Assembly (NCBI RefSeq): GCF_015624505.1
Contig: NZ_CP061379.1
Coordinates: forward strand, 4,588,001 to 4,652,000
Source: Bradyrhizobium commune
GTDB lineage: Bacteria; Pseudomonadota; Alphaproteobacteria; Rhizobiales; Xanthobacteraceae
Reading direction: 5' to 3'
DNA: 64,000 bases
This document shows, one piece after another, positions 1 to 64,000 of the stretch. The notes under the pieces are model-generated. The model was not told where the DNA came from and did not search any database. It saw nothing but the letters and a program-made list of their open reading frames with translations. The position numbers were made by a program, and so were the translations under genes. Positions within the stretch are counted from its first letter, which is position 1. Every line of letters starts with the position of its first letter.

Positions 1-161
1 CCAGGACGTGGTGCAACGCTAGTCACGACCGGGGCGCGCATGGCGCGCTCCGGAATTTCGACGTCAGACTTTCGAAGACATCGTTTCCACACTCCGGGTT
101 CGTGGGCGTCGCCCGCGTCCCGGGGTGACGGAAAAACTGTCTCTCGCGCAGGGGCAAGGCC

Positions 162-3100
162 ATGAATCTCTCAAAGTTCTTTATCGACCGTCCGATCTTT
201 GCCGGCGTGCTGTCGGTCCTGATTTTCCTCGCGGGCCTGATCTCGCTGTTCGCGATGCCGATCTCGGAATACCCCGATGTGGTGCCGCCTTCGGTCGTGG
301 TGCGTGCGAGCTACCCCGGCGCTAATCCCAAGGTGATTGCCGAGACCGTGGCGACGCCGATCGAGGAGCAGATCAACGGCGTCGAGAACATGCTGTACAT
401 GTCGAGCCAGGCCACCACCGACGGCGCCATGACGCTGACGGTGACGTTCCGCCTCGGCACCGATCCCGACAAGGCGACGCAGTTGGTGCAGAACCGCGTG
501 CAGCAGGCCGAGCCGCGCCTGCCGGCCGTGGTGCGCCAGCTCGGCATCATTACCAAGAAGTCGTCGCCCGACCTCACCATGGTCGTGCATCTGTTGTCGC
601 CGAACAACCGCTACGACATGACTTACTTGCGCAACTACGCGGTGCTCAACGTCAAGGACCGGCTGGCGCGGATCGACGGCGTCGGTGACGTCCAGCTCTA
701 TGGCGCTGGCGACTATTCGATGCGGGTCTGGGTCGATCCGCAGAAGGCGGCCGAGCACGGCCTGACCGCCAGCGACATCGTCAAGGCGATCCAGGCGCAG
801 AACGTCGAGGCCGCGGCCGGCGTCGTCGGCTCCTCCCCGAACGTCAGGGGTATCGACCTGCAAATGTCCGTCAATGCCGAGGGTCGGCTTGCGAACGAGG
901 AGCAGTTCGGTGACATCGTCGTCAAGACCGGCACGCGTGGCGAAGTCGTACGCTTACGCGACGTCGCGCGCATCGAGCTCGGTGCGTCCGAATACGGCCT
1001 GCGCTCTCTGCTTGACAACAAGCAGGCGGTGGCGATCCCGATCTTCCAGGCGCCGGGCTCGAACGCGCTGGAGATCTCCGACCACGTTCGCGCCACCATG
1101 GCCGAGATCAAGAAGAACATGCCGGAAGGCGTATCCTATCAGATCGTCTACGACCCCACCCAATTCGTGCGTTCCTCGATCGAGGCTGTGATCCACACTT
1201 TGCTGGAGGCGATCGCGCTGGTGGTGCTGGTGGTGATCCTGTTCCTCCAGACCTGGCGCGCTTCGATCATTCCGCTGCTGGCGGTGCCGGTGTCGATCGT
1301 CGGCACCTTTGCCGTGATGCACCTGTTCGGCTTCTCCATCAACGCGCTCAGCCTGTTCGGCCTGGTGCTCGCGATCGGCATCGTCGTCGACGACGCCATC
1401 GTCGTGGTCGAGAACGTCGAGCGCAACATCGAGGGCGGGCTGTCGCCGCGCGACGCCACCTATCAGGCGATGCGCGAGGTGTCCGGTCCGATCATCGCGA
1501 TCGCGATGGTGCTGATCGCGGTGTTCGTACCGCTCGCCTTCATCTCCGGCCTCACCGGCCAGTTCTACAAGCAGTTCGCGCTGACGATCGCGATCTCGAC
1601 CGTGATCTCGGCCGTCAATTCGCTGACGCTTTCGCCGGCCTTGTCGGCGCTGCTGCTCAAGGGCCATGACGAGCCGAAGGACCGGCTGACGCTGATCATG
1701 GAGAAAAGCCTTGGCTGGTTCTTCCGTCGCTTCAATCGGGCGTTCACCTACTCCTCGGAAAGTTACAGCGGCACCGTGACCAAGGTGATCTCGGGCAAGG
1801 CCGCGGTCATGGGCCTTTACGTGGTGCTGGTTGGCATCACCGCCTTCCTGTTCCAGCAGGTGCCGAGCGGCTTCGTGCCGGGCCAGGACAAGCAATACCT
1901 TGTCGGCTTCGCTCGCCTGCCCGACGGCGCGACGCTCGACCGCACCGAAGAGGTCATCCGCAAGATGAGCGACATCGCGCTGACCCAGCCCGGTGTCGAG
2001 AGTTCGGTCGCCTTCCCCGGCCTGTCGATCTCAGGCTTCACCAACTCGTCCAACGCTGGCATCGTGTTCTCGACGCTCAAGCCGTTCGACGAGCGCAAGG
2101 ACCCATCTCTCAGCGGGCCTGCGCTTGCGGCCGAGCTGAACAAGAAATATGCCGGCATCCAGGAGGCCTTCATCGCCATGTTCCCGCCGCCGCCGGTCAA
2201 CGGCCTCGGCACCATCGGCGGCTTCAAGCTCCAGATCGAGGACCGTGCCGGTCTCGGTTATGAGGCTCTGAACGAGGCGACGAAGGCGTTCATGGCGGCG
2301 ATGCAGAAGGCGCCGGAGATCGCCGGCGTGTTCTCGAGCTTCCAGGTCAATGTGCCCCAGCTGTTCGCCGACATCGACCGCACCAAGGCGCTTCAGCTGG
2401 GCGTTCCCGTGACGGAGGTGTTCAACACGCTCCAGATCTATCTGGGCTCCTACTACGTCAACGACTTCAACAAATTTGGTCGCACCTACTCCGTCTACGT
2501 CCAGGCCGACGCGCCGTTCCGTGCGCGGGCCGACGACATCAGGCAGTTGAAGGTCCGCTCATCCTCGGGCGACATGGTGCCATTGTCCGCGCTGCTCAAG
2601 ATCCGCCAGAGCGCGGGGCCGGAGCGCGCGATCCGCTATAACGGCTTCCTGTCGTCCGACATCAACGCAGCCGCCGCGCCCGGTTATTCTTCGGGTCAGG
2701 CGCAGGAGGCGGCGACGCGGATCGCGGCGGAGACCTTGCCGCCCGGCTTCGCCTTCGAATGGACCGACCTGACCTATCAGGAGTTCATCGCCGGCAATTC
2801 CGGCCTGTGGGTGTTCCCGCTGGCGATCCTGCTGGTATTCCTGGTGCTGGCCGCGCTCTACGAGAGCCTGACACTGCCGCTGTCGATCATCATGATCGTG
2901 CCAATGGGGCTGCTGGCCGCAATGTTCGGCGTCTGGCTCTCGAAGGGCGACAACAACGTCTTCACCCAGATCGGCTTGATCGTGCTGGTCGGCCTCTCCG
3001 CCAAGAACGCGATCCTGATCGTCGAATTCGCGCGCGAGCTCGAGTTCGCCGGGCGGACGCCGATCCGGGCCGCGATCGAGGCGAGCCGCTTGCGGCTTCG

Positions 3101-3365
3101 ACCGATCCTGATGACGTCGATGGCCTTTATCATGGGGGTGCTGCCGCTGGTGCTCTCGACCGGCGCCGGCTCGGAGATGCGGCGGGCGATGGGCGTTGCC
3201 GTGTTCTCCGGCATGATCGGTGTCACCGTGTTCGGCCTGTTCCTGACGCCGGTGTTCTACGTGCTGCTCAGAACCGTCACCGGCAACAAGGCGCTGGTGC
3301 ATCACGGCAGCGACATCAGCGCGGCGCCGGTGCAGGGTCTCGGACACCAGGGCTCGGGTCACTAG
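162..3365 (+). CDS. RND multidrug efflux permease (HAE1 family)
   Basis: A 1067-residue inner-membrane proton/drug antiporter of AcrB/MexF type. It should pump hydrophobic compounds through a periplasmic adaptor and an outer-membrane channel. The N-terminus MNLSKFFIDRP is typical. The TM4 aspartate pair is at about D410/D411 (GIVVDDAIVVVEN) and the TM10 lysine at about K948 (LSAKNAILIVEFA), the residues used for proton relay. Length is normal for the family. The adaptor gene is probably just outside the window: bases 2-22 read as an in-frame end (QDVVQR, stop) that could be its C-terminus, which is a guess. The stop overlaps the convergent TSUP gene by 4 bases. Substrate cannot be told from sequence. 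Confidence 0.95.
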   Translation: MNLSKFFIDRPIFAGVLSVLIFLAGLISLFAMPISEYPDVVPPSVVVRASYPGANPKVIAETVATPIEEQINGVENMLYMSSQATTDGAMTLTVTFRLGTDPDKATQLVQNRVQQAEPRLPAVVRQLGIITKKSSPDLTMVVHLLSPNNRYDMTYLRNYAVLNVKDRLARIDGVGDVQLYGAGDYSMRVWVDPQKAAEHGLTASDIVKAIQAQNVEAAAGVVGSSPNVRGIDLQMSVNAEGRLANEEQFGDIVVKTGTRGEVVRLRDVARIELGASEYGLRSLLDNKQAVAIPIFQAPGSNALEISDHVRATMAEIKKNMPEGVSYQIVYDPTQFVRSSIEAVIHTLLEAIALVVLVVILFLQTWRASIIPLLAVPVSIVGTFAVMHLFGFSINALSLFGLVLAIGIVVDDAIVVVENVERNIEGGLSPRDATYQAMREVSGPIIAIAMVLIAVFVPLAFISGLTGQFYKQFALTIAISTVISAVNSLTLSPALSALLLKGHDEPKDRLTLIMEKSLGWFFRRFNRAFTYSSESYSGTVTKVISGKAAVMGLYVVLVGITAFLFQQVPSGFVPGQDKQYLVGFARLPDGATLDRTEEVIRKMSDIALTQPGVESSVAFPGLSISGFTNSSNAGIVFSTLKPFDERKDPSLSGPALAAELNKKYAGIQEAFIAMFPPPPVNGLGTIGGFKLQIEDRAGLGYEALNEATKAFMAAMQKAPEIAGVFSSFQVNVPQLFADIDRTKALQLGVPVTEVFNTLQIYLGSYYVNDFNKFGRTYSVYVQADAPFRARADDIRQLKVRSSSGDMVPLSALLKIRQSAGPERAIRYNGFLSSDINAAAAPGYSSGQAQEAATRIAAETLPPGFAFEWTDLTYQEFIAGNSGLWVFPLAILLVFLVLAALYESLTLPLSIIMIVPMGLLAAMFGVWLSKGDNNVFTQIGLIVLVGLSAKNAILIVEFARELEFAGRTPIRAAIEASRLRLRPILMTSMAFIMGVLPLVLSTGAGSEMRRAMGVAVFSGMIGVTVFGLFLTPVFYVLLRTVTGNKALVHHGSDISAAPVQGLGHQGSGH

Positions 3366-4090
3366 ATCAGGGAAATCCCCGATATCAGCAACAGAACGAG
3401 CACGGTCTTGCGAAAGATCGTCTCGTTCACGCGATGAAACGCAATCACGCCCAGCGCAGAGCCCGCAAACAACGCCGGCAGGCTGACCGCGAGGTCGACG
3501 AAGACCTGTGACGACAGGTCCTGGTGTCCGACCAGCAGCACGATCGCAAACAGCTGCATCGCGGCGATGAACGGCTGCACCAGACCGCGCTGCTCGCTCT
3601 TGGGCATGCCGCGCATATCGCACCAGATCGTCGGAATCGCGCCAGGCATCGCCGTCAGCCCGCCGACCAGCCCACCGCCGAATCCGATCAGGGCAACCCA
3701 GTGCCGGCCGACGGCCTCGCCGGCCGTCACCAGCGTCGGCCGCAGCAGCATGTAGGCGGCATAGAGTGCGACGACGACGCCAAAGCCGCGCCGGAGCAGA
3801 TGCGTATCGGTCGACTGCAACAGCGAGACCGCGATGGGAACGCCGATCAATCCGCCGACGATCAGGAGCAGACTGCCCTCCCAGCGGATGCTGCGCCGAA
3901 GCGCCCACAGATTGGTCGCCTGCACGCCGATGCTACACGCCATCATCAGCGGCACGGCTTCCAGCGGCTTGAACACGCGCAGCAGGATCGCGCCCGCCAC
4001 CGCCGAGAATGCAAAGCCCGAAAGTCCGGATACGAAGGCTCCGGCGAACACGGCAAGGCTGAGTAGCAGCAGGGTGGAGATATCAGGCAC
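3362..4090 (-). CDS. TSUP/TauE-SafE family permease
   Basis: A multi-pass inner-membrane protein of the sulfite exporter TauE/SafE family (about 242 residues, usual size). It has repeated hydrophobic helices and glycine-rich segments such as FAGAFVSGLSGFAFS near the N-terminus. The frame can be opened upstream at a TTG (4108), but a GTG at 4090 preceded by GGAGG (4098-4102) at good spacing is a better start. It lies just downstream of two small minus-strand genes and could be co-transcribed with them. Family members move sulfite, sulfoacetate or other small organosulfur or organic anions; the substrate here is unknown. Confidence 0.85.
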   Translation of the reverse strand: MPDISTLLLLSLAVFAGAFVSGLSGFAFSAVAGAILLRVFKPLEAVPLMMACSIGVQATNLWALRRSIRWEGSLLLIVGGLIGVPIAVSLLQSTDTHLLRRGFGVVVALYAAYMLLRPTLVTAGEAVGRHWVALIGFGGGLVGGLTAMPGAIPTIWCDMRGMPKSEQRGLVQPFIAAMQLFAIVLLVGHQDLSSQVFVDLAVSLPALFAGSALGVIAFHRVNETIFRKTVLVLLLISGISLI

Positions 4091-4104
4091 GAGCCGTCCT
4101 CCGC

Positions 4105-4359
4105 TCAATCATACGGAATCACCGGCGCCGGAGCGGCAGCGCGTTCCGTGCAGGCCGCAGGCTCGCGCGGAAACGACACCTGCATCGCATGCGCGTGCGA
4201 TCGCTCAAGCATCATGAGACCGACCAGCTGAAGTGCGACGAGCGCGGCGGTCAACGCCATCGCGACAATATTGACGTTACGCGCGTTTGAGCCTGGGGTG
4301 GCCGGCCGCGCGCTCGCGCGCATCAGATCGGTGGGCATTTTCTGAAGTATCCTTTTCAT
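4105..4359 (-). CDS. Small single-pass membrane protein, unknown function
   Basis: An 84-residue frame with one clear membrane helix (about residues 28-52, VNIVAMALTAALVALQLVGLMML) and a proline/alanine-rich tail. I do not recognise a family. No strong ribosome binding site precedes the ATG at 4359; the second ATG (4338) has AAGGA upstream at longish spacing and may be the true start. It ends at the start region of the TSUP permease. Its 5' part overlaps the 85-residue gene upstream by 83 bases in another frame, so one of the two may be shorter than drawn. Confidence 0.45.
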   Translation of the reverse strand: MKRILQKMPTDLMRASARPATPGSNARNVNIVAMALTAALVALQLVGLMMLERSHAHAMQVSFPREPAACTERAAAPAPVIPYD

Positions 4360-4534
4360 TGCGGACAGAAATCATTTCATTCAAAGGCGGTGCGTCATGC
4401 TGCTGGTCGAGCAGATGGCGGTAACGGTGCAATATTCGCCGTGCCTCGATTTCCCGCTGCTGATGCAGCGCTGCGATCATGCGAGCGATGACGTCGTGGA
4501 ACTTGTCAGCCAGGCTCCGTGACACCGTTCGCAT
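4277..4534 (-). CDS. Small helical protein, unknown function
   Basis: An 85-residue frame opening with an ATG preceded by an excellent GAGGAGGT ribosome binding site. The first half (SLADKFHDVIARMIAALHQQREIEARRILHRYRHLL) looks like a real charged amphipathic helix; the second half is low-complexity polar sequence. No domain recognised. The strong initiation signal is the main evidence that it is expressed. It is the first gene of a small minus-strand group leading to the TSUP permease. Confidence 0.55.
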   Translation of the reverse strand: MRTVSRSLADKFHDVIARMIAALHQQREIEARRILHRYRHLLDQQHDAPPLNEMISVRNEKDTSENAHRSDARERAAGHPRLKRA

Positions 4535-4738
4535 GACGACCTCCTCTCAACCTGGGCGGGAGATTGCTGAGATTCACTGCCACTCGGTATGAGATGCTTC
4601 ACACAAGGATCGAAATCGTGTGCGCTTTCGTAGAAGAGAACGCAGCCAATCGCGTCACCCAAACGGATGACGGCCGATAACTTTCTGATGATGAAATTGC
4701 GGGCGTCATACTGACGATGTTCGCGGCACGATGGCGCG

Positions 4739-4948
4739 TCAATGAACAAGCGGGTTGGAAAATCCTGCCGCGAGCTTGACGAGATCAGCCTGCCGGTTCG
4801 TGCCGGTCTTGGCGAACACACGATGGAGATGTGTCTTCACCGTCGTCTCGGCGAGCAACGCGCCGACAGCGTCGAGCCCGCGTTCGCCGCCGTTACGGAT
4901 CACGGATGCCAGGGGCAGAATATGCGCGGCGAAGCCAGCGCGCAGCAC
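4739..4948 (-). pseudogene. Remnant of a LuxR-type HTH regulator (C-terminus only)
   Basis: The last about 45 residues (AETTVKTHLHRVFAKTGTNRQADLVKLAAGF, then SNPLVH) match the recognition helix and C-terminal end of LuxR/FixJ-type DNA-binding domains common in rhizobia. The part before it (LPLASVIRNGGERGLDAVGALL) aligns only loosely with the usual helix-turn-helix scaffold. No sensor or N-terminal domain lies upstream in any frame. I therefore read it as the decayed tail of a lost regulator rather than a 69-residue gene. No convincing start or ribosome binding site is present. It lies in an otherwise gene-poor stretch (4535-5138). Confidence 0.6.
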
Positions 4949-5093
4949 CTGATTGGCCCGGAATCCGTGTACGGCGCAAAATAGCTTCTGTGATCAACGC
5001 CGGGAAACATAGCACAACCAAGGCACGCGGCATCGGACGAGGCGCCGCAGCGGGCGGACGGAAGGGAGCTGACAGGCGCTGCACTCGCGCCTT

Positions 5094-5121
5094 GACGCAA
5101 GTACCTGGACGCAAGTACCTG
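5094..5121. repeat. Two tandem copies of a 14-bp unit
   Basis: GACGCAAGTACCTG occurs twice back to back (5094-5107 and 5108-5121) just downstream of the 165-residue secreted protein gene. It looks like a recent slippage duplication; no function is suggested. Confidence 0.8.
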
Positions 5122-5138
5122 GCGCTGCCCGGCCGATT

Positions 5139-5636
5139 TTATTTCCGGTTCTCCTCGCAGAACTTCAGCGCGGCAAGTGCCTCGCCGGCGCGCGGAATCT
5201 GCATCTCGATGCTGTCGTCGTCATCATCCTCGAAATCGAGCGTGAGGCGCTTGGCTTTCGACAGCCGGTCCATGATGGATTGATCGTACTCGAAGATGCC
5301 GCGCACGGTGGTCTTGTCCATGACCTCCCACTTGGCCTTCGACATGATGTCGGAATCATCGGTGCCGACATCGGCACGCAGGATCTCGCCGACCTTGTCC
5401 CACTCCCAGCCGTCGTAGATCATCACGATCACGATGGCCTTGTCGGAATAGGTGATCACGATGACGTAGTCGCGGTTCTCATCATCCTTGTCCTTGTAGC
5501 CGCGGCTCGCGTTGCAATGTGTGTCCTGGGTTCGTTTCTCGATGGTCCAGTCGCCGACCTTGGATTGCTGCGCCAGAGCCGGCCCCGCGCTCAAGGCGCC
5601 TGTGAGCAGCGCAGCCGCAAGAAGGGTCCGTTTCAT
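5139..5636 (-). CDS. Secreted protein, unknown function
   Basis: 165 residues with a textbook Sec signal peptide (MKRTLLAAALLTGALSAGPALA, cut before QQ). The mature protein contains KVGDWTI near its start, a cysteine at each end region (HCNAS and KFCEENRK) that could pair, and a run of acidic residues (FEDDDDDS). The start ATG has GGAGG six bases upstream. VGDWTI and the two cysteines are loosely reminiscent of invasion-associated locus B-type periplasmic proteins, but I would not assign it. It stands alone between the LuxR remnant and a MaoC-like gene. Confidence 0.8.
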   Translation of the reverse strand: MKRTLLAAALLTGALSAGPALAQQSKVGDWTIEKRTQDTHCNASRGYKDKDDENRDYVIVITYSDKAIVIVMIYDGWEWDKVGEILRADVGTDDSDIMSKAKWEVMDKTTVRGIFEYDQSIMDRLSKAKRLTLDFEDDDDDSIEMQIPRAGEALAALKFCEENRK

Positions 5637-5678
5637 GTCAGCCTCCAGCGTTTCCCCGGCTGGAGATGACCACCTCTC

Positions 5679-5701
5679 CTGAAAGCCCGCAAGGGCTTCA
5701 G
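5679..5701. terminator. Hairpin with GCAA tetraloop between two minus-strand genes
   Basis: CTGAAAGCCC and GGGCTTCAG form a stem with one bulged base and a GCAA (GNRA) loop. It lies downstream of the MaoC-like gene and upstream of the secreted protein gene, both on the minus strand. There is no U-tract, so it may act as a weak terminator or mRNA-stabilising end. Confidence 0.4.
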
Positions 5702-5741
5702 CCGGCCACCCCGGGGCCGATGGTGAACGGCGCGAACAGCC

Positions 5742-6188
5742 CTAGCTGCGGCGCGGCACGATCGCGATCGGTGTGAAGGTGTAGACCTCCTCGCCGTTCT
5801 GGTTGAACATCGTCCATTTCACCAAGGCGATACCCTGCGGCTTCGATTTCGACGGGGTCAGGCTCATGACCTCGCCGACCAGATGCAGGCGGTCATTCGG
5901 CCGCACCGGAATTGTCCAGCGCAGGCCGTCGACGCCCGCGCCGATCAGCGGATGCGGGCCGAACGGACGGGTCTGGATCGCGAGATTCATGGCGATGGCA
6001 GCGGTGTGCCATCCCGAGGCGGCCAGGCCCCTGAACAGTGTGTCCTTGGCGGCCTCGTGGTCGAGGTGCATCGGCTGCGGATCGAACTCGGCCGCAAAGC
6101 GCTTGATGTCGGCCTCGGTGATCTCAATCTCGGGGGATTTGAAGCGCATCCCGACCACGAGATCATCGAACCACTCAACCTGTGCCAT
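5742..6188 (-). CDS. MaoC-like (R)-specific enoyl-CoA hydratase / dehydratase family
   Basis: 148 residues of hot-dog fold. The hydratase-2 motif region is visible: ADIKRFAAEFDPQPMHLD near residues 24-41, with the Asp/His pair used to add water across an enoyl-CoA double bond, followed by GLAASGWHTAAIAM. The likely start is the ATG at 6188 (MAQVEWFDDL); the frame extends further upstream without family similarity. Relatives act in fatty-acid or side-chain CoA metabolism. Substrate is unknown and no CoA gene is adjacent. Confidence 0.85.
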   Translation of the reverse strand: MAQVEWFDDLVVGMRFKSPEIEITEADIKRFAAEFDPQPMHLDHEAAKDTLFRGLAASGWHTAAIAMNLAIQTRPFGPHPLIGAGVDGLRWTIPVRPNDRLHLVGEVMSLTPSKSKPQGIALVKWTMFNQNGEEVYTFTPIAIVPRRS

Positions 6189-6384
6189 TGTTCTGCCCCG
6201 AAATATGATGCGCCGCCCGCGCGATGCGTACGGCCAAAGGAATGGACTGAGAGCCGGATGTAGCGGGTCCGCTGCGCATAAACCAGCCTCGGTTCCCCGC
6301 GAAACCCCTTTCCCAAATCGATGAAACACGCCTGAAACAAACGGCCCGTTATGCTGTTGTCAAAATTAAACAGGGACGGCCGCC

Positions 6385-6468
6385 ATGCAGTTTCTCCTCG
6401 ACCTGATCTGGGATTATTCCTGCTGCCAGAATGTTGTCATCCTCCGGTCAGAGGAGGACGGGCTATGA
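6385..6468 (+). CDS. Possible 27-residue leader ORF
   Basis: MQFLLDLIWDYSCCQNVVIL followed by seven residues and a stop that overlaps the next ATG (ATGA, 6465-6468). It is a candidate leader peptide translationally coupled to the 30-residue membrane peptide. Only a weak GGGA lies upstream of its ATG. No homologue is recognised; the coupling geometry is the only support. Confidence 0.3.
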   Translation: MQFLLDLIWDYSCCQNVVILRSEEDGL

Positions 6469-6557
6469 TCGAGCTGATCTCCGCCCTGCTCGCCTTGTGC
6501 AGCGTCGTCGTGTTTGCTGCACACGCGCTGGACGCCTATCGCACCACGCACACCTGA
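6465..6557 (+). CDS. 30-residue single-pass membrane peptide
   Basis: MIELISALLALCSVVVFAAH followed by ALDAYRTTHT: one membrane helix with a short polar tail. The ATG has a strong GAGGAGG ribosome binding site seven bases upstream, good support for a real small protein. The same frame opens upstream at 6351, but that extension has no initiation signal and no hydrophobic pattern. It could belong to the class of small inner-membrane regulators; function unknown. Confidence 0.6.
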   Translation: MIELISALLALCSVVVFAAHALDAYRTTHT

Positions 6558-6582
6558 CCGGCCGGCGCCGCCGGCCCCACGG

Positions 6583-7005
6583 CTAGAATGGCCGCCGGTA
6601 GAAGTGCTCCGAGTGCGTCGCCGGCGGAAAGCGATTTGCGAGCGCGAGCGCCCCCTTTTCGTCCGTCTCGAGCGCGATCTTCTGCGCCAGCATGACGTCG
6701 CCGGGCACAAGGAAGCCTGACGGGACGAAGCACCACCCCATCGTTGCAAGTCCGGCCTCGTCTACTTCGTGGACGTTGGCCGCGGTGCCGTAGTGAATGC
6801 GATATCGCTTGCCGGTGTCACAACCGATCACGTCGAAGTGTCGATGCTGCTCGAATTGCGCACGCTGCTCGGGCGATAACCATTCAGACAAAAGCCTACG
6901 GCCGCGAGCCTCGGGCGTGTTCTCGCCAAAGAAGCGCCGGTAGAGCTCGCGGAGCGCGTGCAGGCGCGCTCGCGCCGGCGCGCGGAGCCTGAATGCCGCC
7001 AACAT
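6583..7005 (-). CDS. Conserved-looking protein of unknown function
   Basis: 140 residues. The N-terminus is arginine-rich and helical (ARARLHALRELYRRFFGEN). The centre has CDTGKRYRIHYGTAANVHEVD and the C-terminal part WCFVPSGFLVPGDVMLAQKIALE. No named domain recognised. It starts 12 bases after the stop of the 73-residue gene and is probably its operon partner. The two may work together, but nothing in the sequence gives a role. Confidence 0.7.
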   Translation of the reverse strand: MLAAFRLRAPARARLHALRELYRRFFGENTPEARGRRLLSEWLSPEQRAQFEQHRHFDVIGCDTGKRYRIHYGTAANVHEVDEAGLATMGWCFVPSGFLVPGDVMLAQKIALETDEKGALALANRFPPATHSEHFYRRPF

Positions 7006-7017
7006 GAGCAGTTCAGA

Positions 7018-7239
7018 TCAGCCGCCGACCAGGCGGGGATAGAACAGCGTTTCCTTCGCGGTCGGGTCGAACGATCTGATCCGGGTGACTTCGCCGGGCC
7101 CGGTGCGGAGGGCGGCGGTGAAGCCTATTCCGGTCAACTCCCGAAAGCGTTGTTCGGCTCGCGCCAACGCTTCGGCATTTTCGGGATCAAACTCGTGGCG
7201 CGTATCGCCAGTTTGGTCCATCACGATCTGGGTAGCCAT
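7018..7239 (-). CDS. Small protein of unknown function
   Basis: 73 residues beginning MATQIVMDQTGDTRHEF; GAGGAG lies about eight bases before this ATG, which is why I prefer 7239 to the upstream ATG at 7281. The acidic/aromatic middle (ALARAEQRFRELTGIGF) and the end (FDPTAKETLFYPRLVGG) look conserved in style. First gene of a two-gene unit with the 140-residue protein. No function assigned. Confidence 0.7.
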   Translation of the reverse strand: MATQIVMDQTGDTRHEFDPENAEALARAEQRFRELTGIGFTAALRTGPGEVTRIRSFDPTAKETLFYPRLVGG

Positions 7240-7351
7240 GTCGAGTCTCCTCATGCCCAGCCCTGAACTTGATCTAAGCAAACCTCATGCCGTCAGTTCC
7301 TGAAAGCAACAACTTTCTCGCTTATCGTCGGATCACACCTTGCGGCGCGAC

Positions 7352-8167
7352 TCACCGCGCCGCGGCCGCTCCGCCCTGGTCGATCTGCCGTCCCATCAGC
7401 GCAATTGCCTTTTGGTACACGCCGGCCGCATTCCAGGCCTCGATCGCGGCGAAGTTCGGCTCGCCCGGCTGGTAACCGGCTCCCGCACGCCAGCCATGAG
7501 CTTTCAGGAAATTGGCGGTCGAGCTCAGTGCGTTGGCGGCGACATCGAGATTGCCGGTGCCGTAGGCCAGGATGTTCTTGGGCATGAACTGGGTCTGGCC
7601 GACCTCGCCATGCATCGAGCCGCGGGTTGACCCCGACAGCACGCCGCGGTCGACGAGCTTCAGCGCGGCATAGAGCTGGTCGGTAAAGAATTCGGGACGG
7701 CGGCAGTCATAGGCGAGCGTCGCGATCGACGACAGCATGTTCTGGTTGCCGCGCTGGCTGCCAAAGCCGGTCTCCATGCCCCAGATCGCAATCAACGGCC
7801 CCGGCGGCACGCCGTAGCGCTGCTCGATCGAGGCGAACATCGCGGCCTGCGACTGCTTCAGCGAGCGGCCGCGGGCGACGATGGTGGTGGCGCCGCGCTT
7901 GGCCAAAAACTGGTCGAGCGAGAGCGAAAAACTGTGCTGGCTGCGATCGGCGGCAATGGTGGCGCTGGCGTAGTTGGTCTGCATCAGCGCCGCGATCGCG
8001 GCCTGGCCGATGCCCTTGCCCTGCACCTCCGCACTGAACTCGCGCTTCCAGCCTTCAAATCCGGCGGCCGAGCTGCCGCACTGCGCGGCATCGGCCGTGT
8101 GCATCAGGGACAGCAGCAGCGCGGTCGCGCCGATCATGGCCGTCGCAACGGTCCTGCCCTTGGTCAT
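7352..8167 (-). CDS. Lytic murein transglycosylase (MltB/SLT-2 type)
   Basis: 271 residues: a signal peptide (MTKGRTVATAMIGATALLLS..., cut after ADA), then an SLT_2 domain over nearly the whole mature length. The catalytic glutamate sits in IWGMETGFG at about E132; GEVGQTQFMPKNILAYGTG and GWRAGAGY are the expected downstream motifs. It cleaves the MurNAc-GlcNAc bond of peptidoglycan to an anhydro end in the periplasm. It lacks the C-terminal peptidoglycan-binding domain found in longer relatives. GGGAGAGGA lies before the ATG. It appears monocistronic. Confidence 0.92.
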   Translation of the reverse strand: MTKGRTVATAMIGATALLLSLMHTADAAQCGSSAAGFEGWKREFSAEVQGKGIGQAAIAALMQTNYASATIAADRSQHSFSLSLDQFLAKRGATTIVARGRSLKQSQAAMFASIEQRYGVPPGPLIAIWGMETGFGSQRGNQNMLSSIATLAYDCRRPEFFTDQLYAALKLVDRGVLSGSTRGSMHGEVGQTQFMPKNILAYGTGNLDVAANALSSTANFLKAHGWRAGAGYQPGEPNFAAIEAWNAAGVYQKAIALMGRQIDQGGAAAAR

Positions 8168-8288
8168 TCCGCATTCCTCTCCCTGGGTGCGCGACCGGCT
8201 CGCGCGCGCGCATGATCCTACGCCCGGGACGATCGCTCAAGCCCCGACGGGAACAATCGGTCCAAGTAACGCGCTTGACACAGGCCGG

Positions 8289-9092
8289 TCAGGTGCCGTC
8301 CGTTCCGAGCAGGAAATCCACCATGATGCTCTGGTGCTGCTGGTACATGTCGGTGCCGGTCGCAGTGACGCAGCCGCGCTTGCGGGCTTCCGCGATGAAC
8401 GGCGAGATTTCAGGCTTGGTGATGACGCAACCGCAATAGGCCCACGGCGCCAATCGCGTGACATCGACCGGCAATGGGTCGCCGTCCTTCATTCCGGCTG
8501 GCGTGGCGTTGGCGACGAAATCGAAGCCCGCGGGGTCAGCCGTCCCGACCTGTACGGATGCCTTGCCGAGCCTGTCGAGCTGGCCGATCAGCGCGTCACG
8601 GCGCTCGACCGCACTGTCGTGGATGGCGAGCTCGCTGACGCCTGCCTCGACCAACGCAAGGGCGATCGCGGAACCTGCGCCGCCAGCCCCGACAAGCAGC
8701 GCGCGCATCCCCTTGGGATTGATCCCCTTCGCCCGCGCGGCGCCGACAAAACCGAGGCCGTCCACCATGTCGCCATGCCACGCGCCGTCGGCGCGACGGC
8801 ACATCAGGTTCACCGTGCGCAGGAAGTGAGCGCGCTCGGTCGCACTGGTGCAGGCCTGGTAGCAAGCGAATTTGTGCGGGATGGTCACGACGATGCCGTC
8901 GAGGTTTTTCAACCGGGTAACCAGCGACAGGAAATCGGGCAGATCGGCGGCCGAGACCTGCACCGGAACGAGGATGCCATCATGACCGCGCGCGGCAAAG
9001 GCAGCCGACACACCCGCAGGCGAGCGCACCTGCGCAATGGGATCGCCGACGATGATATGGAGCCGCGTAGCGCCTGATGGAGCCGGGATCAT
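8289..9092 (-). CDS. Shikimate/quinate dehydrogenase-like oxidoreductase
   Basis: 267 residues with the AroE two-domain layout. The substrate-binding part carries VTIPHK (K74), TVNLM (N95) and DMVDGLG (D111), corresponding to the Lys, Asn and Asp that hold shikimate. The nucleotide site is VGAGGAGSA (about 135-142). The start ATG at 9092 lies five bases after the stop of the monooxygenase gene, so the two form one operon. This setting suggests a catabolic paralogue acting on a hydroxy acid rather than the housekeeping aromatic pathway enzyme. The absence of any other aro gene supports that, but it is inference. Confidence 0.85.
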   Translation of the reverse strand: MIPAPSGATRLHIIVGDPIAQVRSPAGVSAAFAARGHDGILVPVQVSAADLPDFLSLVTRLKNLDGIVVTIPHKFACYQACTSATERAHFLRTVNLMCRRADGAWHGDMVDGLGFVGAARAKGINPKGMRALLVGAGGAGSAIALALVEAGVSELAIHDSAVERRDALIGQLDRLGKASVQVGTADPAGFDFVANATPAGMKDGDPLPVDVTRLAPWAYCGCVITKPEISPFIAEARKRGCVTATGTDMYQQHQSIMVDFLLGTDGT

Positions 9093-9097
9093 GGAGG

Positions 9098-10954
9098 TCA
9101 CACCGGGACGGCTGCGCCGTCTGCCGCGCCAGCCCGATAGGTCAGTTCCAATCCGTCCAGGCTCCCCTCCTTGCGCCACTTGGCGAGCAGCCGCAGGAAT
9201 GCCACCGGCCCGCGCCAATACTGGCTGTTGCGCGCCGCGATCGGATCGAACACGCCCTCATTGTTGTAGTAGCCGGGCGTGCATTCGGCGAGATAGGTCT
9301 GGCGGCCGAGTGCAGCCTTGACGACCTCGTCGACCCAGGCGTTCTCGGCAGCAATCGTCGGCTCCAATGTCCGCGCACCGCGCTTGCGCACCTGATCGAT
9401 GACATAGGCGATGTGCCGAGACTGCTCATCGATGATGTGCGGAAAGTTGGCGCTCTGGCCCGCCTGCACGGTGACGATCAGGAAGCAGTTCGGGAAACCG
9501 CGGCTGTAGAAGCCGTGCAGCGTCTTGACACCGTCGCGCCAGCGCTCGGACAGGCTGATGCCATCCCGGCCGTAGACCTCAAAGCCCATGCGGCGGGCGT
9601 AATCGGTGCCGACCTCAAAACCGCTGGCATAGATCAGGCAGTCGAGCTCGTAGGCCTTGCCGTCGACGACCACCGCGTTCTCGGTCATGCGATCGACGCC
9701 CCTGCCCCTGGTGTCGACCAGATGCACGTTGGGCCGATTGAAGGTGTCGAGATATTCGTCATGGAAGCACGGCCGCTTGCAGAACGCCTTGTACCAGGGT
9801 TTTAACGCGGCAGCGGCTGCCTCATCCCTCACGACCGCGTCGACGCGGGCGCGGATCTCATCCATCTTGCGGTAATCGGCCTGCTCGATCACTTTCAGCG
9901 CCTCTTCCATCGAGGTCACCGGCTGCGGCTGACGGCGCGGCGCAAGCAGGATTTCGCCGAGCAAACCAGTCCAGCCATCCTGCACCAGGTCCCGCTCGAA
10001 CGGCTCGCCCGAGATCACAGCGGTGAAATTGTCCATCCGCTCACGCTGCCAGCCCGGCGCGAGGCCCTTCGCCCAGGCCTGATCCGTCGGCCGGTCGTCG
10101 CGCACGCCGATCGCCGACGGCGTGCGCTGGAAGACGTAGAGCTCTTTTGCCGAACGGCCGAGATGCGGTACGCATTGCACGGCCGTCGCGCCAGTGCCGA
10201 TGATGCCGACTCGTTTGTCGGCGAGGCCGGTGAGACCGCCCTCGGCGGTGCCGCTGGTGTAGGCATAATCCCAGCGGCTGGTGTGGAAGCTGTGACCTTT
10301 GAAGCCTTCGATGCCGGGAATGCCGGGGAGCTTCGGCCGGCTCAGTGGGCCGCCCGCCAGGACCACAAAGCGCGCGCGGATGCGATCGCCGTGATCGGTC
10401 TCGACCAGCCAGCGCCCCTCGCTCTCCTGCCACGTCATTTTCGAGATGACGGTTTGAAACAGCGCGCGCTCATAAAGGGCGAAGTGACGGCCGATGCGGC
10501 GCGAGTGCTCGTAGATCTCCGGCGCGCGCGCATATTTGCGCACCGGCATGTAGCCGGTCTCTTCCAGCAGCGGCAGATAGATGTAGCTCTCGGTATCGCA
10601 GGCCGCGCCGGGATAGCGATTCCAGTACCAGGTGCCGCCGAAATCGGCGGCCTTTTCCACGATGCGGAAATCCGAGATGCCGGCCTCGCGCAGACGTGCG
10701 CCACACAACAGGCCGCCGAAGCCGCCGCCGACGATGACCACTTCGGTGTCTTCGTTGAGCGCCTCGCGCGCAAATCCGGGATCGGCCCAGGGATCGTCGA
10801 GATAGCGCGCGAAACCGCCGGCCACCTCGACATATTGCGCCTTGCCCTCGGTACGCAGGCGAAGGTCGCGCTCGTCGCGATAGCGCACACGCAAGGACGC
10901 GATGTCAACAGTAGGCTCGGCGGCCGCGCCGGTCTTGTGTTTTTCCGCTGACAT
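9098..10954 (-). CDS. Flavin-dependent Baeyer-Villiger-type monooxygenase
   Basis: 618 residues, class B flavoprotein. The FAD site is VIVGGGFGGLLCG (about 74-84). The Baeyer-Villiger fingerprint F-x-G-x3-H-x3-W-D is intact as FKGHSFHTSRWD (218-229). A second Rossmann site GIIGTGATAVQ binds NADPH. The likely start ATG at 10954 has GGAGGAG five bases upstream; the longer frame is unsupported. It should insert one oxygen next to a ketone to give an ester or lactone. It is paired with the shikimate-dehydrogenase-like gene and divergent from an acyl-CoA ligase, suggesting degradation of an alicyclic or side-chain ketone. Confidence 0.92.
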   Translation of the reverse strand: MSAEKHKTGAAAEPTVDIASLRVRYRDERDLRLRTEGKAQYVEVAGGFARYLDDPWADPGFAREALNEDTEVVIVGGGFGGLLCGARLREAGISDFRIVEKAADFGGTWYWNRYPGAACDTESYIYLPLLEETGYMPVRKYARAPEIYEHSRRIGRHFALYERALFQTVISKMTWQESEGRWLVETDHGDRIRARFVVLAGGPLSRPKLPGIPGIEGFKGHSFHTSRWDYAYTSGTAEGGLTGLADKRVGIIGTGATAVQCVPHLGRSAKELYVFQRTPSAIGVRDDRPTDQAWAKGLAPGWQRERMDNFTAVISGEPFERDLVQDGWTGLLGEILLAPRRQPQPVTSMEEALKVIEQADYRKMDEIRARVDAVVRDEAAAAALKPWYKAFCKRPCFHDEYLDTFNRPNVHLVDTRGRGVDRMTENAVVVDGKAYELDCLIYASGFEVGTDYARRMGFEVYGRDGISLSERWRDGVKTLHGFYSRGFPNCFLIVTVQAGQSANFPHIIDEQSRHIAYVIDQVRKRGARTLEPTIAAENAWVDEVVKAALGRQTYLAECTPGYYNNEGVFDPIAARNSQYWRGPVAFLRLLAKWRKEGSLDGLELTYRAGAADGAAVPV

Positions 10955-11142
10955 CGATCTCCTCCACGGCGGACGCTGCTCCGCCGGCAGCTCGCGCCAG
11001 TTAGCCCTGAAAAAGTGATACGCGCAATCGCGGCCACCGCTTTTTGCGTGAACGTCGCGTGACGTTCCGCTACCTTGCACACGAGCGCAAATGAGCCATG
11101 CAACGAGACGATTTAAAACGACATGGCTCTTCGGAGGGGACA

Positions 11143-12768
11143 ATGCAGGGACTGATGATGGACATGCCGCTTCTGATCAGCGGCCTGATCCAGTATGCCG
11201 CCGACTATCACGGCGAGGCGGAGATCGTCGCGCGCGAGATCGAGGGCGACATCCACCGCTACACCTATGCGCAGGCGCATCCGCGCATCAAGCGCATGGC
11301 GCTGGCACTCAAGCGGCTCGGCATGACACCCGGCGATCGCGTCGGCACGCTGGCCTGGAATACGCATCGTCATTTCGAGATGTTCTATGCCGCACCCGGC
11401 ATGGGCTATGTGCTGCACACCGTCAATCCGCGTCTGTTTCCCGAGCAGCTCGTCTACATCATCAACCACGCCGACGACCGTATCCTCTTCATCGATCGTG
11501 CCACCCTGCCGATCGTCGAGGCGATCGCGCCGCAGCTCAAGACGATCGAGGGTTACGTTATCATGGCTTCGCGCGAGCGGATGCCGGAGACCAGGCTTGC
11601 GAACGTGCACTGCTATGAAGAGCTTCTCGACAAGGAGAACGACGCAGGTTTCGCCTGGCCGCTGTTCGACGAAAAATCCGCCTCCACCATCTGCTACACG
11701 TCGGGCACGACCGGTAACCCCAAGGGCGTGATCTATTCGCACCGTGCCGCGATCCTCCAGACCATGACGTGCTGCAGTTTCGACTTCCTGAGCGGACATG
11801 TCGAAGGCGTGCGCGAGGTGATGATGCCGATGGCGCCGCTATTCCACGGCAACGGCTGGAACATGCCGTTCAGCGCGCCCTATACCGGCTCCAAGCTCGT
11901 GCTGCCCGGCCGCAACTACGAGCCGGACAAGCTCTATGAGCTACTCGAAGGCGAGAAGGTGACGCTGTCGGCAGGCGTGCCGAGCTTCTGGCTGATCCTG
12001 CTCGACTGGCTCGGCCGTACCGGCAACAGGTTCTCGGCGCTCCGCGCGACACTGTCATCGGGCTCGGCACCCCCGCGCGCGATGGTCGAGAAGCTCAAGC
12101 GCGAATACGACATCGACTACATCCAGGCCTGGGGCATGACCGAGGCGCTGGGCTGCTCGATGCCGGGGCTGCGGCCCGGCTCGGAGCATCTCGCCGACAA
12201 GGACAAGTTCGACCGGCGCATGGTGTCGGGCCGCGCCTGCTTCGGCACGGATTTGCGCATCGTTGACGATAACGGAGACGAGCTGCCGCGCGACGGCAAG
12301 AGCGTCGGGCATTTGCGCGCCCGAGGTCCCTGGGTCGCCTCCGGCTACATGAAGCTAGAGGAGGGCCTCGACCGCGACGGCTGGTTGATCACCGGCGACA
12401 TGGCCGTGATCGACCCGCAAGGCCACGTCACGCTGACCGATCGCTCCAAGGATGTGATCAAGTCTGGCGGCGAATGGATTTCCTCGATCCAGCTCGAGGA
12501 CCTCGCGCTCTCCCACCCCGATGTGCTGCAAGCCGCCGTGGTCGCCATCGCGCACGAGAAATGGCAAGAGCGGCCCCTGCTCCTCGTCGTCCGCAAGAAG
12601 GGCGCAAGCGTCGACGGCAAGACCCTGCTCGACCACATGCGCCCGAAGATCGCGAGCTGGTGGATGCCCGACGCTATCGAGTTCCTGGACGAATTCCCGA
12701 TGACCGGCACCGGCAAGGTGCTCAAATCGGCGCTGCGCGAGAAGTTCAGGGACTATCGCGTCGGGTAA
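11143..12768 (+). CDS. Acyl-CoA synthetase (AMP-forming, medium/long-chain type)
   Basis: 541 residues. The adenylate-forming P-loop is YTSGTTGNPKG (about 185-195). The ITGDMAVID segment and the C-terminal catalytic lysine in TGTGKVLK (K525) are present. It activates a carboxylic acid to its CoA thioester using ATP. GGAGGGG precedes the ATG at 11143, which I prefer over the upstream ATG at 11098. It is transcribed away from the Baeyer-Villiger operon across a 188-bp spacer, so the two may share control. Overall resemblance is to fatty-acyl-CoA ligases; chain length is not predictable. Confidence 0.9.
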   Translation: MQGLMMDMPLLISGLIQYAADYHGEAEIVAREIEGDIHRYTYAQAHPRIKRMALALKRLGMTPGDRVGTLAWNTHRHFEMFYAAPGMGYVLHTVNPRLFPEQLVYIINHADDRILFIDRATLPIVEAIAPQLKTIEGYVIMASRERMPETRLANVHCYEELLDKENDAGFAWPLFDEKSASTICYTSGTTGNPKGVIYSHRAAILQTMTCCSFDFLSGHVEGVREVMMPMAPLFHGNGWNMPFSAPYTGSKLVLPGRNYEPDKLYELLEGEKVTLSAGVPSFWLILLDWLGRTGNRFSALRATLSSGSAPPRAMVEKLKREYDIDYIQAWGMTEALGCSMPGLRPGSEHLADKDKFDRRMVSGRACFGTDLRIVDDNGDELPRDGKSVGHLRARGPWVASGYMKLEEGLDRDGWLITGDMAVIDPQGHVTLTDRSKDVIKSGGEWISSIQLEDLALSHPDVLQAAVVAIAHEKWQERPLLLVVRKKGASVDGKTLLDHMRPKIASWWMPDAIEFLDEFPMTGTGKVLKSALREKFRDYRVG

Positions 12769-12877
12769 ACCGTCCCACGATTGCGTGCGAACCCTTCTCG
12801 CGCGCGATCGTCTTCATCTTTTGGTAGATTCGGGGGCGATATATCGGAGGCATCGCTAACCCTTATCGAGGACATCC

Positions 12878-13996
12878 ATGGCGTTTTCCGGATTGGGCCT
12901 TCATCTCGGCAATCTGTCACGCTTGTCGAATGCGCAGACGCGTTCGATCAGCCCCGAAAATTTCACCGGTGACAGAGGCAAAGGCGGGATGTCCGTCGAC
13001 GGGCCCGCAGCACCGCAAGCCCGCGATCTTGGCCAAGGCTGGAAGGTTTCGCCCTATGTCGTCATCGAACCCGGCGCGACCTTCACGCTCGCCGACATCG
13101 AAGGTCAGGGCGCGATCCAGCAGATCTGGATGACACTGGCACGCGGGCGGCTGCGTCATTCGATCCTGCGCGTCTATTGGGACGGCCAAACGCAACCCAG
13201 CGTCGAATGCCCGGCCGGCGATTTCTTCGCCTGCGGATGGGAAGAGTTCGCGCAGGTGTCGTCGCTTGCGGTCTGCGTCAATCCCGGCCGCGCGTTCAAT
13301 TGTTACTGGGAAATGCCGTTCCGCAAGCGCGCGCGCTTCACGCTGGAGAACCGCAGCGAGGAGGCGCTGACCGTCTACTACCAGATCAACTACACGCTGA
13401 CCGATGTGCCGGAGGACTGCGCCTATTTCCATGCGCAATTCCGCCGCACCAATCCGCTGCCCTACAAGGACGTCTATACCATCCTCGATGGCGTCACTGG
13501 ACGCGGCCAGTATGTCGGCACCTACATGGCCTGGGGTGTCAACAACAACGGCTGGTGGGGCGAAGGCGAGATCAAGTTCTTCATCGACGGCGACGGCGAA
13601 TTCCCGACCATTTGCGGCACCGGCACCGAGGACTATTTCTGCGGTGCCTACAATTTCGATCCCTATGTGGCGCATTCGGGCCGCGGCGCGGTCCAACAAT
13701 CCCGCTACCTCGAATTCACCACGCCCTATGCCGGCCTGCCGCAGGTGATCCGTCCCGACGGCGTCTACAAGTCGCAGCAGCGCTTCGGCCTATACCGCTG
13801 GCACATCCCCGACCCCATTCGCTTCCAAAGCGATCTGCGCGTGACGATCCAGGCGCTCGGCTGGCGATCGGGCGTCAAGGAAGCAAAATATCTTCCGCTC
13901 CAGGACGACATCGCCTCGGTCGCGTTCTGGTATCAGACGCTCCCGGCGGCGCCGTTCCCAAAGCTGCCAGACGCGGATTATCTCGAAATCGACTAA
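12878..13996 (+). CDS. GH172 (DUF2961) glycoside hydrolase family protein
   Basis: 372 residues spanning the DUF2961 double jelly-roll region. Recognisable blocks are GAIQQIWMTL, FFACGWEEFAQVSS, YYQINYTLTDVPEDCAYFHAQFRR, NNNGWWGEGEIKFFIDGD and GTGTEDYFCGAY. The glutamate of GTGTEDYF (about E251) corresponds to one of the conserved acidic residues of the family. Characterised GH172 members process fructofuranose/difructose dianhydride or D-arabinofuranose linkages. There is no signal peptide, so it should be cytoplasmic. It stands alone after the acyl-CoA ligase with no sugar transporter nearby, so the substrate is open. Confidence 0.8.
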   Translation: MAFSGLGLHLGNLSRLSNAQTRSISPENFTGDRGKGGMSVDGPAAPQARDLGQGWKVSPYVVIEPGATFTLADIEGQGAIQQIWMTLARGRLRHSILRVYWDGQTQPSVECPAGDFFACGWEEFAQVSSLAVCVNPGRAFNCYWEMPFRKRARFTLENRSEEALTVYYQINYTLTDVPEDCAYFHAQFRRTNPLPYKDVYTILDGVTGRGQYVGTYMAWGVNNNGWWGEGEIKFFIDGDGEFPTICGTGTEDYFCGAYNFDPYVAHSGRGAVQQSRYLEFTTPYAGLPQVIRPDGVYKSQQRFGLYRWHIPDPIRFQSDLRVTIQALGWRSGVKEAKYLPLQDDIASVAFWYQTLPAAPFPKLPDADYLEID

Positions 13997-14003
13997 CGGC
14001 CGC

Positions 14004-14870
14004 CTAGTTCAACACCTCGACCGTCGCCGAACGGCCGGCGACCAGCGACAGCGTGTCAGGCACTGGATCGAGCGCAATGCGGACGGGCACGCGTTGCGCA
14101 AGCCGCACCCAGCTGAAGGTCGGATTGACGTTGGCGAGCAGGCTCGCGCCTTCGGCGCGGTCGCGGTCTTCGATGCCGGAGGCGATGCTCTCGACATGGC
14201 CTGACAGCGTGACCTTGTCGCCCATCAGGCGGACCTGCACCTTGTCGCCGACGCGGATGCGCGCGAGCTTGGTCTCCTCGAAATAGCCTTCGACATGCAG
14301 CGTGTCGGTGTCGACCAGCGCCATCACACCCTTTCCAGCCGTAACATAAGCGCCGGGGCGCAGATCCATGTTGGTGATCACGCCATTCACGGAGGCGTGC
14401 ACCTCGCTGCGGTCGAGGTTGAGCTGGGCGACCGCACGGTCGGCGACGGCCGCATCGAACGCCGCCTTGGCCTGGAGCTGGGTCGCGAGAACCTGCTCCT
14501 GCTTCTGCTGCGACACCGCATCCGTCGTCAGCGCACTATAGCGCTTCAGATCGGCATTGGCCTGGTCGAGCGTTGCCTGATGACCGGCCACCGATGCATC
14601 AGCCTGGCGCAGCGCCAGCGCGAAGCGTTCGCGATCGATCCGAAACAGCACGTCGCCGCGATGGACCTTCTGGTTGTCCTTGACCAGCACGTCGGTAACG
14701 AAACCGGACACGTCGGGCGCGACCTGGACGACGTCGGCGCGCACACGCCCGTCACGCGTCCAGGGCGACTCCATGTAATAGGCCCAGAGCTCACGGCCGA
14801 CGCCGAGTGCGGCGACGACCGCGATGACGGTCACTGCAAGCCGGCCGAGCCAGGCGAAATTCCCTTTCAT
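14004..14870 (-). CDS. HlyD/AaeA-family periplasmic adaptor of an efflux pump
   Basis: 288 residues: an N-terminal membrane anchor (WLGRLAVTVIAVVAALGVG), then a lipoyl/barrel-sandwich half (VQVAPDVSGFVTDVLVKDNQKVHRGD), a helical hairpin (about 85-150) and the second lipoyl half ending SVNGVITNMDLRPGAYVTAG, with a C-terminal beta-barrel. ESPWTRDGRVRADVVQVAP is typical of AaeA-like adaptors. Last gene of the MarR-FUSC-DUF1656-HlyD operon; its ATG overlaps the DUF1656 stop (ATGA). It should link the FUSC pump to the periplasm for export of aromatic or other acids. Confidence 0.92.
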   Translation of the reverse strand: MKGNFAWLGRLAVTVIAVVAALGVGRELWAYYMESPWTRDGRVRADVVQVAPDVSGFVTDVLVKDNQKVHRGDVLFRIDRERFALALRQADASVAGHQATLDQANADLKRYSALTTDAVSQQKQEQVLATQLQAKAAFDAAVADRAVAQLNLDRSEVHASVNGVITNMDLRPGAYVTAGKGVMALVDTDTLHVEGYFEETKLARIRVGDKVQVRLMGDKVTLSGHVESIASGIEDRDRAEGASLLANVNPTFSWVRLAQRVPVRIALDPVPDTLSLVAGRSATVEVLN

Positions 14871-15073
14871 GAGAGATACTCCGAGAGATAGACGACGCCG
14901 CCGAGAAGGCAGACGAAAATGGCGAAATCGAACAGCGCGCGGTGCCAGACCAGCCGGTAAAGGTCGAAGCGCTGCATCAGCCGGCGCAACAACGCGCTCA
15001 GCACATAGGCGACGATGATCCACAGCAGCAGCGCCGGCACGAGCACGCCGTAGATGTCGATGACGTATCTCAT
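14867..15073 (-). CDS. DUF1656 (AaeX-like) small membrane protein
   Basis: 68 residues with two membrane helices (about 9-29 and 47-64) and the pattern IDIYGVLVPALLLW...YRLVWHRALFDFAIFVCLLGGVVY of DUF1656/AaeX proteins. These sit between the FUSC permease and its HlyD partner in many aromatic-acid efflux operons. It overlaps both neighbours by four bases, implying translational coupling. Its biochemical role is unknown in the family. Confidence 0.9.
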   Translation of the reverse strand: MRYVIDIYGVLVPALLLWIIVAYVLSALLRRLMQRFDLYRLVWHRALFDFAIFVCLLGGVVYLSEYLS

Positions 15074-17121
15074 GCTGCCACACTCTCGCCTGCGCGCGGC
15101 CGATAGGCCGCTGCGTCGGGGAACAGGCCGCGCCTGATCCCGACGAGGCCGATCAGGGCGTCTTCGCGTGCTTTGTCATTGGGGTCTTTCACCGCCTGGG
15201 CCAGCGCCCGGTCGACGCTTGTCAGCAGCTCGGCCGGCATCCCGCCGCCGGCATAGCGGCGGCAGGCAATGGCAAGCTGGTCGAGCATGTCGTCGATGAC
15301 GGCAATGGTCGCTGCCGCGAGCCCGTAGCGGGCGCGGCGCAGGTCGATGATGTTGATGCCGATCCGGAGCTGGACCAGGCTGTCGGCGTCACGGCGATCG
15401 CTCTCGGAGAGGAACGCAATCCGCTGCACCAATAGCCCGAGCCGATGCAGCATGAGACCGGCGAACTCCGCGCGGTCACGCTTGCCACGACGTTCGGCGG
15501 CGACCGCGATCGTGATCCAGCTCGACAGCACCAGGCGATTGGCGATCCACTCCGCGCCGACCCCGCGCGCGATCCGCGTCACGATCTCGGCAATGAGGAC
15601 CCCGACGAAGAAGGCGACGGCCGAATTGGCGTAGGACGCAAAATCCGCGCTGTAGGTCGACTGGATCGCCAGCAGGGTTGCGGTGTTGGCCGCGAGCGCC
15701 ATTCCGGTCCCCGCCGTAGCAGGTCGGCCGATCAGGAACCCGTACAGCAGGAAGGTCGGCGCCAGAGCGACGATCAGAACCTCCAGATGCGAGATCGCAG
15801 GCACCAGCGCGAACAGATAGATCGCGACGACGACGATGGCGACCAGCGACCACAGGCCGAAGCTGCGAATGAAGCGCGCGGGCTCGTCCTGGGCCGCAAA
15901 GAACGAGCAGGCCACCGCCGCCATCATCGGCGCCGACGCACCGTCGGGCCAGCCCGTGCCGATCCAGAAGGCGCAGCAGATCAGGATGGCCGTGGCAGCA
16001 CCTGCCGCCGACCACAGCGCGAGGCCGCGATCCCTGTGGCGGACGGGAGCTGCGCCGGCTTCGGAATGAAAGGCCAGATCGAGCGATGAGATATTGCGGC
16101 TTTCGGCAATTGCCTCTGTCAGGGTGCGGCAGTCGCGCGAGAGGTCGACGAGCTCGCGCAGCCGCGACAACAGGCTGGCGGTAATGATCCGCTCCCAGGA
16201 GGCGGTGTCATCGAGCAGCGCCTGCCGCTCGGCGATCATGGCGCGAATCCGCTCGGCCGGCTGCCGGGCGCCGACGTCACTCACGATCCATTGTGCGAGA
16301 TCTTCGAGGAGCCGCTTCAACTCGGGTTGCCGCCGCAACGCCTCCTCGCCCAGCGCGGCCAGCCGGTCCTCGAGCGAAGCGATCACCGGGAGCAGCATCA
16401 ACATGCGCAGCCGAATTTCACCAAGCCCGGTTACAGCGTTGCGGTCGGTCAGGTGATCATAAGCAAGATGGGTCGAGAGCGTGTCGATCTCGACGATATC
16501 GGTCGCAAGCTTGAGGCGCTTGCCGCGGCGGGTCTCGTTGGTGCCCTGGCGCAGCAGCACGACCTGGCTCAGGCGGCGCGCGTCCAGAAGCCAGGTATCG
16601 ACCCGGTTCGCCACGGCAGGCGCGACGCTGCGGGGAAAGATGATCGTCGAGACAAGACTCGCGCAGATGATGCCAAGAGAAATTTCCTCGAGCCTTGCCA
16701 CCGCGGTGTCGAAGATGGCGCCGGGCTCGGACACCGAGGGAAAGCCGATCAAGGCCACGGTATATCCAGCCAGCATGAAGACATAGCTGCGCGGCGTGCC
16801 ATCGAGCAGCGAGAGATAAAGACAAAGTCCAACCCAGAGCGCGATGGCGAGGCAGAGCAGTTCCGGCGCTTCGACGAGATTGGGCACCAGCGCCACGGTC
16901 ATGGTCGCGCCGACCAGCGTGCCCATGACGCGGAAGAAGGCCTTCGAGCTGGTGGCACCGGCGAGCGGCTGCGAAGTGATGTAGACGGTCGCCATCGCCC
17001 AATAGGGCCGCGGCAAATCCATCGCCAGCGCGATCACGAGCGCCAGCATCGACGCGGCAAACGTCTTCAACGCAAAAACGAGGTCCGCGTGACGAACCAG
17101 AAAGGGCTCTTCGGCGCGCAT
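15070..17121 (-). CDS. FUSC-family (AaeB-like) efflux permease
   Basis: 683 residues with two membrane halves of about six helices each (residues about 15-165 and 350-500), separated by a helical cytoplasmic domain, the FUSC/aromatic acid exporter layout. Motifs such as YWAMATVYITSQPLAGATSSKAFFRVMGTLVGA are typical. The start ATG (17121) lies two bases after the MarR stop and has GAGGCG upstream; longer frames extend into the MarR gene and are artefacts. With DUF1656 and HlyD it forms an AaeXAB-type pump, probably exporting an aromatic carboxylate; the MarR protein is the likely sensor. Confidence 0.92.
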   Translation of the reverse strand: MRAEEPFLVRHADLVFALKTFAASMLALVIALAMDLPRPYWAMATVYITSQPLAGATSSKAFFRVMGTLVGATMTVALVPNLVEAPELLCLAIALWVGLCLYLSLLDGTPRSYVFMLAGYTVALIGFPSVSEPGAIFDTAVARLEEISLGIICASLVSTIIFPRSVAPAVANRVDTWLLDARRLSQVVLLRQGTNETRRGKRLKLATDIVEIDTLSTHLAYDHLTDRNAVTGLGEIRLRMLMLLPVIASLEDRLAALGEEALRRQPELKRLLEDLAQWIVSDVGARQPAERIRAMIAERQALLDDTASWERIITASLLSRLRELVDLSRDCRTLTEAIAESRNISSLDLAFHSEAGAAPVRHRDRGLALWSAAGAATAILICCAFWIGTGWPDGASAPMMAAVACSFFAAQDEPARFIRSFGLWSLVAIVVVAIYLFALVPAISHLEVLIVALAPTFLLYGFLIGRPATAGTGMALAANTATLLAIQSTYSADFASYANSAVAFFVGVLIAEIVTRIARGVGAEWIANRLVLSSWITIAVAAERRGKRDRAEFAGLMLHRLGLLVQRIAFLSESDRRDADSLVQLRIGINIIDLRRARYGLAAATIAVIDDMLDQLAIACRRYAGGGMPAELLTSVDRALAQAVKDPNDKAREDALIGLVGIRRGLFPDAAAYRPRAGESVAA

Positions 17122-17123
17122 GA

Positions 17124-17597
17124 CTATTTCGCCTCTAAAACAGTCTTCGCTTGATGCAGGCGACTGGCCCGCTGCTCGATGCGCTGGAGCGTCTCGAAGG
17201 TTATCGCAAGTTCCTCGGGCCCGATATCCTTCAACAGGCTCGCCCGCACCCGCCGCAAGATCCGGTTGGTCTGCTCGACCTTGGCCTCTCCCGCTTTCGT
17301 CAGATGTAGCGTTTTGGCACGGCGGTCGGTCGGGTCTTCGCGGCGTTCCACCAACCCTTCGGCCTGAAGCAGGTCGATCAGCCTCACCAGCGACGGCCCC
17401 TCGATGCCGAGCTCGTCGGCGAGCACGCCCTGGCGCACATTCTCGCCCTGACGCGACAGCACCAGCAGCGGAATCGCGGTCGCATAGGACAGGCCGTGAT
17501 CGGACAGCGCCTGATCCGATTCGCGGCGCCAGATACGGGCGAGCCGCGCGATCAGCCGGCCGAGTTCGGCGTGGATAAAGCCTTGCGAGGGAGCCAT
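17124..17597 (-). CDS. MarR-family transcriptional regulator of the efflux operon
   Basis: 157 residues with a winged helix: LADELGIEGPSLVRLIDLLQAEGLVERREDPTDRRAKTLHLTKAGE is the recognition helix plus wing with the DxRR signature. I prefer the ATG at 17597 to the upstream GTG. It is the first gene of the FUSC/DUF1656/HlyD operon and divergent from an MFS exporter. MarR proteins of this layout usually repress the pump until a phenolic ligand binds. Direct repeats just upstream may be its sites. Confidence 0.92.
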   Translation of the reverse strand: MAPSQGFIHAELGRLIARLARIWRRESDQALSDHGLSYATAIPLLVLSRQGENVRQGVLADELGIEGPSLVRLIDLLQAEGLVERREDPTDRRAKTLHLTKAGEAKVEQTNRILRRVRASLLKDIGPEELAITFETLQRIEQRASRLHQAKTVLEAK

Positions 17598-17606
17598 GCA
17601 AATTAG

Positions 17607-17636
17607 ATAGGACACAAACTATTAGGCTACAACTAT
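17607..17636. promoter_or_regulatory. Paired AT-rich repeats, candidate MarR operator
   Basis: Two adjacent direct repeats, TAGGACACAAACTAT (17608-17622) and TAGGCTACAACTAT (17623-17636), lie ten bases upstream of the MarR ATG in the divergent space facing the MFS gene. The first is flanked by a 4-bp inverted end (ATAG...CTAT). Location and AT-richness suggest operator and promoter; binding is inferred. Confidence 0.4.
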
Positions 17637-17689
17637 ATGATCTTGCATAGCTCGATTGATCACGAAAACGCGAACGAGGACAACGCGAG

Positions 17690-18916
17690 ATGGGGCCGGG
17701 TTCCATGACCGAAGCGCGGGAGGCGACGGCGGGCGAAAGCGCGTTGACGCTGGTCCCGACCTTCGTCGTCGTGGCCGTGGACGCGACCGGCATGGGAATC
17801 ATCCTGCCGCTCCTGCCATTCTACTCGCAGCGGCTCGGGGCGACGCCGTTCCTGATCGGCGCGCTGATCTCGGTCTACGCCGTCTGCCAGCTCATTGCCG
17901 GCCCCGTGGTCGGCATCCTCTCGGACCGCTACGGCCGGCGGAAGGTTCTGGTGGTGAGCCAGATCGGAACCCTGACCGGATTCGTCCTGCTCGCACTCGC
18001 GGGCAACTTAACGTTGGTGTTCCTGGCGCGGATCATCGACGGCCTGACATCGGGAAATATCTCGGTCGCGCACGCCTACGCCGCCGAGCACAGCGCGCCT
18101 TCGACCCGCAAGCAGGCGCTCGGCATGACCAGCGGCGCGATCGGGACCGGCCTCCTGCTTGGCCCCGCACTCTCGAGCTTCCTCGTCCATTACGGCCAGA
18201 CCGCGCCGGTGTGGGCCGCAGCCGCGCTCTCGCTCATCAGCATTCTCGCGACCATCGCCCTGCTTCCGCCGGATCACCCGGCCTCGGAGCCGCTCTACCA
18301 GCATCGCGTGCCCGAGCCGACGCTGATGCGCAGCCTCTTCGGCATGCGCTACGCTTGGCGGCTGCTCGGCCTGCTGATCGTGTTCTTCTTCGTGAACTCG
18401 ATGTTCCTGTCGCAGATCGGCCTGTTCCTGTCGGCGCGGTTCTCCTGGGACGGACATCCCTTTGGTGCGCGCGAGCTGGGCTGGATGTTTGCCTATGCCG
18501 GCTTCATCAACATGGTGGTCCAGGGGCTTCTGATCACGCGCGCGAACCTGATCGCCTCCGACCGCACCATCGTGATGGCGGCCTTCGCCTGCATGGGGCT
18601 CGGATTTGCCGGGCTCGCGGCCGGCAGCAATATCAGCCTGCTCGCGGTCTACCTGACGCTGATCATCGTCGGCACCATGTTCGCCCGCAGCACGCTGACA
18701 GCGGAACTCTCGCGCTCGACCGCGATCAACCGTCAGGGCATGATCATGGGCCTCAACCAGTCACTGATGTCGGGCGCGAACATCAGCGCCCCGCTCATCA
18801 GCGGCGCGCTGATCGGCCATCGGCTGTTCGTAGCGTGGGCGCTGGCGATGGCCGCGATCGCGGCGATCGGCACGGCGCTGGCGGGGCAGCTCCTTGACGG
18901 GCCGCGAACGCACTAG
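17690..18916 (+). CDS. MFS exporter, DHA1/TetA-like
   Basis: 408 residues, 12 membrane helices. The MFS motif A is GILSDRYGRRKVLV (about residues 73-86); an antiporter motif C-like GAIGTGLLLGPAL follows in TM5. Likely a proton-coupled drug or metabolite exporter related to tetracycline-efflux proteins. Start is uncertain: ATG 17690 or the fifth-codon-later ATG 17705, neither with a perfect ribosome binding site. Divergent from the MarR-led efflux operon, so probably under the same regulator. Confidence 0.9.
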   Translation: MGPGSMTEAREATAGESALTLVPTFVVVAVDATGMGIILPLLPFYSQRLGATPFLIGALISVYAVCQLIAGPVVGILSDRYGRRKVLVVSQIGTLTGFVLLALAGNLTLVFLARIIDGLTSGNISVAHAYAAEHSAPSTRKQALGMTSGAIGTGLLLGPALSSFLVHYGQTAPVWAAAALSLISILATIALLPPDHPASEPLYQHRVPEPTLMRSLFGMRYAWRLLGLLIVFFFVNSMFLSQIGLFLSARFSWDGHPFGARELGWMFAYAGFINMVVQGLLITRANLIASDRTIVMAAFACMGLGFAGLAAGSNISLLAVYLTLIIVGTMFARSTLTAELSRSTAINRQGMIMGLNQSLMSGANISAPLISGALIGHRLFVAWALAMAAIAAIGTALAGQLLDGPRTH

Positions 18917-18920
18917 GCTG

Positions 18921-20354
18921 TCACTCGCACGTCAGGCGCTGCTCGAACCAGCCGGTCAGGCGATCGGACATAGGCTGCCACATCCGCTGGAAGTTTTCGA
19001 GCCTGCCGACATTGGTGCGGTACATCGCACGCAATTCCTGCTCGATGGCCGGCAGGTCGACGCTGAGGCAAGCTCCATCCCTCACAATCGTCTTGCCGGC
19101 GACCACGACCTCTTTCACCAAGGATGCATTACCCCGCGCGAACAGCAGTGCCATGGGATCGACGGGCATGATCCGATCGCGATCGAGCCGGTCGAAGTCG
19201 ATCACAACGTAATCGGCTGGATTGCCAGTGACGAGTTCGCCATTCCCCGGCGCACCGGTCGTGCGCCTGCCGCTGCGGATGGCGAGCGCGAACAGCTCGG
19301 CCGGCGTCCATGTCGCGTTGAAGCCGAGGCCGCCATGGACCATCTGCACCAGCCGCATCTCGCGCAAAATGTCGTCGTCCTCGTCGAGCGCGAGTCCGTC
19401 GACGCCGACGGCGATGGCGCAGCCGCATTTGTGGGCCGCGGCGATCGGCGCGAGGCCGGAGCGTAGATGCATGTTCGAGCTGAAATTGGTGACGATACGC
19501 GCGCCGGAGGCCGCGATCATCTCCAGCTCACCCGGCCGCGCGTGGATGCAATGCGCAAGCGTCAGCCGCTCGGAGAGGAAACCGATGTCGCGCAGCCACC
19601 GCACCATGTCCGGGAAATTCTGATCCGCCCAGGCGCGCTGGTAGACGGTTTCCAGCAGATGCATGTGAATGCGACGGCCGGTCTGCGCCGAATTCTCCGC
19701 CACCGCCTCCAAGAGCGACTTCGAGCACCATTGCACGCCGGCAGGCCCGAGCTGCACGTCGATCATCGGACCGGCGATGGCCGCGGCAATCGCGTCGGTC
19801 AGCTCGATATAGGCCTTCGGCGACATCGGTGCGCGGATGAAGAGCTCCTCGATCGTTTTGCGGTCGTCGCTCGGAAGACTGGCGAGCACCGGCTCGGCGT
19901 CGCCATAGACAACCGGATTCTGGTCGCGCACCGCCAGTGCAAAAGCGATGCGGATGCCGGCGTCGGATGCGGCTCTCGCAATCGCCTTGGCTTCCTCGAC
20001 CAAGGGCATCGTTCCGCTCGGGCGCGTATAATGCATCATCATCGCCGCACAGCCGGCCTTGGCCGAACGCGCCAGCGCGGACGCCGCGGTCAAGTACGGA
20101 TCGACAGGCGTGCCGAGCGCGGACCGCAGGATCCAGCTCTCCAGAGGCATGCCGACCGCGCCGAACGACGACGCGGTGGCGCGGCCATGATCATGGGCGT
20201 TGACGAAGGCCGGAATGACGAAGGAGCGAGGCCCGGGCGCCGCTCCCTCGGAGATATCCGTAATGACGCCGCCGTCGTGCCGGAGCACGACGTTGTCGCT
20301 CACGCCGACACCGGGGCTGCGAAACAGGCTGGTTGCCACAATCTCAATTGCCAT
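18921..20354 (-). CDS. Metal-dependent amidohydrolase (TRZ/ATZ, cytosine-deaminase-like)
   Basis: 477 residues of amidohydrolase TIM-barrel fold. Metal-site motifs are in the usual order: NAHDHGRA (first His pair), HMHLLET, AHCIHARPGE, then GVDGLALDEDDD carrying the final aspartate. NPADYVVIDFDRL marks the C-terminal composite domain. ATG 20354 (MAIEIVA) is the likely start, with GGAGAG upstream; the longer frame has no family similarity. It is expected to hydrolyse a cyclic amide or deaminate a heterocycle. Divergent from a second amidohydrolase, which suggests a shared N-heterocycle role. Confidence 0.85.
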   Translation of the reverse strand: MAIEIVATSLFRSPGVGVSDNVVLRHDGGVITDISEGAAPGPRSFVIPAFVNAHDHGRATASSFGAVGMPLESWILRSALGTPVDPYLTAASALARSAKAGCAAMMMHYTRPSGTMPLVEEAKAIARAASDAGIRIAFALAVRDQNPVVYGDAEPVLASLPSDDRKTIEELFIRAPMSPKAYIELTDAIAAAIAGPMIDVQLGPAGVQWCSKSLLEAVAENSAQTGRRIHMHLLETVYQRAWADQNFPDMVRWLRDIGFLSERLTLAHCIHARPGELEMIAASGARIVTNFSSNMHLRSGLAPIAAAHKCGCAIAVGVDGLALDEDDDILREMRLVQMVHGGLGFNATWTPAELFALAIRSGRRTTGAPGNGELVTGNPADYVVIDFDRLDRDRIMPVDPMALLFARGNASLVKEVVVAGKTIVRDGACLSVDLPAIEQELRAMYRTNVGRLENFQRMWQPMSDRLTGWFEQRLTCE

Positions 20355-20509
20355 GATCGCGAGTCTCTCCAAGGTCCGTCTGCACCATACACCAGCTTCC
20401 GTGCCGGCCGATGGCCCTCGACCACGATGGCGTTTGATGGCAGAACTGAAAATGATCCGGAACTGCCGCCTCCGGCTTCCGTTCGTCTCCCACACCTGAA
20501 TCCGACGCC

Positions 20510-21751
20510 ATGACCGCCCAGACCGCCTTCGACTTGATCTTCCGTAACGCCCTGTTGCGATCATCCAGCGCACCCGTCGATATCGGTGTGAAAGCCGGCC
20601 GGATTGCCGCGATCGAGCCGAAGCTTGCCTGCGAGGCCGTCGATGTCGAAGTCGGGGGACGGCTGGCCCTGCCCGGCTTCGTCGACACCCACATCCATCT
20701 CGACAAGGCCTGCCTGCTCGACCGCTGCGGGCACATCCACGGCACGCTCGGCGATGCCATCCGTGCCGTCTCGGCGATGAAGCGGGATTTTGGCGTGGAC
20801 GATGTCTATGCGCGCGGCGCCAAAGTACTCGAACGCGCCATCGTGCACGGCACGACGCGCATGCGCACGCATGTTGAAATAGACCCGCGCATTGGCCTGC
20901 GTAGCTTCGAAGCGGTGAAGGCGCTCAAGCGCGACTATGCCTGGGCAATCGACCTCTCGCTTTGCGTCTTTCCGCAGGAGGGCCTCACCAACGATCCCGG
21001 AGCCGAGGAGCTGCTGGTGCGGGCGCTGCGTGACGGCGGCGAGGTCATCGGTGGCTGCCCCTATACGGACACCGACCCCAACGCGCATCTCGCACGCATC
21101 TTCGACCTCGCGCAGGAGTTCGACCTCGACGTCGACCTCCATCTCGATTTCGACCTCGATCCCTCCTGGTCGCATCTCGACGAAGTCTGCCGGCAGACCG
21201 AGCGGCGCAACTATCAAGGCCGCGTGGCAATCGGGCATGCGACGAAACTCTCGGCACTGCCGCCGGAGCGGCTCAAGGCGGCGACCGCGCAGCTGGCGAA
21301 GGCCGGAATCGCCGTCACCGTGCTGCCCGCAACCGATCTCTATCTGATGGGACGCGAGGTCACCCACAATTCGCCGCGCGGGCTGACGCCTGCCCACAAG
21401 CTTGTCGGCAATGGCGTGCTCTGCTCTGTCGCGACCAACAACGTGCTCAATCCTTTCACTCCGTTTGGCGATGCCTCGCTGCTGCGAATGGCGAATTTCT
21501 ACGCCAATGTCGCCCATGCCTCGGTCAACGAGTTCGATACTTGCCTCGATCTCGTGACCGAACTGCCGGCGCGGCTGATGAACCTCGACGATTACGGCAT
21601 CGCAGTCGGCAACCCCGCCGATCTCGTCGTGCTCGACACGAAGGACAGCCGCTTCGCCGTCGCCGAGCTGCCGGATATCGCGATGGGATTCAAGGGCGGC
21701 CGTCAGACATTTGAGCGTCGGCGGCCGACGCTCTTCACCCCCCGGAATTGA
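20510..21751 (+). CDS. Cytosine-deaminase-like amidohydrolase with altered active site
   Basis: 413 residues of the bacterial cytosine deaminase subgroup. Metal histidines are present: DTHIHLDK (H61/H63), DLHLDF (H211), GHATKL (H243). Two residues differ from E. coli CodA by my alignment: the catalytic Glu after the third His is Phe (F214), and the final metal/catalytic Asp region GCDDVFDP reads ATNNVLNP, giving N310. It is therefore unlikely to deaminate cytosine by the standard mechanism. DNA around both sites shows no frameshift. Divergent from the 477-residue amidohydrolase across 155 bp. Confidence 0.82.
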   Translation: MTAQTAFDLIFRNALLRSSSAPVDIGVKAGRIAAIEPKLACEAVDVEVGGRLALPGFVDTHIHLDKACLLDRCGHIHGTLGDAIRAVSAMKRDFGVDDVYARGAKVLERAIVHGTTRMRTHVEIDPRIGLRSFEAVKALKRDYAWAIDLSLCVFPQEGLTNDPGAEELLVRALRDGGEVIGGCPYTDTDPNAHLARIFDLAQEFDLDVDLHLDFDLDPSWSHLDEVCRQTERRNYQGRVAIGHATKLSALPPERLKAATAQLAKAGIAVTVLPATDLYLMGREVTHNSPRGLTPAHKLVGNGVLCSVATNNVLNPFTPFGDASLLRMANFYANVAHASVNEFDTCLDLVTELPARLMNLDDYGIAVGNPADLVVLDTKDSRFAVAELPDIAMGFKGGRQTFERRRPTLFTPRN

Positions 21752-21954
21752 GCGAAGGCAGGCTCGTCGCATCCAACGGTAAGATTGTCGGGAAAACTCG
21801 AGATCATCCGACCGATCTGGTCTGATTTACCGTCGATCTTCGCGCAAATCCGAGTCCGGTAGAATCCCGGTCCGTAGCCCAACGCGTTGCGGCAAGGGTC
21901 AGGTAATCTTACTAAGACCTTGCACTGACCATCTGCGTTCACGGGAGTTTGGAT

Positions 21955-22272
21955 ATGTTCAGCGCATTCAGCAGCATCGACTACCAGTCCATTCGGGCCG
22001 GGACGCCCGCCGAAATCGCCGTCAAGCGCCTGAATGGCATCGGTGAGGTTCTCTCGGGCCTCGACATCTCGGCCATTCACACGCAGGACGATATGGCCCG
22101 CGCGCTGTGGACGCTCGACACCGCCGAAAAGTGCATTCGCATGATCCTGACCGAGTTCCGCACCGAGCGGACCAGCGACGTCGTTCGCGAGGCCAACCGC
22201 CTGATCGAGATGATCGAGGCCGCTCGCGAAGAGGTCTCGGGCTATCGCGACGGCGGCAGGATCTTGAGCTGA
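21955..22272 (+). CDS. Small helical protein, unknown function
   Basis: 105 residues, MFSAFSSIDYQSIRAGTPAE..., mainly helical with a charged C-terminal half (EFRTERTSDVVREANRLIEMIEAAREEV). ATG 21955 with GGGAG about eight bases upstream is preferred to the TTG at 21949. Codon use matches its neighbours, and it faces the convergent DUF1932 gene six bases away. No domain recognised. Confidence 0.65.
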   Translation: MFSAFSSIDYQSIRAGTPAEIAVKRLNGIGEVLSGLDISAIHTQDDMARALWTLDTAEKCIRMILTEFRTERTSDVVREANRLIEMIEAAREEVSGYRDGGRILS

Positions 22273-22278
22273 GCGCCT

Positions 22279-23193
22279 TCAGCGCTTGATCTTCGCCAGG
22301 ATGCGATCCGCCTCGGTGCGCCAATCGGCGCTGCGGGCGAACTCCTTGGTTCCCTTCGTGCCAAACAGGCCTTCATCCGCGAGATCGGCAACCCAAGCTT
22401 GACGCTCGGCCGTGCCCTGCGCCGACCACGGCGTCAGCCCCGCCTCGCGCACGGTTTCGGCGACCTCGCGCACCTCCTCGGCACGGCGGCGACCGTGCTC
22501 GATCACGCGCTGGAAGAAATAGGCGCCCTGCTTCTCCCAATTGATCGCTGGAAAGGTTTCCGCGAGCGATGCCAGCACCGCATCCTCGACGCCATAAGCG
22601 CGCGCCGTGGTGAAGCTTTCGATGACCATGGCCTCCAGGCCCTTGATCATGATGCTGCGACACATTTTGACGGCCGAGGACACGCCGAGCTTGTCGCTCG
22701 CAAGCTTCGCCGCAAAACCAATTGCGTTGAGCAGCGGTTCGAGCTCCCCCGCGCCGGGACCGCCGAGCAGCAGCGGCACCTTGATCCGATAAGGCGGCAC
22801 CGAAGTCATCACCGCGCCCTCGACATAGCGCCCTGCGGCACCGTCAATCAACGCCGCCGCGCGCTGCTTGGCGCCAGGCGAGGCCGAATTGAAGTCGAGG
22901 AACCAGGTGCCCTGATTGATCGCGGCCGCGCAGGCTTTTGCGACTGGCACCGCCTGACTTGCCGTGACAGCGGAGATGATGAAATCGGATTTCGTGGTCA
23001 GCTCGGCATGAGAGGCAGCGAGCATCACGCCAAACTTGGCCGCGTGCTCCTTCAGCGCGGCGCCCTGCTCGGTCCCGAGCTTGATGTCATAGGCGGCGAC
23101 CTTGATGTCCTGCTGGCGCAAATCCTCAGCAAGAATCCTGCCGACCTCACCATAGCCGACCAGTCCGATCTGCCAGCGCCTCGGATCTGCCAT
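22279..23193 (-). CDS. NAD(P)-binding beta-hydroxyacid-type dehydrogenase with DUF1932 domain
   Basis: 304 residues: N-terminal Rossmann domain with IGLVGYGEVGRILAEDL (about 9-25), then the DUF1932 C-terminal domain (about 185-270) with VKMCRSIMIKGLEAMVIES, where the lysine equivalent of the 6-phosphogluconate/beta-hydroxyacid dehydrogenase family falls. Last gene of the minus-strand aromatic-catabolism operon; its ATG overlaps the preceding stop (TGATG). It probably oxidises or reduces a hydroxy/oxo dicarboxylate of the pathway. It is not the GFO/IDH-type enzyme (LigC) that makes PDC, so its exact step is unknown. Confidence 0.85.
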   Translation of the reverse strand: MADPRRWQIGLVGYGEVGRILAEDLRQQDIKVAAYDIKLGTEQGAALKEHAAKFGVMLAASHAELTTKSDFIISAVTASQAVPVAKACAAAINQGTWFLDFNSASPGAKQRAAALIDGAAGRYVEGAVMTSVPPYRIKVPLLLGGPGAGELEPLLNAIGFAAKLASDKLGVSSAVKMCRSIMIKGLEAMVIESFTTARAYGVEDAVLASLAETFPAINWEKQGAYFFQRVIEHGRRRAEEVREVAETVREAGLTPWSAQGTAERQAWVADLADEGLFGTKGTKEFARSADWRTEADRILAKIKR

Positions 23194-24062
23194 CAGTTCA
23201 ATCCTCGCGTCGTCTCATCGTACAGCTCCTCGACCGCATAACGGCGCGGGATCAGCGCCTGCTGGAATGCGTAGTCGACGATCAGCTCCAACGGCTTTCT
23301 GTTCGCTTCGGTCCCGAACGGAACGAGGTCTGGCATGGCCGCGGGTCCCACCTGTTCCTTGTTGCGCTTGAGCAGATCATAAACGCCCGCGACCACGTCG
23401 GGACGTGATTTCGCGAGTTTTCCGGTCACGACCACGAGATGGTTGACCGGCACGACGCCACGGCGGGCGTACCATTTGGCGGCTTCCGCGGCTGGATCCG
23501 GGAATAGCGTTTTCAGCCTGGGATCGTTCGACGTCTCACCGAGAACCGCATCGACCTCGCCGTCGAGCAGCATCTGCAAGACCTTCTTGTCCTTTGGCGC
23601 CCGCTCGGCGGTGTCGACATATTCGGCGACATGCGGATCCTCGAACGTCACCCACTTAATCTTGTCGAGGTTGACCCCGTAATCGTTGGCGAGGATGCCC
23701 CTGATCCAGGCGCCGGTCGTTGTCGTAAACGAGCGGATGCCGACGCGCTTGCCTTCCAGATCGGACGGCCCAAGCATCCCTCGCGCCGGATTGTACAGCG
23801 CGTAGGAATGCTGGAAGCGGCCGAGCATGGTCGCCGGCAGCAGCACCAGCGGCTTGCCATGCGCCTTCGCCATCAAATAAGTGACGATCGCCATCTCGCA
23901 GACATCAAAGGCCTGCTCGCGCACCATCGGCTTGAACGCCGTGTTGGTCGGCGTGTACTCGATGAAGTCGAGATCAAAGAGATCGGAGCGGAGCGCGCCG
24001 CTCTTCGCCGCCTGGACATGGGAGTGACTGCCGAGCACGGCCTTCAGCTTGAGACGATCCAT
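23193..24062 (-). CDS. 4,5-dihydroxyphthalate decarboxylase-like / NMT1-fold protein
   Basis: 289 residues of periplasmic-binding-protein fold with no signal peptide (starts MDRLKLKAVLGSHSHVQAAKSG), so probably cytoplasmic. Blocks such as FDVCEMAIVTYLMAKAHGKPLVLLP and LEGKRVGIRSFTTTTGAWIRGILANDYGV resemble the Pht5-type decarboxylase subgroup. That reaction makes protocatechuate from 4,5-dihydroxyphthalate and would suit the operon's PDC/oxalomesaconate theme. The alternative is an ABC binding protein lacking its leader. Starts 24 bases after the aldolase gene. Confidence 0.65.
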   Translation of the reverse strand: MDRLKLKAVLGSHSHVQAAKSGALRSDLFDLDFIEYTPTNTAFKPMVREQAFDVCEMAIVTYLMAKAHGKPLVLLPATMLGRFQHSYALYNPARGMLGPSDLEGKRVGIRSFTTTTGAWIRGILANDYGVNLDKIKWVTFEDPHVAEYVDTAERAPKDKKVLQMLLDGEVDAVLGETSNDPRLKTLFPDPAAEAAKWYARRGVVPVNHLVVVTGKLAKSRPDVVAGVYDLLKRNKEQVGPAAMPDLVPFGTEANRKPLELIVDYAFQQALIPRRYAVEELYDETTRGLN

Positions 24063-24086
24063 CCGCCCGCTCCGCTTCTCTTCGCC

Positions 24087-24770
24087 TCAGACGTCCTCGG
24101 GGTTGTCGACATAGACGAGCCCGGCTTTCGCCAAGGCCTCCCGCATGCTGTACATGTCGAGACCAAGCTCCCCCGATGCCAGCCGCTTGCGCTTGCCGCC
24201 TTCATCCGCGTTACGCTTCTTCGCCTTCTCGGCAACCTCGGCGGCGTCGCGCTTCGGCACCACCACGACGCCGTCGTCATCGGCCACGACGATGTCGCCG
24301 GGATCGACATTGACGCCGGCGCAGACGACGGGAACGTTGACCGAGCCGAGCGTCGCCTTGACCGTGCCCTTGGCCGAGACGGCGCGCGACCAGACCGGAA
24401 AGTTCATCTCGTGCAGCGCTTTGACGTCGCGGCAGCCGGCATCGATGATCAGTCCCTGCACGCCGCGGGCCTGGAGCGAGGTCGCGAGCAATTCGCCGAA
24501 CATGCCGTCGGTATTGTCGGTGGTGCAGCCAACGACGAGAATGTCGCCTTTCTTGCACTGCTCGACGGCGACATGGATCATCCAGTTATCGCCGGGCTGT
24601 GCGAGCACGGTAACGGCGGGACCTGCAATCGACGCACCGGCCCACACCGGCCGCAGATATGGCTTCATCAGGCCGATGCGGCCGTAGGCTTCGTGCACGG
24701 TGGAAACGCCGTACTCCGCCATTCCCGCGGGATCGGCACGCTTGATATTGCGAACGACGACGGGCTTCAT
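24087..24770 (-). CDS. RraA-fold 4-carboxy-4-hydroxy-2-oxoadipate aldolase-like protein
   Basis: 227 residues of the RraA/HMG-CHA aldolase fold. Visible are [22 protein letters not shown], the metal/substrate loop [12 protein letters not shown] (Arg-Asp pair), [16 protein letters not shown] and [16 protein letters not shown]. In the protocatechuate/gallate meta pathway this class (LigK/GalC/PcmE) splits CHA to pyruvate and oxaloacetate. GGAGGA precedes ATG 24770, which overlaps the stop of the upstream PIG-L gene (ATGA). Context makes the CHA aldolase call likely, though RraA-fold proteins have other roles. Confidence 0.8.
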
Positions 24771-25480
24771 GCCAATTCCTCCGCAACCGTCGGGAACAGA
24801 CGCTGATAGGCCTCGCCATAGGTCATGGGCACGCCGGTGTTGCGGCTGCCCTGGATGCCGCGGTTGAGCGCAACACGCTCGTAATAGCCCCAGAGATGCT
24901 TTTGCGCCGCGAGGATCTGGAACGCCTCGTACTTCTGCTTCCAGACCTCGTCGATCTTGAGGAGCAGGTCCGGCTTGTAATTGCATTGCTCGGGCTGGTG
25001 CGGCTCAAACAAAAACACCGGGGGCGCCGAATATTTGTACTGCGCGCCGGGCTTGTGGCCCATCGCCTGCGCGACCACGCGGGTCTCCTGCGCGAAATGC
25101 GCAGCGTTCGGGTGGTCGAAATTGTAGGGGTCTTCCAGCGCATGCGTCAGCACGAAGCTCGGATTGAGCTCGCGGTAGATGTCGACCATGCGGTCGAAAT
25201 GCGCTTCCGTCAGCTTCAGCGGATAATCGCCGCAGTCGAAGAACTCGATCTCGGCGCCGAGCAGTTTTGCGGCCCGCTCCGCCTCGTCCTTGCGGCCGGC
25301 CTTGACCGATTCAAGCGTCGCGCCCTCTTCCTTCCAGGCGAACTGGCTTTCGCCGCGCTCGCCGAAGGACAGGCAGACGATCTTCATGCGATAGCCCTTC
25401 TTCGCATGCAGCGCGATGGCGCCGCCGGCGCGCCAGACGAAATCGCCCGGATGGGCCGTGACGACAAGACCTGTTTTCAT
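24767..25480 (-). CDS. galB: PIG-L/LmbE-fold hydratase, GalB-like (4-oxalomesaconate hydratase)
   Basis: 237 residues. The LmbE metal motif is present in the GalB variant form [12 protein letters not shown] (H10, D13), with FDHPNAAHF (H123, H128) completing the zinc site. GalB of Pseudomonas putida, a PIG-L-fold zinc enzyme, hydrates 4-oxalomesaconate to CHA. The next gene encodes the enzyme that would cleave CHA, and lactonase-like genes that would make oxalomesaconate are upstream, so pathway order supports the call. GGGAG lies eight bases before the ATG. Confidence 0.8.
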
Positions 25481-25547
25481 GGGACAAACTCCCCTCTCTC
25501 AGTCGTAAGCATCATAGGCTCCCTGCCTCGTGCAGGAAGCCAATTCG

Positions 25548-26849
25548 TCAGGCCGCAGCCGTCGCCGGCTCCTCACCGTCGAGCACGCGCTTCAGGCGTT
25601 CGCCGTCGAGCGCACCTTCCCATTTGGCGATGGCAATCGTGGCGACCGCGTTCCCGATCAGATTGGTCGGCGTCAACCCCTGCGACATCAGGCGGTGGAT
25701 GCCGAGCACCAGCGCGACGCTCGTCACCGGAATGGTGCCGGTCGCCGACAGCGTCGCCGCCAGCACGACGAAGGCGGCGCCCGCGATTCCCGCCGCGCCC
25801 TTGGAGGTCACGAGCAGGATCAAGAGCAGCTCGACCTGTTCGGCGAGCCCAAACGGCGTGTTGGTCGCCTGCGCCAGGAATACCGAGGCCGCCGCAAGAT
25901 AAAGACAGGTGCCATCGAGATTGAAGGAATAGCCGGTCGGGATCACCAGCCCGACCACGCTCTTCTCGCAGCCGGCCTTCTCCAGCTTGGTCAGCATCCG
26001 CGGCAGCACGGTCTCCGACGAGGTCGTGGCGATGCAGATCAAGAGCTCTTCCCAGATGTAGCGTATCAGCTTGAGCAGCGAGAAGCCGCAGAGCCGCGCG
26101 ACGGGACCGAGCGCCACGATGATGAAGATGACGCAGGTGAGATAGAAGCCGCCGAGCAGCTTGCCGAGCGAGGCCAGGGAGCCGACGCCGAATTTGCCGA
26201 CCGTGAACGCAATGGCGCCGAACGCGCCGATCGGCGCTGCCCACATCACGAAGCCGACGACCGCGAACACCATTTTCGCGGCGATATCGATCAGATTGAC
26301 CAGCGGCGCGGCGCGCTCGCCGAGCTGCACCAGCGCGAAACCGCAGAGCACGGAGATGAACAGCACCTGGAGGATGTTGCCCTCTGCGAATGCGCCGATG
26401 AAGGTCGCAGGCACGATGTTCATCAGGAAGGGCACAAAGCCGATCACGGCGGTCTGCTTGACATAGGGCTCGACCGCGCTGGCATTGATGCTGGCGGGAT
26501 CGATATTCATGCCGGCGCCGGGCTTGAGCACATTGACCGCAACGAGACCGATGATCAGCGCGATCGTGGTCATGATCTCGAAATAGATGATGGCTTTGAC
26601 GGCGACGCGTCCGACCCGCGCCATGTCCGCCATATGTGCGATGCCGTGCACGACGGTGCAGAAGATGATCGGCGCAATCAGCATCCGGATCGCCTTGATA
26701 AAGGCATCGCCGAGCGGCTGCATCTTGGCGCCCGCCTCGGGACTGGCGATCCCAAGCACAACGCCGGCCGCCATGGCGATGAGCACCTGGATCCAGAGCT
26801 CCTTCCACCAGGCCCGCCCGCGCGGCTTGTCGATCGCCATCGCGGTCAT
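25548..26849 (-). CDS. dctA: C4-dicarboxylate:cation symporter, DctA family
   Basis: 433 residues, eight membrane helices plus two re-entrant loops. Family motifs are CIATTSSETVLPRM (serine-rich hairpin), PTGYSFNLDGTCLYLAAASVFLAQ (TM7) and GIAGAAFVVLAATL (second hairpin). It would import a di- or tricarboxylate with protons or sodium. It sits inside the catabolic operon (ATG overlaps the upstream lactonase stop), so it may bring in the pathway substrate or an intermediate rather than succinate. A frame-shifted long ORF on the same strand is a shadow. Confidence 0.9.
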   Translation of the reverse strand: MTAMAIDKPRGRAWWKELWIQVLIAMAAGVVLGIASPEAGAKMQPLGDAFIKAIRMLIAPIIFCTVVHGIAHMADMARVGRVAVKAIIYFEIMTTIALIIGLVAVNVLKPGAGMNIDPASINASAVEPYVKQTAVIGFVPFLMNIVPATFIGAFAEGNILQVLFISVLCGFALVQLGERAAPLVNLIDIAAKMVFAVVGFVMWAAPIGAFGAIAFTVGKFGVGSLASLGKLLGGFYLTCVIFIIVALGPVARLCGFSLLKLIRYIWEELLICIATTSSETVLPRMLTKLEKAGCEKSVVGLVIPTGYSFNLDGTCLYLAAASVFLAQATNTPFGLAEQVELLLILLVTSKGAAGIAGAAFVVLAATLSATGTIPVTSVALVLGIHRLMSQGLTPTNLIGNAVATIAIAKWEGALDGERLKRVLDGEEPATAAA

Positions 26850-27730
26850 TGGTCAAATCCAAACAGGCGCGCGGGATTGTCGACCAGGATCTTCTGCTGG
26901 AATTCCTGCTCCGGCGCGAACAGCGGGATCAGGTCGACGAGATCGCCGTCGTTCGGCATCGCCTTGACGTTGGGATGCGGCCAGTCGGTGCCCCAGATGA
27001 TGCGGTCCGGCGCTGTCTCGACGATCTTTCGCGCAAACGGCACGGCGTCGGTAAAGGGCGGACCGGCCGAGGAGACCCGCTCCGAGCCGCAGATCTTGAC
27101 CCAGCACTTCTCGTCGCGCTGCATCAGCTCGATCAAAATCTTGAATGGAAGCTGGTCGAGCCCGTCGGATGCCTTCACCCGCCCCATATGGTCGATCGTG
27201 TAGCTCAGCGGCAGCCTTGTCAGCATGTCGGCATATTCGGGCAGGTCGATCGCATCGAAATGCAGATCGATGTGCCAGCCGAGCGGCGCGACCATCGCGA
27301 TGATACGGTTGAACACACGCTTGTCGGGCACGCCGCCAAGATGGCGGACGAAATTGAAGCGGCAGCCGCGGAAGCCCCCCTCGTGCAGCACGCGAAGCTC
27401 GCGCTCGGTGATGGTGTCGTCGATATTGGCGACCGCGCGATAGGCGCCGTTGCTCTGCGCGATGGCATCGAGTGCCACCGTGTTGTCGGTGCCGTGCACG
27501 CTGGCATTGACGATGACGGCGCGTTCCACGCCGAGCTTGGCGTGCAGTGCCCGAAAATCCTCCAGCGGCGCATCGGGCGGCGTGTAGGAGCGATCAGGCG
27601 CGTAAGGATATTTCGCGCCGGGCCCGAAAATGTGGCAATGCGCATCGCAGGACAGCTTCGGCAGCTTGAACTTCGGCGTGCGCGTGTTCGGATCGGGCGG
27701 CGGAATGGTCGGCGTGTACATCATCGTCAT
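26846..27730 (-). CDS. 2-pyrone-4,6-dicarboxylate lactonase-like amidohydrolase, copy 1
   Basis: 294 residues, amidohydrolase_2 barrel close to LigI. CDAHCHIFGPGAKYPY carries the first His pair, TIDHMGRV the central His and IIWGTDWPHPN the catalytic Asp. LigI hydrolyses PDC to 4-oxalomesaconate without needing a tightly bound metal. Preceded by a second copy that it overlaps by one base. The two share long identical blocks (GTDWPHPNVK, MPNDG, VDLIPL). Cytoplasmic, no leader. Which copy acts on PDC is unknown. Confidence 0.8.
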   Translation of the reverse strand: MTMMYTPTIPPPDPNTRTPKFKLPKLSCDAHCHIFGPGAKYPYAPDRSYTPPDAPLEDFRALHAKLGVERAVIVNASVHGTDNTVALDAIAQSNGAYRAVANIDDTITERELRVLHEGGFRGCRFNFVRHLGGVPDKRVFNRIIAMVAPLGWHIDLHFDAIDLPEYADMLTRLPLSYTIDHMGRVKASDGLDQLPFKILIELMQRDEKCWVKICGSERVSSAGPPFTDAVPFARKIVETAPDRIIWGTDWPHPNVKAMPNDGDLVDLIPLFAPEQEFQQKILVDNPARLFGFDQ

Positions 27731-28689
27731 CAGCTGAACTTGAACAGGCGCGCGGGATTGTCGACCAGCAGCTTCTGCTGGACCTTGGCATCGGGCGCAT
27801 AGAGAGGGATCAGGTCGACGATCTCACCGTCATTCGGCATGAACTTGACATTGGGGTGCGGCCAGTCAGTGCCCCAGATGACGCGATCGGGCGCGTTGTC
27901 GATCAGCGCTTTCGCGAACGGCACGGCGTCGTGGAAGGGCTTGCCGGCGGCGGAGGCACGTTCGAGGCCGGTGATCTTGACCCAGCACTTCTCGTCCTTC
28001 TTCTGAAGGTCGAGCAATGCGGTGAATCCGGGATCGTCGAGCCCCTTCCCGGCCAGCACCGTGCCCATGTGATCGATCACGTAGGGCGCCGGCAGCGCGG
28101 TCAGGATCGGCGCGAATTCGGGGATCGTGCCCGGCTCGAAATAGACATCGATGTGCCAGCCGAGCTCGGCGACGCGGTGCACGATGCGCTGGAACTTGTT
28201 CATGTCGCCGACGCCGCCGAGGCGCTTGAGGAAGGCGAAGCGGCAGCCGCAGATGCCGCCCTTGTCGAGCGCCGCCAGCTCCTTCTCGCTCATCTCGTCG
28301 CTGACGTTGGCGATGCCCTTGTAGGCGCCCTCACTTTGCGCGATGGCGTCGGTGACGACGCGGTTGTCGGTGCCGTGAACGGTGGCATTCACGATCACGC
28401 AGCGCTCGACGCCGATCTTTTCGTGAACGCTGCGGAACGTCTCCAGCGGCGCGTCAGCTGTGTTGTACGGGCGCTTCTCGGAAAAGGGATAGCGGGACGC
28501 CGGCCCGAAGATATGGGTGTGGCTGTCGCAGGATTTCGGCGGCAGCTTGAACGACGGCGTCTTGGGATGAGGGTCCGGCGGATCAATCGTCGGCATGGCC
28601 TTCGGTTCGGCAGCTTGCGCGCGCGCTTCGGTTGCGAGCGCGGAGCCTGCCAATCCGGTCAAGAGATGCAAGCACTCTCGCCTGTTCAT
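27730..28689 (-). CDS. 2-pyrone-4,6-dicarboxylate lactonase-like amidohydrolase, copy 2, with Tat-like leader
   Basis: 319 residues from ATG 28689. It begins MNRRECLHLLTGLAGSAL and runs to ATEARAQA: a twin-arginine-type leader, unlike copy 1. Then comes the same LigI-like domain: CDSHTHIFGPASRYPF, VIDHMGTV, VIWGTDWPHPN. The ribosome binding site (GAGG) is very close to this ATG. An internal ATG at 28596 (MPTIDPPDPH) lines up with the start of copy 1 and would give a cytoplasmic enzyme. If the leader is real, this paralogue is periplasmic, which is unusual. First enzyme gene after the TetR regulator. Confidence 0.72.
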   Translation of the reverse strand: MNRRECLHLLTGLAGSALATEARAQAAEPKAMPTIDPPDPHPKTPSFKLPPKSCDSHTHIFGPASRYPFSEKRPYNTADAPLETFRSVHEKIGVERCVIVNATVHGTDNRVVTDAIAQSEGAYKGIANVSDEMSEKELAALDKGGICGCRFAFLKRLGGVGDMNKFQRIVHRVAELGWHIDVYFEPGTIPEFAPILTALPAPYVIDHMGTVLAGKGLDDPGFTALLDLQKKDEKCWVKITGLERASAAGKPFHDAVPFAKALIDNAPDRVIWGTDWPHPNVKFMPNDGEIVDLIPLYAPDAKVQQKLLVDNPARLFKFS

Positions 28690-28763
28690 TTCCTCGACAC
28701 CCCAGTCACATGGTCCGCTTGCGAGCGGAAACGCGAGATCGCGCTTCCCCTCGACGGTTTCTT

Positions 28764-29471
28764 TCAAGTCTTGCTTGCAACAACCCGCCGGCGTGCCGGC
28801 GCGGCCTGGTCCAGCGCCGGCGCCTGGAAGGCGGCGACGGTCGCCTGCACCAGCTGCTCGATCGCGCTGGCAGCATCGCTGCCGTCGGCCTCGCCCCGCG
28901 ACAGGCGCGAGACGCGGTCCGGCGTCACCAGCGAGTAATAGAGTGCGCCGAGCAGGAAGTGGCTGCGCCAGACGATCTCGTTGCGCGGAATGTGCGGCAG
29001 GCTGTCGTGGATCGCGTCGATGAAGGCGTGGCTGGTGTCGTCAAAGGTCTGCGCGATGATTTTTCGCGCGACCTCGTTGCCCTCCGCCGACATCACGGCG
29101 CGCAGCCGCGTGAAGCGCGCTCCCCCGCCGGCGAGATCGCTGCCCGAGGTGAAGGCCGGCACCACATAGGCGCGGACGATCGCCTCCAGCCGGTCCTGGA
29201 GATCGCGCACGCGCTTGGCGGCGGCAAGCAGCTCCGAACGGCGAAGGTTCATCGGCCCGCAATGCCGCCGGTAGATCTCCAGCAGCAGGCCGTCCTTGGT
29301 CTTGAAATGATAGGTGACGCTGCCGGGATTGGCGCCGGCGGCCTGCGCGATATCGCGCACCGAGACGGCGTTGAAGCCGTTGGTGGCGAACAGCTCCTCG
29401 GCCGCGGCGAGGATCGCCTCGCGCATGTTCGGCTTGCGGGCCGTTTCCCTGCTGGTGGGCTTGCGTATCAT
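28764..29471 (-). CDS. TetR-family transcriptional regulator of the catabolic operon
   Basis: 235 residues: N-terminal HTH AILAAAEELFATNGFNAVSVRDIAQAAGANPGSVTYHFKTKDGLLLEIY (about 17-65) and a helical ligand domain. First gene of the minus-strand operon and divergent from a TctC-type binding protein. An 18-bp palindrome ends five bases before the ATG at 29471, leaving no room for a ribosome binding site, so the mRNA is probably leaderless or uses a start further in. The same palindrome and promoter recur before the catechol-dioxygenase-like gene at 52.7 kb. The ligand is probably an aromatic acid or ring-cleavage product. Confidence 0.88.
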   Translation of the reverse strand: MIRKPTSRETARKPNMREAILAAAEELFATNGFNAVSVRDIAQAAGANPGSVTYHFKTKDGLLLEIYRRHCGPMNLRRSELLAAAKRVRDLQDRLEAIVRAYVVPAFTSGSDLAGGGARFTRLRAVMSAEGNEVARKIIAQTFDDTSHAFIDAIHDSLPHIPRNEIVWRSHFLLGALYYSLVTPDRVSRLSRGEADGSDAASAIEQLVQATVAAFQAPALDQAAPARRRVVASKT

Positions 29472-29475
29472 GTGA

Positions 29476-29493
29476 TTTGTACTATCGTACAAA
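29476..29493. promoter_or_regulatory. TetR operator palindrome (site A) with overlapping promoter
   Basis: TTTGTAC-TATC-GTACAAA, perfect 7-bp arms, between the TetR ATG and the divergent TctC gene. On the minus strand a -35-like TTGACG (29510-29505) lies upstream and the palindrome covers the expected -10 zone. A 20-base stretch beyond it is nearly identical to that at 52785-52804. Confidence 0.75.
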
Positions 29494-29587
29494 AGATCAG
29501 GTCTCGTCAACAAAAACCATGGGCGACATCAGGGGCGGCTGAAAGACCGCCATTGGGATGCGAACGCCCCCAGGGAGTGCTGAGAAA

Positions 29588-30565
29588 ATGCTGGGTTCGA
29601 ACACGACCATCGGCCGGCTCGCGGTCGGAGCCGGTCTCCTGCTGGCGGCAAGCGCCGCGCAGGCCGAGAACTATCCGAGCAAGCCGGTCCACATCCTCGT
29701 GCCTTATGCGGCCGGTGGCGCGGTTGACGTGCTCGCGCGCACGCTCGGCCAGGCGCTGGCCAAGACCTGGGGCCAGCAGCCCGTGGTCGACAACCGGCCC
29801 GGCGCCGGCGGCATCGTCGCCTCGCAGGCGCTGACGCAGGCCGCGCCAGACGGCTACACGCTGATCCTGGTCGCGAGCGGCCATCCGCTCAACCAGTTCA
29901 TCTATCCGAGCGTGCCCTATGACACGTTCAAGGATTTTACCGCGATCAGCGAAGTCGCCTCCTCGCCGCTCGCGATCGTCGTGGCGAAGGATAGCCCCTA
30001 CAAGTCTCTCGGCGATCTCCTCGCTGCCGCCAAGAAGGAGCCCGACAAGCTCTCCTACGGCATGTCCGGCAACGGCACCTCGGCGCATCTCGCCGGCGAG
30101 CTGTTGAAATACATGTCCGGCACCAAGATCGTCGCGATCCCCTACAAGGGTGGCGCGCCGGCGCTGACCGCCGTGATCGCCGGTGAGATTCCGCTCAGCA
30201 TCAATCCGCTCGCGGAGGCGATCGGCCAGCTCGAAGGCGGCCCGGTGCGCGCGCTCGCGGTGACCTCGGCCGAGCGGTCCAAGGCGTTGCCTGACGTCCC
30301 GACCGTCGCCGAATCCGGCGTGCCCGGCTACGACGTCTCGGTCTGGTGGGGCGTGCTCGGCCCGGCCAAGATGCCGCCGGAGATCGTGGCGAAGCTCGAG
30401 ACCGATCTGAAGGCGGCGTTGCAGGATCCGAACGTGCTGTCGACGCTCGGCAAGATCGGCGCGGCGCCGGTCGGCTCCTCGGCCAAGGACTTTGACGCCT
30501 ATATGCACGCCGAGGCGACCAAATGGGAGCCGGTGCTGAAGGCCGCAGACATCCGCGCGCAGTGA
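29588..30565 (+). CDS. Tripartite tricarboxylate transporter binding protein (TctC/Bug)
   Basis: 325 residues: signal peptide (TIGRLAVGAGLLLAASAAQA), then the Bug fold with YPSKPVHILVPYAAGGAVDVLAR and NRPGAGGIVASQALTQAAPDGYTL, which hold a carboxylate through main-chain loops, and IPYKGGAPALTAVIAGEI later. I prefer ATG 29588 over 29558. No TctA/TctB membrane partner is in the window, typical of orphan Bug proteins. Divergent from the TetR gene and probably shares its operator, so it may capture the aromatic or dicarboxylic acid degraded by the operon. Confidence 0.9.
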   Translation: MLGSNTTIGRLAVGAGLLLAASAAQAENYPSKPVHILVPYAAGGAVDVLARTLGQALAKTWGQQPVVDNRPGAGGIVASQALTQAAPDGYTLILVASGHPLNQFIYPSVPYDTFKDFTAISEVASSPLAIVVAKDSPYKSLGDLLAAAKKEPDKLSYGMSGNGTSAHLAGELLKYMSGTKIVAIPYKGGAPALTAVIAGEIPLSINPLAEAIGQLEGGPVRALAVTSAERSKALPDVPTVAESGVPGYDVSVWWGVLGPAKMPPEIVAKLETDLKAALQDPNVLSTLGKIGAAPVGSSAKDFDAYMHAEATKWEPVLKAADIRAQ

Positions 30566-30573
30566 GGCTCTTC

Positions 30574-31374
30574 ATGCGGATCTCATTTGGCCAAGTTGCG
30601 CACACTGCCATCCTCGCCGTCGTTCTGACAGGAGTGTTCGGTGCGCCCGCACGCGCCGACGGTGAAGCAAAGCTGCTGGCGCCGAGCGGCACTTTGCGCG
30701 TCGGCATCTATCCGGGCAGCCCGACCTCGATGGTCACAGACGCGGCCGGCAAGCCGCATGGCCTTGCCTATGATCTCGGCGGCGAGCTGGCCAAACGGCT
30801 TGGCGTCGGCATCGACTATGTCAGGTTTCAGCGCGTGGCCGACATCGTCACCGCGATCCATGACGACCAGGTCGATTTCACCGTCACCAACGCGACGCCG
30901 GCGCGCGCCAACGAGGTCAGCTTCAGCCAGCCCGTGCTGGCGATCGAGCTCGGCTATCTCGTTCCCGCGAACTCGCCGATCGGCAAGATCGAGGATATCG
31001 ACAGACCCGGTGTGAAGATCGGCGTCACCAAGGGCTCGACCTCCGAGCGTACCCTGCCCGCGAAGTTCAAGAGCGCCACGATCGTTCCCGCCGAAAGCGT
31101 CAAGGTCGCCATCGGGATGTTTGGCCGCGGCGAGATCGATCTCTACGCCACCAACAAGCCGACGCTGTTCGAGATGTCCGACCAGATGCCGGGCGCGAAA
31201 ATTCTCGACGGCAATTGGGGTCTGGAGCACATGTCGATCGCGATCCCGAAGGGACGCGAAAGCGCGCTTTCGCTGCTCAACCAATGGGTGACGGAAGAGC
31301 AATCATCTGGCGTGGTGGACACAATCCGGCAGCAGGCCGGCTTACGCGGCGCGGCCAAGGCAAGCGGGCCTTAG
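30574..31374 (+). CDS. Family 3 extracellular solute-binding protein
   Basis: 266 residues from ATG 30574 (GAGG seven bases upstream): signal peptide MRISFGQVAHTAILAVVLTG ending APARAD, then the PBPb fold (GTLRVGIYPGSPTSMVTDAAGKPHGLAYDLGGELAKRLGV...). This family normally serves polar amino acid ABC importers; no permease or ATPase is adjacent. It follows the TctC gene by eight bases, so it is co-transcribed and may be under the same TetR control. Its stop overlaps the convergent DUF2218 gene by four bases. Confidence 0.85.
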   Translation: MRISFGQVAHTAILAVVLTGVFGAPARADGEAKLLAPSGTLRVGIYPGSPTSMVTDAAGKPHGLAYDLGGELAKRLGVGIDYVRFQRVADIVTAIHDDQVDFTVTNATPARANEVSFSQPVLAIELGYLVPANSPIGKIEDIDRPGVKIGVTKGSTSERTLPAKFKSATIVPAESVKVAIGMFGRGEIDLYATNKPTLFEMSDQMPGAKILDGNWGLEHMSIAIPKGRESALSLLNQWVTEEQSSGVVDTIRQQAGLRGAAKASGP

Positions 31375-31670
31375 CTCGACGCCTGCCCGGCGGGATGCCA
31401 GACGATCGCGGGCGGTTCGCGGAAGGCGAAGCGCACGAGATGCCGCTCGACGATGCCCTCGACCTGGACGAGCCGATCGGCGTCCTCGGCTTCGACCTTC
31501 AACGTGAGGCGGCCATCCGCCGCCTCCAGCCGGCAGGTCCCGAGCGAGAACGGGATCCTGCCCTGCTCCGGCGTGAACTCGACCGCGAGCTTGTGGGCAA
31601 AATGCTTGCAGAGCTGCTGCAGGTAGATGCTGGCCCGCTCTGTGCTGATCTCGGCCACGGAATGATTCAT
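31371..31670 (-). CDS. DUF2218 family protein
   Basis: 99 residues matching the DUF2218 pattern: ERASIYLQQLCKHFAHKLAVEFTPEQGRIPF, then ADRLVQVEGIVERHLVRFAFRE. Small cytoplasmic alpha/beta protein of unknown function, often found next to iron or metal genes; none is seen here. The initiation region is weak. It converges on the solute-binding protein gene. Confidence 0.8.
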   Translation of the reverse strand: MNHSVAEISTERASIYLQQLCKHFAHKLAVEFTPEQGRIPFSLGTCRLEAADGRLTLKVEAEDADRLVQVEGIVERHLVRFAFREPPAIVWHPAGQASS

Positions 31671-31867
31671 GATGGTGCCCTTTCAGGCGGATGATGTCCG
31701 ATGCCTGTCTTGCACGGCGATGTAGGCCACGGGTATCTTGCCAGCAAGCTATCCGCCGCTAACGATGCCGTGAGGGATTTCGGACGATGTCGCCGGACGT
31801 ACAGAATGCTGCTCATAAACGGGCAGGCCGGCGTGCAGGCCGGCCCTCCGTTTCGCAGCTCCTAGAC

Positions 31868-32089
31868 TTACCAGGCGCCCGGCTGCGCCGGCGGACGGGC
31901 GACGACAACGCCCGCAGCGGAATTCGTCGCGGTGCCGGCCGGCATGGCCCCGAACGCCTGTCGCGCGGCAGCCTGCCTGGCGGTCTTGGCCGCGGCGGTT
32001 GTCTTGGTCTGACCGCTCTCGGCGAAGGCCGCCGGCGCGGCAAGGATCGCCGCCGCAGTCAAGGTCAGCGTCAGATATCGCTTGATCAT
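31868..32089 (-). CDS. Small secreted alanine-rich protein
   Basis: 73 residues: signal peptide MIKRYLTLTLTAAAILAAPA ending AFAES, then an Ala/Thr/Gln-rich mature part of about 50 residues without recognisable fold. GGAG lies seven bases before the ATG. Divergent from a MarR gene with two palindromic sites between them, so possibly controlled by that regulator. Confidence 0.65.
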   Translation of the reverse strand: MIKRYLTLTLTAAAILAAPAAFAESGQTKTTAAAKTARQAAARQAFGAMPAGTATNSAAGVVVARPPAQPGAW

Positions 32090-32190
32090 GTCGTGCTCCA
32101 GTTTGGCAAAGCTCTCCCGTTCGCGCGTTGCCTTGCAGCGCGCGGCGGGCTGATTTCCAGATTCTCACCGGCCGGCGGCAGCCGGTCGGT

Positions 32191-32208
32191 TATCTTTCTA
32201 GAAAGATA
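32191..32208. promoter_or_regulatory. Perfect 18-bp palindrome, candidate MarR operator 1
   Basis: TATCTTTCTAGAAAGATA is fully self-complementary and lies about 95 bases upstream of the MarR gene, in the divergent spacer. Size and symmetry fit a MarR dimer site. Confidence 0.65.
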
Positions 32209-32214
32209 TATCGC

Positions 32215-32238
32215 AGATATCTTTCTGGCAAGACATCT
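32215..32238. promoter_or_regulatory. Imperfect palindrome, candidate MarR operator 2
   Basis: AGATATCTT-N6-AAGACATCT (8 of 9 arm positions pair) follows operator 1 and shares ATCTTTCT with it. Two related sites in tandem support real operator function. Confidence 0.5.
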
Positions 32239-32241
32239 ACC

Positions 32242-32289
32242 GATGAACTCTTCGTAAGATGAACGCTTCGTAAGATGAACGCTTCGTAA
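32242..32289 (+). repeat. Three tandem 16-bp repeats in the MarR leader
   Basis: Units GATGAACTCTTCGTAA (32242-32257), then GATGAACGCTTCGTAA twice (32258-32273, 32274-32289). They end exactly at the GGAGG ribosome binding site of the MarR gene, so they lie in its 5' leader. Each unit contains ATG and TAA; copy-number change could alter expression. Confidence 0.85.
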
Positions 32290-32301
32290 GGAGGCTGGCC
32301 G

Positions 32302-32811
32302 ATGACCGAACCGCGCTATCCCGCGGACAAGCTGCTCGCCATCCGGAAGAAGCATTGGCCGGAATCGGTCACCTCCGTCGGTGAGCTGATCGTGCGTGTG
32401 TATCGGCTCAACAGCCTGATGCAGGACAGCGTGGCCCAGCGGATCGCCGCCCACGACCTCTCGTTCATGGAGTTCGAGGTGCTGATCACGCTGCGCGGCG
32501 TCGCCCCGCCCTATGAGATGATCCCGACGGAGCTCTATCCGGCAATCCTGATTTCATCGGGCGGGCTCACCAAAGTGCTCAATTCCTTGCAGGAGCGCGG
32601 TCTGATCACACGGGCCGAGGATGCAGCCGACAAGCGCAGCAAGCCGGTGCGCTTGACCGCCAAAGGACGGACACTCGCCGAGCGCGTCATGGCGGAGGTG
32701 CTGGACTCCGGCGAGAAGATGATCCTCGGCGGGCTTTCGGAAGCCGAGGTCGAGCGCGCCACGCGGCTGCTGCACAAGCTGCTGACGACGCTGGAGCCAG
32801 CGCGCGACTAG
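32302..32811 (+). CDS. MarR-family transcriptional regulator
   Basis: 169 residues. The winged helix is in the middle: YPAILISSGGLTKVLNSLQERGLITRAEDAADKRSKPVRLTAKGR (about 75-120) with the DKRS wing. GGAGG lies eight bases before ATG 32302. Its own leader carries three 16-bp repeats, and two palindromes lie further up, so autoregulation is likely. The other candidate target is the divergent small secreted protein. Ligand unknown. Confidence 0.9.
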   Translation: MTEPRYPADKLLAIRKKHWPESVTSVGELIVRVYRLNSLMQDSVAQRIAAHDLSFMEFEVLITLRGVAPPYEMIPTELYPAILISSGGLTKVLNSLQERGLITRAEDAADKRSKPVRLTAKGRTLAERVMAEVLDSGEKMILGGLSEAEVERATRLLHKLLTTLEPARD

Positions 32812-32814
32812 GAT

Positions 32815-33960
32815 TCAATTGCGCGCGTTAGCCCGCATCTTCTCGGGCACAGCGGCTCGCTGAAGGAAATCGGCGTCATCGCCGCCTCCCGACGGAATCA
32901 GGATGGCGCGCTCGCGCGGCAGGGCTTCCGGCATCTCGTCGCGAATGAAGGCGATCAGCCTCTCCCGCATCTCGCAACGCAGGTCCCAGGATTGCGGCGC
33001 ATTGCGTGCGCTGACCAGCGCGCGAAGCTCGATGGTGCGTGAATCCGCGTCGATCACCTGGAGATTGACCACCGCGCCGTCCCACAGCTTCGAGTCCTTC
33101 ACCGCCTCCTCCAGCCAGCGCCGGATGCGCGGGACGTCGGCGCGATAATCGACATGGAGCGCGATCACCCCGATCAGCGAAGCCGTGTCACGCGTCCAGT
33201 TCTGGAACGGCTTTTCGATGAAATAGGACAACGGCACCACCATGCGGCGCCAGTCCCACAGCCGGATCACCACATAGGTCGAGGCAATGTCCTCGACCCA
33301 GCCCCACTCGTTCTCGATGATGACCGCATCCTCGATCCGGATCGGCTGGGTGATGGCGATCTGCACACCGGCGATCAGATTGCTGAGCAACGGCCGCGCG
33401 GCAAGACCGACGATGATACCGGCGGCACCGGCGGAGGCGAACAGGCTGACGCCATATTGCCTCACCGAATCGAACGTCATCAGCGCGGTCGAGACCGTGA
33501 TGACGACGATGATGGTGTCGGTCACGCGCTTGAACACCCGCACCTGGGTGACGTGCTTACGCGCGATGAAATTCTCGGTGACGTCGCGAAAATTCTGCAA
33601 GTACCGCGCCGCGCTCATGTCGACGATCCGGATCGAGATCCAGCCGATCAAAGCGATGAAGGCGACCACGAACAGGCTCGTCAGCGGCGTGCGGAACGCG
33701 TCATCGAGCGGTGCAAGCGGCAAAACCAGCGCGACAGCTGCAAGGCACAGCGCCAGCTGGGCTGGCCCGGACGTGCGCTCGATGAACACGCTCATGAGCG
33801 GGAGCCGGGTTCCGAAGGTCCGGTTGAGCAGCCAGACCGCGAGCCGATAAAGCGACAGAGCAAGCAACATCGCGCCTGCGACGAGGCAAAGACCGATGAA
33901 CCATGACGGTATCCATCCGAACATTTTTTCGATGTCGGTCATTACACTCTGCCGATTCAT
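32815..33960 (-). CDS. MscS-family mechanosensitive channel
   Basis: 381 residues: four or five membrane helices (about 15-35, 57-77, 88-108, 150-170), then the MscS core with the glycine/alanine pore helix FASAGAAGIIVGLAARPLLSNLIAGVQIAITQPI (about 190-225) and the beta domain (IEDAVIIENEWGWVEDIASTYVVIRLWDWRRMVVPLSYF). It releases ions under osmotic stress. ATG 33960 has GGGGAC upstream; the long N-terminal extension of the frame is unsupported. Its 3' end meets the MarR gene. Confidence 0.9.
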   Translation of the reverse strand: MNRQSVMTDIEKMFGWIPSWFIGLCLVAGAMLLALSLYRLAVWLLNRTFGTRLPLMSVFIERTSGPAQLALCLAAVALVLPLAPLDDAFRTPLTSLFVVAFIALIGWISIRIVDMSAARYLQNFRDVTENFIARKHVTQVRVFKRVTDTIIVVITVSTALMTFDSVRQYGVSLFASAGAAGIIVGLAARPLLSNLIAGVQIAITQPIRIEDAVIIENEWGWVEDIASTYVVIRLWDWRRMVVPLSYFIEKPFQNWTRDTASLIGVIALHVDYRADVPRIRRWLEEAVKDSKLWDGAVVNLQVIDADSRTIELRALVSARNAPQSWDLRCEMRERLIAFIRDEMPEALPRERAILIPSGGGDDADFLQRAAVPEKMRANARN

Positions 33961-34085
33961 TTCAAGTCCCCGGAATTGCATTCGCTTCTCGCCAACGCAT
34001 TGCAGCAGGCTTCGCTCCCCCGCCTCGTGCAATGCAGCATTCCTCTGGTGCAACCGTCGCCGAATTGCGCTATTTTGAGACAACG

Positions 34086-35336
34086 ATGACCAGACGTACC
34101 GGCAGCGCCGATCTTCCTCTCCACACCGGACGGGTTCCGCCGTGGCTCGCGAGCCGCATGGCGTCACTCGGCGCAATCGTGACGCAAGCGATCGTGCTTC
34201 ATTACGGCCGCGATGCGTTCCTCCAGCGGCTGTCGCATCCATTCTGGTTCCAGTCGTTCGGCGCGGTGATGGGGATGGACTGGCACTCATCCGGCATCAC
34301 CACCTCTGTGATCGGTGCGCTGAAGCGCGGGCTTGGTCCGCTCCAGGACGAGCTCGGCATCTATGTCTGCGGCGGGCGCGGTCAGCATTCGCGCAAGACG
34401 CCTGACGAATTGCTGCAGCTCGGCAATCGCGTCGGTTTTGACGGAGCGAAACTTACGCGTGCCAGCCGCCTGGTGGCGAAAGTGGATAGCGCGGCCGTGC
34501 AGGACGGTTTTGACCTCTATCTCCACGGCTTCTTCGTCACCGCCGATGCGAAGTGGACGGTGGTGCAGCAGGGCATGAACGGCGACAAGCGGCAGGCGCG
34601 CCGCTATCACTGGCATTCCGAGGCGTTGAAGAGCTTTGTCGACGCGCCGCACAGTGCGATTGACGGCCCCGAACAGGGCGAAATCGTCAATCTCACCGAC
34701 CATCGCGCCGACACCTCGCGCACCGTGCAGCTTGAGCTGCTGACGGATCTCGGCCCCGACCGCATCGTGTCGGAGTTCGAACGGCTCAACGGCACTGCGC
34801 CCGAGCCGGCGCAAGCGATGCTGCCGCATCTGATCATGCCCGCGCATCACGATGTGCGACCGAAGGACGTGTTCGCGCGCCGCCTGCACGGCACATTGGC
34901 CGCGGCGGCTGAGCGTGGCCCGGTCGACTTCCCGGAGCTGTTGCTGACGCCGGGAGTCGGCGCACGCACCGTGCGCTCGCTTGCGATGGTCGCCGAGGTC
35001 GTGCACGGCGCGCCCTACCGCTTCAAGGATCCCGCGCGATTCTCGCTCGCCCATGGCGGCAAGGACCGGCATCCCTACCCCGTTCCGATCAAGGTCTATG
35101 ACGAGACCATCCGCGTGCTGAAAGGCGCGATCCAGAGCGCCAGGCTCGGGCGTGAGGAAGAGATGCAGGCGATCAAGCGCCTCGACGACCAGGCGCGCCG
35201 ACTGGAACGCACCGCACGCGGGCCATCGGTCGAGGCCTATATCGCAGGCGAGCGCGCGGCCTCACCAGAACTCGATGGCCGATCCGTGTTCGGCTGGGAG
35301 CGCGACATCCTCGCGTCGCGGAAATCGACGGGCTGA
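34086..35336 (+). CDS. DUF763 family protein
   Basis: 416 residues: RTGSADLPLHTGRVPPWLASRMASLGAIV at the N-terminus and VCGGRGQHSRKTPDEL are DUF763 hallmarks. A later helix-hairpin-helix-like segment LLLTPGVGARTVRSLAMVAEVVHG (about 298-321) suggests nucleic acid contact. The family occurs in archaea and bacteria and is uncharacterised. ATG 34086 (MTRRTGSADL) fits the conserved start; the upstream extension is unsupported. Its last 100 bases overlap, antisense, the P450 gene. Confidence 0.82.
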   Translation: MTRRTGSADLPLHTGRVPPWLASRMASLGAIVTQAIVLHYGRDAFLQRLSHPFWFQSFGAVMGMDWHSSGITTSVIGALKRGLGPLQDELGIYVCGGRGQHSRKTPDELLQLGNRVGFDGAKLTRASRLVAKVDSAAVQDGFDLYLHGFFVTADAKWTVVQQGMNGDKRQARRYHWHSEALKSFVDAPHSAIDGPEQGEIVNLTDHRADTSRTVQLELLTDLGPDRIVSEFERLNGTAPEPAQAMLPHLIMPAHHDVRPKDVFARRLHGTLAAAAERGPVDFPELLLTPGVGARTVRSLAMVAEVVHGAPYRFKDPARFSLAHGGKDRHPYPVPIKVYDETIRVLKGAIQSARLGREEEMQAIKRLDDQARRLERTARGPSVEAYIAGERAASPELDGRSVFGWERDILASRKSTG

Positions 35337-36544
35337 CGATCAGCGACGATGACCGGCAGTCTGGCAATGGCACGGAGGCCTGGCCGCTTGCGCCAATGAA
35401 TCTCGGAAGGATCGACGGCAAGACCGAGTTTCGGCCAGCGCACAAACAGCGCCTCCAGCGCGCAAGCCGCCTCAATCCGCGCAAGCTGATGGCCGAGGCG
35501 GAAATGGATTCCCGTGCCGAACGAGATGTGGCGGTTGGGCTTGCGTTCGAGATCGAGCCGATCCGGCTCGTCGTGCACCGCCGGATCGACGTTCGCCGCG
35601 GCCAGCATCACCATGACGCGATCGCCCTTGTTCAGGCGCACGCCCCCCAGCTCGACATCGCGCCGCACATAGCGCGGCTTCGAAAACTGCACCGGTGAGA
35701 CGAAGCGCAAAAATTCCTCGACGGCGAGCCCGGCGCGACTCCAGTCCTCTTCCAGCCAATCGCGCAAGCCGGGATTCCTGAGCAGCTCGTAGACCGATCC
35801 GCTGATGAGATGCGTGGTGGTCTCCGAGCCGGCTGCGAGCAGCAGGAATACCATCGACACCATCTCGTCCGGCGTGATCTGGCCGCCCTCGCGCTCGACC
35901 TGGACCAGCTCGGCGATCAGGCCCTCGCCGCCCTGCACACGCGCGATCTGCAATTGCTGCTCGAGATAGGCCCGCATCTTGCGGAAGGCAAACATCAGGC
36001 GGAAGAAGCTCACCACATTCGTCAGCGAGGACATCGCGTTGGCCCAGGCGATAAAGCGGGGCCGGTCGGCATGCGGCAGACCCAGCAGCTCCGAGATCAC
36101 CGAGAGCGGAAGGATGCGCGCGTAACCCTGAACGAGATCGGCCGGGCTTCCCGTCGCGAACAGCTCATCTGCGAGCGCGTCGGCAATGGCGCGAATGCGC
36201 GGTTCCATCGCGACGATGGCGCGGCGGCGAAAGGCTTCGTCGACGATGCTGCGCAGCCTCGTGTGGTCCGGCTCGTCCATCGTCAGCATGTTGTTGGCGA
36301 TGGTCCTGACCAGTCTCGGCATCCACCAGCGCAGGCCAGCGACGTCGCCGTCCTCCTTGCGCAGCGTGAACGTCGCGCCGTCCTTCAGCACCTGGGCGGC
36401 GGCATCGTGCGTCGTGGTGATCCAGACGTCGCCGACCAGCGGAAAACGCGCCGCGACCACGGGCCCGGACGCGCGTAGCGTCGCGATCGCCTTGGGCGGA
36501 TCGCGGAAGAAGGCCTCGCTGGTGAAATCGAGGCGCGGTGCCAT
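35237..36544 (-). CDS. Cytochrome P450 lacking the heme-thiolate cysteine
   Basis: 435 residues with all other P450 landmarks: I-helix AGSETT (238-243), K-helix ExxR (E277-R280) and the heme loop. That loop reads FGTGIHFRLGH where FGxGxHxCLG is expected: the axial cysteine is Arg349 (codon CGC at 35500-35498, one base from TGC). As written it cannot form a normal thiolate-ligated heme. Either it is an inactive P450-like protein, a recent point mutation, or a base-call error. The last about 33 residues run antisense through the DUF763 3' end and look like a read-through tail. Confidence 0.88.
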   Translation of the reverse strand: MAPRLDFTSEAFFRDPPKAIATLRASGPVVAARFPLVGDVWITTTHDAAAQVLKDGATFTLRKEDGDVAGLRWWMPRLVRTIANNMLTMDEPDHTRLRSIVDEAFRRRAIVAMEPRIRAIADALADELFATGSPADLVQGYARILPLSVISELLGLPHADRPRFIAWANAMSSLTNVVSFFRLMFAFRKMRAYLEQQLQIARVQGGEGLIAELVQVEREGGQITPDEMVSMVFLLLAAGSETTTHLISGSVYELLRNPGLRDWLEEDWSRAGLAVEEFLRFVSPVQFSKPRYVRRDVELGGVRLNKGDRVMVMLAAANVDPAVHDEPDRLDLERKPNRHISFGTGIHFRLGHQLARIEAACALEALFVRWPKLGLAVDPSEIHWRKRPGLRAIARLPVIVADRQPVDFRDARMSRSQPNTDRPSSSGEAARSPAI

Positions 36545-36647
36545 GGGATCACCGGATTGGTTGGTGGCGCCTCAAGCAGATGGTGCGCGCGGGCCGGCGC
36601 GCAAGGGCTGGAACCGGCCAGCCGGCACAAACGAACTGGCGACAGGC

Positions 36648-36974
36648 CTAGCCACGTCCGGACGAGCGCTGGCCGGTCTTGCGCTGCTGCTGATTGGTGT
36701 AGGCGTCCCAATGGCTCCAGCTGCCATTGCTGAGGCTTTGCAAATCGGTGCCGAGCGGCCGGCGCGTGCGCCTGTCGTGATCGGCAATCGCGCGCTCGGA
36801 CTGCGCGATCTTGCGCTTGAGGTCCGCGGTCGCCTTCTGGGTCTGGCCGTTCCGCTTCGACGACGCGATCTCGCCCATCGTAAAGCGCGCGGTCTCGAGC
36901 ACCTTCAACTCGGCGCGATTCTTCTTCAACTGAACCCGGTGCCAGGCGATGTTGCTGTCGCTGTCCGCAACCAT
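36648..36974 (-). CDS. Small basic helical protein, unknown function
   Basis: 108 residues from ATG 36974 (GGAG eight bases upstream). Highly charged, predicted mostly helical or coiled (WHRVQLKKNRAELKVLETARFTMGEIASSKRNGQTQKATADLKRKIAQSERAIADHDRR), with a polar Gln/Ser/Gly tail. No domain recognised. It lies between the P450 and ferredoxin reductase genes on the same strand. Confidence 0.65.
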   Translation of the reverse strand: MVADSDSNIAWHRVQLKKNRAELKVLETARFTMGEIASSKRNGQTQKATADLKRKIAQSERAIADHDRRTRRPLGTDLQSLSNGSWSHWDAYTNQQQRKTGQRSSGRG

Positions 36975-37080
36975 GTGGGAACTCCGCTGATTCGCGCCCA
37001 CAGTGTATCGCGCGCCGAATCGGCGCCGCAACGCCCACGCGGCGGCGAAAATGCGGTCTTAATGCGCAGGGATCTCGCTT

Positions 37081-37854
37081 CTAGCGCTCGGCAAACGCCT
37101 TTTCGACCACGAACTGGGCCGGCTCGCCGTGATTGCCCTCGACGAAGCCGCGCTCGCCCAGCAGCACGCGGGTGTCCGCCACCAGCGCCGGGCTGCCGCA
37201 GATCATGACGCGGTCATGGGCCGCTTCGAGCGCTGGCAGGCCGATGTCGGCGAACAGCTTGCCTGAGGTGATGAGGTCGGTGATGCGGCCGCGGTTGCGG
37301 AAGGGATCGCGCGTCACGGTCGGGTAGTAGATTAGCTGGTTCTGGATGTACTCGCCGAGCATCTCGTCCTTCGGCAGGTGCTCGGTGATCATCTCGCCAT
37401 AGGCGAGCTCCTTGACGTGCCGGCAGCCATGCAGCAGCACGACCTTCTCGAACCGCTCATAGGTCTCGGGATCCTTGATCACGCTCAGGAACGGCGCCAG
37501 CCCCGTGCCGGTGCCGATCAGATAGAGATTGCGACCGTCCTCCAGATTGTCGATCACCAGTGTGCCGGTGGCCTTGCGGCTGACGATGATCTCGTCGCCT
37601 TCCTTCAGATGCTGGAGGCGCGAGGTGAGCGGGCCGTCCGGCACCTTGATCGAGAAGAACTCGAGGGTGTCCTCGTAATTGGCGCTGGCAACGCTGTAGG
37701 CCCGCAGCAGCGGCTTCTCTCCCACCTTGAGCCCGATCATGGTGAATTCGCCGTTGCGGAAGCGGAAGGTCGGGCTGCGGGTGGTCTTGAAGGAAAACAG
37801 CGTATCGGTCCAATGGTGGACGCTCAAAACGCTTTCCTGATTGAAATTGCTCAT
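37081..37854 (-). CDS. fpr: Ferredoxin--NADP(+) reductase (bacterial Fpr type)
   Basis: 257 residues. The FAD-binding RAYSVAS (about 51-57), NADP site GTGTGLAPFLS (about 113-123), VMICGSPALV and the C-terminal VEKAFAER are diagnostic of bacterial FPR. It passes electrons between NADPH and ferredoxin/flavodoxin in the cytoplasm. It is divergent from the enamidase gene with the NicR-like palindromes in between. I infer it may supply reduced ferredoxin to the 6-hydroxynicotinate reductase-like enzyme; a general housekeeping role is equally possible. Confidence 0.95.
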   Translation of the reverse strand: MSNFNQESVLSVHHWTDTLFSFKTTRSPTFRFRNGEFTMIGLKVGEKPLLRAYSVASANYEDTLEFFSIKVPDGPLTSRLQHLKEGDEIIVSRKATGTLVIDNLEDGRNLYLIGTGTGLAPFLSVIKDPETYERFEKVVLLHGCRHVKELAYGEMITEHLPKDEMLGEYIQNQLIYYPTVTRDPFRNRGRITDLITSGKLFADIGLPALEAAHDRVMICGSPALVADTRVLLGERGFVEGNHGEPAQFVVEKAFAER

Positions 37855-37905
37855 CTCACCCTTCCCTGTCGCTTGCTTGCGGTTCCGAGGCGGTCAGCTA
37901 TGCAT

Positions 37906-37935
37906 CATTAGTACACGATCATTCGTATACTAATG
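37906..37935. promoter_or_regulatory. Candidate NicR-type operator pair before enamidase and fpr
   Basis: CATTAGTA and TACTAATG form 8-bp arms around 14 bases. Within this, ATTCGTATACTAAT (37921-37934) is a near-palindrome and ATTAGTACACGATC (37908-37921) is a degenerate second copy. The ATCATTCGTATAC core recurs at 47463-47474 before the reductase and dehydrogenase genes. Confidence 0.6.
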
Positions 37936-38011
37936 AATAATCCGGCTTGATCCCGCGGTCAAGGCTGCCCAAGATCGACAGCGTTGCAGTTAAGGACAAG
38001 GACCCCCTTCC

Positions 38012-39208
38012 ATGGCGCATGACGCACCCCAGGCCACCGGACCCTCGAAGCTCGTGATCCGCAATATCGGCCTGATCCTGTCGGGCGCGCTGGAAAAGCC
38101 GATCCTGGACGGCGACACCATCGTCGCCGAGAATGGCAAGATCACCGCGATCGGCCGTTTCAAGGATCTCGACACCGAAGGCGCGACCACCATCGTCGAT
38201 GCCAACGGCACCACGGTCACCCCCGGCCTGATCGACAGCCACGTCCACCCCGTCGCCGGCGACTGGACGCCGCGCCAGAACCAGATCAACTGGATCGACA
38301 GCTCCCTCCATGGCGGCATTACCACCATGATCTCGGCCGGCGAAGTGCACATGCCCGGCCGCCCCCGCGACGTCGTGGGTCTGAAGGCGATGGCAATCTT
38401 CGCGCAGCGCGCGTTCTGGACATTGCGTCCGGGTGGCGTGAAGGTTCACGCCGGCGCGCCGGTGATCGAATGCGAGATGGTCGAGGAGGACTTCAAGGAG
38501 CTGGCTGCGGCCGGCGTCAAGCTGCTCGGCGAGGTCGGCTTGGGCGGCGTCAAGGACGGACCGACCGCGCGCAAGATGGTGGGCTGGGCGCGCAAATACG
38601 GCATCCAGAGCACGATCCACACCGGCGGTCCCTCGATCCCCGGCTCCGGCCTGATCGACAAGGACGTGGTGCTGGAGGCCGACACCGACGTGGTCGGCCA
38701 CATCAATGGTGGCCACACGGCGCTGCCCGACGACCAGATCCGCTGCATCTGCGAGGGCTGCAAGCGCGGGCTCGAGATCGTCCATAACGGCAATGAGCGC
38801 TCGGCGCTCTACACCCTGCGCATCGCGCGCGAAATGGGCGACCTGCACCGCGTCATCCTGGGCACCGACGGGCCGGCCGGCTCCGGCGTGCAGCCGCTTG
38901 GCATTTTGCGCATGGTCTCGATGCTGTCCTCGCTCGGCGAGTTGCCGGCCGAGATCGCATTTTGTCTGGCCACCGGCAACACCGCGCGGATGCGCGCGCT
39001 CGATTGCGGCCTGATCGAGGTTGGCCGCGCCGCCGATTTCGTTCTCATGGACAAGGCGCAGCACTCGCCCGGCAAGAACATCCTGGACAGCGTCCAGCTC
39101 GGCGACCTCCCCGGCATCGGCATGACCATCATCGACGGCATCGTGCGCACCCAGCGCAGCCGGAATACGCCACCGGCCGGCAAGGTGCCGGAGGTGGTGG
39201 CGAAGTAG
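38012..39208 (+). CDS. ena: Enamidase-like amidohydrolase (nicotinate catabolism)
   Basis: 398 residues of amidohydrolase fold: GLIDSHVHP (first His pair), the lysine-bearing strand near GVKLLGEVGLGG, STIHTGG, DVVGHINGGHTALPD and VILGTDGPAGSG (final Asp). The overall pattern matches enamidase, which hydrolyses 1,4,5,6-tetrahydro-6-oxonicotinate to 2-formylglutarate and ammonia. The reductase that would make its substrate is encoded 7 kb downstream in the same region, supporting the call. The promoter region carries the shared ATTCGTATAC palindrome. Confidence 0.8.
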   Translation: MAHDAPQATGPSKLVIRNIGLILSGALEKPILDGDTIVAENGKITAIGRFKDLDTEGATTIVDANGTTVTPGLIDSHVHPVAGDWTPRQNQINWIDSSLHGGITTMISAGEVHMPGRPRDVVGLKAMAIFAQRAFWTLRPGGVKVHAGAPVIECEMVEEDFKELAAAGVKLLGEVGLGGVKDGPTARKMVGWARKYGIQSTIHTGGPSIPGSGLIDKDVVLEADTDVVGHINGGHTALPDDQIRCICEGCKRGLEIVHNGNERSALYTLRIAREMGDLHRVILGTDGPAGSGVQPLGILRMVSMLSSLGELPAEIAFCLATGNTARMRALDCGLIEVGRAADFVLMDKAQHSPGKNILDSVQLGDLPGIGMTIIDGIVRTQRSRNTPPAGKVPEVVAK

Positions 39209-39226
39209 GCGCGGGAAAACGGTGCC

Positions 39227-39313
39227 GTAGGGTGGGCAAAGCGAAGCGCGCCCACCGTTGCTCCCTGACGAAAGATGGTGGGCGCGGCGCAAACGCGCCT
39301 TTGCCCACCCCAC
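39227..39313. repeat. Intergenic inverted repeat (GGTGGGC-type palindromic element)
   Basis: Left arm GTAGGGTGGGCAAAGCG (39227 on, ending GCGCCCACC) and right arm GGTGGGCGCG (39277 on, ending CTTTGCCCACCCCAC) can fold into a long stem. This is the style of palindromic repeat scattered between genes in Bradyrhizobium. It lies between two convergent genes and may act as a two-way terminator. Confidence 0.75.
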
Positions 39314-39317
39314 GAGA

Positions 39318-39773
39318 TCACCTCAGCTTATTGAGAAGCCCCATCAGCGTCTCGCGCTCTTTCGCATCAAGCGGCGCGAGAGTCTCCCGCGTAATCGCGA
39401 GTGCATTTGATGCGAGCTTTTCCGCAAGCTGCTGCCCGGCGCGCGTCAGGCTCACCAGCAGGCGCCGGCCATCCTCCGGATCCTGGCTGGTCTCGGTCAG
39501 GCCGCGCGCCGTCAGGCGGTCGATCACGCCCTTGATGGTCGCGACATCCATCGCCGTCAGCCGCCCAAGCTGGTTCTGCGAGCATGCCCCCGTCTCGGCG
39601 AGCTTCGACAGAGCCGCCCATTGCGTCGGCGTCAGATTGGTGCCGATGTCGCGTGAGAAGATCGCGCTGTGACGCTGCCAGACCTGGCGCAGGATGAAGC
39701 CGACCTGCTCGTCGAGCACGTATGGCGGTTTCGCCGGTTTGACACCCTTCTTCGCCGTGACGCTTCTCGCCAT
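39318..39773 (-). CDS. MarR-family regulator, candidate NicR-like repressor
   Basis: 151 residues: helix-turn-helix LGRLTAMDVATIKGVIDRLTARGLTETSQDPEDGRRLLVSLTRAGQQ with the DGRR wing. It is the last gene of the Liv transporter operon inside the presumed nicotinate region. Nicotinate genes in other Proteobacteria are controlled by MarR proteins (NicR, BpsR), so this is the natural candidate to bind the ATTCGTATAC palindromes at 37.9 and 47.5 kb. The ligand would be 6-hydroxynicotinate or a later intermediate, by analogy only. Confidence 0.88.
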   Translation of the reverse strand: MARSVTAKKGVKPAKPPYVLDEQVGFILRQVWQRHSAIFSRDIGTNLTPTQWAALSKLAETGACSQNQLGRLTAMDVATIKGVIDRLTARGLTETSQDPEDGRRLLVSLTRAGQQLAEKLASNALAITRETLAPLDAKERETLMGLLNKLR

Positions 39774-39798
39774 CCGCTCGCAGCCCTTCCCTTTGCCC

Positions 39799-40503
39799 TC
39801 ACAAGGACAGATGCGCGTCGCGGATATCCGGACGCGCGTCGAGCTCGGCCATGGTGCCGCCGAAGCAGATGCGGCCGCGCTCGATGATGTAGGCGCGATC
39901 GGAGATCAACCGCGCGAAGTGCAGATTCTGCTCGGAAACGACGATGCTCACGCCCTCCTTCTTCATGGTCAGGATGGCATCGACCATCTGCTCCACGATT
40001 TTGGGCGACAGGCCTTCGGAGGGTTCGTCCAGCAGCACCAGCGACGGATTGCCCATCAGCGTGCGCGCGATCGTGAGCATCTGCTGCTCGCCGCCGCTCA
40101 TGCGCCCGCCCGGGCGGTTCTTCATCTCGCCCAAGTTCGGAAACAGCGTGAACAGCTTCTCGCGGGTCCAGTACGGCGCATTCGGCCGCTTCGGCTGACG
40201 GCCGACTTCGAGATTCTCCTCCACCGTCAGATCGGTGAAGATGCGCCGCTCTTCCGGCACATAGCCAAGCCCCTCGCGCACGATCTCGTGCGTCGGCTTG
40301 GCCGAGACGTCATTGCCCTCGAACATGATGCGGCCGGAGCGCTGCGCCACGAGGCCGACGATCGAGCGGAAGGTCGTCGACTTGCCGGCGCCGTTGCGAC
40401 CGAGCAGCGCCACCACCTCGCCCTCGCCGACCTCGAAACCGATGTCGAACAGGATATGCGCCGGGCCGTAATGGCTGTTGAGGTCCTGCACCGTGAGCTT
40501 CAT
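39799..40503 (-). CDS. livF: Branched-chain-type ABC importer ATPase LivF
   Basis: 234 residues: Walker A GRNGAGKST (about 36-44), signature MSGGEQQ, Walker B LVLLDEPSEG, switch His in VSEQN-type loop. Second ATPase of a Liv/HAAT transporter. ATG overlaps the LivG stop by four bases. Context points to uptake of a pyridine or aromatic carboxylate rather than an amino acid. Confidence 0.93.
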   Translation of the reverse strand: MKLTVQDLNSHYGPAHILFDIGFEVGEGEVVALLGRNGAGKSTTFRSIVGLVAQRSGRIMFEGNDVSAKPTHEIVREGLGYVPEERRIFTDLTVEENLEVGRQPKRPNAPYWTREKLFTLFPNLGEMKNRPGGRMSGGEQQMLTIARTLMGNPSLVLLDEPSEGLSPKIVEQMVDAILTMKKEGVSIVVSEQNLHFARLISDRAYIIERGRICFGGTMAELDARPDIRDAHLSL

Positions 40504-41291
40504 GCCGAGGCCCCCTGGCGATGCCCGCCCTCGTAAAGCAGGCCCTCGCCGAGATAGATCGCCTGCACCTGCGGATTGCCGCGCACCTCGGCCGGCGAGC
40601 CTTCGGCGATCAGCGTGCCGCGGTTGAGCACGATGATGCGGTCGGCGTGCTCGAACACCACATCCATGTCGTGCTCGGTGAAGAGCACACCGATCGACTT
40701 TTCCCGCGCGATTCGCGCGGTGAGCCGCATCAGCTCGACGCGCTCGCGCGGCGCCATGCCGGCGGTCGGCTCGTCCATCAGCAGGAGCTTTGGCTCGTTG
40801 GCGAGCGCCACTGCAAGCTCAAGCCGCTTGAGATCGCCATAGGCGAGCTCGCCGCAGGGGCGATCCGCATAGCCTCCCATGCCGACGAGCTCGAGCAGCC
40901 GGCCAGCCTCGCCGCGATCGAAATTCGGCGCTGAGCCCCAGAGATTGAACAACTGCTTTTCATGCGAGATCAAAGCGACCTGCACGTTCTCGCGCACGGT
41001 CATGGTTGCGAACGTCGCGGTGATCTGGAAGGTGCGACCGACGCCCAGCCGCCAGATCTCGCGCGGCTTCTTGCCGGTGGTTTCTTCGCCAAGCAGGCGG
41101 ACGTGGCCGGTATCAGGCTTGTTCTGGCCGTTGAGCATGTCGAAACAGGTGCTCTTGCCTGCGCCGTTCGGTCCAATCAGCGCCAAAATCTCACCGGCGC
41201 GTAGCGAGAACGAGACGCCGCGCACGGCATGGATGCCGCCATAGGATTTGGTCAGGCCTTCGACCGCGAGAAGTGGGGGTGCGACGCTCAT
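40500..41291 (-). CDS. livG: Branched-chain-type ABC importer ATPase LivG
   Basis: 263 residues: Walker A GPNGAGKST (about 39-47), signature region ELAYGDLKRLELA, Walker B LLLMDEPTAGMAP, switch TEHDMDVVF. The ELAYGD signature and long insert before it are LivG-typical. Overlaps both the permease and LivF genes by four bases, so the transporter genes are translationally coupled. Confidence 0.93.
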   Translation of the reverse strand: MSVAPPLLAVEGLTKSYGGIHAVRGVSFSLRAGEILALIGPNGAGKSTCFDMLNGQNKPDTGHVRLLGEETTGKKPREIWRLGVGRTFQITATFATMTVRENVQVALISHEKQLFNLWGSAPNFDRGEAGRLLELVGMGGYADRPCGELAYGDLKRLELAVALANEPKLLLMDEPTAGMAPRERVELMRLTARIAREKSIGVLFTEHDMDVVFEHADRIIVLNRGTLIAEGSPAEVRGNPQVQAIYLGEGLLYEGGHRQGASA

Positions 41292-43177
41292 TCGGCGGAC
41301 TCGATCGGCTTGGCCAACAGAGATGATCCCGGCGGCGAGGACTTCCTGCGGCGCTGCGCCAGTAGCTCCAGCATGCCGACGATGCCCTTGGGGAAGACGA
41401 CGACGATCAGCACGATGAAGCCGCCGAGCACGAGCTTTGACAGATCGGTCTGGCTGACAAGCCAGATGTTCAAAGCCTTGTAGACGATCGCACCGATCAC
41501 CGCGCCCGACACAGTCTCGACGCCGCCGAGCAGCACCATGACCAGCGCATCGACCGAGAGCGAGATGCCGAGATTGTCCGGGAAGACGCTGCCCTTAAGG
41601 TAGGCAAACAGCGCGCCGCCAATGCCGGCGGCCGTTCCCGCGATCACGAAGGCCGTCCACTGAATGCGCTTGGCGTTGATGCCGACCGCCTCACTGCGGA
41701 GAAGCGAATCCCTCGTGGCACGCAGCGCGTAGCCGAACGGCGAGAACACCGCGATCCGCAAGGCGATCGTCACCAGCGCCGCGACGCCCAGCGCCAGCCA
41801 GTAGAAATGCGAGGGGCTCGCCGCCCACTTCTCGGGCCAGACGCCCAGAATGCCGTTGTCACCGCCGGTCACGCTCACCCACTGGAACGCGATCGACCAC
41901 ACGATCTGCGCGAAGGCGAGCGTCAGCATCGCGAAATAGACGCCGGAAAGCTGCACCGCGAAGAAGCCGAACACGGCCGCACCCATGCAGCCAAGCAGCG
42001 GCCCGAGCAGCAGGCAGACGATCATCGGCAGCCCCGCCATCTTGGCGAGGAAGGCGATGCCATAGGCGCCGAGCCCGAAATAGGCGGCATGGCCGAACGA
42101 CGCGAGGCCGCCGACCGACATCAGGAAATGCAAGGAGACGGCGAAGATCACGAAGATCGCGATCTCCGAGCCGACGGTCAGCGCATAATTGCCGGCGAAC
42201 AGCGGCAGCGTTGCCGCGAGGACGAGCGCCGCCAGCGCGGCCAGCCGCTCGTTCGACGTCAACGGTCGCCACGGATTGACGGTGAGACCCGGCGTCTTGC
42301 GCGCCGGCGCCTCGGCCTTGCCGAACAGGCCCCAAGGCCGGACGATCAGCACCACCGCCATCACCAGGAAGACCAGAATGATCGAGATTTTTGGAAAGAT
42401 CAGGATGCCGAAGGCGTTGAGCTCGGACACCAGCACGGCTGCAACGAACGCGCCGACGATGCTGCCCAGCCCACCGATCACGACCACGACGAACACGTCA
42501 ACGATGATCCGCAGATCCATGGCATGATGCACGGCATCGCGCGGGATCTGCAGCGCACCGCCGAGGGCTGCGAGGAAGACGCCGACGGCGAACACGCTCG
42601 TGAACAGCCATTTCTGGTTGACGCCGAGCGCTGCGACCATGTCGCGGTCCTGGGTCGCCGCGCGCACCAGCACGCCCCAGCGCGTGCGCTGGAACAAGAG
42701 CCAGAGAATGCCGAGCACGACCGGGCTGAGCACGATCAGGAACAAATCGTAGCTCGGGATGTTCTGGCCGAAGAAATCGATCGCGCCCTTGAAGCCCGGC
42801 GCGCGGCGGCCGACGAGATCGTCAGGCCCCCAGATCAGCACCACGAGATCCTCGACCATCAAGGTCAGGCCGAAAGTCGCGAGCAGCTGGAACAGTTCCG
42901 GCGCGTGGTAGATCCGCCGGAGCAGCACCATCTCGACCAGCACGCCGATCAGCGCCACCGCAATCGCCGCCAGCACGATCGCGCCCCAGAAGCCGAAGGC
43001 GCCCGCGAGGTGCTCCGTCAGCGTGAAGGCGATGTAGGCGCCGATCATGTAGAAGGCGCCGTGCGCGAAATTCACGATCCTAGTCACGCCGAAGATGATC
43101 GACAGGCCCGAGGCCACCAGGAACAGCGACGCTGCGCTGGCGAGACCGGTCAGAAACTGTACGACGTAAAAGGCCAT
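41288..43177 (-). CDS. livHM: Fused LivH-LivM permease of the ABC importer
   Basis: 629 residues, about 18 membrane helices. Residues about 1-290 are LivH-like (VQFLTGLASAASLFLVASGLSIIFGVTRIVNFAHGAFYMIGAYIAF). A charged linker (GKAEAPARKTPGLTVNPW) leads to the LivM half (MSVGGLASFGHAAYFGLGAYG, the EAA-like LLRSEAVGINAKRIQWTAF). Normally two genes, here one continuous frame with no stop or frameshift, so the heterodimer is covalently linked. Uptake of the cluster's substrate is the inferred role. Confidence 0.93.
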   Translation of the reverse strand: MAFYVVQFLTGLASAASLFLVASGLSIIFGVTRIVNFAHGAFYMIGAYIAFTLTEHLAGAFGFWGAIVLAAIAVALIGVLVEMVLLRRIYHAPELFQLLATFGLTLMVEDLVVLIWGPDDLVGRRAPGFKGAIDFFGQNIPSYDLFLIVLSPVVLGILWLLFQRTRWGVLVRAATQDRDMVAALGVNQKWLFTSVFAVGVFLAALGGALQIPRDAVHHAMDLRIIVDVFVVVVIGGLGSIVGAFVAAVLVSELNAFGILIFPKISIILVFLVMAVVLIVRPWGLFGKAEAPARKTPGLTVNPWRPLTSNERLAALAALVLAATLPLFAGNYALTVGSEIAIFVIFAVSLHFLMSVGGLASFGHAAYFGLGAYGIAFLAKMAGLPMIVCLLLGPLLGCMGAAVFGFFAVQLSGVYFAMLTLAFAQIVWSIAFQWVSVTGGDNGILGVWPEKWAASPSHFYWLALGVAALVTIALRIAVFSPFGYALRATRDSLLRSEAVGINAKRIQWTAFVIAGTAAGIGGALFAYLKGSVFPDNLGISLSVDALVMVLLGGVETVSGAVIGAIVYKALNIWLVSQTDLSKLVLGGFIVLIVVVFPKGIVGMLELLAQRRRKSSPPGSSLLAKPIESAE

Positions 43178-43204
43178 CGGCGGTCCGGGTTGGTGTTCAG
43201 ATCA

Positions 43205-43228
43205 CCTCTCCCCGCGAGCGGGGAGAGG
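43205..43228. terminator. Perfect hairpin between binding protein and permease genes
   Basis: CCTCTCCCCGC and GCGGGGAGAGG (11-bp perfect arms, 2-base spacer) lie in the 67-base gap. No U-tract follows. Such GC hairpins after a binding-protein gene often protect its mRNA and reduce read-through, giving more binding protein than permease. Confidence 0.55.
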
Positions 43229-43244
43229 GAGAGATAAAGAGAGA

Positions 43245-44447
43245 TCAATCCTTCGGGCGCATCTTCTCGACTTCGGCGTCGCTCGGCAGATAGTCCGAGC
43301 CCTTCTTGTAGGACGAATCTACCATCACGCCCTTGCCGTCCTTGAGCGCAGTCTTGCCGACATAGGCACCGAGCGTCGACTGGTGGTCGATCTTGCGGAA
43401 GGTGATCTCGCCGAGCGGCGAGCCGACCGACAGCCCTTCAGCCGCCGCGATCAGCTTCTCCGGATCGGTCGAGCCGGCTTTTGCGAGAATCGCAGCCGCC
43501 GACTTGATGGTCTGGTAGCCGACGATCGAGCCGAGACGCGGATAATCGTTGTACTTGGCCTGATAGGCCTTCAGGAACGCGTCGTGCTCGGGAGTCTTGA
43601 TCGAGTACCAGGGATAGCCGGTGACGATCCACCCCTCCGGCGTCTCCTCCTTGAGCGGATCGAGATATTCAGGCTCGCCGGTCAGAAACGACACGACCTC
43701 ACGCCCCTTGAACAGGCCGCGGGTGTTGCCTTCGCGCACGAGCTTGACGAGGTCGGCGCCGAAGGTGACGTTGAGGATCGCCTCGGGATTGGCTGCGGCA
43801 ACGGCCTGTACCACCGGACCGGCGTCGATCTTGCCCTGCGGCGGCCACTGCTCGTCGACCCACTGGATGTCGGGACGCTTCTCCGACATCAGCTTCTTGA
43901 ACACGGCAACCGCCGACTGGCCGTATTCGTAGTTCGGCGCGATCGTCGCCCAGCGCTTTGCCGGCAGCTTGGCCGCGGCCTCGACCAGCATCGCGGCCTG
44001 CATGTAGTTGGAGGGGCGCAGGCGGAAGGTGTACTTGTTGCCCTTCGACCAGGTGACGGCGTCCGTCAGCGGCTCGGCCGCGAGGAAAAACACCTTCTTC
44101 TGGTTGGCGAAGTCAGAGACCGCAAGACCGATGTTCGACAGGAACGTGCCCGTCAGCATCGCGACGCCCTCGCTGGAAACGAGCTCGTTGGCCGCGGTCT
44201 GCGCATCCGCCGGCTTGCCGCCGTCGTCCTTGGAAATCACAACGAGCTTCTTGCCGTTGATGCCACCCGCCGCATTGATCTCTTCAACCGCGAGCTGCCA
44301 GCCCTTGCGATAGGGCTCGGTGAAGGCCGGCAGCAGCGAGTAGCTGTTGATCTCGCCGATCTTGATCTCCTGCGCCATGGCCGAATGGGCCATGCCGCCC
44401 GCCAGAAGCGCGAACGCCGCGCCGACGAAGTAATTTCTTGCTCGCAT
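43245..44447 (-). CDS. Liv-type ABC transporter substrate-binding protein
   Basis: 400 residues: signal peptide (MRARNYFVGAAFALLAGGMAHSAMAQE), then the type I periplasmic-binding fold of the LivK/aromatic-acid group (IKIGEINSYSLLPAFTEPYRKGWQLAVEEINAAGGINGKKLVVISKDDGGKPADA). GGAGGT precedes the ATG. Upstream partner of the fused permease and ATPases. Binding-pocket residues do not match the leucine-specific prototype closely; I infer an aromatic/heteroaromatic acid ligand from the neighbours. Confidence 0.9.
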   Translation of the reverse strand: MRARNYFVGAAFALLAGGMAHSAMAQEIKIGEINSYSLLPAFTEPYRKGWQLAVEEINAAGGINGKKLVVISKDDGGKPADAQTAANELVSSEGVAMLTGTFLSNIGLAVSDFANQKKVFFLAAEPLTDAVTWSKGNKYTFRLRPSNYMQAAMLVEAAAKLPAKRWATIAPNYEYGQSAVAVFKKLMSEKRPDIQWVDEQWPPQGKIDAGPVVQAVAAANPEAILNVTFGADLVKLVREGNTRGLFKGREVVSFLTGEPEYLDPLKEETPEGWIVTGYPWYSIKTPEHDAFLKAYQAKYNDYPRLGSIVGYQTIKSAAAILAKAGSTDPEKLIAAAEGLSVGSPLGEITFRKIDHQSTLGAYVGKTALKDGKGVMVDSSYKKGSDYLPSDAEVEKMRPKD

Positions 44448-44480
44448 CCCAACCTCCAGTTTTGAACTCTGTAGCGTCTT

Positions 44481-45065
44481 CTATTTCAAACCGTCTTCGC
44501 CCTTGATCTCAGCGACCGTCAAACCGCCGACGCGCGGCAACGGACGGCCGCTGTCGGTGACGGCGACCGCGACCATGATCTCGTTGGCGCGCGGCGCGTC
44601 GTTGATCTGCACCTCCATGCCGTCGAAATGACTGCGCACGAAGGCCGCATCCTTGTGGCCAAGCGGAATGTCCAGCGTGGTGCCGGGACCGCTGCGCTTC
44701 TTCGACGACGGAATCAGCGCCGCGCCCTTGCTCAGAACTTTACGCACCGGCGCGCCCATCTTCGGGTGAAGGATCGCGGCGGCGTGTTCCAGCTCGCCGT
44801 TCTCGCCGACGGCCGCGGCCTTGCCATAGCTCTGCGCCTTCGCGCCGTCGATGCCGAGCGCCGCCACCGCGCGCTTCGACAGCAGCTCGCCGAGCTCCTC
44901 GCCGATCGCGATCAGCGGCGAAAGGTCCTCGACATATTTTCCGGCAAAGGGATTTTCGATCACGGCGATCGCCGCCGCGCGCCGGGTCGGGGGCGAGACC
45001 TGGCGGCCCATCTCCATCTGCGTCTCTTCGACCACGGTGACGATCTTGCGGATGATCGCGCTCAT
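44481..45065 (-). CDS. Amino-acid-synthesis family protein (PF06684), unknown role
   Basis: 194 residues: IIRKIVTVVEETQMEMGRQVSPPTRRAAAIAVIENPFAG at the start, then EELGELLSKRAVAALG and GKAAAVGENGELEHAAAILHPKMGAPVRK are marks of this family. The biochemical activity is unknown. It lies between UPF0280 and the binding protein gene in the presumed nicotinate operon, where it may process 2-formylglutarate or assist the reductase; that is only a suggestion from position. Confidence 0.85.
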   Translation of the reverse strand: MSAIIRKIVTVVEETQMEMGRQVSPPTRRAAAIAVIENPFAGKYVEDLSPLIAIGEELGELLSKRAVAALGIDGAKAQSYGKAAAVGENGELEHAAAILHPKMGAPVRKVLSKGAALIPSSKKRSGPGTTLDIPLGHKDAAFVRSHFDGMEVQINDAPRANEIMVAVAVTDSGRPLPRVGGLTVAEIKGEDGLK

Positions 45066-45080
45066 GTTTCGCTTCCCCGA

Positions 45081-45980
45081 TCAGGCATGAACCGCATTCT
45101 CCAGCACCGCCGGGTGCGGTCGTTGCCGTTCAATATCTTTGGTTCCGATGACAAGCATATCACCACACAGCTGCAACACGGCACCCTCGATCAAGCCGCG
45201 GTCGAACAATTGCCGTGCACATTCCGCGCCAGATTCCAGCGCGAGAGCGATCTCGCTCTGCGACAACTCACCGACGTCGCGCGTGACGAGACGCGCGCCG
45301 AGATCGCTGTCGGGTTGAAGCGCGTTCGCGGGCTCCCGAATGATCGCTTGATGCCCGGGCAGATCGACGGCGTTGGCGATGATTGTCGCCGCCGCGTCGG
45401 CCTGCGATGCGGTTACCGCCAGCGCCGTCACAGCATCTGCGATGCCGAGCGAAAAGCTGCGGCCGTGTCGTCCGCTGGTCGCGATCCCCCGCACGGGGTC
45501 ATTCGCGTCAATCTTCATGGCCCGCATCACGCCGCTGCCATCGGGGCGATCGATCAAGCCGACCGAAAAAAGCTCACCCTCGCCAAGATGAAGCGCAATA
45601 TCGCCGCCATTGTTCACATAAGCCTGATCAAGCGATGCCGCAGCCAGCATTGCACCCAGAATTTCCTCCGCCACGCTGCCGGCCACCGCGGCCATCGGCG
45701 TGATGAAGCAATCGGCGGCATAGGGCGCGACGGCGGCATGCATCCGGCGCGCAACAACACCGTTGAGCAAACAGTTTCCTGGTTCCACCGCCTTGCGCAA
45801 TTCCACCAGCTCGGCGCAAAGCTCGTCGAGCAGGCCGGTGAAACGCCGCGCGGCTGCCTCGTAGGCTGCGCGCACCTCGCTCGCGTCTCCCCTCGCCTCA
45901 ACGATCAGATCAATCGGTCCATCCTGCAAATGCAGCCGCCGGCCATCAGACAGCAACGCGATTTGCGGGAGCCGCGTCAT
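45081..45980 (-). CDS. UPF0280 protein (ApbE-superfamily-like)
   Basis: 299 residues from ATG 45980, which overlaps the reductase stop (ATGA). The frame extends much further upstream, but that part is a shadow of the reductase gene. Motifs: ITPMAAVAGSVAEEILGAM, AYVNNGGDIALHL, GIATSGRHGRSFSLGIADAVTALA. These resemble the ApbE flavin-transferase fold to which UPF0280 (COG2122) is related. Position next to a flavin/Fe-S-type reductase invites the idea that it attaches or inserts a flavin cofactor, which is inference. Confidence 0.82.
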   Translation of the reverse strand: MTRLPQIALLSDGRRLHLQDGPIDLIVEARGDASEVRAAYEAAARRFTGLLDELCAELVELRKAVEPGNCLLNGVVARRMHAAVAPYAADCFITPMAAVAGSVAEEILGAMLAAASLDQAYVNNGGDIALHLGEGELFSVGLIDRPDGSGVMRAMKIDANDPVRGIATSGRHGRSFSLGIADAVTALAVTASQADAAATIIANAVDLPGHQAIIREPANALQPDSDLGARLVTRDVGELSQSEIALALESGAECARQLFDRGLIEGAVLQLCGDMLVIGTKDIERQRPHPAVLENAVHA

Positions 45981-47434
45981 GTCCGCCGTCCCGGAATCGG
46001 GTTCTGCCAGGGCACCTGGCGGACATCGTCGCCGCCCCTCACCTCGGACAGCGGCTTCACATAATCCATGTGGCCGCCGAGAGCGGCATAGTCGGACAGC
46101 TTCATCGTGAACTCGATCGGCGCGACCAGCGCCGGCGTCGGCACATAGCCGAATGCGCCGGCCGGCATCTGCGTCACGTCGACCATGTAAGTGATGCCGC
46201 CGCCCGGCCAGACATAGACCGCCGCGCCACCGCTGGTGACGCGTGTCAACGCATCCTTCACCGAGCGCGTCAGCCGCACCGGGTTGTCGGTCACACCCGC
46301 GCGCAGCGAGCCGCCGGCACCCGCCATGAACAGCACCGTGCACAGCGCCGGCTCGCAATTCTCCTGGATGCGCTCGACTGAGAACTTCAGATCGGCCGGC
46401 ATCTCGGTCTCGATCGGCTTCAAGGCCTCGTCGAGCACGTAGTAGGACGAATGCTCGCCGGTGGTGGACACCATCAGCATGGAAAGGCCCGGCTTGGCCT
46501 CCTTGGCGTCGAACGGCCCGAGGATCGCGAGCGGATCGGAGATGTTGGTCCCGCCCCATCCCGTGCCGGGATCGGCGACCTGGAAATAACGGCCGGGGGT
46601 CGAGCGGCGGCCCTTCATCTTGATGCCGGTATCGGCAATGTCGAGCAGCTTGCCGGCCTGATGCTCACTGAGCACGCCGGTGATGTGATCGTCGACCACG
46701 ACGACCTCGTCGACCCTGCCGTGCCATTGCTTGGCGAACATGCCGATCGTCGCCGAGCCACAGCCGACGCGCATGCGCTCTTCTTTTGCGCCGTTGACGA
46801 TCGGCGGCTGGCCGGCCTGCACCACCACATTCGCACCGCCGTCGATGGTCAGCTCCACCGCCTTGCAATTGGCAAGGTCCATCAGCGTGTCGCAGGTGAC
46901 GCGACCCTGCTTCTTGGAGCCGCCGGTCAGATGATGCACGCCGCCGAGCGACAGCATTTGCGAGCCGTATTCGCTGGTGGTGACGTGACCGACCGCCTCG
47001 CCCTGTGCGCGCACGGTTGCGGTCTCCGGGCCGAGATAGCGGTCGGTGTCGATCTTCACCTTGATGCCGCAATAGGAGAAGATGCCTTCGGTGACGACGG
47101 TCACCATGTCGACGCCGTCGACTTCCGACGAGACGATGAACGGCGCCGGCTTGTAGTCGGGATAGGTCGTGCCCGCGCCGATCGCGGTCACGAAGGTCGA
47201 GGGCTCGTGGACGAGCTTGCCGTCCCAGTCTTCGGTGCGACTGAACGGCACCAGCTTGCCGCCCTGCGACACCGTGCGCTCGAGGATGATGTGCGGATCG
47301 ACGCGAACGAGCTTGCCCTCGTGATTGGCATAGCGGTCGCAGGCGCCCGCCGCGCCCGGCTTGATGTAGCACATCACCGGACAGGCATCGCAGCGGATCT
47401 TGTCGGTGGCGGCGCTCGTCGTTTCAGTCACCAT
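45977..47434 (-). CDS. hnr: 6-hydroxynicotinate reductase-like Fe-S protein
   Basis: 485 residues. The N-terminus carries a cysteine set C15-x2-C18-x3-C22-x9-C32 (RCDACPVMCYIKPGAAGACDRY) suited to an iron-sulfur cluster. The rest (GKLVRVDPHIILERTVSQGG, DGVDMVTVVTEGIFSYCGIKVKIDTDRYLG, RMRVGCGSATIGMF) matches what I know of 6-hydroxynicotinate reductase, which reduces 6-hydroxynicotinate to 1,4,5,6-tetrahydro-6-oxonicotinate with ferredoxin. First gene of the UPF0280/AA-synth/Liv operon and divergent from nicAB-like genes; enamidase is close by. Start at ATG 47434 lacks a strong ribosome binding site. Confidence 0.72.
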   Translation of the reverse strand: MVTETTSAATDKIRCDACPVMCYIKPGAAGACDRYANHEGKLVRVDPHIILERTVSQGGKLVPFSRTEDWDGKLVHEPSTFVTAIGAGTTYPDYKPAPFIVSSEVDGVDMVTVVTEGIFSYCGIKVKIDTDRYLGPETATVRAQGEAVGHVTTSEYGSQMLSLGGVHHLTGGSKKQGRVTCDTLMDLANCKAVELTIDGGANVVVQAGQPPIVNGAKEERMRVGCGSATIGMFAKQWHGRVDEVVVVDDHITGVLSEHQAGKLLDIADTGIKMKGRRSTPGRYFQVADPGTGWGGTNISDPLAILGPFDAKEAKPGLSMLMVSTTGEHSSYYVLDEALKPIETEMPADLKFSVERIQENCEPALCTVLFMAGAGGSLRAGVTDNPVRLTRSVKDALTRVTSGGAAVYVWPGGGITYMVDVTQMPAGAFGYVPTPALVAPIEFTMKLSDYAALGGHMDYVKPLSEVRGGDDVRQVPWQNPIPGRRT

Positions 47435-47464
47435 GTGCAAACCAGTGGATCACGACGCGTTATC

Positions 47465-47478
47465 ATTCGTATACGAAC
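47465..47478. promoter_or_regulatory. Candidate NicR-type operator before the reductase operon
   Basis: ATTCGTATACGAAC contains the perfect 12-bp palindrome TTCGTATACGAA (47466-47477), 31 bases upstream of the reductase ATG. ATCATTCGTATAC (47463 on) is shared with the site at 37919-37930. Confidence 0.65.
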
Positions 47479-47615
47479 GATGTTGCGCGCGGTCCCGAGT
47501 GCTGTCAAGCGGCGCCACCCGCGAAAAGACACTGCTGCCGAATAAAACCTCATTTGCCTCCCGGCTTTGTTCACAAAGCAGGCAGTTGCGCTGCACTGCG
47601 GCATGCCGGCTTGCA

Positions 47616-47631
47616 CGTTTGTGTACAAACG
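47616..47631. promoter_or_regulatory. Palindrome CGTTTGTGTACAAACG before nicA-like gene
   Basis: Seven-bp arms (CGTTTGT/ACAAACG) around GT, 74 bases before the nicA-like ATG. Different from the ATTCGTATAC sites and only half-similar to the TTTGTAC TetR sites, so it may bind a further regulator. Confidence 0.45.
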
Positions 47632-47639
47632 GTATCGTC

Positions 47640-47669
47640 GCGACTTGGAATTTGAGCGACTTGGAATTT
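47640..47669 (+). repeat. Direct repeat of 14 bp in the nicA-like leader
   Basis: GCGACTTGGAATTT at 47640-47653 and 47656-47669, two bases apart, between the palindrome and the nicA-like start. May be tandem regulator half-sites or a duplication. Confidence 0.6.
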
Positions 47670-47704
47670 TTGCGACCGCATGGTCGCGGTGCTGGGAAAC
47701 AGGG

Positions 47705-48187
47705 ATGACGCAGACACCGATCCGCCTCACCGTGAACGGCAGCATCCACGACGTCACGGCAGAGCGCCGGACGCCGCTGCTCTATGTGCTGCGCAACGAC
47801 CTCGCCCTCAACGGCCCGAAATATGGTTGCGGCCTCGGCGAATGCGGCACCTGCACTGTCCTGATCGACGGTGCCCCCGCGCGCTCTTGCGTGATTCCGG
47901 TAGGCGGTTGCACCGGACGCGACATCGTGACGCTCGAAGGTCTCGGCACGCGCGACGAGCCTGATGTGGTGCAGCAGGCCTTCATCGACGAACAGGCCGC
48001 GCAATGCGGCTATTGCCTCAACGGCATGATCATGACCACCAAGGCGCTGCTCGCGATCAACCCGCGGCCCACCGAGCAGGAAGCGCTCGCCGCGCTGCGC
48101 TACAATCTCTGCCGTTGCGGCACGCATGTCGAAATCCTCCGCGCCGTGATGCGCGCCTCTAGCCAGCTCGCAGAGGCCGGTGATTGA
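47705..48187 (+). CDS. nicA: [2Fe-2S] subunit of a nicotinate/isoquinoline-type dehydrogenase
   Basis: 160 residues with both clusters: plant-type C42, C47, C50, C62 (YGCGLGECGTCTVLIDGAPARSC) and the C-terminal C101, C104, C136, C138 (CGYCLNGMIM...NLCRCG). It passes electrons from the molybdenum centre to the hemes of its partner. ATG 47705 is the family-consistent start; the frame opens upstream at 47567 without support. The stop overlaps the start of the large subunit by one base. NicA of P. putida is the nearest named type. Confidence 0.88.
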   Translation: MTQTPIRLTVNGSIHDVTAERRTPLLYVLRNDLALNGPKYGCGLGECGTCTVLIDGAPARSCVIPVGGCTGRDIVTLEGLGTRDEPDVVQQAFIDEQAAQCGYCLNGMIMTTKALLAINPRPTEQEALAALRYNLCRCGTHVEILRAVMRASSQLAEAGD

Positions 48188-51100
48188 TGGCCTCCCCCAT
48201 TCGCGGTTCGCTCGTCGTCGTCCGCACCGTGGACGAGGTCACGTCCGAGACCTTCGTGCGGATCACCGCGGATGGTTCGGTCACCGCCTATAACGGTCAT
48301 GTCGATCTCGGCACGGGCATCCGTACTGCGCTCGGCCAGATCGTCGCCGAGGAGCTGGACGTCTCCTTTGCGCGCGTCGTCGTCGTGCTCGGCGACACCG
48401 CCGTCGTGCCGAACCAGGGCGCGACGATCGCGAGCGAAACCATCCAGGTCACCGCCGTTCCCCTGCGCAAGGCCGCGGCGCAAGCGCGGCACTTTCTGGT
48501 CGCGCGCGCGGCCGAGCGGCTGGAGCTGCCGGCAAGTGAGCTCAAGATCGAGGACGGCCTCGTCCGCGGCCACAATCGCAGCGTCAGCTATGGTGAGCTG
48601 ATCGGCGGCGACACCATCCGCCTCGAGCTTGATGACGACGTGCCGGTCAAGGCCGTCGGCGACTATGCCATCGTCGGCCAGTCGATGCCGCGCGTCGATC
48701 TTCCTGCCAAGGCCACGGGCGAGCTGACCTTCGTGCACGACATCCGCGTATCAGGCATGCTGCATGGGCGCGTGGTGCGCCCGCCCTATGCCGGCGTCGA
48801 TGCCGGACCGTTCGTCGGCACCAGCCTGATCGCGGTCGACGAATCCTCGGTGCGCGACGTTCCCGGCCTCGTTGCTGTCGTGCACATCGGCGACTTCGTC
48901 GGCGTCGTCGCCGAGCGCGAGGAAAATGCGATTCGCGCCGCGGAGCAGCTCAAGGTGAACTGGAAGCCGACGCCTGCGCTGACCGATCTCGCCGATGTCG
49001 AGACCGCGTTGCGCGCCAGTCCGTCGACACCGCGCACGCTGATCGACAAGGGCGGTGTCGACGCGGCGATTGCCGGTGCGGCCAAGCCGATGCAGCGCAC
49101 TTATGTGTGGCCGTATCAGATGCACGCGTCGATCGGACCGTCCTGTGCCGTCGCCGACTTCCTGGACGGCAACATCCGCGTCTGGTCCGGCACGCAAAAT
49201 CCGCACCTGCTGCGTGCCGACCTCGCACTCCTGATCGAGCGTCCCGAGAGCGAGATCGATGTGATCCGGCTCGAGGCGGCCGGCTGCTACGGCCGCAACT
49301 GCGCCGACGATGTCAGCGCCGACGCGCTGCTGCTGTCGCGCGCGGTCGGCCGCCCCGTGCGCGTGCAGCTGACGCGCGAGCAGGAGCACGCCTGGGAGCC
49401 CAAGGGCACCGCGCAGCTGGTTGACGTCAATGGCGGCCTCGACGCCGACGGTGGCATCGCCGGCTACGATCTCGCTACGCGCTATCCCTCGAACGCGGCA
49501 CCGACACTCGCGCTCCTTCTCACCGGGCGGATTTCATCCGAGCCCGAGGTGCTCCAGATGGGCGACCGCACCGCGATCCCGCCTTACGATTACGACCACA
49601 TGCGTGTCGTCGCCCATGACATGGCGCCGATCGTGCGCGCATCCTGGTTGCGCGGCGTCTCGGCGCTGCCGAACACGTTTGCGCATGAATCCTATATCGA
49701 CGAGGCCGCAACCGAGGCTGGCGTCGATCCGATCGAATATCGGTTGCGCTACCTCAAGGACCGGCGCGCCGTCGATCTCGTCAACGCTGTCGCCGAGCGC
49801 GCGGGCTGGACGCCCAGGCCAGTCCGCGAGGACAAGGACGGCGAGATCGTGCACGGGCGCGGCTTTGCCTATGCGCTCTACGTCCACAGCAAGTTTCCCG
49901 GCTATGGCGCGGCGTGGTCGGCCTGGGTTGCCGACGTCGCCGTCAACAAGACCACCGGCGACGTCAGCGTCACGCGCGTGGTTGCGGGGCAGGATTCCGG
50001 GTTGATGATCAATCCGGACGGCGTCCGCCACCAGATCCACGGCAACGTCATCCAGTCCACCAGCCGCGCGCTGATGGAGGAGGTCTCGTTCGATCGTGGT
50101 GCGGTGGCTGCGCGCGAATGGGGCGCCTATCCGATCATCCCCTTCCCCGACGTGCCCAAGATCGACGTGCTGATGCTGCCGCGGCCGGACCAGCCGCCGC
50201 TCGGCGTCGGCGAGTCTGCTTCGGTGCCGAGCGCGGCCGCGATCGCGAACGCGATCTTCGACGCGACAGGTGTGCGCTTCCGCGAGCCGCCGTTCACGCC
50301 GGAACGTATCCTCAGGGGATTGCACGGTGACGCGTCGGCCACGACGCTGGCCCTGCCGGCACCCGCGACACCACCTCCGTCCCGCATTTGGCAAAATCCA
50401 TTCGCCAGGCGCGCCGGCATCTTTGCAACGATGGCAGCCCTATGCACCGCCGCGATCGGCGTCGGCGCCGCGCTGCTGCCCGGCCGCGCCATCGCGCCGA
50501 TCGCGCGTCCCGATGCATCGGTCTATTCGTCAGCGACGATCGCGCGCGGCCAACAGCTCGCAGCGCTCGGCAATTGCGCGGAGTGCCACACCAGCCTCGG
50601 TGGCGTGCTCAATGCCGGCGGCCGCGCACTGGAGACGCCGTTCGGCACCATCTATTCGACCAACATCACGCCGGATGTCGAGACCGGCATCGGCGCCTGG
50701 TCCTATCCCGCCTTCGCGCGCGCGATGCGCGACGGGCTACACCGCGACGGCCGCCAGCTCTATCCCGCCTTCCCGTACACGCACTTTGCCAGGACCAGCG
50801 AAGCCGACATGCAAGCGCTCTACGCCTATCTGATGGCGCAGCCTGCGGTACGCGCGACGGCGCCCGCCAACACGCTCGCCTTCCCGTTCAATCTCCGCCC
50901 GCTGCTTGCAGGCTGGAACGCGCTGTTCCATCAGGCCACGGAGTTCAAGCCCGATCCCGCAAAATCCGAGCAGTGGAATCGCGGCGCCTATCTCGTCGAG
51001 AGCCTCGGCCATTGCAGCGCCTGCCATTCGCCGCGCAATGCGCTCGGCGCCGAGCAGCGCGACGCCTATCTCGCCGGCGCCTTTGCCGAGGGCTGGGAGG

Positions 51101-51681
51101 CGCCGGCTCTGACCTCGCTCTCGCATGCGCCGGTCCCGTGGAGCGAAGACGAGCTGTTCGCCTATCTGCGCACCGGCCATTCGCGCTATCACGGTGTGGC
51201 GGCAGGTCCGATGGCGCCTGTTGTCAGGGACCTCAAGGCCCTGCCCGACCAGGACATCCGCGCGATGGCCGTCTATCTCGGCTCGTTCAACGACGCCGCC
51301 GATGCGCCCGCGCTTGCCACCAGGCTGGAGAGCGCGACGCAAGTCACCGTGGCCTCGTCCACCGGCGCGCGGCTCTATCAGGGCGCCTGCGCAGTCTGCC
51401 ACGAGGTCGGCGGCCTGCCGCTGTTCGGCAGCCGCCCCTCGCTCGCGCTCAGCAGTAATCTGCACAGCGCGACATCCGACAATCTCGTGCAGGTGATTCT
51501 GCACGGTATTGTCGAGCCTGTGTCGAGCGATCTCGGCTACATGCCCGCCTTCAGGAACAGCATGAGCGACGCGCAAATCGAGGAGCTCGTCAGCTTCCTG
51601 CGCAACCAGTTTGCGCCGGACAAGCCCGCATGGACCGGCGTGCGCGAGACGATCGCCCGCGTGCGCGCTTCAACGCATTAA
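48187..51681 (+). CDS. nicB: Molybdopterin subunit of nicotinate-type dehydrogenase fused to a tri-heme cytochrome c domain
   Basis: 1164 residues. Residues about 1-735 are the xanthine-dehydrogenase-family Mo-binding part, with the catalytic glutamate in GVGESAS (E676). A membrane helix (about 745-764) follows. Then come three c-type heme motifs: CAECH (797-801), CSACH (943-947), CAVCH (1068-1072). This is the NicB layout, in which hydroxylation electrons go to cytochrome c and the respiratory chain rather than NAD. ATG 48187 overlaps the nicA stop. Substrate nicotinate is inferred from reductase and enamidase nearby; isoquinoline or aldehyde oxidases share the fold. Confidence 0.85.
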   Translation: MASPIRGSLVVVRTVDEVTSETFVRITADGSVTAYNGHVDLGTGIRTALGQIVAEELDVSFARVVVVLGDTAVVPNQGATIASETIQVTAVPLRKAAAQARHFLVARAAERLELPASELKIEDGLVRGHNRSVSYGELIGGDTIRLELDDDVPVKAVGDYAIVGQSMPRVDLPAKATGELTFVHDIRVSGMLHGRVVRPPYAGVDAGPFVGTSLIAVDESSVRDVPGLVAVVHIGDFVGVVAEREENAIRAAEQLKVNWKPTPALTDLADVETALRASPSTPRTLIDKGGVDAAIAGAAKPMQRTYVWPYQMHASIGPSCAVADFLDGNIRVWSGTQNPHLLRADLALLIERPESEIDVIRLEAAGCYGRNCADDVSADALLLSRAVGRPVRVQLTREQEHAWEPKGTAQLVDVNGGLDADGGIAGYDLATRYPSNAAPTLALLLTGRISSEPEVLQMGDRTAIPPYDYDHMRVVAHDMAPIVRASWLRGVSALPNTFAHESYIDEAATEAGVDPIEYRLRYLKDRRAVDLVNAVAERAGWTPRPVREDKDGEIVHGRGFAYALYVHSKFPGYGAAWSAWVADVAVNKTTGDVSVTRVVAGQDSGLMINPDGVRHQIHGNVIQSTSRALMEEVSFDRGAVAAREWGAYPIIPFPDVPKIDVLMLPRPDQPPLGVGESASVPSAAAIANAIFDATGVRFREPPFTPERILRGLHGDASATTLALPAPATPPPSRIWQNPFARRAGIFATMAALCTAAIGVGAALLPGRAIAPIARPDASVYSSATIARGQQLAALGNCAECHTSLGGVLNAGGRALETPFGTIYSTNITPDVETGIGAWSYPAFARAMRDGLHRDGRQLYPAFPYTHFARTSEADMQALYAYLMAQPAVRATAPANTLAFPFNLRPLLAGWNALFHQATEFKPDPAKSEQWNRGAYLVESLGHCSACHSPRNALGAEQRDAYLAGAFAEGWEAPALTSLSHAPVPWSEDELFAYLRTGHSRYHGVAAGPMAPVVRDLKALPDQDIRAMAVYLGSFNDAADAPALATRLESATQVTVASSTGARLYQGACAVCHEVGGLPLFGSRPSLALSSNLHSATSDNLVQVILHGIVEPVSSDLGYMPAFRNSMSDAQIEELVSFLRNQFAPDKPAWTGVRETIARVRASTH

Positions 51682-51682
51682 A

Positions 51683-52651
51683 CTAGCCGTGCTTCTTCAC
51701 GTCCACCGGCGGCGTGCCGTGGGTGTGGAAGGACTCGATCGTCTTCAAACCCCAAGCCTGGCCCTTCTTGCGCTCTTCCTCGGTCCACACGATCGGCTTC
51801 CAGTCCGGCGCGAGGATCAGGCGGGCGCCGGCATTGGCGACCTCGACGCGGTTGCCGCCGGGCTCGTAGACATAGAGGAAGAAGGTCTGCTGGATCGCAT
51901 GCTTGTGCGGGCCGGTCTCGATGTGCACGCCGTTCTCGAGAAAAATGTCGGCGGCGCGCAGAATCTCCTCGCGGCTGTCGAGCGCGTAGGTGACGTGGTG
52001 GAAGCGGCCGGGCGTGCCGGAATGGTCGAGCGAATAGGCGAAGTCGTAGCTCTTGTTTGACATCGTCAGCCACATCGCGGCTTCACGGCCATCGTTGAGC
52101 ACGATCTGCTCGGTGAGCCGACAGCCGAGATAATTCTCGAAGAACTCGCGATTCGCCTTGATGTCGACGGCGAGGCAGTTGAGGTGATCGAGCCGGCGGA
52201 CATTGACGCCGCGCGCCGGAAAGCGCTGCGCCTGGTTCTTGAGTGCGGGTTTGAGCTCCGGTGGCGCCTGATACCACTCGGTCTCGTAATAGAGCTCGAC
52301 GATGTGGCCATCAGGGTCGCGGCAGCGGAAGGTCGGCCCCTGCCCCATGTCGCCGTCGATCCAGCCGATATCGAAGCCCGAGCCCTTCAGTGCGGCGACG
52401 CGGCGTTCCAGCCCCTGCTGGCTGCGCGCGCGCAGCGCCATGTGCTCCATGCCCGAGGTCTTCGACGCCGTCAGCTTGAGCGAATAGCGCTCGTAATCGT
52501 CCCAGCCGCGCAGGTAAACCGACTCACCCTTCTGCCCGCTGACGGTCATGCCCATGACGTCGACGAAGAATCTCAGGCTCTCGTCGGGCTTGGGCGTCAA
52601 CAGCTCCATGTGGCCGAGATGGGCGAGATCGAGGATCGGTTCGGGCTGCAT
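51683..52651 (-). CDS. Catechol 2,3-dioxygenase-like extradiol dioxygenase
   Basis: 322 residues, two vicinal-oxygen-chelate modules (about 8-125 and 150-275). The Fe(II) ligands are in the second: H156 (RLDHLNC), H219 (RFHHVTY), E270 (NRVEVAN), with spacing like XylE. It opens a catechol ring next to the hydroxyls in the cytoplasm. GGAGGA lies five bases before the ATG. Its promoter region, 116 bp upstream, is a near copy of the TetR promoter at 29.5 kb, which ties it to the PDC/oxalomesaconate-type operon rather than to the neighbouring nicotinate genes. Confidence 0.9.
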   Translation of the reverse strand: MQPEPILDLAHLGHMELLTPKPDESLRFFVDVMGMTVSGQKGESVYLRGWDDYERYSLKLTASKTSGMEHMALRARSQQGLERRVAALKGSGFDIGWIDGDMGQGPTFRCRDPDGHIVELYYETEWYQAPPELKPALKNQAQRFPARGVNVRRLDHLNCLAVDIKANREFFENYLGCRLTEQIVLNDGREAAMWLTMSNKSYDFAYSLDHSGTPGRFHHVTYALDSREEILRAADIFLENGVHIETGPHKHAIQQTFFLYVYEPGGNRVEVANAGARLILAPDWKPIVWTEEERKKGQAWGLKTIESFHTHGTPPVDVKKHG

Positions 52652-52766
52652 GGCTTCCTCCAGAAAATGGGCTTTCGATCCGCTTTACGGAATCGCGCAA
52701 TCGGGCACGGGGCGCAACGGCAATGCGCGCGCACGGACCCGGGCGGTCCAAATCACCGCGGGCTCA

Positions 52767-52784
52767 TTTGTACTAATGTACAAA
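52767..52784. promoter_or_regulatory. TetR operator palindrome (site B) with overlapping promoter
   Basis: TTTGTAC-TAAT-GTACAAA, perfect 7-bp arms, extendable by one pair to 20 bp. On the minus strand a TTGACG -35 box (52801-52796) lies upstream. The element and the flanking GATTAGGTCCCGTCAACAAA differ from site A at 29476 by only a few bases. Confidence 0.75.
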
Positions 52785-52985
52785 TGATTAGGTCCCGTCA
52801 ACAAATCAAAGACCGTCTTCCTCCGAACCCGGCGGTGGCTGTGCTGGGCGGCGACGATCCTCCGAACGCATAGCCGAGTGCCCGGATGGTAAAATCTTCC
52901 TTAAGGCCCCATCGGCCGATCGGCCCAGAAAAGCAGCATTTTAAGGCCCACTACGCCCCCAAGTATGCATTAGGTACAAACCACC

Positions 52986-53002
52986 CTGCCGAATTTCGGC
53001 AG
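52986..53002. promoter_or_regulatory. 17-bp palindrome upstream of HerA gene
   Basis: CTGCCGAA-T-TTCGGCAG, perfect 8-bp arms with one central base, about 98 bases before the HerA start. It could be an operator; nothing identifies the protein. Confidence 0.4.
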
Positions 53003-53099
53003 ATTTAACGAAGCTCCCGCCTCTGCCGCTTAACAGTTTGTGCAGCCCCGGCCCGCATAGTCGGAAACAAATCCCTCGCTCTTGCCAGGTTCATCCATC

Positions 53100-54839
53100 G
53101 TGACATCCTTTGGACGCGTGATTTCGGTACGCGGATCGCTCGCCCGGGTCGGGCTTCTGGCGCAAAGCCAGATGTCGATCTCGGAAGTTCGGGCCACCGT
53201 CGGCCGTTTCGTCAGCATCCGCTGCGCCAGCTCGGTCATCGTCGCGATGATCACCGAAGTGTCCTGCGAGAACCTCGCGAGCACCGCCGATTACATCGCG
53301 ATCGCCTCGGTCGACCTGCTCGGCGAGATCCTCAATGCCGCCGACAAGGCCAAGTTTCAGCGCGGCGTCACCAACTATCCGACCATCGGCGATTCCGTCG
53401 ACCTGATCACCAGCCAGGAGCTGCGCACGATCTATGCGCCGACCGGGTCGGACCAGATCAATGTCGGCTTCCTCCAGCAGGACCGTTCCGTCGTCGCCTA
53501 TGTCGATATCGAGGAAATGCTCTCCAAGCACTTCGCGGTGCTGGGATCGACCGGCGTCGGCAAATCCACCGGCGTCTCGCTGCTGCTCAACGAGATCCTG
53601 AAAGCACGGCCGAACCTGCGCATCTTCCTGCTCGACGTCCACAACGAATATGGCCGCTGCTTCGGCGATCGCGCGCTGGTGCTCAACCCGCGGAACCTGA
53701 AGCTGCCGTTCTGGCTGTTCAATTTCGAGGAAATCGTCGATGTGCTGTTCGGCGGCCGCGCCGGCGCGCCCGAGGAGCTCGACGTCCTCGCCGAGGTGAT
53801 CCCGATCGCCAAGGGCATCTACACCCAGTACCAGAACGCCGATCGCCTCGGCCTGAAGCGCATCGATCCGAAGCAGATCGGCTTCACCGTCGACACGCCG
53901 GTGCCGTACCGCCTGGTCGATTTGATCTCGCTGGTCGACGAGCGGATGGGCAAGCTGGAAAACCGCTCCTCCCGCATCGTCTATCACAAGCTGATTTCGC
54001 GCATCGAGGCGGTCCGCAACGATCCGCGATACGCCTTCATGTTCGACAACGCCAATGTCGGCGGCGACACCATGGCCGAGGTGATCAGCCATCTGTTCCG
54101 CCTGCCCGCCAACGGCAAGCCGATGACGGTGATGCAGCTCGCCGGCTTCCCGGCCGAAGTCATCGATTCCGTCGTGTCGGTGCTCTGCCGCATGGCCTTC
54201 GACTTCGGCCTGTGGAGCGATGGCGTGTCGCCGATGCTGTTCGTCTGCGAGGAGGCGCACCGCTACGCCGCCGCCGACCGCAATATCGGCTTCGGGCCGA
54301 CCCGCAAGGCGGTGTCGCGCATCGCCAAGGAAGGCCGCAAATACGGCGTCTATCTCGGCCTCATCACGCAGCGCCCCGCAGAGCTCGACGCCACCATCAT
54401 CTCCCAGTGCAACACGCTGTTCACGATGCGCCTTGCCAACGACCGCGACCAGGCACTGCTGCGCGCCGCAGTGTCGGATGCGGCCGCGAATTTGCTGTCC
54501 TTCGTGCCCTCGCTCGGCACCCGCGAAGTGCTGGCGTTCGGCGAAGGCGTCGCGCTGCCGACGCGGCTGCGCTTCAAGGAGGTGCCGCCGCACCAATTGC
54601 CGCGCGGCGAAGCCACCATCTCCAGCGTGCCGTCGGTGACGTCGGGTCACGACATGCATTTCGTCGGCGCCGTGCTCGAGCGCTGGCGCGGCGCGACCTC
54701 GCAGCGCGACGCGCCGAACGACCCGGTGTTCCAGGCGCCGCCGGCCAAGACGCTGGCGCCGGCCGAAACCCCGATGCTGCAACCGTCGATGGGCCTCGAT
54801 CCGGACCGTTTCTCGCTGCTGAAGAAGCCGCTGCGGTAA
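53100..54839 (+). CDS. herA: HerA-family ATPase/translocase (DUF87)
   Basis: About 579 residues: a small N-terminal HAS beta-barrel (VISVRGSLARVGLLAQSQMSISEVRATVGRFVSIRC), then a RecA-like core with Walker A LGSTGVGKST, Walker B MLFVCEEAHRY, and the arginine-finger region. HerA forms hexamers that pump DNA, usually with nuclease NurA. No NurA or nuclease gene is next to it. Start is uncertain: GTG 53100 or TTG 53082, with only AGG upstream. Codon use is like its neighbours, with no sign of recent transfer. Confidence 0.88.
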   Translation: MTSFGRVISVRGSLARVGLLAQSQMSISEVRATVGRFVSIRCASSVIVAMITEVSCENLASTADYIAIASVDLLGEILNAADKAKFQRGVTNYPTIGDSVDLITSQELRTIYAPTGSDQINVGFLQQDRSVVAYVDIEEMLSKHFAVLGSTGVGKSTGVSLLLNEILKARPNLRIFLLDVHNEYGRCFGDRALVLNPRNLKLPFWLFNFEEIVDVLFGGRAGAPEELDVLAEVIPIAKGIYTQYQNADRLGLKRIDPKQIGFTVDTPVPYRLVDLISLVDERMGKLENRSSRIVYHKLISRIEAVRNDPRYAFMFDNANVGGDTMAEVISHLFRLPANGKPMTVMQLAGFPAEVIDSVVSVLCRMAFDFGLWSDGVSPMLFVCEEAHRYAAADRNIGFGPTRKAVSRIAKEGRKYGVYLGLITQRPAELDATIISQCNTLFTMRLANDRDQALLRAAVSDAAANLLSFVPSLGTREVLAFGEGVALPTRLRFKEVPPHQLPRGEATISSVPSVTSGHDMHFVGAVLERWRGATSQRDAPNDPVFQAPPAKTLAPAETPMLQPSMGLDPDRFSLLKKPLR

Positions 54840-54857
54840 GCCTCGCTCCATCAACAT

Positions 54858-54879
54858 CGTCATTACGAGCGCAATGACG
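54858..54879. terminator. Hairpin downstream of HerA gene
   Basis: CGTCATT and AATGACG pair around an 8-base loop 18 bases after the HerA stop. Stem is short and lacks a U-tract; similar GTCATTGCGAG-type sequences are frequent intergenic repeats in these genomes. Confidence 0.4.
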
Positions 54880-54989
54880 GAGGAAGGAGCGCCGTTTTAT
54901 AACGCGCACTTTCTTCGCGGCCACTCCGGCCCGGCTAATTGAGCACGCCACCCGCATCGACTATGGTTGCCGGCCCCAAGCCGGAATCC

Positions 54990-55574
54990 ATGCCCATGAC
55001 AAAGCCTGCGCAACGCTTCCCCGCTCCCGCCCTCGACACGCTGCCCGACGACATCCGCACCCGTCTCCTCGCGGTGCAGGAGAAGAGCGGCTTCGTGCCG
55101 AACGTGTTCCTGACGCTCGCCTATCGCCCCGACGAGTTCCGCGCGTTCTTCGCCTATCACGACGCGCTGATGGAGAAGGATGGCGGCCTGACCAAGGCCG
55201 AGCGCGAGATGATCGTGGTGACGACCTCGGCGGCCAACCAGTGCCAGTATTGCGTGATCGCGCATGGCGCGATCCTGCGCATTCGCGCCAAGAACCCGCT
55301 GATCGCCGACCAGGTCGCGATCAATTACCGAAAGGCCGACATTACGCCGCGCGAGCGCGCGATGCTCGATTTCGCAATGAAGATCTCGGCCGATGCGCAG
55401 CGCATCTCGGATGAGGATTTCGCGGCGCTCGGCCCGCACGGCTTCAGCGACGACGACGTCTGGGACATCGCCGCGATTTCGGCCTTCTTCGCGCTGTCAA
55501 ACCGGCTCGCAAACTTCACCGGCATGCGGCCGAACGAAGAGTTCTATCTGATGGGACGCCTGCCGAAGAAATAG
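54990..55574 (+). CDS. AhpD/CMD-family peroxidase-related protein
   Basis: About 194 residues of the uncharacterised peroxidase-related (carboxymuconolactone decarboxylase-like) family. The redox pair CQYC with the following His (CQYCVIAHGAILR, residues about 87-99) is the AhpD active-site signature. DGGLTKAEREMIVV precedes it. Likely a thiol-based peroxide or alkylhydroperoxide reductase partner in the cytoplasm. ATG 54990 or 54996 is the probable start; upstream starts add an unconserved tail. Confidence 0.85.
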   Translation: MPMTKPAQRFPAPALDTLPDDIRTRLLAVQEKSGFVPNVFLTLAYRPDEFRAFFAYHDALMEKDGGLTKAEREMIVVTTSAANQCQYCVIAHGAILRIRAKNPLIADQVAINYRKADITPRERAMLDFAMKISADAQRISDEDFAALGPHGFSDDDVWDIAAISAFFALSNRLANFTGMRPNEEFYLMGRLPKK

Positions 55575-55586
55575 CGGCGACCGCCG

Positions 55587-55751
55587 TTATTGCTGCTTCT
55601 GCTTCGCCATCAAATCGAGCGCCGGCGCAAAGCGTTCGGCGAACGTCAATGTTTTGGCCTCGCGCGACGCGGCAAGCGAAGCCGAGATGAACGTGTAAAG
55701 TCCGACTGAAACGACCGCGAGCAAGGCCGCGGCGAAAGCAACACGACGCAT
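55587..55751 (-). CDS. 54-residue membrane or secreted peptide
   Basis: MRRVAFAAALLAVVSVGLYT, FISASLAASREAKTLTFAER, FAPALDLMAKQKQQ. A single hydrophobic N-terminal helix (anchor or uncleaved signal) and a charged tail. GGAGG lies six bases before the ATG, a strong initiation signal. It converges on the AhpD-like gene. No family recognised. Confidence 0.6.
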   Translation of the reverse strand: MRRVAFAAALLAVVSVGLYTFISASLAASREAKTLTFAERFAPALDLMAKQKQQ

Positions 55752-56068
55752 CTTTCCCTCCTTTGGAGGCCCGCCCGCTCGAAAGATGGACCTGCTTTGT
55801 TTCAGGACGCCTTCGTCCGGCCTGGAAAATGATTTCGCTCAAGAGACTGTGATTTGCGCTCTCTCGCGAGAACGCATGCCGCGACACACCTGACTCTCTG
55901 CTGGTGCGAACTTGGCCAGCAAACACCGCGACTAATAAAGGCCATTGGTGTTCGAGGCCAGGCACGCACGACACAGGGAATTTTGAGTGCACGATCACGA
56001 TCGAGAATCGTATGACAGCCACGACAGTCAGCGTTTGCGGAGCTACAGCTTCGATGAGGAGGCCTCCC
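55752..56068. other. 317-bp intergenic region
   Basis: Between the 54-residue minus-strand gene and the 51-residue plus-strand gene; presumably divergent promoters. I see no gene, repeat or strong palindrome in it. Frames on both strands here lack initiation signals. Confidence 0.5.
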
Positions 56069-56224
56069 ATGAGCGTTGCCATCCAGAAGCTCAATGGCCT
56101 GTGGCACCTCATCGTCGGCTCGTACCAGATCCGCACGCCTTTCCGCGAGACCCAGGACCGCGCGCTGGTCGTGACTTACGCCCGGCACGCCTATCCCGGC
56201 GCAAAAATCTTCCAGCGCGATTGA
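56069..56224 (+). CDS. 51-residue protein, unknown function
   Basis: MSVAIQKLNGLWHLIVGSYQ, then IRTPFRETQDRALVVTYARHAYPGAKIFQRD. A strong GAGGAGG lies just upstream of the ATG; the site is embedded in the short palindrome GGAGGCCTCC. The frame extends upstream to 55904 without support. Compact alternation of hydrophobic and charged residues suggests a folded small protein; no domain recognised. Confidence 0.55.
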   Translation: MSVAIQKLNGLWHLIVGSYQIRTPFRETQDRALVVTYARHAYPGAKIFQRD

Positions 56225-56490
56225 TGTGAGCGTTGCTCCGTACCAATTTTCGCGCGTTCGGGTTTCATTCGTCGCGTACGTCCAGCCACGATTATGTTCG
56301 GCACTGCCATCATCGCGCTTTAGCTCGTTGTTCGACCTGCATCGCACGACAACGATCCCACGCTGACACCCTGTCGATGTAATCGCTGCGACGTACACGT
56401 GTCACATGCGCGTCGTCGGCGACGCTCGATAATCACGCTCATTCCGGATCACATCCGCGCGAATTGCGCAGCGAGCTTGGGGGCGTCCAC

Positions 56491-58671
56491 ATGAGCAGGA
56501 AAACCGCTTTCTCCGTGATATCGGCGATGTCGCTCGCCACGACGCTGGCCGCTGTGGCAGTTCCAGCGCACGCAGACGGCGATGACCGCGACCACGATGG
56601 CGACCATCATCGCCGCAAGCCGCAGGTCGTGCTGATCTCGCTCGACGGCGCCAAGCCCAATTTCATTCAGCAATTCATCGACGAAGGCGTGCTGCCGCGC
56701 GACGGCGGCCTGGCGCGGCTGAGCCGCCATGGCGCGGTTGCGCTGCAAAACGTGACGGCATCGCCGTCGCTGACGGCCGTCTCGCATATCGAGATCGCGA
56801 CCGGCTCGACCGCCGTCCACAATGATATTCCCTCGAACACCTTTGAGGCGATCGTCGGCCCGATCACATCGAGCCTCAGCGGCTTCGCGGCTCCAATCGG
56901 CGGCTATCTCGAGAGCCCGCTCGGACCCTCGCCGCATCCGACGGCTGCACCGCTCTGGGTGCAGCTGCGCCAGCAGGGCAAGAAGGTCGCCACCGCGACG
57001 TGGCCGGGCGGCGACGGCGCCGACATCTCCATCAACGGCACCGTGGTGCAGCCGGCGCAGCCGACCCGAACAGTCAACTACACCGTGCCGTTCGGCGCGT
57101 TCGGCGGCCTCTCGGCCCAGGGTTTCACATTGTCCCAGTCGGACTTCACGCCGGATCCGGCCATCCTCACCGGACTTCAGGCCGCCGGCCACTTCTCCTA
57201 CAGCCCCGTGCTGGTGACGACGAACCCGATCGAGACGTTCTCCTGCGCCTCGGCGCAGACCTCGACCTGCTCGAGCAACGCGGCAACCTTCGATGTCAAA
57301 TTCGCGATCAAGGTGGCGGCGATCGACACCACCAACGACAACAAGGTGAACTACGACACGCTGGTGTTCTTCGACATGACACAGGGCATCAAGTCGGGGC
57401 CGTTCCGCGCGCCGTCGACCGGCCCGGCCTATGTCAAGTTCGGCGGCGAGAATGCGCCGTTCTTCTTTGAAGGCAGCGGCGCCAAGGTCGGTGCCGCCTA
57501 CTTCGTCTCGCAGCTTGCGCCCGACCTGTCGACCGTGCGCTTCGCCCGCTACAGCGCCAACTTCATCCCGCGCAACACGCCGGTGCTGGCCGACGTCGAC
57601 GACATCAACAACAATATCGGCTTCTGGCGTCCGCAGGGAGACTTCCGCATCCCGGAGCGGCTCAGCCCGGGCTTCACCAGCTTCCCCGACGTCGAGATCG
57701 AGGCGATGTACGAGGACATGGTCAAGACCTTTGTGCGCTACCAGGCGGATATCGGCGAGCGCGCGATCCAGAACCATCCCGACGCGGACCTCGTGATGGT
57801 CTATATCGAAGAGCCCGACGGCTCCGAGCATCAGTTCCTGCTGATTGATCCCCGCCAGGGCACCAACCCGGCGGACCCGAACTCGATCGGCGCCAACCAG
57901 GATCCGGCCAAGGTCGCGCGCTACGCATCCTATATCCGCTTCGCCTATCAGGCCGCCGACAAGGCGGTGAAGCAGATTTTGGACGCGGCCGGTCCCGACA
58001 GCGACGTCATCGTGGTGTCGGACCACGGCTTCGCACCGTTCCACACCTCCGTCAGCATGACCAACATCCTCAAGAATGCCGGCATCGACACCACGAAGCT
58101 GGCGATCCGCACCTCGGGGCCGGCGGCCAACATCTATGTCAATCTGCAAAACCGCGAGTCCGGCGGCACCATCGATCCCGCAACCTACAAGGCGCTGGTC
58201 GCGCAAATCACCGATGCCGTGAAGAACGCCGTCGATCCCAATCCGAAGTTCAACGGATCGCTCGACGGCGGGCGGCTCTTCACCGTGGTCGAGACCCGGC
58301 CGGTGGTCTGCAACGCCGGCACCGGACAATGCACCAGCAAGACCATCGGCCAGGATTTCGGCGACGTGTTCGCGCTGATGGCGCCCGGCTATAATTTCGA
58401 CGGCGTCCAGAACCCCGGCGTCGCCCGTCTCGGCGACGCGCCATTCAACGCGGCAACGACCACGCTGTCGATGCCGAACTTCTATGGCGCGCACGGCCAC
58501 GATCCCGAGCTGCCGGTGATGAGCGCGACCTTCATCGCCGCCGGTCCCGATATCCAGAAGACGACGATCCGGCGCATGCACAATCTCGACGTGGCGCCGA
58601 CCATCATGCGGATCCTCGGCGTCAGGCCGCACGACGTCGACGGCGAGGTCTTGCACGAGATCCTGCGCTGA
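56491..58671 (+). CDS. Secreted alkaline-phosphatase-superfamily phosphodiesterase
   Basis: 726 residues: signal peptide (MSRKTAFSVISAMSLATTLA, cut near AHAD), a His/Asp-rich linker (DGDDRDHDGDHHRR), then the nucleotide pyrophosphatase/phosphodiesterase fold. Metal and nucleophile sites: LISLDGAKP (Asp), SPSLTAVSH (Thr nucleophile region), DGSEHQF, VVSDHGF, and GAHGHDP near the C-terminus. A large insert (about 190-330) with two cysteine pairs sits in the middle. It probably hydrolyses phosphodiesters in the periplasm. GGGGG precedes ATG 56491. Confidence 0.88.
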   Translation: MSRKTAFSVISAMSLATTLAAVAVPAHADGDDRDHDGDHHRRKPQVVLISLDGAKPNFIQQFIDEGVLPRDGGLARLSRHGAVALQNVTASPSLTAVSHIEIATGSTAVHNDIPSNTFEAIVGPITSSLSGFAAPIGGYLESPLGPSPHPTAAPLWVQLRQQGKKVATATWPGGDGADISINGTVVQPAQPTRTVNYTVPFGAFGGLSAQGFTLSQSDFTPDPAILTGLQAAGHFSYSPVLVTTNPIETFSCASAQTSTCSSNAATFDVKFAIKVAAIDTTNDNKVNYDTLVFFDMTQGIKSGPFRAPSTGPAYVKFGGENAPFFFEGSGAKVGAAYFVSQLAPDLSTVRFARYSANFIPRNTPVLADVDDINNNIGFWRPQGDFRIPERLSPGFTSFPDVEIEAMYEDMVKTFVRYQADIGERAIQNHPDADLVMVYIEEPDGSEHQFLLIDPRQGTNPADPNSIGANQDPAKVARYASYIRFAYQAADKAVKQILDAAGPDSDVIVVSDHGFAPFHTSVSMTNILKNAGIDTTKLAIRTSGPAANIYVNLQNRESGGTIDPATYKALVAQITDAVKNAVDPNPKFNGSLDGGRLFTVVETRPVVCNAGTGQCTSKTIGQDFGDVFALMAPGYNFDGVQNPGVARLGDAPFNAATTTLSMPNFYGAHGHDPELPVMSATFIAAGPDIQKTTIRRMHNLDVAPTIMRILGVRPHDVDGEVLHEILR

Positions 58672-58687
58672 AGCGGATCGTGCCATC

Positions 58688-58728
58688 AAAAAAGCTCAGC
58701 GGCTGCTGTGGAGCCTCACAGCAGCCGC
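58688..58728 (-). terminator. Rho-independent terminator of the BMP binding protein gene
   Basis: GCGGCTGCTGTG and CACAGCAGCCGC form a perfect 12-bp stem with a 6-base loop (58699-58728). On the minus strand it is followed by a run of six T (58693-58688), the classic terminator form. It also separates the convergent phosphodiesterase gene. Confidence 0.85.
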
Positions 58729-58767
58729 CAAGCGCGAAATGATGTCACCGCCGAAGGCAACCACGCC

Positions 58768-59868
58768 TCAGACGGTGCCGATGATCCCTTCGACCAGATA
58801 ATCGGTGTGCTCGAGCGAGGGATCGTAGAGCCCGGTCTCCTTGTCGCTGATGACCTTGCCGGTGTTGCTCTTCACGGTGCCGGTGAAGATCGGCTTGCCC
58901 GCCTTCAGGTCGGCGATCGCGGCCATGGCGGCGTTGCGGCCGGCGTCGCTGCAACCGGCGCCGAAGGCGGAGCTCGCCACCATGTCCTTGTCGTAGCCAC
59001 CGATCACCATGTTCGGCAGCTTCTCGCCCTTGGCGATCATGCCGGCAAAGCTCTTGTAGATCGTGCCCCATTTCAGCTCGGCGCCGGTGATGAAACCCTT
59101 TGGCGCGAGGTTGGCCTGGTCGGCGTTGTGGCCGCAGCTCTTGACCCCGCGCTTCTCCGCGGTCTCGATCACGACCTTGGGGCTGTCGATGTGGCAGGCA
59201 ATGACATCGCAGCCGGCATCGACCAGCGCATTGGCGGCCTCGGCTTCGCGCACCGGCAGCGCCCAGTCGCCGGTCACGATCAACTGCACCGTCACGTTGG
59301 GATTGACCTTGCGTGCCCCGAGCATGAACGAGTTGACGTTGCGCAGCACCAGCGGGATCGGCTTGGCCGCGATATAGCCGATCTTGTTGGACTTGGTCGA
59401 AAGGCCGGCGGCGATGCCGTTCACATAATGGCCCTGGTCCAGATAGCAGAAATAGCCGCCGGCATTGGAGGGATGCTTGTCGGCCTGCCACAGCGAGGTC
59501 GGATGGCGAAACTCCACCTTGGGATATTTCCTGGCGGCGTCGACCATGAACGGATTGAAATAGCCGAACGAGGTCGGAAACAGCAGCGATGCGCCGTCGA
59601 TGTTGATCATCGATTCCATCGTCTTCGCCACCGCCGCGGTCTCCGGGACGTTCTCTTCCTCGACGACCTTGACGCCCGGGATTGCCTTCAGCGCCTGCGC
59701 GCCGACGGCATGGGCCTGGTTCCAGCCGTAGTCGGCGCGCGAGCCGACATAGATGATGCCGACGGTGATATCCGCAGCCCGCGCCGGCGCGCCAAGGCCG
59801 GAGAGGACGAAGGGACTGGCGGCGACGCCGCCGAGAAAGCTGCGGCGGGAGAACGAATGCGTGGTCAT
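58768..59868 (-). CDS. BMP-family ABC transporter binding protein (Tat-exported)
   Basis: 366 residues: twin-arginine leader SFSRRSFLGGVAASPFVLSG, then the BMP/PnrA fold (ITVGIIYVGSRADYGWNQAHAVGA, TMESMINIDGASLLFPTSFGYF, GCDVIACHIDSPKVVIETAEKRGVKSCGHNAD). BMP proteins bind nucleosides or purine-like compounds for ABC import. GGAG lies eight bases upstream of the ATG. It follows the GntR gene by about 100 bases, so it is probably part of that regulon. No permease or ATPase is in the window. Confidence 0.9.
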   Translation of the reverse strand: MTTHSFSRRSFLGGVAASPFVLSGLGAPARAADITVGIIYVGSRADYGWNQAHAVGAQALKAIPGVKVVEEENVPETAAVAKTMESMINIDGASLLFPTSFGYFNPFMVDAARKYPKVEFRHPTSLWQADKHPSNAGGYFCYLDQGHYVNGIAAGLSTKSNKIGYIAAKPIPLVLRNVNSFMLGARKVNPNVTVQLIVTGDWALPVREAEAANALVDAGCDVIACHIDSPKVVIETAEKRGVKSCGHNADQANLAPKGFITGAELKWGTIYKSFAGMIAKGEKLPNMVIGGYDKDMVASSAFGAGCSDAGRNAAMAAIADLKAGKPIFTGTVKSNTGKVISDKETGLYDPSLEHTDYLVEGIIGTV

Positions 59869-59972
59869 AGGCAATACTCCATGATTGGCCGTGGCGTCGC
59901 AGCGCACGGCGGTGGCAAACACTGGAATGAGGCGGTGGGGTCGAAGCGTCGGCTAAGGCGGATTTGCGATGA

Positions 59973-60725
59973 TCATCGCTTCCCCCTCGCCTTGGGTTTG
60001 GGAAGTCGCGCGACCTTGACCGAGGCGCCGCCAGCGAGGGCCTCGCTGTAGCGCGACAGCACCGCGCCGAGATCGAAGCCGGCCGCGGAATCGCCGTCGA
60101 GCAGCGCGCGCTGCTCGACCGAGCCGAGATGGCGATCCATTATCCTGATCGCGGCGTCGGCATCGCCTGCCCGCAAGGCCGCCACGATCTCGCGATGCTC
60201 GTTGACGGCGCAATCGGCCGAATGCGGCCGGCCGTACAGCGCGAGGATCAGCGAGCAGCGCGACACCACTTCGCCGAGATAGCGGCGGATCAGCGCATTG
60301 CCGGCCATCTCGCCGAGCCTGGTGTGGAATTCGCCGGCCAGCCGGATCGACACCCGTGCCTCGCCGGCCTGGCGCGCGGCTTCTTCGGCGCGGACATGAC
60401 CCTCGAGCTCGGCGCCAAATCGCGGCTGCCAGCGCGCGATCACCAGACGCACCACCTCGCGCTCCAGCATGCGACGGGTCTCGAAGATCTCCTTGGCCTG
60501 ATCCAGCGTCGGCTTGGCCGTGGTCGCGGTCCGCCGCGGCGGCGCATCGACCAGCCCCTCCGACTGCAATTGCGCCAGCACCTCGCGCACCAGCGTCCGG
60601 CTCATGCCGAAACGCGTGCCGAGCTCGTCCTCCGGCAGCTTGGTGCCCGGCGGCAATGCCTGCTCGATGATGGCCTGACGCAGCGCCTGGCTGGCGAGAT
60701 CGACGCGGGAGGATTTCTTGCTCAT
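59973..60725 (-). CDS. GntR-family (FCD) transcriptional regulator
   Basis: 250 residues: N-terminal winged helix (ALRQAIIEQALPPGTKLPEDELGTRFGMSRTLVREVLAQLQSEGLV) and a C-terminal FCD helical ligand domain (RRMLEREVVRLVIARW..., metal-binding His in FHTRLGEMAGN and NEHREIV). ATG 60725 (MSKKSSRVDLA) fits the family; the upstream part of the frame covers the operator. Divergent from the RHH/DUF1989/flavin-reductase operon, with paired palindromes between them. Confidence 0.92.
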   Translation of the reverse strand: MSKKSSRVDLASQALRQAIIEQALPPGTKLPEDELGTRFGMSRTLVREVLAQLQSEGLVDAPPRRTATTAKPTLDQAKEIFETRRMLEREVVRLVIARWQPRFGAELEGHVRAEEAARQAGEARVSIRLAGEFHTRLGEMAGNALIRRYLGEVVSRCSLILALYGRPHSADCAVNEHREIVAALRAGDADAAIRIMDRHLGSVEQRALLDGDSAAGFDLGAVLSRYSEALAGGASVKVARLPKPKARGKR

Positions 60726-60773
60726 CGGACCGTCGCGCTGGAGATGCCGGTCGGCTTTGGCCGGCGTAATCTG

Positions 60774-60801
60774 GTGTACAGTAACACCAATAACTGTACA
60801 C
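60774..60801. promoter_or_regulatory. Candidate GntR operator, GTGTACAGT inverted repeat
   Basis: GTGTACAGT (60774-60782) and ACTGTACAC (60793-60801), perfect 9-bp arms around 10 bases, 48 bases upstream of the GntR ATG. Each arm contains TGTACA. Fits autoregulation by an FCD-type GntR protein. Confidence 0.7.
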
Positions 60802-60937
60802 ATGATGCGGAGATTTTAGTCGACCAGCGCGAAGATTCGGCACGCGAGCGCTCAAAGTTTGCACTCGATTAATCACCAAATCCGCCGATAATTACCCAAA
60901 ATGGCGGCACGTCGATCACCCTGCTTCGCTCAAAAAC

Positions 60938-60945
60938 TGTATACA
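60938..60945. promoter_or_regulatory. Candidate GntR half-operator TGTATACA
   Basis: Perfect 8-bp palindrome within CTGTATACAAG, 32 bases before the RHH gene start. It resembles the TGTACA arms at 60774-60801 and could let the same regulator control the divergent operon. Confidence 0.45.
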
Positions 60946-60976
60946 AGATTTCTCAAAACGCATTCTGGAGGCCAAT

Positions 60977-61159
60977 TTGACCGAGACCGTGATCAGGCTG
61001 CGGCTCAATCAGCAGCAGCTCGAATTGATGGACCGGACCATCGCCAGCGGCGTCGCGCCGGACCGCGCCGCTTTGGTGCGGCTGGCCGTGCGCGAATACG
61101 CGGCGGCGCGGAAGGCCGAGACCACGGCGAAGCCGAATGATCTGGAGCCGGTGCGATGA
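60977..61159 (+). CDS. Small ribbon-helix-helix-like protein
   Basis: 60 residues with a strand VIRLRLNQ followed by two helices (QQLELMDRTIASG and DRAALVRLAVREYAAARK), the RHH/CopG outline. The start is a TTG with GGAGG five bases upstream. It ends in the start region of the DUF1989 gene (4-base overlap), so it is coupled. No toxin gene is adjacent, so it is more likely a DNA-binding accessory of the operon. Confidence 0.65.
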   Translation: MTETVIRLRLNQQQLELMDRTIASGVAPDRAALVRLAVREYAAARKAETTAKPNDLEPVR

Positions 61160-62091
61160 GCGAGCGCCCTATCCTGTTCGAGCATGTGCTGGAGCCCGGC
61201 ACGGGCAAGGCCATCGAGCTCCTGAAAGGCCAGATCCTGCGCATCGAGCAGGTCGAAGGCGGCCAGTGCGCCGATTTCAACTGCTTCAACCTGCACGACT
61301 ACAAGGAGTTCATGCATTGCGGGCGGACCCGCACCGTGCACGGCTTCCATCCGACCAAGGGCACCTTCATGTGGTCGGCGCCGCCGCGCGAGCGCGCGAT
61401 GCTCTATATCCTCGAGGACACGGTCGGCCGCAACGACGTGCTGTTTCCCCGTTGCAGCGCCTATGTCTACGAGGCGTCTTACGGTTTTTCGGTGCACACC
61501 AATTGCCATGACATCCAGGCCGAGGCGCAGCGGGAATACGGATTGACGCCCGACGACGTGCACGATTCCTTCAACCTGTTCATGTGCACTGGCGTCGACC
61601 AGGACGGCCACGCCTACATGACGCGGCAGACCACCAAGGCGGGCGACCATGTCGACCTTCTGGCGCTGATGGACGTGCTGGCGGTCCCGAACGTCTGCGG
61701 CGCCGACGTGATGCGCACCAGCAATTTCGCGCTGAAGCCATTGAAGCTGACGGTGTTTGCGGCAACGGAGGTCGATCTGGCGCGCGTGCCGAAGACGCCG
61801 ACGCTGGCGAGCCAGCGCACGCCGAAGGATTTTCGCAATCCGACCATCAAGACCGACCGGCCGCTGCGCCGTGACCCCGCTTACAAGCCGGAGTTTCCGA
61901 ACACACCGATCCGCATCACCGAGCTGCCGGTCGCGCTGTCGGCCGAGGAGCTTGCGGATTTCAACGCGGCCAAGCGCAGCGATATCTATGGCGAGGACGA
62001 CGCCGCAGCGTTGCGCGACATGCTGTTCGCATGGTGGGAAGAACGCTTCCTCCAGGCGCATGCCGGCGCACCTTCGATCGAGAGTGAATGA
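61156..62091 (+). CDS. DUF1989 (urea-carboxylase-associated family) protein
   Basis: 311 residues with the DUF1989 core: GKAIELLKGQILRIEQVEGGQCADFNCFNL, then RTVHGFHPTKGTFMWSAPPRERAMLYILEDTVGRNDVLFPRCSAYVYEASYG and HTNCHDI. Cysteine/histidine positions suggest a metal site. Characterised relatives include carboxyguanidine deiminase subunits and urea-carboxylase-associated proteins. Here it is single and paired with a flavin reductase under GntR control beside a BMP binding protein, so a role in degrading an amide- or guanidine-like nitrogen compound is a reasonable inference. Confidence 0.8.
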   Translation: MSERPILFEHVLEPGTGKAIELLKGQILRIEQVEGGQCADFNCFNLHDYKEFMHCGRTRTVHGFHPTKGTFMWSAPPRERAMLYILEDTVGRNDVLFPRCSAYVYEASYGFSVHTNCHDIQAEAQREYGLTPDDVHDSFNLFMCTGVDQDGHAYMTRQTTKAGDHVDLLALMDVLAVPNVCGADVMRTSNFALKPLKLTVFAATEVDLARVPKTPTLASQRTPKDFRNPTIKTDRPLRRDPAYKPEFPNTPIRITELPVALSAEELADFNAAKRSDIYGEDDAAALRDMLFAWWEERFLQAHAGAPSIESE

Positions 62092-62729
62092 TGGATGACG
62101 TGACGTTCGATTTCCGCGTGCTGTCGGCGCGCGACAAATACAAGCTCCTGATCGGCACCGTGGTGCCCCGCCCGATCGCGCTGGTGACGACGGTCAATCC
62201 CGAAGGGCGCGTCAACGCGGCGCCGTTCAGCTTTTTCAATTGCCTGTCGGCCGATCCGCCGATCCTGGCGCTCGGCGTCGAGAACCATCCGGACATGCGG
62301 TTCAAGGACACCGGCCTCAACATCCGCCTGACCGAGGTTTTTACCGTCAACATCGTCTCGCATGCGATTGCCGAGGCCATGCATGTCTGCGCCGTGCCGT
62401 TCGCGCCGGATCATGACGAGCTGAAGGCGGCCGGCCTGACCGCCATGCCGGGCAAGACGGTGGCATCGCCCTGGATCAAGGAGGCGCCGGCCGCGTTCGA
62501 ATGCCGCCGCCACATCACGCTGGAGCTCGGCAAGTCGCGGCAGATCATCATGGGCGAGATCCTGTTTGCGCATTATCACGCCGACGTCGTCGACGCCGAG
62601 CGGCTGCACATCGACCCTGCCCGGCTCGATGCCATCGCCCGGCTCGGCGGCAGCACCTGCTCGACCATCCGCGACCGTTTCGACATGGCGACGCCGACGC
62701 TGGAGGATTGGAACGAGCAGCAGTCGTAG
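62088..62729 (+). CDS. Flavin reductase-like FMN-binding protein
   Basis: 213 residues of the split-barrel flavin reductase family: KYKLLIGTVVPRPIALVTTVNPEGRVNAAPFSFFNCLSADPPILALGV is the FMN-binding core. Such proteins reduce FMN for a partner monooxygenase or act on their own substrate; no monooxygenase is adjacent. ATG overlaps the DUF1989 stop by four bases, so the two are coupled and probably act on the same compound. Confidence 0.85.
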   Translation: MMDDVTFDFRVLSARDKYKLLIGTVVPRPIALVTTVNPEGRVNAAPFSFFNCLSADPPILALGVENHPDMRFKDTGLNIRLTEVFTVNIVSHAIAEAMHVCAVPFAPDHDELKAAGLTAMPGKTVASPWIKEAPAAFECRRHITLELGKSRQIIMGEILFAHYHADVVDAERLHIDPARLDAIARLGGSTCSTIRDRFDMATPTLEDWNEQQS

Positions 62730-62735
62730 GAGAAC

Positions 62736-62966
62736 CTACGCCTCCTGAACCTCGAGCGTAATCGACACCTTCAAGAACGGCACGCCCTCCGCGCGGACAT
62801 CGACGACGACACGATGCGCGCTACCGGCGATGAAGGCGTCTCGGGCGATCGAGGCGCCGGTCAGCACGGCTTCCTTGCGCGCGTCATTGACGTCAGGGAA
62901 TTCCTGCCCGCTCTCGTCCGGAATGAGACGGCCATTCTCGTGGATGTCGAAATGGAAGCGCGGCAT
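62736..62966 (-). CDS. DUF6894 family small protein
   Basis: 76 residues: MPRFHFDIHENGRLIPDESG, then QEFPDVNDARKEAVLTGASIARDAF, the DUF6894 pattern frequent in rhizobia. Function unknown. The frame opens further upstream, but that part runs into the Crp/Fnr gene and is unsupported. It starts seven bases after the Crp/Fnr stop, so the two genes are co-transcribed. Confidence 0.85.
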   Translation of the reverse strand: MPRFHFDIHENGRLIPDESGQEFPDVNDARKEAVLTGASIARDAFIAGSAHRVVVDVRAEGVPFLKVSITLEVQEA

Positions 62967-62973
62967 CGGCGGC

Positions 62974-63705
62974 TCAAAGCGTGGGCGACTGGTGCAAATA
63001 ACGGCCGTCGAAATCTGCAAGTTCCAAAAATTTGCGTTCGTCGAGCACGGTGACCCGGCCACGGTGCAGCTCGACGATGCCTTCCTGACGCAACTGCTTG
63101 ATCACTCGGTTGGCGTGAACGGCGGTGATCCCCAGGGCTTCGCCGATCTGTTCCTGTGTCAGCGGCATCTCGAAATTGCCGCCGTCCACGCGGCCGATGA
63201 TCCGCAGGCGCTCGCGTAATTCGATCATGACATGGGCGAGCCGCGCGGGCGCCGGGCGCTGGCCGACATTGACGATCCATTCGCGGAACATCGCAGCATC
63301 GATCAGGGTGTCCCGCCAGAACATCTCGGCAACAGCGGGCCTGCGGCGATGCAGCTTTTGCAGCGTCTTGTGGCTGATGAAGCCGAGTGTCGACGGCGTC
63401 AACGTCGACAGATCATGGTCCATGACGTGCAGGAACAGGCTCATCAAATCGGGGATTTCGCCGGGGATGTGGATCGAGAGGATCTGCCGCTTACCGTCCG
63501 CGATCGTCTTGGAGCGTGCGCAAAAGCCCTCCGCGATCAGGCAGCATTCCGTCGCCCGCTCGCCGTCACGCACTACCGGCGTCTCCGCCGGATACTGCCG
63601 AACCGCGATCGGAAGGGCCTCGATCTCTCCGACATCCTCGTCGGAAATGCCGGATGAAATGCGCAGGCGTTTGAGAAGCGCCGCGCGGATCGTATCGCTG
63701 GGCAA
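62974..63705 (-). CDS. Crp/Fnr-family transcriptional regulator
   Basis: 243 residues: an N-terminal cyclic-nucleotide-binding-like beta-roll (ETPVVRDGERATECCLIAEGFCARSKTIADGKRQILSIHIPGEIPDL), a dimer helix, and a C-terminal HTH_Crp (MPLTQEQIGEALGITAVHANRVIKQLRQEGIVEL). It lacks the four-cysteine N-terminal oxygen sensor of true Fnr, so it senses something else. Heads a two-gene unit with the DUF6894 protein. Confidence 0.9.
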   Translation of the reverse strand: MPSDTIRAALLKRLRISSGISDEDVGEIEALPIAVRQYPAETPVVRDGERATECCLIAEGFCARSKTIADGKRQILSIHIPGEIPDLMSLFLHVMDHDLSTLTPSTLGFISHKTLQKLHRRRPAVAEMFWRDTLIDAAMFREWIVNVGQRPAPARLAHVMIELRERLRIIGRVDGGNFEMPLTQEQIGEALGITAVHANRVIKQLRQEGIVELHRGRVTVLDERKFLELADFDGRYLHQSPTL

Positions 63706-63835
63706 GTCGGGTCAGCTCCGGTCGTATGCAGTGGACCACGATGAAAAACCCGCGATCGGTGCGCCCGGTTCCAACAAAAGTTAAGGACGCTGCGCGCATT
63801 CGCGTGCTTGGCTTTATGCAGGAAAGGCCCAAGCC

Positions 63836-64000
63836 ATGACCAAGAAACGCAACCGCACGCGACCGGCCCTGTCGCTCCAGGAGCGCCTGAAAAAATTCAG
63901 CCAGGAGGCCCGCACTGCTGCCAAAAGCTTGCCGGCCGGCGCCGAGCGCCACACGCTGATGCAGAAGGTGCGCGACGGCGAAGCTGCCGCCGAGATGGAG
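63836..64000 (+). CDS. Small basic protein, cut by the window end
   Basis: The first 55 codons are visible with no stop: MTKKRNRTRPALSLQERLKK, then FSQEARTAAKSLPAGAERHTL and MQKVRDGEAAAEME. GGAAAGG precedes the ATG. Short basic helical proteins like this are frequent in Bradyrhizobium; the C-terminus lies outside the window. Confidence 0.65.
   Translation, partial: MTKKRNRTRPALSLQERLKKFSQEARTAAKSLPAGAERHTLMQKVRDGEAAAEME

Follow-up and report, generated by a model that had tools for sequence, protein, structure and literature searches.

A probable nicotinate catabolic cluster of Bradyrhizobium commune with a UPF0280 gene beside hnr and a predicted operator

Gene content and layout of the cluster

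The window analyzed here, a 64-kb stretch at positions 4588001-4652000, is part of a single-contig 7.62-Mb genome. By open reading frame (ORF) listing, GC3, and profile scans, we observed two divergent pairs of gene groups, fnr (-) / ena (+) at 37081-39208 and hnr-UPF0280-PF06684-livK-livHM-livG-livF-marR (-) / nicA-nicB (+) at 39318-51681, with the long minus-strand group of the second pair presumably forming one operon. GC3 was of the coding type in all cluster genes measured. The genes are as follows.

37081-37854, minus strand: fnr, ferredoxin-NADP+ reductase-like protein (NCBIfam PRK10926; Pfam NAD_binding_1, FAD_binding_6)
38012-39208, plus strand: ena, enamidase (1,4,5,6-tetrahydro-6-oxonicotinate hydrolase; PDB 2vun)
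39318-39773, minus strand: MarR-family regulator (Pfam MarR, 44.3 bits)
39799-40503, minus strand: LivF-type ABC ATPase (profile scans)
40500-41291, minus strand: LivG-type ABC ATPase (profile scans)
41288-43177, minus strand: fused LivH-LivM permease (two BPD_transp_2 stretches)
43245-44447, minus strand: LivK-type periplasmic binding protein (Peripla_BP_6, 235.2 bits)
44481-45065, minus strand: PF06684 (AA_synth, DUF1185) protein (Pfam 251.9 bits, E = 3.1e-75; PDB 2qtp, E = 1.1e-87)
45081-45980, minus strand: UPF0280 protein with an ApbE-type fold (NCBIfam NF003322; structural match)
45977-47434, minus strand: hnr, 6-hydroxynicotinate reductase homologue of 485 amino acids (homologue names, near-invariant cysteines)
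47705-48187, plus strand: nicA, [2Fe-2S] subunit of a Mo hydroxylase (Pfam Fer2_2, E = 1.5e-25; eight cysteines)
48184-51681, plus strand: nicB, Mo-cofactor subunit with three c-type haem motifs (MoCoBD_2, MoCoBD_1, Cytochrome_CBB3)

Nicotinate has reportedly been described (by Kitts, in 1992) as a respiratory electron donor acting via a membrane hydroxylase and a c-type cytochrome oxidase, with later steps said to comprise reduction, ring opening, decarboxylation, and glutarate. The Hnr and enamidase steps resemble those of nicotinate fermentation in Eubacterium barkeri, and in 2006 Alhapel and coworkers reportedly identified nine Proteobacteria with genes for the first three steps of the E. 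barkeri pathway. A sequence-only reading of this DNA had proposed a hybrid route in which a NicAB-type hydroxylase feeds a reductive branch of Hnr and enamidase. ORF listing and profile scans recovered every gene that it named at its coordinates, confirming that the cluster is real, but its inventory had missed the PF06684 and UPF0280 genes between livK and hnr. Its interpretation of the cluster was correct but not new, as the cluster is described in PMC3511419. In the sections of that paper cited here, Bradyrhizobium, Rhodopseudomonas, Azorhizobium, and strain SG-6C carry the same cluster and R. palustris HaA2 is a further carrier, with the legend to Figure 4 placing the cluster at AZC_2804 to AZC_2790 in A. 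caulinodans ORS571 and at blr3818 to blr3830 in B. japonicum USDA110. In tests of growth and of resting cells, strain SG-6C degraded both nicotinate and 6-hydroxynicotinate (PMC3511419), and A. caulinodans with a mutated gene for the catabolic nicotinate dehydrogenase is given as Nic- and 6-OH-Nic+ in the cited part of PMC3357923. Since the route is already described, the window represents a further example of it. The cited sections of PMC3511419 leave two conserved proteins of the cluster without an assigned role, which we take to be UPF0280 and the PF06684 protein.

The Hnr homologue gave zero matches to Pfam and NCBIfam models. Among the best 120 of 8000 scored homologues, several from Bradyrhizobium and Afipia are named 6-hydroxynicotinate reductase by NCBI and others "hypothetical protein." In an alignment of 110 Hnr rows, which are not all distinct genomes (at least four appear to recur in both samples), C15, C18, C22, C32, C122, C181, C225, and C360 each occurred in at least 108 rows. 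The N-terminal cysteine cluster noticed earlier was borne out, as C15, C18, C22, and C32 were each present in 109 of the 110 homologues, the last row being gapped there. Kinship to the E. barkeri enzyme rests on the figure given for strain SG-6C, whose Hnr is 42% identical to E. barkeri Hnr (PMC3511419, in the part cited).

The enamidase assignment was well supported by a match to PDB 2vun (E = 7.1e-110, residues 12-394), making the product a full-length homologue of a solved enzyme. The amidohydrolase motifs HVH, HTGG, HINGG, and the D region, which we take to be the ligand residues, align with 2vun. A ferredoxin-NADP reductase gene is present as claimed, with Pfam NAD_binding_1 and FAD_binding_6 domains and a PRK10926 match of 164.6 bits (E = 2.3e-48) under the 390-bit cut-off; its product is the likely electron supply for Hnr. 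All parts of the Liv-type ABC importer (binding protein, two permeases fused as LivHM, and two ATPases by Pfam) were found at 39799-44447 on the minus strand, and the MarR regulator was found at 39318-39773, both as previously read. The LivK-type protein is a probable receptor for nicotinate or a relative. The PF06684 protein, which has a solved relative (2qtp) with a BCM-like fold (PMC2954203, in the part cited), is the single match in this genome. This family was found in 31 of 32 genomes with hnr, the exception being G139, and in 28 further genomes of the 398-genome sample, and is therefore not hnr specific. Two tandem PF06684 genes follow UPF0280 in 25 of the 36 loci within L078-L118 that have 2800 nt of room.

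We detected hnr in 32 of 398 Pseudomonadota genomes sampled, in which weak absences are unproven because only the best six (UPF0280) or four (hnr) first-look candidates were scored per genome. Within the genus, 115 of 117 sampled genomes carried hnr, three with an extra or split match. Identity of the window hnr reached 96% with named Bradyrhizobium loci among the matches listed and 97% with other genomes of the genus in the 398-genome sample. Our locus survey covered the best 80 loci of at least 592 relatives and is heavily Bradyrhizobium, so its neighborhood counts are not a census. Of its 51 loci with full flanks, 38 contained ena, 29 fnr, 34 livK, and 46 marR.

Family scans of the flanking genes, from about 28.8 to 59.9 kb, revealed no evident nicotinate connection. 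These flanks include P450 and mechanosensitive channel genes, a gene for a HerA-like (DUF87) ATPase at 53082-54839, and a DUF763 protein gene at 33903-35336 (Pfam 411.9 bits), whose ORF overlaps the neighboring ORF 32815-34290. The gene that adjoins nicB, at 51683-52651, belongs to the catechol 2,3-dioxygenase family (TIGR03211, 368.8 bits) and was also listed in 15 of the best 80 loci, all close Bradyrhizobium.

The molybdenum hydroxylase and its replacement beside hnr

The mechanical nicA ORF begins at 47567, with the ATG at 47705 as the likelier start. Inspection of this ORF revealed all eight predicted Fe-S cysteines (numbered from 47567, C88, C93, C96, C108, C147, C150, C182, and C184) among twelve cysteines in total. 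NicB contains the three expected CXXCH haem motifs, at 798, 944, and 1069, and a GVGE motif at 674-677. The Mo-site glutamate, previously numbered E676, is present in this GVGE, but its number depends on the start: it is E677 with the TTG at 48184 as residue 1 and E676 if counting begins one codon later. The pair thus combines two [2Fe-2S] cysteine sets, a Mo-site GVGE, and three c-haem motifs, as in NicAB. None of 17 NCBIfam matches was named NicAB nicotinate hydroxylase, and the best PDB match of NicB was to an aldehyde dehydrogenase, specifically its cytochrome subunit (8gy3_A), with the large subunit (8gy3_C) matching too. Because a hydrophobic stretch separates the Mo and haem parts of NicB in our reading of the sequence, the arrangement suggests a cytosolic Mo part and periplasmic haems.

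The NicAB enzyme of P. putida likewise pairs a [2Fe-2S] subunit with a Mo subunit to which a cytochrome domain with three haems is fused. Its product goes to 2,5-dihydroxypyridine, whereas the neighboring genes here are reductive. In contrast to the haem-c NicAB of this locus, E. barkeri uses the nicotinate dehydrogenase NdhFSLM, with a flavoprotein subunit and selenium at the Mo (PMC5746545 and PMC10331938, in the parts cited).

NicB-type subunits occurred in 33 of the 51 loci with full flanks, and in 13 of the 18 full-flank loci without this type an XDH-like large subunit lies just upstream of hnr. The two of these 13 loci that were scanned, L095 and L118, encode an FAD subunit together with an Fe-S/Mo fusion subunit. 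These genes occupy the place of nicAB directly upstream of hnr, at 6301-10017 in L095 and 6238-9936 in L118. In a quick Hnr tree of 81 rows, for which a looser labeling rule gave 47 NicAB, 25 XDH, and 9 with neither, the NicAB label required seven changes, at least three of them forced by strong branches; without the unlabeled rows, NicAB and XDH exchanged in four changes. Judged by predicted gene content, the Mo hydroxylase beside hnr is swapped between loci, being either NicAB or an FAD-type enzyme.

UPF0280 as a companion of Hnr

The start codon of the UPF0280 gene overlaps the hnr stop codon (ATGA). In a scan of a longer mechanical ORF (45081-46559), the protein scored 420.5 bits against NF003322 (cut-off, 290). 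Its fold is that of ApbE flavin transferases, a structural match with a clear gap to others, and it shares with ApbE/Ftp flavin transferases (PDB 4ig1, 6nxi, and 7esa) the ATSG serine and the ADxxxT motif. Both motifs align with ApbE, and S169 (ATSG) and D195 and T199 (ADxxxT) are invariant in 32 aligned UPF0280 sequences; we presume that these motifs have a metal role. UPF0280 differs from these enzymes in that the SHTxDPRxG (HxxDPxxG) loop with the ApbE catalytic His falls in a gap of the profile alignment and in that the longer ORF scored 21.8 bits against Pfam ApbE (PF02424), under the 25.6 cut-off. By reading, no lipoprotein or export signal was visible at its N terminus. A search for canonical ApbE in this genome gave zero matches.

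UPF0280 and hnr co-occur in the same 32 of 398 genomes, and among the 77 loci that offer 1000 nt of room or more, UPF0280 is the very next gene after hnr in 74. The genomes of the three exceptions (L080, L090, and L100) each contain one strong UPF0280 match elsewhere. Locus L080 belongs to G398, where the single UPF0280 match lies away from hnr and holds one in-frame TAG; barring a sequencing error at this stop, hnr may thus persist there without a working UPF0280. The UPF0280 gene in the L079 genome has no in-frame stop, and the one adjacent to hnr in the L089 genome has one TAA. One in-frame stop is present in each of the UPF0280 matches L151 (in G402) and L154, the match in G398.

The E. 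barkeri Hnr reportedly carries a covalent flavin (Alhapel and coworkers, 2006), and we propose, at about even odds, that UPF0280 installs the covalent flavin of Hnr. The fuller proposal, in which NF003322-type UPF0280 proteins would form a new cytosolic, Hnr-dedicated ApbE branch that lacks the His loop, attaches FMN at a noncanonical site, and is essential for Hnr, falls just short of that; the in-frame TAG in G398 led us to lower it slightly. The canonical D-x-x-[ST]-G-A-[ST] target motif was found in 0 of 110 Hnr homologues. The nearest motif, xHLTGG[ST], has a nonhydroxyl last residue in 7 of the 110, and the near-invariant HLTGG[ST] at Hnr residues 168-173 is the first candidate FMN site.

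The missing catalytic His loop and canonical target motif, together with the hydrolysis of FAD by some ApbEs (PMC12052999, in the part cited), are also what would be expected if UPF0280 were a flavin carrier, an FAD pyrophosphatase, or an Hnr assembly chaperone, with the flavin attached by Hnr itself or otherwise. We consider this a serious contender, if a somewhat less probable one, as the invariant ATSG Ser and ADxxxT Asp and Thr argue against it and cytosolic ApbEs that flavinylate soluble reductases exist (PMC12052999, section 6).

Predicted operator, substrate, and route

Three matches to the palindrome TTNGTNTACNAA occur in the 64-kb window, all within the two divergent promoters of the cluster; shuffles of the window contained 0.02 matches on average. 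No strand is assigned to these sites.

37922-37933: palindromic operator-like site TTCGTATACTAA, between fnr and ena
47466-47477: palindrome TTCGTATACGAA, in the hnr/nicA divergent promoter
47618-47629: second site TTTGTGTACAAA, in the hnr/nicA divergent promoter region

Of the 104 forward-strand matches in 78 related loci, 87 fell either in the 420 nt upstream of hnr or in the ena-fnr interval, the former position being occupied in 42 of the 78 loci and the latter in 25 of 26. The operator looks clade specific, because six loci of non-NicAB or distant groups (of ten inspected) contained no site. Genome-wide, the operator was not enriched, with 14 strand matches (10 places) versus 12 for a reversed control. 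Three of the ten places are those in the cluster. A fourth, at genome position 180258, is identical to TTCGTATACGAA and is followed 21 bases later by the earliest possible start of a nicotinamidase-family ORF (191.7 bits; cut-off, 174). An exact site precedes the nicotinamidase homologue in 4 of 30 loci, all four among the ten of the same genus, and in 0 of the 20 loci of other genera. In the other genomes of the genus, the best 12-mer before this gene matches the consensus at 9 or 10 positions (five genomes) or 7 (one genome). Such single degenerate forms are weak evidence, since 163 of 3000 random 220-bp windows reach at least 9 consensus positions, some via real sites. Of 32 genomes, 12 have their best nicotinamidase homologue no more than 20 kb from hnr; the comparison covered 31, and G322 has a weak homologue only. 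We predict that TTNGTNTACNAA marks a MarR regulon comprising both divergent promoters and the distant nicotinamidase-family gene.

Because an identical palindrome precedes a nicotinamidase-family gene, nicotinate is supported as the substrate. The same chemistry could instead serve another N-heterocycle, such as a substituted or halogenated pyridine or another hydroxypyridine carboxylate, with nicotinate as a side substrate: the domain make-up of NicA and NicB is common to aldehyde and other Mo hydroxylases, as the 8gy3 matches illustrate, and 6-chloronicotinate enters this route in strain SG-6C (PMC3511419, section 13). We regard this as improbable in view of the shared operator and frequent proximity of nicotinamidase homologues to hnr and of the full-length homology of the enamidase to a characterized enzyme.

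We therefore favor nicotinate, and with good confidence we interpret the cluster as a respiratory-reductive nicotinate catabolic set under two divergent promoters. Nicotinate would be taken up by the Liv-type importer and, going by domain make-up and the literature on relatives, hydroxylated by NicAB to 6-hydroxynicotinate, with electrons passing through the three c-haems to the respiratory chain. The ferredoxin-NADP reductase would supply electrons, probably via ferredoxin, to the Fe-S flavoprotein Hnr, to which the ApbE relative UPF0280 may attach a covalent flavin. By homology, Hnr would reduce 6-hydroxynicotinate to 1,4,5,6-tetrahydro-6-oxonicotinate, and enamidase ring opening would yield 2-formylglutarate and ammonia. 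From the clustering of the palindromes, the MarR protein is predicted to repress both divergent promoters by binding TTNGTNTACNAA. That UPF0280 itself performs pathway chemistry (e.g., on tetrahydro-6-oxonicotinate or 2-formylglutarate) rather than cofactor work is unlikely, given that enzymes are already present for the steps to 2-formylglutarate, that its structural match is to ApbE, and that it is the gene next after hnr in 74 of 77 loci, whereas ena is part of the locus in 38 of the 51 with full flanks, counts made by different criteria.

The pathway was already known; what these analyses add is the UPF0280-Hnr link and a predicted regulon that includes a nicotinamidase gene. The palindrome would join nicotinamidase, transport, hydroxylation, and reduction in this one regulon. 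The presence of either a haem c or an FAD Mo hydroxylase beside the hnr-UPF0280 pair suggests that the same route is assembled with different electron outlets. If UPF0280 does flavinylate Hnr, a role would be gained for one of the two proteins that are conserved in the nicotinate cluster but functionally unassigned.
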